Of a stretch of DNA of 22,053 nt, positions 1 through 22,053 are shown piece by piece (position 1 is the stretch's first letter; each line of letters begins with the position of its first letter). A program made the translations under genes and the position numbers. Origin of the DNA: Sphingomonadaceae bacterium (GTDB lineage: Bacteria; Pseudomonadota; Alphaproteobacteria; Sphingomonadales; Sphingomonadaceae); contig JACDGO010000002.1 in NCBI GenBank assembly GCA_013821585.1, positions 1-22,053 of the forward strand, in the 5' to 3' direction. The notes beneath the pieces are model-generated. The model was given only the letters and a program-made list of their open reading frames with translations. It searched no databases and was not told where the DNA came from.

Positions 1-493
1 CAGCGTAGGCGGCATAGCGCGATCCCTTGCCGCAAGCCTGCATCGACGGATTAAGCGCGTGAAGGAAACGATTGCGCGTTCCCATGTGAACGCTGCCGAT
101 CTTCTTGGGAAAGCCCATGAACCAGCCGCGTGTTAGGCTGAAATCCTTGTCGACCCAAATGTAGACGACTCGATGCCCTTCAACGCCCTTATAGCTGCAG
201 CGCACGCCTATCAGACATTCGGTATACTGCGTTCGCTCCGGATTGACGCCCAGCATATCGCTGTTCCCCGCCCACAGCCCTTGCCAGTCGCCAAACCAGA
301 CATAAGCAACGTCGGGCTGTTCACGCGAGAGTTCGAGAGGCTCGGGGAGCAGCTTCCGAATCTGGTCGGGATCCGTCCGGTACTGGATCGAAAGAATGTC
401 GACACCGAAATCCCACGGCAGTCCGCCGACAATCTGGGCGGTGCCCTTAGGCGAAAAAGGAACCGAATAACCCTTTAGATCAGCAAGAGACAT
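1..493 (-). CDS. Acetoacetate decarboxylase (ADC) superfamily protein, 3' end outside window
   Basis: An open frame runs on the minus strand from ATG at 493 to the left edge without a stop: 164 codons, C-terminus missing. The residues FMGFPKKIG (about 125-133) match the ADC active-site segment, where the first of two adjacent lysines (here K130, K131) forms the Schiff base. YRTDP (38-42), LLPEPLEL and YTECLIGV (90-97) are also ADC-like. The family includes true acetoacetate decarboxylases and enzymes doing aldol or dehydration chemistry, for example the Sphingomonas wittichii homologue Swit_4259, so the reaction cannot be assigned. A short-chain keto or enol acid is a likely substrate. The gene is divergent from the LysR gene at 657, which suggests control by it. 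The Shine-Dalgarno signal is weak (GGAAAG about 9 bases upstream). Confidence 0.85.
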   Translation of the reverse strand, partial: MSLADLKGYSVPFSPKGTAQIVGGLPWDFGVDILSIQYRTDPDQIRKLLPEPLELSREQPDVAYVWFGDWQGLWAGNSDMLGVNPERTQYTECLIGVRCSYKGVEGHRVVYIWVDKDFSLTRGWFMGFPKKIGSVHMGTRNRFLHALNPSMQACGKGSRYAAYA

Positions 494-587
494 GATGCGT
501 GCTTTCCGTATGAGCACCGAGGACCGCCCGGCTCCCCAGCATGTCGCCGTTCCGCGACCCGATCGTCAAAACGCAATATGGAACAAC

Positions 588-606
588 CCATCACGCGCTT
601 TCATGG
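588..606. promoter_or_regulatory. Candidate LysR-type operator (CCAT-N11-ATGG)
   Basis: The gap between the divergent ADC-family and LysR genes holds the dyad CCAT-N11-ATGG. It contains the classic LysR T-N11-A spacing (T591, A603). A near-perfect 17-bp palindrome (601-617, one mismatched pair, centre 609) overlaps the right half-site. A similar CCAT-N11-ATG element lies in the divergent gap of the second LysR gene at 3783-3801. Function is inferred from position and motif only. Confidence 0.45.
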
Positions 607-656
607 CCGGGCCGTGAGATTTGCCTTTTGATGATGCCCCTTTAATACCGGTTCAC

Positions 657-1604
657 ATGAACTCGGTGCGCCTACAACGCTTCCTCGCAGTATACGATCA
701 TCGCAGCTTCGGACGCGCCGCGGTTGAGCTGCATGTGACCCAGCCCGCACTGAGCAAGAGCATTCAGCTGCTGGAAGACGAGCTCAAAGTGAAGTTGTTC
801 GAACGCACTGCCTCCGGAGTGGTACCAACGGTCTACGGGGAGGCCCTTTCGCTCCACGCCAAGGCCATCGAAGCCGAGATGAGAAACGCGGTCCGAGAGA
901 TCGCAACGCTGTCGGGTGCCGTGCTCGGAGACGTGACAATTGGCGTCACGCCGAGCGTCGCGGCCGAGCTAATCCCGCGCGCGTTTTTCAAAATGCGCGC
1001 CCAGCGACCGGGAATCACGCTGACCGTGCACGAGGGGTTGATGGAGCAGCATATCCCAGCGCTGCGCCGAGGCGAACTGGACATGATCGTTGGCGGATGG
1101 ATCCGGGGTTCTCACCCAGATCTGACGGTTGAGGGCCTCGTGCGTGATCGTGCGTTTGTGGTCGCGGGCCCTAATCATGACCTAGCTGGGGCGGGGCCCG
1201 TGACGCTTGCCGCTTTGCTCATGCATCAATGGGTTCTCCCGCCACATTCGCAATTCTGGTTGCACTCTTTCGAAAACGCCTTTCTTTCGACTGGCATGCA
1301 GCCGCCCACACCAGCAGCGGTAGCCAACTCGCCGGGATTTCTGCTCGCTGCGGTGCAGACCGGTGACTATCTGACAGTTCTGCCGGAGGCACTTGTCGCG
1401 CGCGAGGTGAGCGCAGGCGGAGTAGTCCTGATCGACGCGCCCGACCTTGCCCTGGGCATTGACATCACCGTCACATACCGGACGAGTGTCGTCCATATGA
1501 CCGCGTTCGACGCTTTCCTGCGTCTGCTCAAAGAGCTTTGTGGCTGGCGGTTCAGGAGGAACGGTTCGGTGCTCGAAGCCCCATTCGCTCGAGACGGGGA
1601 ATAA
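657..1604 (+). CDS. LysR-family transcriptional regulator
   Basis: A protein of 315 aa from ATG 657. An in-frame TTG at 621 would add 12 residues, but the usual LysR N-terminus (LQRFLAVYDHRSFGRAA) starts right after the ATG, so 657 is preferred; neither start has a clear Shine-Dalgarno. The N-terminal winged HTH includes the hallmark VTQPALSKSIQLLEDEL and KLFERT. The C-terminal part is the periplasmic-binding-like effector domain. It is paralogous to the LysR protein at 3862: both share QPALSKS, GVVPTV, LHAKAIEA/MHAKAIEA and IPALRRGE. It probably senses a pathway acid or CoA-linked metabolite and controls the divergent ADC-family gene, perhaps also the monooxygenase unit. Its 3' end overlaps the convergent LLM gene by 53 bp. 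Confidence 0.93.
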   Translation: MNSVRLQRFLAVYDHRSFGRAAVELHVTQPALSKSIQLLEDELKVKLFERTASGVVPTVYGEALSLHAKAIEAEMRNAVREIATLSGAVLGDVTIGVTPSVAAELIPRAFFKMRAQRPGITLTVHEGLMEQHIPALRRGELDMIVGGWIRGSHPDLTVEGLVRDRAFVVAGPNHDLAGAGPVTLAALLMHQWVLPPHSQFWLHSFENAFLSTGMQPPTPAAVANSPGFLLAAVQTGDYLTVLPEALVAREVSAGGVVLIDAPDLALGIDITVTYRTSVVHMTAFDAFLRLLKELCGWRFRRNGSVLEAPFARDGE

Positions 1605-2667
1605 CCTCGTCGCGAAAAAGCGGAAATTCCTGCACATAATCGACGAAGCTGAGCGTAGTGCCCGCAAACCCTGCCTGGGTGATCCGCGCCATTTCGTTGA
1701 CGATAGTATCAGGATCGCCGACTAACGGATAAGTGCCGTGCCCGGCCGCAAACCGGCCTCGCATCGTGCGCAGCGCCTCTTCCGGGAAGGACTGGGCATG
1801 CAGTCCCTGCAGAGTCATCAGATTTTCGACGGCGGCCCAATCAGCATTGGTCTCCGAATACCAGCGGTAGTATTCCTCGGCCTCGCGCTGGGTTGGGCGG
1901 CAGACAGCGTGGCTTAGGGTAAATGCCCCAGCCGACCGTCCCATCTCGACAGCTTTCGCCTTGATTTGAGCCACTTCGGTGGTCGACTGGTCCAGATCGA
2001 TCGAAATACAAAACAGGAAGTCGGCATTGCGGACGGCGAAGTCCCGACCCTCGGTGGAACCTGCGGCGTTCATAATCGGCGGCGGACCATCGAACGGTCG
2101 CGGATAAGCGTAAATCCCCTTGCCCTTGAAAAAGCGTCCGTCCCAATCGAACGGTCCATCGTGGCCCCACACCGCGCGTACATAGTCGAACCATTCCTGC
2201 GCCAGCGCGTAGCGATCTGTGTGAGCGGGAGGCAAGTCAATGCCGAAGGCGTCATACTCGGGCTTATTCCACCCCGCGACGACGTTAAGGCCCAGCCGCC
2301 CGCGACCAAGTTGATCGGCGGTAGCGAGCTGCTTGGCAGCGACAAAGGGGTGGATAAATGCGGTGTGTACGGTGGCGAATACGTTAATGCGACTGGTGTG
2401 CGCGAGCAGTCCAGTCGCCCAAGTCACCGTTTCCAGCACGCTGCCATGGAAGTCGGTTTCCCCGCCGTAGCCGATCCAGCGTGCAATCGGCAACAGGAAC
2501 TCGATACCGGCCTCGTCGGCCAGCTTGGCGAGGGCGATATTGTTTTCCCAGCTGTTGTCCCACCGCTCGCTCACCTTTGTAACCGCCATGCCGCTCGAGC
2601 AATTGGGCGAGAATAAGCCGAGCTTGAGCTTGTTGTTGTTAAAGATCGGGGATTGCTGACGGCCCAT
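1552..2667 (-). CDS. LLM-class flavin-dependent monooxygenase, RutA-like
   Basis: The frame opens further upstream, but ATG at 2667 has AGGAG seven bases before it, so I place the start there (371 aa). Luciferase-like monooxygenase family members use FMNH2 from a separate reductase. The segments GYGGETDF, TSRINVFATVHTAF, GRGRLGLNVVAGWNKPEY and YAYPRPFDGPPPIMNAAGS follow the pattern of RutA (pyrimidine ring-opening) and of DszA/SfnG. RutA-type enzymes insert oxygen next to a carbonyl and can open N-heterocyclic rings, so an oxygenation or ring-opening step on a heteroaromatic or amide-like intermediate is plausible, but the substrate is not known. No flavin reductase is visible nearby. It lies 232 bp downstream of the FAH gene on the same strand and its 3' end overlaps the LysR gene at 657 tail to tail. 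Confidence 0.9.
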   Translation of the reverse strand: MGRQQSPIFNNNKLKLGLFSPNCSSGMAVTKVSERWDNSWENNIALAKLADEAGIEFLLPIARWIGYGGETDFHGSVLETVTWATGLLAHTSRINVFATVHTAFIHPFVAAKQLATADQLGRGRLGLNVVAGWNKPEYDAFGIDLPPAHTDRYALAQEWFDYVRAVWGHDGPFDWDGRFFKGKGIYAYPRPFDGPPPIMNAAGSTEGRDFAVRNADFLFCISIDLDQSTTEVAQIKAKAVEMGRSAGAFTLSHAVCRPTQREAEEYYRWYSETNADWAAVENLMTLQGLHAQSFPEEALRTMRGRFAAGHGTYPLVGDPDTIVNEMARITQAGFAGTTLSFVDYVQEFPLFRDEVIPRLERMGLRAPNRSS

Positions 2668-2810
2668 AGTCTGCTCCTGCATACGGCTGTAGACTAGGAA
2701 CCGTGGCGCGGGATGCGGCGCAAATCGCAGTTGGTTATGCCCCATGCCGCGCCGGTGCTGAGGCTACGCAGCGGGACTGTCAGATTGTGCACGAGTATTG
2801 TGAATTGGCA

Positions 2811-2830
2811 GATCAGCGGGATCGCTGATC
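2811..2830. repeat. Perfect 8-bp inverted repeat between FAH and LLM genes
   Basis: GATCAGCG-GGAT-CGCTGATC is a perfect 8-bp stem with a 4-base loop, in the 232-bp gap after the FAH stop and before the LLM start. It has no T-run on the minus strand, so it is not a typical intrinsic terminator. It could be a partial terminator, an mRNA-stabilising hairpin or a protein site. A CCATGG palindrome abuts it at 2830-2835. I see no gene in the gap. Confidence 0.5.
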
Positions 2831-2899
2831 CATGGTATTCCGATGATCTTTGCTGAGGTCACGCAGTTTTGGCTACGCTCATCAACGTTGGTTATCCGA

Positions 2900-3730
2900 T
2901 CACTCCGCGACGACCTTATTCTCAATCGCACCCAGGCCTTCGATCTCGACGCGGACCACATCGCCGGGTTCCAGGAACCGGGGCGGAGACTGACCGGCAC
3001 CGGACCCGGCCGGGGAGCCGGTAGTGATGATATCGCCGGCTTCGAGGGGGAGGATGGCGGAAATATGGGCAATCAATTCCCAGATGTTACATTGCATTTG
3101 GGCTGTGGAGGAGTTCTGGCGCAGCTCACCGTTCACCCAAGTGCGGATCGTCAGCTTGTGCGGGTCATTGATTTCACTGGTGGTCGTGATCCACGGGCCA
3201 AATGGGCCGTGGGTCGCTCCACTCTTGGCCAGTACCAGGGTCTCGGGACGGGCGTAAGCGCGCACAGTTAAATCGTTGACGACGACGTACCCGGCGACAT
3301 GGCGCGCCGCGTCGGACACGGAAATCTGGCTGCATCGGTGCGCGATGACCACTCCGAGTTCACCTTCGTAGTCAAGGGTCGAGACGGCGACCGGACGGAT
3401 CACCGACGAATAGGGGGCCGCCGCGGCGCCGGCGAGTTTGGCGAAGATGGTCGGGCAGTCACCGATCGGCCCGCAAGTCTCGATCGCGTGATCGCGATAA
3501 TTCATGCCGACCCCAAGGAAGAAGCGCGGGAGTGGAATCGGCGCGCATAATCGCTCGAGCTCACAAGGCATGACACGCCCACGACGCGCAAGGGCAGCAG
3601 CCCGCGTGACGAGATCGCTGCTCAAAATATCGAAAAGGGTTGGTGCGAGGGATCGCAAATCGACGATTCCACCGTCCACCACAGCGCCAGGCCCGGTAGC
3701 GTCGTCATAACGGTAAGTTGCTAGCTTCAT
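2900..3730 (-). CDS. Fumarylacetoacetate hydrolase (FAH) family protein
   Basis: A protein of 276 aa from ATG 3730, with the usual FAH N-terminus (MKLATYRYDD..., then a G-rich D-L segment). GVGMNYRDHAIE (about 73-84) holds the likely catalytic H81/E84 pair, YEGELGVVI (121-129) the metal ligands E122 and E124, and VVNDLTVRAYA the third ligand D153. A lysine in AKSGATHGPFGPWI and the late ITTGSPAGSG loop are also family features. Members hydrolyse C-C bonds of acylpyruvates or isomerise and hydrate 2-oxo-diene acids from meta-cleavage, using Mg or Mn. Here it probably processes a ring-fission product. It may be co-transcribed with the LLM monooxygenase downstream and is divergent from the second LysR regulator. 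The upstream Shine-Dalgarno is weak. Confidence 0.93.
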   Translation of the reverse strand: MKLATYRYDDATGPGAVVDGGIVDLRSLAPTLFDILSSDLVTRAAALARRGRVMPCELERLCAPIPLPRFFLGVGMNYRDHAIETCGPIGDCPTIFAKLAGAAAAPYSSVIRPVAVSTLDYEGELGVVIAHRCSQISVSDAARHVAGYVVVNDLTVRAYARPETLVLAKSGATHGPFGPWITTTSEINDPHKLTIRTWVNGELRQNSSTAQMQCNIWELIAHISAILPLEAGDIITTGSPAGSGAGQSPPRFLEPGDVVRVEIEGLGAIENKVVAE

Positions 3731-3748
3731 CGTTCGTTATCCGGCAAA

Positions 3749-3776
3749 ATTCAATAAATTCTGAGGTTTTTCTCAA
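3749..3776 (-). promoter_or_regulatory. Candidate promoter for the FAH gene
   Basis: Read on the minus strand, TTGAGA (3776-3771), a 16-base spacer and TTGAAT (3754-3749) form a weak sigma70-like pair about 18 bases before the FAH start codon. The region is noticeably AT-rich compared with its surroundings. Motif-based call only. Confidence 0.3.
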
Positions 3777-3782
3777 GACGAG

Positions 3783-3801
3783 CCATTCAGTGCGGTTATG
3801 C
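3783..3801. promoter_or_regulatory. Candidate LysR-type operator (CCAT-N11-ATGC)
   Basis: CCAT-N11-ATGC with exact T-N11-A spacing (T3786, A3798) sits in the 131-bp gap between the divergent FAH and LysR genes. It lies just upstream of a TTGACA hexamer (3808-3813) that could be the -35 box of the LysR gene, although no good -10 follows it. The site would be about 50 bases upstream of the predicted FAH transcription start, a common LysR position. It shares 11 of 19 positions with the element at 588-606. Confidence 0.45.
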
Positions 3802-3861
3802 TTATGGTTGACAATGCCAGCGATGCGGCGGACCATTCCGGACGCGCCAGGGAGAGGCACC

Positions 3862-4785
3862 ATGCTTGAATCGCGTCGTCTGCGACAGTTCCTGACCGTC
3901 TATGAGCTTGGCAGCATCGGCCAGGCTTCGGAGAAGCTGCTGCTCACCCAGCCGGCGCTGTCGAAGAGCGTTCGGCTGCTCGAGGACAGCCTTGGTGTGA
4001 AGCTGTTCGAACGCACCACGCTGGGTGTCGTGCCGACGGTTTTCGGGAAGGCGCTCGCGATGCATGCCAAGGCGATCGAGGCGCAGGTGCGCCACGCCGA
4101 GGCGCAGATCGCGAGTCTTCAAGGCAATACCCAGGGACAGGTGTCGGTCGGTATCGGACCGAGCATGGCGACCGCGTTGATGCCGCTGGCGACGCTGCGC
4201 ATTCAGGAACGTCAGCTCGGCATCGAACTGAGCGTCGTCGAGGGCCTCGTCGACGAGCTGATTCCGGCGCTGCGGCGCGGCGAGATCGACCTGGCGATTG
4301 GCGGTTGGCCCAAGGTCGCCGACCCGGCATTTTTGACCGAGGTCCTGGCTCAAGACCGGGTTCAGGTCTTTGCTCGCGCGGCCCATCCGCTGGCCGGGCG
4401 CGCGATCGAGGTCACCGAATTGCTCGATCATCCCTGGGCCCTCCCGCCGTCGTCGCAGCGCTGGCGGCAGAAGTTCGACGAATTCTTCTTCGCGCAAGGC
4501 CTGTCGGCGCCCAAGCCGGCGGTGGTCTCCAATTCGGCAATGTACCTCAAGGCACTGATGCAGAAGGGCGACTATCTGAGTTTCCTTCCCGCCCAGCTCG
4601 CGGCGGAGGCGGACCTGCTGGTCCCAATCGACGTATTCCCTTCGGAAATCACGATCGACATCAGCCTTACGTACAAAAATCGAACACTATCGAATCCCGC
4701 CTGCCTCGAAGTCGCGGAGATTTTGCGCGATGTGGCGATAGAAGTGACCAGTCCGCGCGAGCCCGCACTCACAAGAGCTGCGTGA
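3862..4785 (+). CDS. LysR-family transcriptional regulator, paralogue of the 657 gene
   Basis: The open frame begins at 3718, but ATG 3862 has a good GGGAGAGG Shine-Dalgarno and gives the normal LysR N-terminus (MLESRRLRQFLTVYELGSIGQAS), so the protein is 307 aa. The HTH core is LLTQPALSKSVRLLEDSL followed by VKLFERT. The effector domain includes VSVGIGPSM, IPALRRGEIDLAIGGW and a C-terminal part with LSFLPAQL. It is clearly similar along its length to the regulator at 657. It is divergent from the FAH gene and most likely controls it. Its 3' end overlaps the convergent acyl-CoA dehydrogenase gene by 17 bp, so it closes the left end of the large minus-strand operon and may regulate that too. 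Confidence 0.94.
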   Translation: MLESRRLRQFLTVYELGSIGQASEKLLLTQPALSKSVRLLEDSLGVKLFERTTLGVVPTVFGKALAMHAKAIEAQVRHAEAQIASLQGNTQGQVSVGIGPSMATALMPLATLRIQERQLGIELSVVEGLVDELIPALRRGEIDLAIGGWPKVADPAFLTEVLAQDRVQVFARAAHPLAGRAIEVTELLDHPWALPPSSQRWRQKFDEFFFAQGLSAPKPAVVSNSAMYLKALMQKGDYLSFLPAQLAAEADLLVPIDVFPSEITIDISLTYKNRTLSNPACLEVAEILRDVAIEVTSPREPALTRAA

Positions 4786-5962
4786 TGCTGAGCCGGAGGA
4801 CATCCCGGGTGAAGTCACAGCTGTAGCCGACATAAGCGTCGTTGAGAAAACGGCCGGCCTCATATTCGCGCGCCACGCCGTAACCGCCGAGGATTTCGAC
4901 ACAGCGTTGCGCATTGGCGATGGCCGCGTCGACCGCGGCGGTCTTGGCGGCAGGGCCCTTGAACATGGCGGCGGCGCGCGGGTCGGTGGCACAGGCGCGG
5001 GCGGCATCCCACACCAGCAGGCGCGCCGAATGGACATCGACCGCCATGTCGGCGATTTTCAGCGCGACCGCCTGATGCTCGATGATCGGTTTCCCACCGC
5101 TCTTGCGTTCGCGAGCGTAGCGCAAGGCATAGTCGTAGGATGCGCGCGCCAGGCCGACAAAGCAGGCGGCGAGGCAGATCCCCATTTCGGGCATGCCGGC
5201 AAAGACCATGCCCGCGCCATTCTCCGGCCCGATCATCTGCGTAGCGGGGATGCGCACGTCGTCGAACACAAGCTCGGCATGTTCGGTCAGCGGCCAGCCG
5301 ATTAGCCGGGTGCGTGAGCCGGTCGAAAAACCCGGAGTTCCAGCGGGGACGTGGAAGATGGACAGGCCGTTGAAGGCGGGCTGGTCGGGAGCGGTGCGGG
5401 CGATAATGAAATAATGGTCGGCCACGCCGGCGTTGGTCACAAACGCGGACTTGCGGCCATTCAGCACCCACGAGTTGCCATCGCGGACGGCGGACAGTTT
5501 CGGTCCGGCCGCCGGGTCCATCCCGCCGGTCATCAGCTCGGACCCCGCGACGTCGGGTTCGCTTTGAGCGCCGGCGAACATCGTCAACGGGCGCTCCGCA
5601 ACCGAGCTCATGAGGTTTGCGGCCTGCTCTTCTCGGCCGGCCCTGATCATCATCAGCGGCATCGTTGCATTGAGCGCAAAATAATCCGCAGCGATGCCGA
5701 CATCCGCCGCGCCGAGTTCTTCGAGCATCAGCACCGCGTCGACGCAGGATCCACCCGAGCCGCCCTGCGCTTCTGGAAGGAAGATGCGCGTGAAACCAAG
5801 GGCGGCCCCCTTTTCGACCAGGGGACGGACCAACGGCCACGGGTCCTCGGGATCGCCTTCGCGATGGACGCGCTCAACAAGCGGCCGGATCTCATTCTGC
5901 GCGAAAGCGCGCGCGGTTCTTTGGAGCAGCGCCTGTTCCTCGGTCAGTTCGAAGGCGATCAT
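4769..5962 (-). CDS. Acyl-CoA dehydrogenase, atypical active site
   Basis: A protein of 397 aa with normal three-domain ACAD layout: helical N-terminus (LTEEQALLQRTARAF), middle beta domain (SEPDVAGSEL, WVLNGRKSAFVTNAGVADHY) and C-terminal helical domain (ARERKSGGKPIIEHQAV, VEILGGYGVAREYEAGRF). The flavoenzyme family oxidises acyl-CoA thioesters to 2-enoyl-CoA. The catalytic glutamate is normally in a YEGT/YEGA motif near the C-terminus. By my alignment that stretch is CDFT here, with D383 in place of Glu, so activity or substrate may be unusual; E259 lies near the alternative base position of isovaleryl-type enzymes. It is the last gene of the minus-strand operon and its ATG overlaps the stop of the preceding MDR gene (ATGA). 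Confidence 0.92.
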   Translation of the reverse strand: MIAFELTEEQALLQRTARAFAQNEIRPLVERVHREGDPEDPWPLVRPLVEKGAALGFTRIFLPEAQGGSGGSCVDAVLMLEELGAADVGIAADYFALNATMPLMMIRAGREEQAANLMSSVAERPLTMFAGAQSEPDVAGSELMTGGMDPAAGPKLSAVRDGNSWVLNGRKSAFVTNAGVADHYFIIARTAPDQPAFNGLSIFHVPAGTPGFSTGSRTRLIGWPLTEHAELVFDDVRIPATQMIGPENGAGMVFAGMPEMGICLAACFVGLARASYDYALRYARERKSGGKPIIEHQAVALKIADMAVDVHSARLLVWDAARACATDPRAAAMFKGPAAKTAAVDAAIANAQRCVEILGGYGVAREYEAGRFLNDAYVGYSCDFTRDVLRLSITQLL

Positions 5963-6942
5963 GAGCGGACTTTCAGAACGATCTTGCCGAGCGTCTTGCC
6001 GGTGTCGATCTGGCGATGCGCATCAGCTGCCTGATCGAGCGGCAACACGGTCAGCTTCGGCACTTTGAGGGCACCGCTTTCGAACAGGGGGCGCATCTGG
6101 TCGAGAATGTCCGGACGGGAGCTGAACGCCACGACCTTCGTCGTGACGTGATGTTTCTCCATCAGCCGCTCGCGATTGGCCATTTCGACCTCATCGCCGC
6201 GCAGGATGACGAGCAGCGTGCCGCCGGGCTTCAGCACTTCGTAGGATTTGAGGTTGGTTTCGCCGCCGATCTGGTCGAGGACAATGTCAATATCGCGGGT
6301 GGCCTCGACGAAGTCTGTCGCCGTATAGTCGATCACTTCGTCCGCCCCGAGCGAGCGGACGTAACCAGCCTTCTCCGGCGAGGCGGTCGCGACCACATGG
6401 GCGCCGAAGTGCTTCGCGATCTGGATGGCGAAGGAACCGACACCGCCGCCGCCGGCATGGATCAGCACGCGCATGCCGGGGCCGACATGGGCGAGGTCGA
6501 CGAGACCGTACCACGCGGTGCACGCCGCCATCGGCACCGTGGCCGCTTCCTCGAAGCTCAGATTGGCCGGCATCCGGCGCACTGTCCAGGCCGGAGCGAC
6601 GGCATATTCGGCATAGGCGCCCGGGCGCATCGGATCGAGCAGGCCATAGACCCGGTCGCCGATGTCCAGTTCTGACACGTCGAAGCCGCGGGCAACGACC
6701 ACACCGGACACGTCGTTGCCGAGGATGTGGCCTGGTGCACAGGGGAACAGCTGGTGCATCCAACCCTGGCGCAGCTTTTTGTCGAACGGGTTGACCCCCG
6801 CTGCATGGACCTCGATCAGCACCTCATTATGGGGCATCATCGGCGGCAACGGGACTTCCTCGAGCCGGAGCTGCTCGGGGCCACCATAGCCGGCGAGGCA
6901 AATGGCGCGCATCTTGTCGGCGACCGGCTGTTGGGCGTTCAT
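5959..6942 (-). CDS. Zinc-independent MDR oxidoreductase, quinone oxidoreductase-like
   Basis: A protein of 327 aa from ATG 6942, with AGGAGA nine bases upstream. It is a medium-chain dehydrogenase/reductase with GroES-like N-terminus (VLIEVHAAGVNPFDKKLRQG, ILGNDVSGVVVARG, IGDRVYGL) and Rossmann motif AGGGGVGSFAIQIAK, followed by GADEVIDYTATDF and DIVLDQIGG. The zinc-binding cysteine and histidine residues of alcohol dehydrogenases are absent, which points to the quinone oxidoreductase / enone reductase branch using NADPH. In the pathway it would reduce a C=C next to a carbonyl, or a quinone-like intermediate. It is 19 bp downstream of the preceding MDR gene and translationally coupled (ATGA) to the acyl-CoA dehydrogenase. 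Confidence 0.92.
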   Translation of the reverse strand: MNAQQPVADKMRAICLAGYGGPEQLRLEEVPLPPMMPHNEVLIEVHAAGVNPFDKKLRQGWMHQLFPCAPGHILGNDVSGVVVARGFDVSELDIGDRVYGLLDPMRPGAYAEYAVAPAWTVRRMPANLSFEEAATVPMAACTAWYGLVDLAHVGPGMRVLIHAGGGGVGSFAIQIAKHFGAHVVATASPEKAGYVRSLGADEVIDYTATDFVEATRDIDIVLDQIGGETNLKSYEVLKPGGTLLVILRGDEVEMANRERLMEKHHVTTKVVAFSSRPDILDQMRPLFESGALKVPKLTVLPLDQAADAHRQIDTGKTLGKIVLKVRS

Positions 6943-6961
6943 CGATCCATTCTCCTGCGGC

Positions 6962-7942
6962 TCATAAAATCACGATCTGCTTGCCCGGCGGCGCGGCGGC
7001 AAACAGCGATGCGAATGCGGCAGGCGCCTGGTCCAACCCATGCCAGAGGGACTCGACGGGTCGGATTGCCCCGCTTTCGAGCCACCGCGAAAGCTGGCGT
7101 CGAGCGTCGGCGAAACGCGGTTCCCAGTCGGCGAGCAGGAAGCCCTCCATCCGCGCGCGGCGAAACAGGATCGACGCCGCATTGCCATAGCGCGGCGGGG
7201 CGTCGTCATTGTAGGATGAAATGAAGCCGAGCAGGACAATTCGCGCGCGCGGATTGAGGCGGGCCAATACGGCATCATGAAGCGCGCCGCCGACACCGTC
7301 AATAAACAGATCGATTCCGTCGGGAGCGGCTCGATCGAGCTCCGCCGGCTGGTCGCTGTCGATCGCTGCGCCGAATCCGAGTTCGTCAACCAGTGCCGCG
7401 CATTGGCGGTCCCCGCGCCCGGCGCCGATGACCCTGGCGCCGTCCAGCGCGGCGATCTGCCCGGCGAGCGATCCGACTGATCCGGCTGCGGGCGCGATGA
7501 GAACCGTCTCACGATCGCGCGGGCGGCCGACTTCATGGGTCGCGAAATAAGCGGTTAAGCCCGACGGTCCGAGTATGCCGAGATGCTGCTGCGGTAGGCC
7601 GAGCGAGAGGTCGAGCTTATGCAGGCGATCGGCGGGCAACGCCACCTGTTCCTGCCAGCCGACATCGCCCGCGGCATAGTCGCCGGCGTGGAAGTCGGGA
7701 TGGCGCGATTCGAGCACGCGGCCGATGCCCCGGCTGTCGACCAGCTCGCCCGGCCGGATCGGCGGACCGGCCATCGGCTTGTCGCACATCCTGAGGCGCG
7801 GGAAGGGATCCATCGACAGATGTGTGACCTCGAGCAGCACCTCGCCGTCGGCGAGCGTAGGGGCGCTGCCATCGACTATTTCAAAGTCGGCGGCGGTTGG
7901 GGCACCGGCCGGAAAAGCGCGAAGGACGATCCGGCGGCTCAC
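6962..7942 (-). CDS. NADP-dependent MDR reductase, PTGR/CurA-like
   Basis: A protein of 326 aa starting at GTG 7942, whose GTGA overlaps the stop of the alpha/beta hydrolase gene. The N-terminus (RRIVLRAFPAGAPTAADFEIV, then EVLLEVTHLSMDPFPRLRM) and the ILGPSGLTAYF and IAPAAGSVGSLAGQIAAL segments are typical of the prostaglandin reductase / leukotriene B4 dehydrogenase / curcumin reductase group. These enzymes reduce the C=C of enones and enals with NADPH and lack zinc ligands. The family's FIDGVGG and later YN residues are present. It is the second reductase in a row in this operon, so one may act on a ring-fission product and the other on a later unsaturated acid. Exact substrate is not predictable. 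Confidence 0.9.
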   Translation of the reverse strand: MSRRIVLRAFPAGAPTAADFEIVDGSAPTLADGEVLLEVTHLSMDPFPRLRMCDKPMAGPPIRPGELVDSRGIGRVLESRHPDFHAGDYAAGDVGWQEQVALPADRLHKLDLSLGLPQQHLGILGPSGLTAYFATHEVGRPRDRETVLIAPAAGSVGSLAGQIAALDGARVIGAGRGDRQCAALVDELGFGAAIDSDQPAELDRAAPDGIDLFIDGVGGALHDAVLARLNPRARIVLLGFISSYNDDAPPRYGNAASILFRRARMEGFLLADWEPRFADARRQLSRWLESGAIRPVESLWHGLDQAPAAFASLFAAAPPGKQIVIL

Positions 7943-8763
7943 TCGGCGTTCGCCAAGAAATGGTCGAGCACCCGGTTGAACTCGTCCGGCGCTTCGACAT
8001 TCGAGATGTGCCCGGCGCCGTCGATGACCTCGAGCCGCGCGCCCGGAATCGCGTCGGTCATGGCGCGAGCGACCTGCGGCGGCGCCACCCGGTCTTCGCT
8101 GCCGACGATTACGAGCGTCGGTACGTCAATCGTCGCGAAATCGGGAAAGTCAGTGAATCGGGTCACCATTTCGAGCGTCTTGAGATAGGAGGCCGAGTGC
8201 AAGGCGGCGAGGCTGTCGGTCAAATGGGTCTTTTGCACGGCGCCGATGTTGGGGCCGATGATCTGCTCGACGAGGACCGGGGCAAGCTCGGCGGGTGTCT
8301 GCCCGGCCAATAACGGCGCGCGCCTTGCGGCGAGGAATACCTCGACCTTACCCGGGGCCTGGGTCTCCTTCGATCCGGCACTCGTGTCGGCCAGCGTCAG
8401 GCTGGCGATCCGGTCGGGAAAGCGGCGCCAGCTATCGAGCGCGATGCGGCCGCCCATCGACAGGCCGACGAGGTGGATGCGCCGGGCGCCATAGTGGTCG
8501 GCGACGCGGATCACGTCGTCGCTAAAATCGGCCATTGCCAGCGCGTCATCATAATCGTCGCTGTCGCCATAACCACGGGCATCCCACGCAACAGCGGTGA
8601 AGCGGCGTCCGAAATGGCACAGCTGCGCGGTCCAGTTCCCGCGGTTGCCGCCGATGCCGTGGAGGAACAGGAGGAGCTGGCCATCGCCGGCCCGATCGAC
8701 GCAAAGCGATGGCGCCGGCCCAATCCGCTCGGTCGAAACCAGCGTATTGGCTACCAAACTCAT
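7939..8763 (-). CDS. Alpha/beta hydrolase following the NicX-type dioxygenase
   Basis: A protein of 274 aa with a complete alpha/beta-hydrolase triad: S102 in the nucleophile elbow GLSMGG, D224 in GSEDRV and H252 in GAGHISN. The oxyanion segment is FLHGIGGNRGNW (33-44) and DARGYGDSD follows. Members in ring-cleavage pathways cleave C-C bonds of meta-fission products, or deformylate N-formylmaleamate (NicD, in the nicotinate pathway). The ATG overlaps the stop codon of the NicX-type gene (ATGA), which makes a NicX-NicD type partnership attractive, but overall similarity also fits 3-oxoadipate enol-lactonase or RutD-like hydrolases. Role is therefore inferred from context. Confidence 0.9.
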   Translation of the reverse strand: MSLVANTLVSTERIGPAPSLCVDRAGDGQLLLFLHGIGGNRGNWTAQLCHFGRRFTAVAWDARGYGDSDDYDDALAMADFSDDVIRVADHYGARRIHLVGLSMGGRIALDSWRRFPDRIASLTLADTSAGSKETQAPGKVEVFLAARRAPLLAGQTPAELAPVLVEQIIGPNIGAVQKTHLTDSLAALHSASYLKTLEMVTRFTDFPDFATIDVPTLVIVGSEDRVAPPQVARAMTDAIPGARLEVIDGAGHISNVEAPDEFNRVLDHFLANAE

Positions 8764-9806
8764 GCCAGTTCCGGCACCAGCTTGCCGCCGATCACAACCG
8801 GCTTGTCATCGAGGCTGATCGTGCAGTGGCGGATCGGCAGATCGAAGTGGCCGAGCGTGTGGCGATTGGCGAAGGGATTGGCGCCGGTCGAGAACAGGAA
8901 GTTGCCGGCGAATGCGCGTTGTTCGATCCCGTTGGTATGCGCCTTGTCGTACATCATCATCGATTCCCAGCGCGCCCGCGGATTCATGCCCCAGCCGACA
9001 TGGCTGGTACCATAGGCCTCGGGGTCGTTCCATGCATCGAAATATTCGCGGGTCAGGTCGGCATCGAGCCCGACGCCCTCGACCGCGACTACATAGTCGT
9101 GTTCGATGCGCAATCGGACGGGCTTTTCGAGGTAGCGCTTGAAGGTGATGTTGATGTCGCCTTCGTCGAGCACGACGGTCCCGTTGACGGTGCCGAGCGC
9201 AGGAAAGCAGCTGCAGATACCACCCGGCCAAGTGGCCAGCGTCCCCGGATCGTACGCCGCGCCGAGGTTCCCGCCGATGCGCGCGCCTTCGAGGACGACC
9301 GACAGGTCGGTGCCGGCGGGCGAGGTGACGGTCATGCGTTTGGCTGCGCGCATCATGTCGCGGCCCTTGAGCACGCGCGGGATCAGCGTCTCGTCAGGCG
9401 CAAGCCGTTCGAGCGCGTCGGGATGCTCATTGCTGATGTAAAGGATGCGGCTACCGGCGCCGAGGATTTCAGGGGTCTCCTCGGCATGCATCAGCCCTTC
9501 GACGGTCAGGTCGGCGACCATCGTCGCGCGACTGAGCGCCTCGATAACGGGGCGGTTGCCGGCGATCGAATGCGACGAGCCGGTCGAACGCACGGGCACC
9601 GGCGAGTGTTGGGGCGGTGACGGCATCACCAGGTGGAATGGCTCGGCGCCGATGCGCAGCAATGCCAGCTCCGCCAGATGGACGTTGACCGGCCGCGACT
9701 GGGTTTCCGATAAGATCGCGACGCTGTCGCCGGGATTGACCTTCGACAGGCGGAAGGCCCGCTCGAAAACCGCGATCCAGCGCTCTTCCACTCTGTCAAT
9801 CAGCAT
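8760..9806 (-). CDS. NicX-type (2,5-dihydroxypyridine 5,6-dioxygenase-like) non-heme iron dioxygenase
   Basis: A protein of 348 aa from ATG 9806, with GGGAG upstream. The C-terminal part has TSHVGWGMNPRARW and HTLGHFDLP. H269, H320 and D322 match, in order and spacing, the iron ligands I recall for Pseudomonas putida NicX (H265, H318, D320), and the length is close to its 350 aa. NicX opens 2,5-dihydroxypyridine to N-formylmaleamate, using Fe(II) and O2. The fold is shared with M29 aminopeptidases, so the peptidase label seen in databases is the alternative, but the conserved triad favours a dioxygenase. The gene is followed by a coupled alpha/beta hydrolase and preceded by a hydratase. No other nicotinate-pathway gene is present, so the ring it opens may be a substituted pyridine or another hydroxylated ring. 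Confidence 0.82.
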   Translation of the reverse strand: MLIDRVEERWIAVFERAFRLSKVNPGDSVAILSETQSRPVNVHLAELALLRIGAEPFHLVMPSPPQHSPVPVRSTGSSHSIAGNRPVIEALSRATMVADLTVEGLMHAEETPEILGAGSRILYISNEHPDALERLAPDETLIPRVLKGRDMMRAAKRMTVTSPAGTDLSVVLEGARIGGNLGAAYDPGTLATWPGGICSCFPALGTVNGTVVLDEGDINITFKRYLEKPVRLRIEHDYVVAVEGVGLDADLTREYFDAWNDPEAYGTSHVGWGMNPRARWESMMMYDKAHTNGIEQRAFAGNFLFSTGANPFANRHTLGHFDLPIRHCTISLDDKPVVIGGKLVPELA

Positions 9807-9870
9807 GATTTTCTCCCGCTTCGGCGAAAGGTTAGCCGTCCGATCGCGGCGCGCTCTCCTTCATTCGCCG

Positions 9871-10632
9871 TCACCTGTCATAACTTCTTGACGATGGCAC
9901 ACGGCCAACGCGAAGAGTGCCCAACGCACCGAAGTCGGCGATGACCTCATCGCCGATTGCGAAGGTCGCCGAGCGCGCCATCGCGCCGGTCGCAATCCAG
10001 TCGCCGGCGCGAACCGGCCGCTCGCTGCACGCTCGCTTTCTCACCAGCCACCGGGCAGCCTCGAGCGGGTCGCCGAGGACCGCCGCCGCGTCGCCAGTCG
10101 AGACGAGCTCGCCATTGCGGAGCAGGCGGACTGTGACGTCGGTCGGGGTCGCGAGGGCCGAGGTGGGGAACGCGTCGCCGATCACCAGCCCGACGTTGGC
10201 GGCATTGTCGGCAACGATGAACCCCGCGCCGAGCGTTAGGGCGTCGGGTCGGCTCGGCCGATTGAGCTCGATGCCGAGATGGAGGGCCGCGATGTCGACG
10301 GGACGCAGTTCGCCGTCGGGCGTCGTGCCGATGCGGACGAAGATCTCGGGCTCGGCCTCCGCCGGTCGATCGCCGTGGAGGTCGACGTCGGCCGGCGCGG
10401 TCCATAGCCCTCCGTCGAATACCCGGCCCCAGATCGGTTCGGATATGCCAAGGAAGGACTGGCCGGCTGGGCTGGTCGCGCCGACCTTCCAGCCGACCAC
10501 CTGCGGCATGTTTTCGGCGAGCTGGTCGGCGATCGCATAGCCGCGGTCGAGTTCCAGCGGCTCGGCGTCGGCCAGCTCTTCGCCGGTGCGCCGCGCGTCG
10601 GCGAATCTCGCGGCCCTATCGCGGTCGGTCAC
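9871..10632 (-). CDS. 2-keto-4-pentenoate hydratase / 4-oxalocrotonate decarboxylase-like protein
   Basis: A protein of 253 aa starting at GTG 10632, within a GTGA overlap with the GMC gene stop. MhpD-type members of the FAH superfamily show VVGWKVGATS (45-54), a metal-binding AEAEPEIFVRIG segment, a GIELNRP stretch and the late GDWIATGAM (usually G-x-x-x-x-TG). These proteins hydrate 2-hydroxypenta-2,4-dienoates or decarboxylate 4-oxalocrotonate after meta-cleavage of aromatic rings, with Mg or Mn. I cannot tell hydratase from decarboxylase by eye. It is followed by a 64-bp gap and the NicX-type dioxygenase, so it should act on a downstream product of that ring opening. A second FAH-fold enzyme is encoded at 2900. 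Confidence 0.85.
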   Translation of the reverse strand: MTDRDRAARFADARRTGEELADAEPLELDRGYAIADQLAENMPQVVGWKVGATSPAGQSFLGISEPIWGRVFDGGLWTAPADVDLHGDRPAEAEPEIFVRIGTTPDGELRPVDIAALHLGIELNRPSRPDALTLGAGFIVADNAANVGLVIGDAFPTSALATPTDVTVRLLRNGELVSTGDAAAVLGDPLEAARWLVRKRACSERPVRAGDWIATGAMARSATFAIGDEVIADFGALGTLRVGRVPSSRSYDR

Positions 10633-12194
10633 GCGACGAAATCCGACCAGTTATTGGCCATTCGATCCGCCGCCCGCGCGGCGAGCGCCAGCACGGTGAA
10701 AGTTGGACTGACCGCGCCGATCGTGGGAAACAGGCCGCCACCCGCGACGAGCAGGTTGGCGACGTCGTGGACCCGGCCGTAGCTGTCGGTGACGGAGGTC
10801 GCGGCATCCACGCCCATGATCGTCCCGCCGGCAACATGCGAATAGACCGGCATCGGGACGACCCAGCTTTCGGTCGCGCCGGCGGCGCGCATCACGCGCA
10901 CGCCCTCGTCATTGGCATGGGCCCACAGCGCCCGGCTGTCCGGCGCGACATTATGGGTGACGCGCGCCAGCGGCATGCTGTTGCGATCCGTCTCCGCTGC
11001 GAGGGTGATGCGGTTGTTCGCCTGCGCAATATTCTCGACGATGCCGTTGATCGTGCCGAGGTGGCGGCTGGCGCGTTTGAGGAAATCGTGCAGCGCGTTA
11101 CCGATGATGTCGGGGCGCGTGTTGCCGATGCCGATCAGGTCATTCGGCTTGACGGCCGGAGCGATGCCCCAGGTGTAACTTCCGAACGGCCCGGACCGCT
11201 GTTTCGGGTAGCCGTCCTGTGACATCAGCACCCCGGCGGTCATGCCGAGATGGCATTCGGTTTCCTCCGCGAACAGCCCGTAGGCGTTCGAAAGGGCGTG
11301 CATATTGAAGTAGCGGCCGACGAGGTCCGCGCCATTGCCGAGCCCATTGGGGTGGCGCTCGCCGGTCGACGCGAGCATCAGCCGCGCGTTCTGAACGGCA
11401 GCCCCGGCGAGGATGATGAGGCTTGCCGGTTGGACGTGGCGGGCGCCGGTCTGGTCGGAATAATAGAACGCGGTCGCGCGACCCTGCGCGTCGGTTTCGA
11501 CCTTCGTAACGGCGGCGTAAGCGCGGAACTCGGCCCCGCTTTTCTCCGCCGCGGGCTTGTGCAGCACGAGCGGGTTGAGCAGCGACTGGATCGGGCACCC
11601 GGCGTCGCACCATCCGTCGTACTGGCACGGCGGCCGCCCCTTGTACCAGATCGAAGTGATTGCCATCGGCGCCGGGGAAACGTGCATCCCGAGTTTTTCA
11701 AACCCGCGAGCAAGGATGCGGCCTTGCTTCGTCACCTTGTGTGGGGGCATCGGATAGGGCGCGCCGGGCGGGCGCCAGGTCTCGGCCTGGGCATCGCCGG
11801 CAATGCCGCACTCGGTCTGGATCTCATCGTACCACGGACGAAGCTCGTCATAGTCGATCGGCCAGTCCAGCCCCTGGCCGCTCTCCGATCGCATTCGAAA
11901 ATCGGCCAGGTGAAGGCGCGGCCAGCCGGCATAATGGTGGAGGGCAGAGCCACCGAAACCCCAGCCTACCGCCATGTTGTAGCCGACGCGGTCGCGACCG
12001 TCCTGGAGCACCGGCGACCCGCCCCATTTGAGGCGACGCGCCCAGATCTGGGAGCTGGTCAGATCGGACAACTCCCACGGCGGGCCGGCGTCGAGCACCA
12101 CGACCGATTTGCCCGCCGCGGCGAGGCGCGCGGCGAGCAGGCTGCCGGCGGCACCCGCCCCCATGATCGCCACGTCGCGCTTGTCGTGAACCAT
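10629..12194 (-). CDS. GMC-family FAD oxidoreductase with Fe-S type Cys motif
   Basis: An in-frame ATG lies at 12203, but GAGGA directly abuts it; ATG 12194 has the same GAGGA nine bases upstream, so I choose 12194 (521 aa). The N-terminus has the FAD-binding GAGAAG and VVVLDAG. CQYDGWCDAGC (C190, C196, C200) is a CX5CX3C motif like the one that binds a 3Fe-4S cluster in FAD glucose dehydrogenase alpha subunits. The catalytic His is H453 in SHVAGGTIMG; the usual Asn of the NPT motif is S496 (SPTF). It probably oxidises an alcohol or polyol-like group and passes electrons to a membrane acceptor. It heads the minus-strand operon but has no small-subunit gene beside it. It is a close paralogue of the 16938 gene. 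Confidence 0.93.
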   Translation of the reverse strand: MVHDKRDVAIMGAGAAGSLLAARLAAAGKSVVVLDAGPPWELSDLTSSQIWARRLKWGGSPVLQDGRDRVGYNMAVGWGFGGSALHHYAGWPRLHLADFRMRSESGQGLDWPIDYDELRPWYDEIQTECGIAGDAQAETWRPPGAPYPMPPHKVTKQGRILARGFEKLGMHVSPAPMAITSIWYKGRPPCQYDGWCDAGCPIQSLLNPLVLHKPAAEKSGAEFRAYAAVTKVETDAQGRATAFYYSDQTGARHVQPASLIILAGAAVQNARLMLASTGERHPNGLGNGADLVGRYFNMHALSNAYGLFAEETECHLGMTAGVLMSQDGYPKQRSGPFGSYTWGIAPAVKPNDLIGIGNTRPDIIGNALHDFLKRASRHLGTINGIVENIAQANNRITLAAETDRNSMPLARVTHNVAPDSRALWAHANDEGVRVMRAAGATESWVVPMPVYSHVAGGTIMGVDAATSVTDSYGRVHDVANLLVAGGGLFPTIGAVSPTFTVLALAARAADRMANNWSDFVA

Positions 12195-12348
12195 CCCTGC
12201 CATTCCTCGATGTTAACCCCCAAGCGGGCGGCTGCCATGTCTAAAAATGCCGCGGGTCCATCCCGGGAGTTATGGCGCGGCCCGGCGAAGTTCGGTTGTG
12301 CGCCGGATGGGCGGGACTAGTCTCGCCTCTTCGCGAGGGAGGGAAAGC

Positions 12349-13218
12349 GTGACTGACACGGTATTGGTGATTGGCGCGACCGGCATGCTCGGCAAGCCGG
12401 TCGCGGTTCGGTTGTTGTGCGACGGGTATCGGGTGCGCGTGCTGTGCCGCGCTCCGGACGCAGCCCGTGCGATGCTCGGAGACGGGTTTGACTATGTGGC
12501 GGGGGACGTGCGCGATCCAGGCGCGCTGCGCGGCGCGGTCGAGGGATGCCGCTTCGTGCACGTCAATCTGAAGGGTACGACGCCGGCTGAGTTGCGGGCC
12601 GTCGAGGTCGAGGGGACCGGCCTGACGGCTCGAGTGGCAAAGGCTGCCGGGGTCGAACGGCTGACCTATCTTTCGGGGGCGGGGATCGAGACGGCGTCTC
12701 CGCGGCTGCTTCCGGTGCGGATCAAGCAGGCGGCCGAAGCCGCAATCCGCGCGTCGGGAGTGCCGTACACCATCTTGCGTGCGAGCCATTTCATGGAGTC
12801 ACTCGACCTGTTCGTGCGCGGCCGGCGGGCGATCATCCTGGGTCGGCAGCCGCTCGCCTATCATTATCTCGCGGCCGACGATTACGCCGGCCAGGTCGCC
12901 GCGGCGTTCCGCTGCGACCAGGCGACTAACCTGACCTTGACACTCCACGGCCCGCAGCCGTTGACCATGGAGCAGGCGCTGACGACCTATGTCCGGCTGA
13001 TACGCCCAGACGTTACGATGGGGCACATGCCACTGTGGCCGCTGCGTTTGATCGGCGGCGTCACGAACAATGGCGGCCTGAAGATCGCGGTAGCGCTGTT
13101 CGACGCTTTTCCACGCATTCCGGAGACCGGCGACACGGGGCTTGCCGACCAACTGCTCGGGCCCGCCACGACGACGATCGCGGAGTGGTGCGAGCGTCGC
13201 CGCGCCGGCAAGGGATAA
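12349..13218 (+). CDS. NAD(P)-binding atypical SDR (NmrA/NAD(P)H-binding family)
   Basis: The frame is open from 12247, but the likely start is GTG 12349, preceded by GAGGGAGGG and giving VTDTVLVIGATGMLGKPVA directly, so 289 aa. The Rossmann motif is GATGMLG (about 9-15). GDVRD and a YLSGAG stretch follow, and the region TILRASHFMESLDLF is typical of NmrA/atypical SDRs. The classical YxxxK active site is not evident, so it may be a redox sensor, an isoflavone-reductase-like enzyme, or a pathway epimerase/reductase. It is divergent from the first GMC gene across 154 bp and lies 113 bp upstream of the TonB receptor start, so it is probably co-transcribed with the receptor. Substrate unknown. 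Confidence 0.85.
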   Translation: MTDTVLVIGATGMLGKPVAVRLLCDGYRVRVLCRAPDAARAMLGDGFDYVAGDVRDPGALRGAVEGCRFVHVNLKGTTPAELRAVEVEGTGLTARVAKAAGVERLTYLSGAGIETASPRLLPVRIKQAAEAAIRASGVPYTILRASHFMESLDLFVRGRRAIILGRQPLAYHYLAADDYAGQVAAAFRCDQATNLTLTLHGPQPLTMEQALTTYVRLIRPDVTMGHMPLWPLRLIGGVTNNGGLKIAVALFDAFPRIPETGDTGLADQLLGPATTTIAEWCERRRAGKG

Positions 13219-13278
13219 CCCCCTGTTATGAGGATGCGCTGATTATCTGGGTTACGAAGGGTCTCCACTCTTGGGACA

Positions 13279-13312
13279 TGACGGAAAGGGCACAAGCTTC
13301 CGTCAAGGAAGC
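13279..13312 (+). promoter_or_regulatory. Overlapping inverted repeats in the TonB-receptor leader
   Basis: TGACGGAA (13279-13286) and TTCCGTCA (13298-13305) form a perfect 8-bp inverted repeat with an 11-base spacer. GCTTCC (13296-13301) and GGAAGC (13307-13312) form a perfect 6-bp repeat with a 5-base loop. The two share bases 13298-13301, so as RNA hairpins they exclude each other. The second ends nine bases before the GGGAGGG ribosome site (13321-13327) of the receptor. The 8-bp dyad could equally be a DNA operator. Confidence 0.4.
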
Positions 13313-13331
13313 GCACCTATGGGAGGGTGAC

Positions 13332-15689
13332 ATGGCGAAAAGACTCGGTCGTCGGCTAGCCGGAGTATCGGCACTCGCGCTGGCGAATGCGCTGCCGCTC
13401 GCGCCGGTCCACGCACAGGTCGCCGCGCCGAACGCGCCGGCGAATCCGCAAGCGCGGGCCAGCGACAATTCGGGGATCGCCGACATCGTCGTCACCGCCA
13501 CGCGCCGCGAAGAGCGGTTGCAGGACGTGCCGATCGCGGTCACCGCCTTCAACAGCGAGTCGTTGCGGGCGTTGTCGACCCAGACCGTCGGCGACCTCGC
13601 GTCGATCACCCCCAACCTGTCGCGCACCTCGGGTCCGACCGGCGGCAACGACGCCTTCTTCTTCATTCGCGGCATTGGCCAGCTCGATTCCAATCCCGCC
13701 AACGATCCGGGCGTCGGTGTCTATATCGACGGTGTCTATCTCGGCCGCCTCCAGGGCGCTTCGCTCGACACCGCCGACGTGTCCCGGGTGGAAGTGCTGC
13801 GCGGGCCACAGGGTACGCTGTTCGGTCGAAACACGATTGGCGGGGCGATCAGCATCACGTCGCGCGATCCGTCGCACAGCTTCGGCGTGGAAGGCCGCAT
13901 CACGGGGGGCAGCCGCAATCGCTATGACGGCTTCGTCTCGATCGACACGCCGCTTTCAAAGGAGCTGGCGATCCGCACGTCGGTGTCGACCCGCAACCAG
14001 GACGGTTGGGGCAAAAACGTCTACACTGGCAAGACCTTTGGCGACGTGCACAATTTGCAATTTCGATCGAAAGCGGTGTGGACTCCGGCCGACCAGATCA
14101 AATTCACGCTGTCTGGCGATGCTATGCGTGGGCGCGGCACCTCGGCGCATACTATTCTTATCGGCACCGCGCCGGCCACGGCCCCGGTCGGAATCGTGAG
14201 CCCGGTGTCGCCATGCGGAACGACACCGCTCGGCGTTCCGTTCCCGTGCGATCTGCTGGCCGATACATCGACCGACATTGACAAGAATTTCCAGTCCATC
14301 GCCGGCCGCAATCGCCTCGACACTTCGGGCGTGTCGGGGACAGTCGAATGGGGCGATCCGAAGGCTTTCGCGGTCAAGGCGATCGTCGCCTATCGCAAAG
14401 TCGGCCAGCATGTCGAAAACGACTTCGACGGAACCGGATACCGGATTTACGAGAGTTTCTTCGATACACACACCCACCAGCTGTCGGGCGAGCTCCAGTT
14501 GCTCGGCAAGTCGTTCAACGAACGATTCGACTGGCTGGTCGGGCTCTATGGCTACAAGGAGCATATCGACAATAATAATTCGATCTGCCTGGGCGGGAAT
14601 TCGGGAACCCCGTTCCCAATTCGCAACGCCGGCAGCTGCCTGCGCAACAACCAGGTGTTCCAATTGGGCATCCGCTCATGGGCGGTATTCGCCCACACCC
14701 AAACCCACATCACGCCCGAGCTGACCCTCATCGTCGGCGGGCGCTACACGCACGAGCAGAAGAAGCAGGACTTCGATTTCTTCCTCGATAATACCGGCAA
14801 TGTGTTCAACCTGTTCGGCATCCCGCCAATCATCCTGCCCACACTCTCCCCGCGCAATCCGTTCCTGACGGTGCCGACCAGCTACCAGGGGACGTGGTCT
14901 GAATTCACCCCGAAGCTGGGGCTGAATTACAAGCCGACGCGCGACTTGCTGCTCTATGCGTCTTACTCGCGCGGGTTCAAATCGGGCGGCTTCAACGGTC
15001 GGCCGTCAAACAATCGCAGCGGCGGGTTCGATCCCATCCTGCCCTATGATCCCGAAACACTCACGGCCTATGAAGTCGGTTTCAAGTCCGACCTGATGGG
15101 ACGGCGGTTGCGGCTTAATGGCGCGGCCTTCTATTCGATCTATGACGGCATCCAGCTGCTGGTGCTTGACCCCGCCAACGGGTTTTTCAACAATGCCAAT
15201 GCGGGACGCAATCGCATTACCGGATTCGAGCTGGAGCTGACTGCGCGCCCGGTCGATTCGCTGACGCTTTATGCCAATGTCGGCTATAACCACGACAAAT
15301 ATACCAGGATCGACCCGCGCGCAGGCGTGGCCCTTAACGCCCATCTGCCGGTGACTCCGAAGTTGAACATGGCGGTCGGTGGCAATTACCGAGTCGACCT
15401 CGGCACCAGCGGCAAACTCGATCTTCGGGCCGACTTCAGCCACCGAAGCACCGTCTGGTACGGCGCGACCAACGAACCGCTCGAGCGGCAGCCAGGCATC
15501 GGTCTCCTCAACCTGCGCGCGACCTACACCGATCCGAGCAACCGCTACACCGTCGCCGCGTTCGGGACGAACGTAACCGACAAACGCTATTACTCGAACG
15601 TCCAGGACGTCCGCAAAGTGCTGGGCGTCGCCTTCGCGCAAGTGTCGCCGCCGGCGGAGTGGGGTATCGAGCTCGGAGCGAAATTCTAA
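13332..15689 (+). CDS. TonB-dependent outer-membrane receptor
   Basis: The start is ATG 13332, after GGGAGGG; the longer frame from 13035 is an artefact. The 785-aa protein has a signal peptide (KRLGRRLAG then hydrophobic ALALANALPLAPVHA, likely cleaved before Q29). The plug runs roughly 50-180 (DIVVTATRREERLQDVPIAV, FFIRGIGQ, GVYIDGVYLGR, VEVLRGPQGTLFGRN, GGAISITSRDP). The beta-barrel has the usual aromatic-rich strands (YASYSRGFKSGGFNG, YEVGFKSDL) and ends in a terminal phenylalanine. It belongs to the catabolism-linked receptor group abundant in sphingomonads, which import aromatic or other substrates with TonB-ExbBD energy. It probably imports the substrate of this cluster. The upstream leader contains inverted repeats that may regulate it. 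Confidence 0.96.
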   Translation: MAKRLGRRLAGVSALALANALPLAPVHAQVAAPNAPANPQARASDNSGIADIVVTATRREERLQDVPIAVTAFNSESLRALSTQTVGDLASITPNLSRTSGPTGGNDAFFFIRGIGQLDSNPANDPGVGVYIDGVYLGRLQGASLDTADVSRVEVLRGPQGTLFGRNTIGGAISITSRDPSHSFGVEGRITGGSRNRYDGFVSIDTPLSKELAIRTSVSTRNQDGWGKNVYTGKTFGDVHNLQFRSKAVWTPADQIKFTLSGDAMRGRGTSAHTILIGTAPATAPVGIVSPVSPCGTTPLGVPFPCDLLADTSTDIDKNFQSIAGRNRLDTSGVSGTVEWGDPKAFAVKAIVAYRKVGQHVENDFDGTGYRIYESFFDTHTHQLSGELQLLGKSFNERFDWLVGLYGYKEHIDNNNSICLGGNSGTPFPIRNAGSCLRNNQVFQLGIRSWAVFAHTQTHITPELTLIVGGRYTHEQKKQDFDFFLDNTGNVFNLFGIPPIILPTLSPRNPFLTVPTSYQGTWSEFTPKLGLNYKPTRDLLLYASYSRGFKSGGFNGRPSNNRSGGFDPILPYDPETLTAYEVGFKSDLMGRRLRLNGAAFYSIYDGIQLLVLDPANGFFNNANAGRNRITGFELELTARPVDSLTLYANVGYNHDKYTRIDPRAGVALNAHLPVTPKLNMAVGGNYRVDLGTSGKLDLRADFSHRSTVWYGATNEPLERQPGIGLLNLRATYTDPSNRYTVAAFGTNVTDKRYYSNVQDVRKVLGVAFAQVSPPAEWGIELGAKF

Positions 15690-15732
15690 GCGCCCTATGG
15701 TGCTCTGTAGCGGGAGGGCTGGTCCGGCGTGA

Positions 15733-16218
15733 TCATGTAGCGACGGTCGATGCCGGATCTGCCAGCGCAGCCTTGATCACGATCGGCGTGATGATCGCGC
15801 CGAGCATGACGCCATAGGCAATCTTGAAGATCATCACGGCGCCATAGCTCCAGTCGCCATGCCAGGTTGAGCGCAGCACACCCACAGACAGTGGCACCAA
15901 GGTCATAGTCGCGGCCAACGCGAGCAGCGGCGCTCTCAGCAGCAAATGACGGGGGAGGGGCAAGCCGCTGGTGGCGAGCGGCGGCACCTGTCCATTGCGC
16001 ACCGCCGCACGAGTGACGAGCGTGAGGGCAACCGCGGTCATCAGCGTGATCATGAACGTCGTCGGCACCAGATCGAACGCCAGGCCGGTCTTTCCCCACA
16101 GCTCGACTGCCGTCAGCCCGCCGAACATCACCCACACGAAGAGCGCACTGACGAGCGCGTTCAGCACCGCCGAAACGGCCTGCTGGATCCAGACGAATTT
16201 CCGTTGCTCACCATTCAT
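15733..16218 (-). CDS. Unrecognised four-helix inner-membrane protein
   Basis: A protein of 161 aa from ATG 16218 with an excellent TCAGGAGG Shine-Dalgarno five bases upstream. I see four hydrophobic segments: about 14-36 (AVSAVLNALVSALFVWVMFG), 48-70 (FDLVPTTFMITLMTAVALTL), 90-115 (LLLRAPLLALAATMTLVPLS) and 125-152 (YGAVMIFKIAYGVMLGAIIT). No catalytic motif or family signature is evident, so no function is assigned. It stands alone: convergent with the receptor (43 bp between stops, no clear terminator) and divergent from the Tat-subunit/GMC pair. It could be a membrane partner of the transporter or of the GMC dehydrogenase, but this is only position-based. Confidence 0.75.
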   Translation of the reverse strand: MNGEQRKFVWIQQAVSAVLNALVSALFVWVMFGGLTAVELWGKTGLAFDLVPTTFMITLMTAVALTLVTRAAVRNGQVPPLATSGLPLPRHLLLRAPLLALAATMTLVPLSVGVLRSTWHGDWSYGAVMIFKIAYGVMLGAIITPIVIKAALADPASTVAT

Positions 16219-16256
16219 CGCGGCCTCCTGACTTGATCGGTCATCCCGGCGCTAGT

Positions 16257-16287
16257 TTGGCCGGTCGCGCCACGCTCGGGGCATAAT
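16257..16287 (+). promoter_or_regulatory. Candidate promoter for the small-subunit/GMC pair
   Basis: TTGGCC (16257-16262), a 19-base spacer and CATAAT (16282-16287) lie in the 144-bp divergent gap ahead of the gene at 16363. The -10 box is good; the spacing is long, so the call is weak. The rest of the gap shows no other clear signal apart from the opposing gene's ribosome site. Confidence 0.2.
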
Positions 16288-16362
16288 AACGAGTGATGCC
16301 GACCGTCATATTAGCTATTTGCGCGGTGTGGCAGCGATCCCTTCTATGAGGGTGGAGATTTC

Positions 16363-16941
16363 ATGCAACCCACCCGACGCACCCTGTTGATTGGCGCAGC
16401 CGCCGGCACCGCCGCCATCGGTCTCGGCGTGCTGCCGTTCGTGATCGGCGATCGCACTGAGCATCTCACGCCGGCCGAAGCGAAGCATCGCGGCGTCCCG
16501 CTGACCAGCCTCGATAGTGCCGAGGCCGACATTTTGGGGCGGCTTGGCGACATTCTGCTGCCGGGCGCCGACCAGGCGGGGATCGTGAATTTCGTTGATC
16601 ATCACCTGTCGGTGCCATCGCCGGAAAGCCTGTTGATGGTTCGCTACATGGACGTCGCGCCGCCTTACCTCGATTTTTACCGAGCCGGGCTCGCGGCGAT
16701 GGACGGGGCGGCCAAGGCGGCACATGGCCAGCCGTTCGTGAAGTTGCCCGCGCAGGCCGCCGAACAGCTCGTCGTCGCGATGGGGCGGGAACAGCCGCGC
16801 GGCTGGCAGGGCCCCCCATCGCAACTCTTCTATTTCGTCACGCGCAGCGACGCGGTCGACGTCGTCTATGGCACCCGCGCCGGGTTCGAGAAGCTCGGGA
16901 TTCCGTACATGGCGCATATCGAGCCGGAAAAGGACTGGTGA
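16363..16941 (+). CDS. Gluconate 2-dehydrogenase subunit 3-like protein with Tat-type signal
   Basis: A protein of 192 aa from ATG 16363, with GGTGGAG upstream. The N-terminus PTRRTLLIGAAAGTAAIGLG is a twin-arginine-type signal. The body (LTSLDSAEADILGRLGDILLPGADQAGIVNFVDHHL) matches the small gamma subunit of gluconate 2-dehydrogenase and FAD glucose dehydrogenase, which acts as a hitch-hiker chaperone carrying the cofactor-loaded alpha subunit through the Tat pathway. Its stop overlaps the start of the GMC gene (GTGA), so the two should form one periplasmic dehydrogenase. No c-type cytochrome subunit gene is present here, so the electron acceptor must be encoded elsewhere. It could also serve the first GMC protein, which lacks its own partner. 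Confidence 0.88.
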   Translation: MQPTRRTLLIGAAAGTAAIGLGVLPFVIGDRTEHLTPAEAKHRGVPLTSLDSAEADILGRLGDILLPGADQAGIVNFVDHHLSVPSPESLLMVRYMDVAPPYLDFYRAGLAAMDGAAKAAHGQPFVKLPAQAAEQLVVAMGREQPRGWQGPPSQLFYFVTRSDAVDVVYGTRAGFEKLGIPYMAHIEPEKDW

Positions 16942-18518
16942 GCGGCACGAAGGCTCCAGACAAAGTCGATGTTGTCATTGTCGGGGCCGGGGCCGCCGGA
17001 TCGCTCTATGCCGCCAAGCTGGCCGGTGCTGGCAAGTCGGTGGTGGTGCTCGAGGCCGGGCCGCCATGGACCGCGGCCGATCTCACCAGCTCGCAGATCT
17101 GGGCGCGCCGCCTGAAATGGGGCGGCCCCAATGTCGACTTCCAGGGTGACCACCATAGTTTCCCGCATAATCTGAACACCGGGTGGGGCTTCGGCGGTTC
17201 TGCGCTGCACCATTATGCGACCTGGCCGCGCATGCCGCGCGATTCGTTCAAACTGCGCGGCCTGCACGGGATGGGCCGTGACTGGCCGTTCGATTATGAC
17301 GAGCTGCGCCCGTGGTACGACCAGATCCAGAAGGACGTGGGGATTTCGGGCGATGCGACGAAGGAACACTGGCGCCCGCCCGGCGACGCGTATCCGATGC
17401 CTGGGATGAAGACCTTCGGGCAGGGGCGAATCCTGGCGCGCGGCTTCGAGAAGCTGGGGCTGCCGGTCGCACCACTGCCCGCCGCGATTAACACCAAGTG
17501 GTATAACAACCGGCCGCCGTGCCAGTATGACGGGTGGTGCGATGCGGGTTGCCCGATCCTGGCCCTCGCCAATCCGTTCGCGACCTATTTCCCGCAGGCC
17601 CAGGCGGCCGGGGCGAAGCTGCAATCGCGCGCGACCGTGCTGCGGATCGTACCGGGCGCCAAGGCCCGCGCCGCGGGGGTCGAATATGCCGACGAGAAGG
17701 GGCGCCGGATCATCCAGCACGCCGATGTCGTGGTGCTGGCGGCCTCGGGCGTGCAAAACCCGCGCTTGCTGCTCAACTCCGCTGCCGCCGAGTGGCCAAA
17801 GGGGGCGGGAAACGACACCGACCAGGTTGGGCGCAACTTCATGCTCGACGGGGTGGCGCTAACCTACGGCCTGTTCGCCGAGGAGACCGAGCCGCACATG
17901 GGCGTTTCGGCCGGGCAATTGATGCACCGGGCGCTGTATGGCGAACGGCCGGGCGCGCCGTTCGGCAGCTATCAGTGGCAGATTGCGCCGGCGATGAAGC
18001 CGAACGACATCTTCGGCATCGCCATCTCGCGGGGCGATCTGATCGGGCAACCGCTGCACGACTTCATCAGGCGCGCTAGCCGCCACATCGCCAATTCGGT
18101 GGCGATGATCGAGCAGCTCGCCAACCCGGACAACCGCGTGACGCTGAGCGGCGATAACGATGCGTTCGGAATGCCAAAAGCGAAGATCCTCCACAATTTC
18201 GGGACGCAGATGCCGACGATGTGGCGGCACTGCATCGACGAAGGGCTGGCGGTGATGCAGGCGGCGGGGGCGCTCGAGAAATGGAGCGCGCCGATGGTCT
18301 CGGGCCATCTTGGCGGGGGCACCATCATGGGGGCAGATCCGGTGGATTCGGTGACGGATGCCTATGGCCGGGTCCACGGCATCGCCAACATCGTCATCGG
18401 CGGCTCCGGCCTGTTTCCGTCGACCGGGGGCACCAGTCCGACCTTCAGCCTGATGGCGGTGGCATTGCGCTCGGTCGAGCATATGCTCGGCCATTGGAGC
18501 GACTACGCTGCGGCGTAG
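16938..18518 (+). CDS. GMC-family FAD dehydrogenase alpha subunit, paralogue of the 10629 gene
   Basis: A protein of 526 aa starting at GTG 16938 inside a GTGA overlap with the Tat small subunit. GAGAAG and VVVLEAGPPW form the FAD site; the segment LTSSQIWARRLKWGG is identical in the other GMC protein. CQYDGWCDAGC (C195, C201, C205) is a CX5CX3C motif, like the 3Fe-4S ligands of FAD glucose dehydrogenase. Catalytic H457 sits in GHLGGGTIMG; the partner Asn of the NPT motif is S500 (SPTF). Translocation would occur with the small subunit, so it is probably periplasmic, oxidising an alcohol or sugar-like group of the imported substrate. It is close to the 10629 protein through most of its length. 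Its last 16 bp overlap the convergent SnoaL-like gene. Confidence 0.94.
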   Translation: MSGTKAPDKVDVVIVGAGAAGSLYAAKLAGAGKSVVVLEAGPPWTAADLTSSQIWARRLKWGGPNVDFQGDHHSFPHNLNTGWGFGGSALHHYATWPRMPRDSFKLRGLHGMGRDWPFDYDELRPWYDQIQKDVGISGDATKEHWRPPGDAYPMPGMKTFGQGRILARGFEKLGLPVAPLPAAINTKWYNNRPPCQYDGWCDAGCPILALANPFATYFPQAQAAGAKLQSRATVLRIVPGAKARAAGVEYADEKGRRIIQHADVVVLAASGVQNPRLLLNSAAAEWPKGAGNDTDQVGRNFMLDGVALTYGLFAEETEPHMGVSAGQLMHRALYGERPGAPFGSYQWQIAPAMKPNDIFGIAISRGDLIGQPLHDFIRRASRHIANSVAMIEQLANPDNRVTLSGDNDAFGMPKAKILHNFGTQMPTMWRHCIDEGLAVMQAAGALEKWSAPMVSGHLGGGTIMGADPVDSVTDAYGRVHGIANIVIGGSGLFPSTGGTSPTFSLMAVALRSVEHMLGHWSDYAAA

Positions 18519-18961
18519 CTGGGATCGTCGCGCCCGCGACATCCTCTCGGCAGGCCGATTTCCCCGGCGAACCAGCCGGTATTCACTGGGCGCTGCGTCC
18601 CGAAATCGATGACCTCCGCGTGTCGCGCGATGGCCATTGCGCCGTTGTGCTCGGTCACGGTCTGGAGGTAGCGGGCGCGCACGATCAACTCGGTTGGTCC
18701 CGGGAGAAGATGCCAGGCATCGACATATGCCTCGACCTTGTCGCCCTCGACGAGCAGGTTCGAGACGCAGTGCCGGGTCGATTCCATCGAGCCCATGAAG
18801 CCCATCGCCACGTCGATGAAGCCGTCGACCCCGCCGCGGTAAATCGCGCCCATGTCGATCTCGGCGCCGGGATGGAAGACCGAGCGGAGCAAGTCGGCAT
18901 CGAGCCGGTCGAGCGCGCGGCAATAGCGATAAACCAGGGTGGCGATGGCATCGTGGTTCAT
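18503..18961 (-). CDS. SnoaL/NTF2-like protein
   Basis: A protein of 152 aa from ATG 18961, an ATGA overlap with the CoA-ligase stop that excludes the longer upstream frame. The region MNHDAIATLVYRYCRALDR and then FHPGAEIDMGAIYRGG is typical of SnoaL_4/NTF2-like proteins. The superfamily includes hydratases, isomerases, scytalone dehydratase and ring-hydroxylating dioxygenase small subunits. The function here may be dehydration or isomerisation of a CoA or hydroxylated intermediate, but no catalytic residue can be named with confidence. As the last gene of the operon it ends within the convergent GMC gene (16-bp overlap). Confidence 0.8.
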   Translation of the reverse strand: MNHDAIATLVYRYCRALDRLDADLLRSVFHPGAEIDMGAIYRGGVDGFIDVAMGFMGSMESTRHCVSNLLVEGDKVEAYVDAWHLLPGPTELIVRARYLQTVTEHNGAMAIARHAEVIDFGTQRPVNTGWFAGEIGLPRGCRGRDDPSYAAA

Positions 18962-20559
18962 GAGCTTGCCTTGTGCCGGAGGGCGAACCGCTGCAGCTTG
19001 CCCGTCAGCGTCTTGGGCAGTTCCGCTACGAATTCGATTTCGCGCGGATATTTGTATGGAGCGATGGCCGCCTTGACCTGGTCCTGCAGTGCCTTCGCAA
19101 GCACGGCATCGCCGGTGATACTCCCGGCAAGGATGACGAACGCCTTCACTTTCTGGCCGCGCTCGGGACAGGGCACGCCGACCACCGCGCATTCGACGAC
19201 CGACGGATGCAGGAGCAGGGCGTTTTCGACTTCCGGCGCGGCGACATTGTAGCCTGACGAGATGATCATGTCGTCAGACCGGGCGACGAACCAGCAATAG
19301 CCGTCGTCGTCGATCCTGAATGTGTCGCCCGTGATGTTCCAGCCGGCGACGACATAATCCCGCTGCCGCTCGTCATCGAAATAGCGGCAGCCGGTCGGTC
19401 CCTTGACGGCGAGGCGCCCGCTACCCGACGGGCGAAACGCGTTGTCCTCGTCCAGTACGGCGGTTCGGTAGCCCGGCACGGCCTTGCCGGTCGAACCGGG
19501 GCGGATCGCGTCGCCCGATGCGGAGATGAAGATGTGCATCATCTCGGTCGCGCCGATGCCGTCGATGAGGCGGTGTCCGGTCGCCTCGTGCCACGCGTGC
19601 CACGTCGCGACGGGCAAATGCTCGCCGGCCGAAACGCAGGTCCGCAGGGTCGAAATGTCATGCTCGTCGACGATCCCGGTCATTACCTTGTAGGCGGTCG
19701 GCGCGGTGGCGAGCGTGGTGACGCGATACTTTTCGACGGCTTCGAGCAGCGCTCGGGGACCCGGCTGTTCGACGGTAACCGCGGTGCCCCCGAAGCGCCA
19801 CGGGAAGATCAGCAACATGCCGAGGCCGAAGGTGAACGCGATCGGGGCGGAGCAGGCCCAGCGGTCGCCTGGTTGGGGCTGCAGGATATGCCGGGCGAAC
19901 CCGTCGGCGGGAATGAGGACGTCGCGGTGAAACTGGACGCAGCCCTTCGCACGACCGGTGGTGCCCGAGGTGAAGGCCACGAGCGCGACATCGTCACGGT
20001 GGGTTTCCACTGCCTTGAACCCCGGCGCGACTCGCCGCAGCCGGTCCTCCAATTCGCCCCCCGAGTCACCGTCATAGGTGACAAGTTTCGGTGTTTTCGC
20101 GGCGCTTCCGGCGGCGCTTCGATAGTCGTCGAGATAGCGGCTATCGACAATCGCGTGACTGACCTCGGCGCGATCGATGATCGTCCTGATCTCGCCGGCA
20201 CGCAGGATCGGCATGGTCGCTACGACGACACCGCCGGCTTTGAGGATGCCCAGCCACGCTGCGAACATCGTCGCGCAATTCGGTCCTCGAAGCAGAACGC
20301 GGTTGCCGGGGACGAGCGCTTCGTCTTCCGCGAGCAGGCGCGCGATCCGGTCCGACCAATCGCTCATCTGGCGGTAGGTCCACGAGCCGGAGTCGTTGAG
20401 AACGGCGAGCGCATTGGGGTCGCCCTTGTCGATCAGCTCGACAGCGGCGTTGAGCCGCTCGGGATAATCGAACTCCGGCAGGTCAAACAGGAACTCTGGC
20501 TGCTGGTCGGCTGGGGGGAGCCGGTCGCGGATGAACGTGTCGACAGGCTCGGTGGTCAT
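18958..20559 (-). CDS. AMP-forming CoA ligase, benzoate/2-aminobenzoate type
   Basis: A protein of 533 aa from ATG 20559, in an ATGA overlap with the RidA stop. All adenylate-forming motifs are present: FTSGTTGRAKG (196-206), GIGATEM (334-340), GD at 411-412, DDMIISSGYNVAAPEVE (429-445) and the catalytic lysine K521 in LTGKLQR. The organisation and the segment MPILRAGEIRTIIDRA are like benzoate-CoA and 2-aminobenzoate-CoA ligases, so the acid is probably aromatic. Reaction: acid + ATP + CoA to acyl-CoA + AMP + PPi. Neighbouring RidA and 4-hydroxybenzoyl-CoA-type thioesterase genes resemble the gene company of 2-aminobenzoyl-CoA clusters, as I recall. Substrate remains unproven. Confidence 0.93.
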   Translation of the reverse strand: MTTEPVDTFIRDRLPPADQQPEFLFDLPEFDYPERLNAAVELIDKGDPNALAVLNDSGSWTYRQMSDWSDRIARLLAEDEALVPGNRVLLRGPNCATMFAAWLGILKAGGVVVATMPILRAGEIRTIIDRAEVSHAIVDSRYLDDYRSAAGSAAKTPKLVTYDGDSGGELEDRLRRVAPGFKAVETHRDDVALVAFTSGTTGRAKGCVQFHRDVLIPADGFARHILQPQPGDRWACSAPIAFTFGLGMLLIFPWRFGGTAVTVEQPGPRALLEAVEKYRVTTLATAPTAYKVMTGIVDEHDISTLRTCVSAGEHLPVATWHAWHEATGHRLIDGIGATEMMHIFISASGDAIRPGSTGKAVPGYRTAVLDEDNAFRPSGSGRLAVKGPTGCRYFDDERQRDYVVAGWNITGDTFRIDDDGYCWFVARSDDMIISSGYNVAAPEVENALLLHPSVVECAVVGVPCPERGQKVKAFVILAGSITGDAVLAKALQDQVKAAIAPYKYPREIEFVAELPKTLTGKLQRFALRHKASS

Positions 20560-20960
20560 TCTTCCGGCACCACCGCGGTTGTCTCGACTTCGAGCTTCGC
20601 CGCGGGCTCCACCAGCCGGGTCACTTCGACCACCGCCATCGCGGGATAATGACGCCCGATGATCTCCCGATAGGCGGTGCCCACGTCGCGCACGGCATCG
20701 ACATATTCGTCGCGGCTTGTGACGTACCATGTCATGCGCACGATATGTTCAGGGCCGGCGCTGGCTTCGGCCAGCACGGCAAGCGTGTTGTGAAACACCT
20801 GCCGCGCCTGGCCGACAAAGTCGGTCGCGGGGAACTGCTCATGCTCGTCCCAACCGATGATTCCCGCCGTGAAGACCATGCGGCCTCGCGCCGAGATGCC
20901 GTTGGCGTAACCCTTCGGCCGGGGCCAGCCGGGGGGCTGCAGCGTCTGGTGATTGGTCAA
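20556..20960 (-). CDS. RidA (YjgF/YER057c/UK114) family protein
   Basis: TTG 20960 is the preferred start: GGAGAG lies six bases before it and it falls in a TTGA overlap with the thioesterase stop, like the other junctions of this operon. An ATG at 20990 would add 10 residues but lacks a ribosome site. The 134-aa protein has the family core GYANGISARGRMVFTAG and HIVRMTWYVT. R115 in VEVTRL matches the Arg105 of E. coli RidA that acts in imine/enamine deamination. The family includes 2-aminomuconate deaminase, RutC and 2-iminobutanoate deaminase. Here it may hydrolyse an enamine or imine produced from an amino-aromatic or N-heterocycle. It is the second-to-last catalytic gene before the CoA ligase. 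Confidence 0.9.
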   Translation of the reverse strand: MTNHQTLQPPGWPRPKGYANGISARGRMVFTAGIIGWDEHEQFPATDFVGQARQVFHNTLAVLAEASAGPEHIVRMTWYVTSRDEYVDAVRDVGTAYREIIGRHYPAMAVVEVTRLVEPAAKLEVETTAVVPEE

Positions 20961-21370
20961 TTGACGCTCTCCAATATTCGCGCTCGCCACTCGTCGGGCC
21001 AGGCGATTGATTTTGTGGTGCGGCTGTCGATGAGGACTTGCTTATACTGAACGTCGAACCGCGCTTCGCCGCCGCAAGATGCGCTTAACGCCAGCGCGAC
21101 CGAACTGCGCCCGACGGCGGTTACGGTCAGGGAGAAATCGAGCCAGTCCCCGAGCACGCTCACCGCCACGAATTGCGCATTGAGATCGACGGTTGGAAGT
21201 GCCCAGCCCAGTTCGAGATGCATCTTGCGCCGAGACACACCGACTACTTGCTCGGTCCAGTCTTCGATGACGCCATCGCAAAGCTCGAAATAGCGCGGGT
21301 AGTATGCGATGCCGGCCGGATCGCAGTGGCCAAAACGCAACCTTTGCCTGACCTCGAATGGCGTGTTCAT
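20957..21370 (-). CDS. 4-hydroxybenzoyl-CoA-type thioesterase (hotdog fold)
   Basis: A protein of 137 aa from ATG 21370, in an ATGA overlap with the acyl-CoA dehydrogenase stop. [19 protein letters not shown] (12-30) is the signature of 4-hydroxybenzoyl-CoA thioesterases; D17 corresponds to the catalytic Asp. Members release CoA from aryl- or short acyl-CoA thioesters. In an operon with a CoA ligase it probably recycles CoA from dead-end or slowly used intermediates. Only a single hotdog domain is present, normal for the family. Confidence 0.92.
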
Positions 21371-22053
21371 GTCGCGAACGTTTTTAGGTGCTGGCGCGCG
21401 ATAACAATTTTCTGCACCTCCGAGGCGCCCTCGTAAATTCGCAGCGCTCGCACCTCGCGATACAGGCTTTCGACGATTTGGCCGCGAGTAACGCCAAGGC
21501 CGCCGAACATCTGCACGGCCTTGTCGATCACCGCCTGCGCGCTATCCGTCGCGTGCAGCTTGGCAAGCGCGGCCTCGCGGCTGTTGCGCTGACCCTTCAC
21601 ATCGCGGAGCCACCCGGCACGGTAAATCAGGAGCGCGGAGGTTTCGACGTCGAGCACCATCTCGGCAAGTTTCGACTGGGTGATCGGATTGTCGGCGAGG
21701 GTGCCGGTCCCGAGCTTGCGGCTCAGCGCTCGGTGCGTGGCTTCGTCCAGGGCGCGTCGGGCAAAGCCCAGCGCAGCGGCGCCAACGGTGGTGCGGAAGA
21801 TGTCGAGCGTCGCCATCGCTTGGGGAAAGCCTTGCCCGCGCTCGCCGAGCAGCGCGTCGGGCGCGAGCGACATGTCGTCGAAGCGGATCGTCGCCAGCGG
21901 ATGCGGCGCGATCACCTCGATTCGCTCGGCAATCACGAGGCCCGGGGTATCCGCGTCGACGATGAAACTCGAAACGCCTCGCGCCCCCGCCGCCTCGCCG
22001 GTTCGCGCGAACAGGACATAATAATCTGCGATCCCGCCATTGGAGATGTAGGT
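21367..22053 (-). CDS. Acyl-CoA dehydrogenase, C-terminal part; N-terminus beyond right edge
   Basis: The frame is open from the right edge to the stop at 21367: about 228 residues are visible. Reading the first bases in this frame gives [16 protein letters not shown], a usual ACAD middle-domain segment, so the start lies outside; any start inside the window (GTG at 21936 is the most upstream candidate in frame) is false. [19 protein letters not shown] and [20 protein letters not shown] are C-terminal-domain features, and IYEGASEV has the canonical catalytic glutamate. Unlike the dehydrogenase at 4769, this is a normal ACAD. It is the first visible gene of the five-gene minus operon and is coupled to the thioesterase. 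Confidence 0.9.

Follow-up and report, generated by a model that had tools for sequence, protein, structure and literature searches.

A NicX-like predicted dioxygenase with altered substrate-binding residues in a conserved non-nicotinate gene cluster of a Sphingomonadaceae bacterium

Introduction

Ring-fission products are acted on by NicD in the nicotinate route and by BphD/HsaD-type hydrolases in meta-cleavage routes, and hydroxypyridines are usually made by a molybdenum hydroxylase. In the steroid A/B-ring cassette HsaA/HsaB-HsaC-HsaD, HsaC has an extradiol fold. NicX, 2,5-dihydroxypyridine 5,6-dioxygenase, opens a pyridine ring in the degradation of vitamin B3, turning 2,5-dihydroxypyridine into N-formylmaleamate. 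For NicX of Pseudomonas putida KT2440 (7cn3, 7cnt, 7cup), an excerpt of the published study describes the enzyme as dead when any one of the four iron ligands is changed to alanine; E177 and H189 bind N1/O1 of 2,5-dihydroxypyridine, E177 contacting the ring N1, and the double mutant of these two residues is also dead (PMC7910607). As of 2021, activity of NicX is reported in the same excerpt on 2,5-dihydroxypyridine alone (PMC7910607). Among the papers listed in searches of the open-licence literature, no title or abstract describes a NicX-family enzyme with another substrate, and a "NicX homolog" is mentioned in a paper on nicotine-degrading enzymes of the human microbiota (PMC11288164).

The stretch of DNA analysed here (the window, 22,053 nucleotides) encodes a NicX-like protein that lies within a different set of genes. 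The reading favoured below, with somewhat better than even confidence, is that it would be a ring-cleaving dioxygenase with the NicX fold and a mononuclear non-heme Fe(II) centre, acting on a hydroxylated ring, carbocyclic or N-heterocyclic, other than 2,5-dihydroxypyridine.

The Operon and the NicX-Like Protein

The annotated features of the window are as follows.

1552-2745, luciferase-like monooxygenase
2900-3730, minus strand, FAH-family hydrolase
3718-4785, plus strand, LysR regulator, convergent with the operon
4769-5962, minus strand, acyl-CoA dehydrogenase family protein, Asp at the position of the MCAD catalytic Glu
5959-6942, minus strand, MDR reductase, PIG3 type
6962-7942, minus strand, MDR double-bond reductase, CurA type
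7939-8763, minus strand, alpha/beta hydrolase, 274 aa, triad S102/D224/H252
8760-9806, minus strand, predicted NicX-like Fe(II) dioxygenase, 348 aa, ORF confirmed
9871-10632, minus strand, MhpD-like protein (2-keto-4-pentenoate hydratase family), 253 aa, E-x-E...E metal ligands retained
10629-12203, minus strand, GMC oxidoreductase 1, resembling the large subunit of fructose/glucose dehydrogenase, at the head of the operon
12247-13218, plus strand, NmrA-like NAD(P)-binding protein
13185-15689, plus strand, TonB-dependent receptor, start uncertain, which may serve for uptake
15733-16218, protein with no Pfam match, DUF2798 being our guess
16363-16941, plus strand, gluconate 2-dehydrogenase subunit 3-like protein
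16938-18518, plus strand, GMC oxidoreductase 2
18503-19003, minus strand, SnoaL-like protein
18958-20730, minus strand, CoA ligase (benzoate/anthranilate-CoA ligase family), start uncertain

A RidA-family protein is also encoded in the window. Profile scans covered 20 window proteins, a set outside which the last gene (21367-22053) lies, and found neither an aldolase nor a molybdenum hydroxylase among these 20.

The operon comprises seven genes in the order GMC oxidoreductase, MhpD-like, NicX-like, alpha/beta hydrolase, two MDR reductases and acyl-CoA dehydrogenase. Four junctions are 4-bp overlaps (GMC/MhpD GTGA, NicX-like/hydrolase ATGA, hydrolase/CurA GTGA and PIG3/acyl-CoA dehydrogenase ATGA), and gaps of 64 nt and 19 nt separate MhpD from NicX and CurA from PIG3, respectively. 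The MhpD-like protein and the hydrolase score far below the curated cut-offs: the former reaches 78.5 bits with the NCBIfam MhpD model (cut-off 350), and the best NCBIfam model for the latter is PcaD-like (138–145 bits), followed by MenH (87 bits) and HsaD (77 bits). A pairwise phmmer alignment had suggested loss of the metal ligands in the MhpD-like protein, a result overturned by the multiple alignment, in which the three positions of the metal ligands of the canonical MhpD hydratase are acidic in 10/10 rows (E-x-E...E in nine, window included, and D-x-E...E in locus L008). The catalytic triad of the hydrolase is present in 67/68 aligned rows, and the acyl-CoA dehydrogenase has Asp in 5/5 aligned rows at the site of the Glu that is catalytic in MCAD.

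A phmmer search against the PDB matched residues 12-344 of the NicX-like protein to NicX (7cn3/7cnt/7cup, E=6.7e-60), and the remaining five matches at E up to 1 were chance-like (E 0.16 and worse); judged by these scores, NicX is the sole credible PDB match. The alignment with 7cn3 contains 122 identities in 328 aligned positions (37%), and the iron ligands H265/S302/H318/D320 of NicX correspond to H269/S306/H320/D322, so that all four are kept. The sequence-only reading had described a NicX-type protein of 348 aa with H269, H320 and D322, directly coupled to an alpha/beta hydrolase and preceded by an MhpD-like gene, in a window lacking genes of the nicotinate route. These points were borne out, the coupling being the ATGA overlap and the MhpD-like gene lying upstream across the 64-nt gap; the fourth ligand, S306, had been missed. 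The ligand set HSHD is found in 97/99 aligned rows and is replaced by HGHD in loci L104 and L105, which lack the serine ligand, so that the iron site varies within the lineage.

Substrate Pocket, Lineage and Nicotinate Context

In the alignment, N180 and T192 of the window protein occupy the positions of E177 and H189 of NicX. Further differences are M106 in place of L104 and F312 in place of E308. The gating pair L104-H105 of NicX thus appears as M106-H107, with His retained and Leu replaced by Met, and several nic-side rows carry F at position 105; a two-residue insertion lies immediately ahead of these positions in the window protein.

In a tree of 99 rows (quick search with SH-aLRT only and no bootstrap, after removal of eight loci duplicating longer pieces), 10 rows bearing E177, nine of them with H189 as well, are split from the 89 others, window included, by a branch with SH-aLRT 100, and the window protein lies outside the E177-bearing clade. 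E177 is absent from 89/89 lineage rows, and H189 is retained in most of the wider lineage. The gene context follows the same division: in a separate sample, nic genes were found beside 7/7 loci with E177 and 0/22 loci without it, and in a larger set of 89 loci without E177 a NicF match was found beside none and a NicE match beside one (28% identity). Seven of the 22 loci had no recognised partner in their 4-kb piece, and one of these seven (L142) showed type-B genes (described below) on the opposite strand in a wider view.

Queried with NicA-F of two nic clusters, the window showed no match at E 1e-10 covering half the query, and the genome that carries it (91% complete) gave none for NicE or NicF. 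The same NicE/NicF queries found matches in three genomes with NicX-type genes, NicE strongly in one only. In the own genome the NicA-like match amounts to part of a 913-aa frame (39%), and the NicC-like matches are weak.

The lineage is common: it was found in 22/397 sampled Pseudomonadota genomes besides the window's own, about as often as copies of 33–41% identity, the NicX-type range (19/397). Since the search started from the window protein and scored no more than five candidates in each genome, the more distant copies may be underrepresented in these counts. Among the best 80 of 566 loci, a set that for this reason leans to close relatives, the record titles place the hosts at marine, freshwater and soil sites. 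Both this large membership and the extension of the conserved cluster beyond 7939-10632 were absent from the sequence-only reading.

Conservation of the Type-A Cluster

We name type A the arrangement in which MhpD-like, NicX-like and hydrolase genes follow one another on the same strand and the NicX-like protein has N at position 177 and T or S at 189. The order is kept in 8/8 type-A loci, namely the window and seven relatives from other genomes, whose NicX-like proteins share 60–77% identity with that of the window (one relative has 44% GC); conservation of the cluster across these relatives excludes chance. Culturable type-A hosts include Erythrobacter and Variovorax sp. J22P271, and the homologue from Erythrobacter litoralis shows 76% identity. 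Type A was first picked out by neighbour genes, and tree and residues then agreed for six of the seven relatives and the residues for L141, whose gene is the same as that in L112. The type-A residues occur in seven tree rows, which form a sub-lineage with SH-aLRT 97 that also lacks H189, and in L112.

Beyond the core, LysR relatives and FAH-family hydrolases each occur in five of the seven relatives (LysR with only 28% identity in L010). L141 has an NmrA-like relative (48%), and L005 and L006 each have a gene of the NmrA family. A pair similar to the gluconate 2-dehydrogenase subunit 3-like/GMC pair occurs in L010, and separated small-subunit and GMC genes in L141. Relatives of the CoA ligase (60–61%) adjoin the cluster in L005 and L006, with a fragment at the end of L141, and the SnoaL-like gene is also found in L005, L006 and L102 (43%). 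The luciferase-like monooxygenase of the window has a match in 0/7 type-A relatives, and no clear ring hydroxylase is present in the type-A core operon. Type A is patchy, with a NicX match in 0/6 same-genus genomes and a copy of at least 72% identity in 2/397 family genomes besides its own.

Related Clusters and Flavin Monooxygenases

Two other arrangements belong to the same lineage. Type B (L015 from Roseibium, L037 from Polaromonas and others, mostly 57–62% identity) has a hydrolase after the dioxygenase, together with an ACAD-like flavoenzyme, whose nearest PDB entries are 5gj7/5z8t, an AMP-dependent CoA ligase and often a flavin reductase and MarR; unlike the window protein, these proteins mostly have V or G at 177 and keep H189. 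An MhpD-like partner is also found near some type-B clusters. Type C (L085 and L086, on plasmids of Ensifer and Aminobacter, 53–54% identity) differs from the window in having T at 177 with H189 kept, and its partners are an ACAD-like flavoenzyme, a hydrolase, TetR, a glutamine-synthetase-like protein and a permease.

A flavin-monooxygenase match (any of four queries, within 6.5 kb) was found for 59/98 rows, a count that includes the query sources and two weak matches (24–25%); about 40% of these rows had none, some of the contigs being short, and the gene calls around the relatives include some false frames. The families involved differ. Besides the ACAD-like enzymes, UbiH/MhpA/3HB6H-like FAD monooxygenases occur at L013, L079 and L094, and HsaA/C2-HPAH-like enzymes at L104 and L105, where the HsaA-like gene adjoins the NicX-like gene (190 and 210 bits). 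From the functions of HsaA and C2-HPAH, we take these last neighbours to be phenol-hydroxylase-like.

Candidate Substrates and Competing Explanations

The different conserved gene cluster and the altered pocket suggest that the window enzyme probably opens another ring. It is very probably not a nicotinate dioxygenase, given the tree split at E177, the matching split in nic genes and the own genome, 91% complete, without a NicE/NicF match. The standard nicotinate route was rejected on the last of these points and on the lack of nic genes in the window. A genuine 2,5-dihydroxypyridine dioxygenase belonging to a rearranged nicotinate or nicotine pathway would agree with the intact iron site and with the JGI names of many relatives, but N180/T192 stand in place of E177/H189, E177 splits cleanly with nic context, and the NicA-like and NicC-like matches of the own genome are partial or weak, all of which makes this reading very improbable. 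An M29-type aminopeptidase, suggested by several homologues named "peptidase M29" or "leucyl aminopeptidase", is more improbable still and was rejected: with HMMER's filters active, the window protein has no match at E up to 10 to the Peptidase_M29 profile, against which Azospirillum NicX (L087) scores E 0.17, no M29 structure is among the six PDB matches, and the iron ligands established by work on NicX are retained. The two sequence findings that the sequence-only reading had named as counting against it, a peptidase affiliation and genuine nicotinate genes, are thus both absent.

That reading had also placed the dioxygenase in a non-nicotinate operon, which the residues, tree and nic context uphold, and had favoured a different hydroxylated N-heterocycle, for which the case is now weaker. 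Such a ring, for example a substituted pyridone whose fission product is cut by a NicD-like deformylase or amidase, is a special case of the favoured reading. Among characterised proteins the nearest relative is a pyridine dioxygenase, the hydrolase beside it has a parallel in NicD, H189 persists in most of the wider lineage, and the RidA-family protein and anthranilate-CoA-ligase-like enzyme hint at nitrogen; the loss of the ring N1 contact throughout the lineage, joined in type A by that of H189, the phenol-hydroxylase-like partners at L104/L105 and the absence of a molybdenum hydroxylase from the scanned proteins nevertheless leave it rather doubtful. Since relatives adjoin flavin monooxygenases of several families, some phenol-hydroxylase-like, a carbocyclic (phenol-derived) ring appears at least as likely and, on balance, slightly the likelier of the two. 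A tentative proposal, somewhat less doubtful, is that the E177-lacking lineage could be an unrecognised class cleaving carbocyclic aromatic rings, in which the fold would have been recruited many times beside diverse flavin hydroxylases for an extradiol/gentisate-type job, type A being one complete degradation route with a remade pocket (N180/T192). The favoured reading spans both ring kinds and overlaps these two. It is improbable that the fold is kept for a reaction other than aromatic ring cleavage, such as an Fe(II) oxygenation of a non-aromatic ring or an open-chain operon intermediate. In type A the two substrate-binding residues are missing, the core has no ring hydroxylase, and the GMC, MDR and acyl-CoA dehydrogenase proteins point to alicyclic or side-chain chemistry, but in the wider lineage pairings with ring-hydroxylase-like flavoenzymes and a hydrolase recur, and an MhpD-like partner accompanies type A and some type-B clusters.

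Proposed Route

Under the favoured reading of a ring-cleaving dioxygenase, the substrate would enter via the TonB receptor, and its side groups may be oxidised by the GMC oxidoreductases and/or converted to a CoA ester by the benzoate/anthranilate-type ligase. The NicX-like enzyme would then open the dihydroxylated ring with O2, and the co-translated serine hydrolase would cut the ring-fission product in the manner of NicD or BphD/HsaD-type hydrolases. Hydration or splitting of the keto/dienoate acids so formed could fall to the MhpD-like and FAH-family enzymes, and saturation of double bonds to the two MDR reductases; acyl-CoA dehydrogenase steps would lead to central metabolism. The homology, the iron ligands, the change in the substrate-binding pair, the form of the operon, the conservation of the cluster and the lack of nicotinate genes are seen in the sequences; ring cleavage, step order and substrate are inferences. 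Homarine was dropped as a candidate substrate after a literature search gave nothing useful. Riboflavin/lumichrome catabolism was likewise dropped, the dioxygenase there being a catechol dioxygenase relative and "nicx" occurring 0 times in the text (PMC12746152).

Comparison with Known Systems

Among 120 relatives listed, more than 30 are named "2,5-dihydroxypyridine 5,6-dioxygenase" and a few "peptidase M29", in both cases probably wrongly. The two groups can be told apart by the single residue E177, which would allow easy correction of the names. What emerges is the NicX fold in a widespread lineage with changed substrate-binding residues and changed partner genes, and identification of the substrate would reveal a ring-degradation route common to bacteria that record titles place at marine, freshwater and soil sites.

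With the thermophilic aminopeptidases of Peptidase M29, the window protein shares annotation names alone, no profile match having been detected. With HsaA/HsaB-HsaC-HsaD, the lineage shares the logic of a flavin monooxygenase, a ring dioxygenase and an alpha/beta hydrolase; the dioxygenase here is NicX-like, unlike the extradiol fold of HsaC, and the window has no HsaA-like gene. With NicX of P. putida KT2440, the window protein has in common its whole-length homology and the H/S/H/D iron ligands, and in both systems the dioxygenase gene is coupled to that of an alpha/beta hydrolase.

Operon of the NicX-like gene

Compared with solved structures, the 348-aa NicX-like protein of the window has one credible match, NicX (7cn3 and two more entries, E 6.7e-60), the second-best structure being found at E 0.16. 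The NicX-type iron site proposed by the sequence-only reading (H269, H320 and D322) is borne out by this match and gains a fourth residue, S306; in NicX the iron ligands are H265, S302, H318 and D320, and each alanine mutant is dead (PMC7910607). The gene belongs to a cluster of seven:

Genes of the window cluster (coordinates, strand, product)
10629-12203, -, GMC oxidoreductase
9871-10632, -, MhpD-like protein
8760-9806, -, NicX-like protein
7939-8763, -, alpha/beta hydrolase
6962-7942, -, CurA-type MDR
5959-6942, -, PIG3-type MDR
4769-5962, -, acyl-CoA dehydrogenase

The set from GMC to acyl-CoA dehydrogenase is judged to be an operon in form because it lies on a single strand, four of its junctions are 4-bp overlaps (GTGA, ATGA, GTGA, ATGA) and the remaining two gaps are short (64 and 19 nt). 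Promoter- and terminator-like sites of the window were not in excess over shuffles in a consensus scan. The hydrolase triad is S102/D224/H252, with all three residues present in 67 of 68 aligned rows, and the MhpD-like protein retains its acidic metal ligands in alignment. The acyl-CoA dehydrogenase (4769-5962) and its relatives form a subgroup with a conserved CDFTRD motif, which has Asp at the position of the catalytic Glu of MCAD.

Lineage and conservation of type A

In NicX, 2,5-dihydroxypyridine (DHP) is bound by E177 (N1 and O1), H189 (O1), L104 and H105; replacing both E177 and H189 by alanine gives a dead enzyme (PMC7910607). In an IQ-TREE quick-search tree with SH-aLRT support, built from 99 relatives of NicX, a branch of SH-aLRT 100 separates 10 rows with E177 from 89 rows without it. 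The window groups with L005, L006, L102, L007, L008 and L010 (support 97) in a sub-lineage called type A, in whose tree rows position 177 is always N and position 189 is either T or S. Among the other rows without E177, H189 is mostly retained and position 177 is occupied by V, G, S, A, I, T or N. The iron ligands are HSHD in 97 of the 99 rows; in the other two (L104 and L105) Gly replaces the serine ligand (HGHD), and the NicX-like protein adjoins an HsaA-like phenol hydroxylase. One NicX-like gene (L129) contains an in-frame TGA and is either a broken gene or a sequencing error.

The window and seven type-A relatives share the MhpD-like, NicX-like and hydrolase genes in conserved order on one strand. 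The seven include Variovorax (L010), MAGs of a gammaproteobacterium (L007) and of Rhodospirillaceae (L008), and L141, whose genome has 44% GC and belongs to a different class. Several of the stretches are truncated, so the following counts are minima. Counting the window, the MDR pair is found in at least 7 of 8 type-A loci, the acyl-CoA dehydrogenase, FAH-family and LysR genes each in at least 6 (LysR at 28% in L010), a benzoate-type CoA ligase in at least 4 (in L141 as a piece at the stretch end) and a GMC with a small-subunit gene in at least 3. The oxidoreductase upstream of MhpD varies: GMC stands directly in front in the window; in L010 it lies about 8 kb upstream, separated from MhpD by DUF1302, DUF1329 and MMPL genes; in L141 it is divergent, on the far side of an NmrA-like gene; L006 and L102 have an FAD-linked oxidase on the opposite strand (GlcD-like in L102).

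The cluster edge (621-2745) is occupied by a LysR gene and a luciferase-like monooxygenase, RutA/SfnG-like, whose ends overlap; the monooxygenase has a match in 0 of 7 type-A relatives. Positions 18503-22053 hold, in a row, an acyl-CoA dehydrogenase (named by eye; the window end truncates it), a 4HBT thioesterase, RidA, a benzoate/anthranilate-type CoA ligase and SnoaL, a putative CoA-ester module; its RidA (58%), ligase and SnoaL recur in L005, and the nearest relatives of the window ligase are anthranilate- and then benzoate-CoA ligases. A 161-aa protein at 15733-16218, with no Pfam match, recurs (33%) within the distant cluster L141.

Near home, type A is patchy. No NicX match at E 0.001 occurs in any of 6 congeneric genomes; in the family, 7 of 397 genomes, counting the window's own, reach E 1e-60 or better, and apart from the own genome two carry a copy of 72-77% identity. 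One of these two (L101) was treated as a duplicate of L005, its contig having the same length. Spread by putative horizontal transfer is a fair guess.

Nicotinate context

NicA-F queries from the nic clusters of Azospirillum (L087) and Pantoea (L091) were run against all loci. Of the 9 E177 loci, 8 had one or more of NicA, B, C, E or F, a count that is fairly read as 6 of 7 given that two loci are the query sources; the ninth, L090 (Peribacillus), has none of these five genes, only a hydrolase resembling NicD and an HpaB-like monooxygenase. The 89 loci without E177 gave 0 NicF matches, one each for NicE (28%), NicD (29%) and NicB (32%), four for NicC (27-33%) and two for NicA (42-48%).

A second sample, examined later, comprised 397 genomes drawn evenly from Pseudomonadota, 40 of which (the window's own included) matched with an E of 1e-40 or better. 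With at most five candidates scored per genome, copies of 53-60% identity occurred in 22 genomes besides the own and copies of 33-41% in 19, two genomes having both classes and none a copy between 41 and 51%. Residue 177 is known for the 29 loci outside the own genome that were read as sequence: nic genes lay in the 4-kb piece at 7 of 7 loci with E177 and at 0 of 22 without it (E 1e-6, at least 60 residues).

The non-nicotinate setting proposed earlier withstood the sequence-based attempts to refute it. NicE and NicF gave 0 matches in the window's own genome, which is 91% complete (2.8 Mb in 537 contigs); as a control, both queries matched in three genomes with NicX-type genes, NicF at best 34-45% and NicE at best 76%, 29% and 24% (strong in one of three). 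In the own genome the NicA-like match falls within a 913-aa frame (39%) and the NicC-like matches are weak. Identity as a DHP dioxygenase was tested on two defining features, binding pair and gene context; because neither was found, the window protein should not be filed as one.

Partners in the wider lineage

Partners were sought within 6.5 kb of the NicX-like gene in 98 rows, query sources included, 9 of which are nic rows matching none of the partner queries. The hydrolase was matched in 66 rows, the flavin monooxygenase in 59 (two weakly, L068 and L103), the CoA ligase in 49 and the flavin reductase in 21. The flavoenzyme partner is ACAD-like in types B and C (other operons lacking E177), HsaA/C2-HPAH-like in L104 and L105 (190 and 210 bits), and an FAD monooxygenase of UbiH/MhpA/3-hydroxybenzoate 6-hydroxylase-like families in L079, L013 and L094; the L016 reductase most closely resembles p-hydroxyphenylacetate hydroxylase reductase, FerA and HsaB. 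Some of these flavoenzyme relatives are phenol hydroxylases. Repeated pairing with unrelated hydroxylases is expected if the enzyme cleaves what they have hydroxylated.

L094, the own genome's second copy (51% identical; contig C393 of 6950 bases, 144-6624), has S and Y at the two substrate positions; its NicX-like gene overlaps the monooxygenase, and neighbours named by eye from translations are an SMP-30-like protein, an SDR, an alpha/beta hydrolase and a sugar-type transporter, making it a candidate second ring-degradation operon. In L015, L016, L037 and others, a putative four-gene degradation operon of Alpha- and Betaproteobacteria combines NicX-like, hydrolase, ACAD-like flavoenzyme and AMP-dependent CoA ligase genes, frequently joined by flavin reductase and MarR; Acidimicrobiia L019, L055 and L058 have hydrolase and ligase without a flavoenzyme match. 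On Ensifer and Aminobacter plasmids (L085, L086) the neighbours are an ACAD-like flavoenzyme, a hydrolase, a glutamine-synthetase-like protein and an APC permease, which suggests an amine substrate first made gamma-glutamyl.

Proposed pathway and comparison with NicX

The NicX-like enzyme would open a dihydroxylated ring with O2, and the serine hydrolase (S102/D224/H252) would split the product; the MhpD-like and FAH-family proteins may then process the keto acids, the CurA- and PIG3-type enzymes may reduce C=C bonds, and CoA esters would be handled by the CoA ligase and the Asp-for-Glu acyl-CoA dehydrogenase. The weakest point of the proposal is the missing ring hydroxylase in type A. A ring without the nitrogen that E177 holds in NicX is a fair guess for the substrate, since this residue is absent throughout the lineage; in type B, with H189 retained, the substrate could still be a heterocycle. 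The N-heterocycle suggested by the sequence-only reading is a candidate substrate.

The window protein is 37% identical to NicX and, like it, retains H105 (as H107); unlike NicX, it has an altered binding pair (E177 to N180, H189 to T192), together with M106 for L104 and F312 for E308. Because the iron ligands are kept whereas these four residues are replaced, its iron chemistry is likely the same as in NicX and its substrate different; most probably, therefore, the protein performs NicX-like iron chemistry on another ring.
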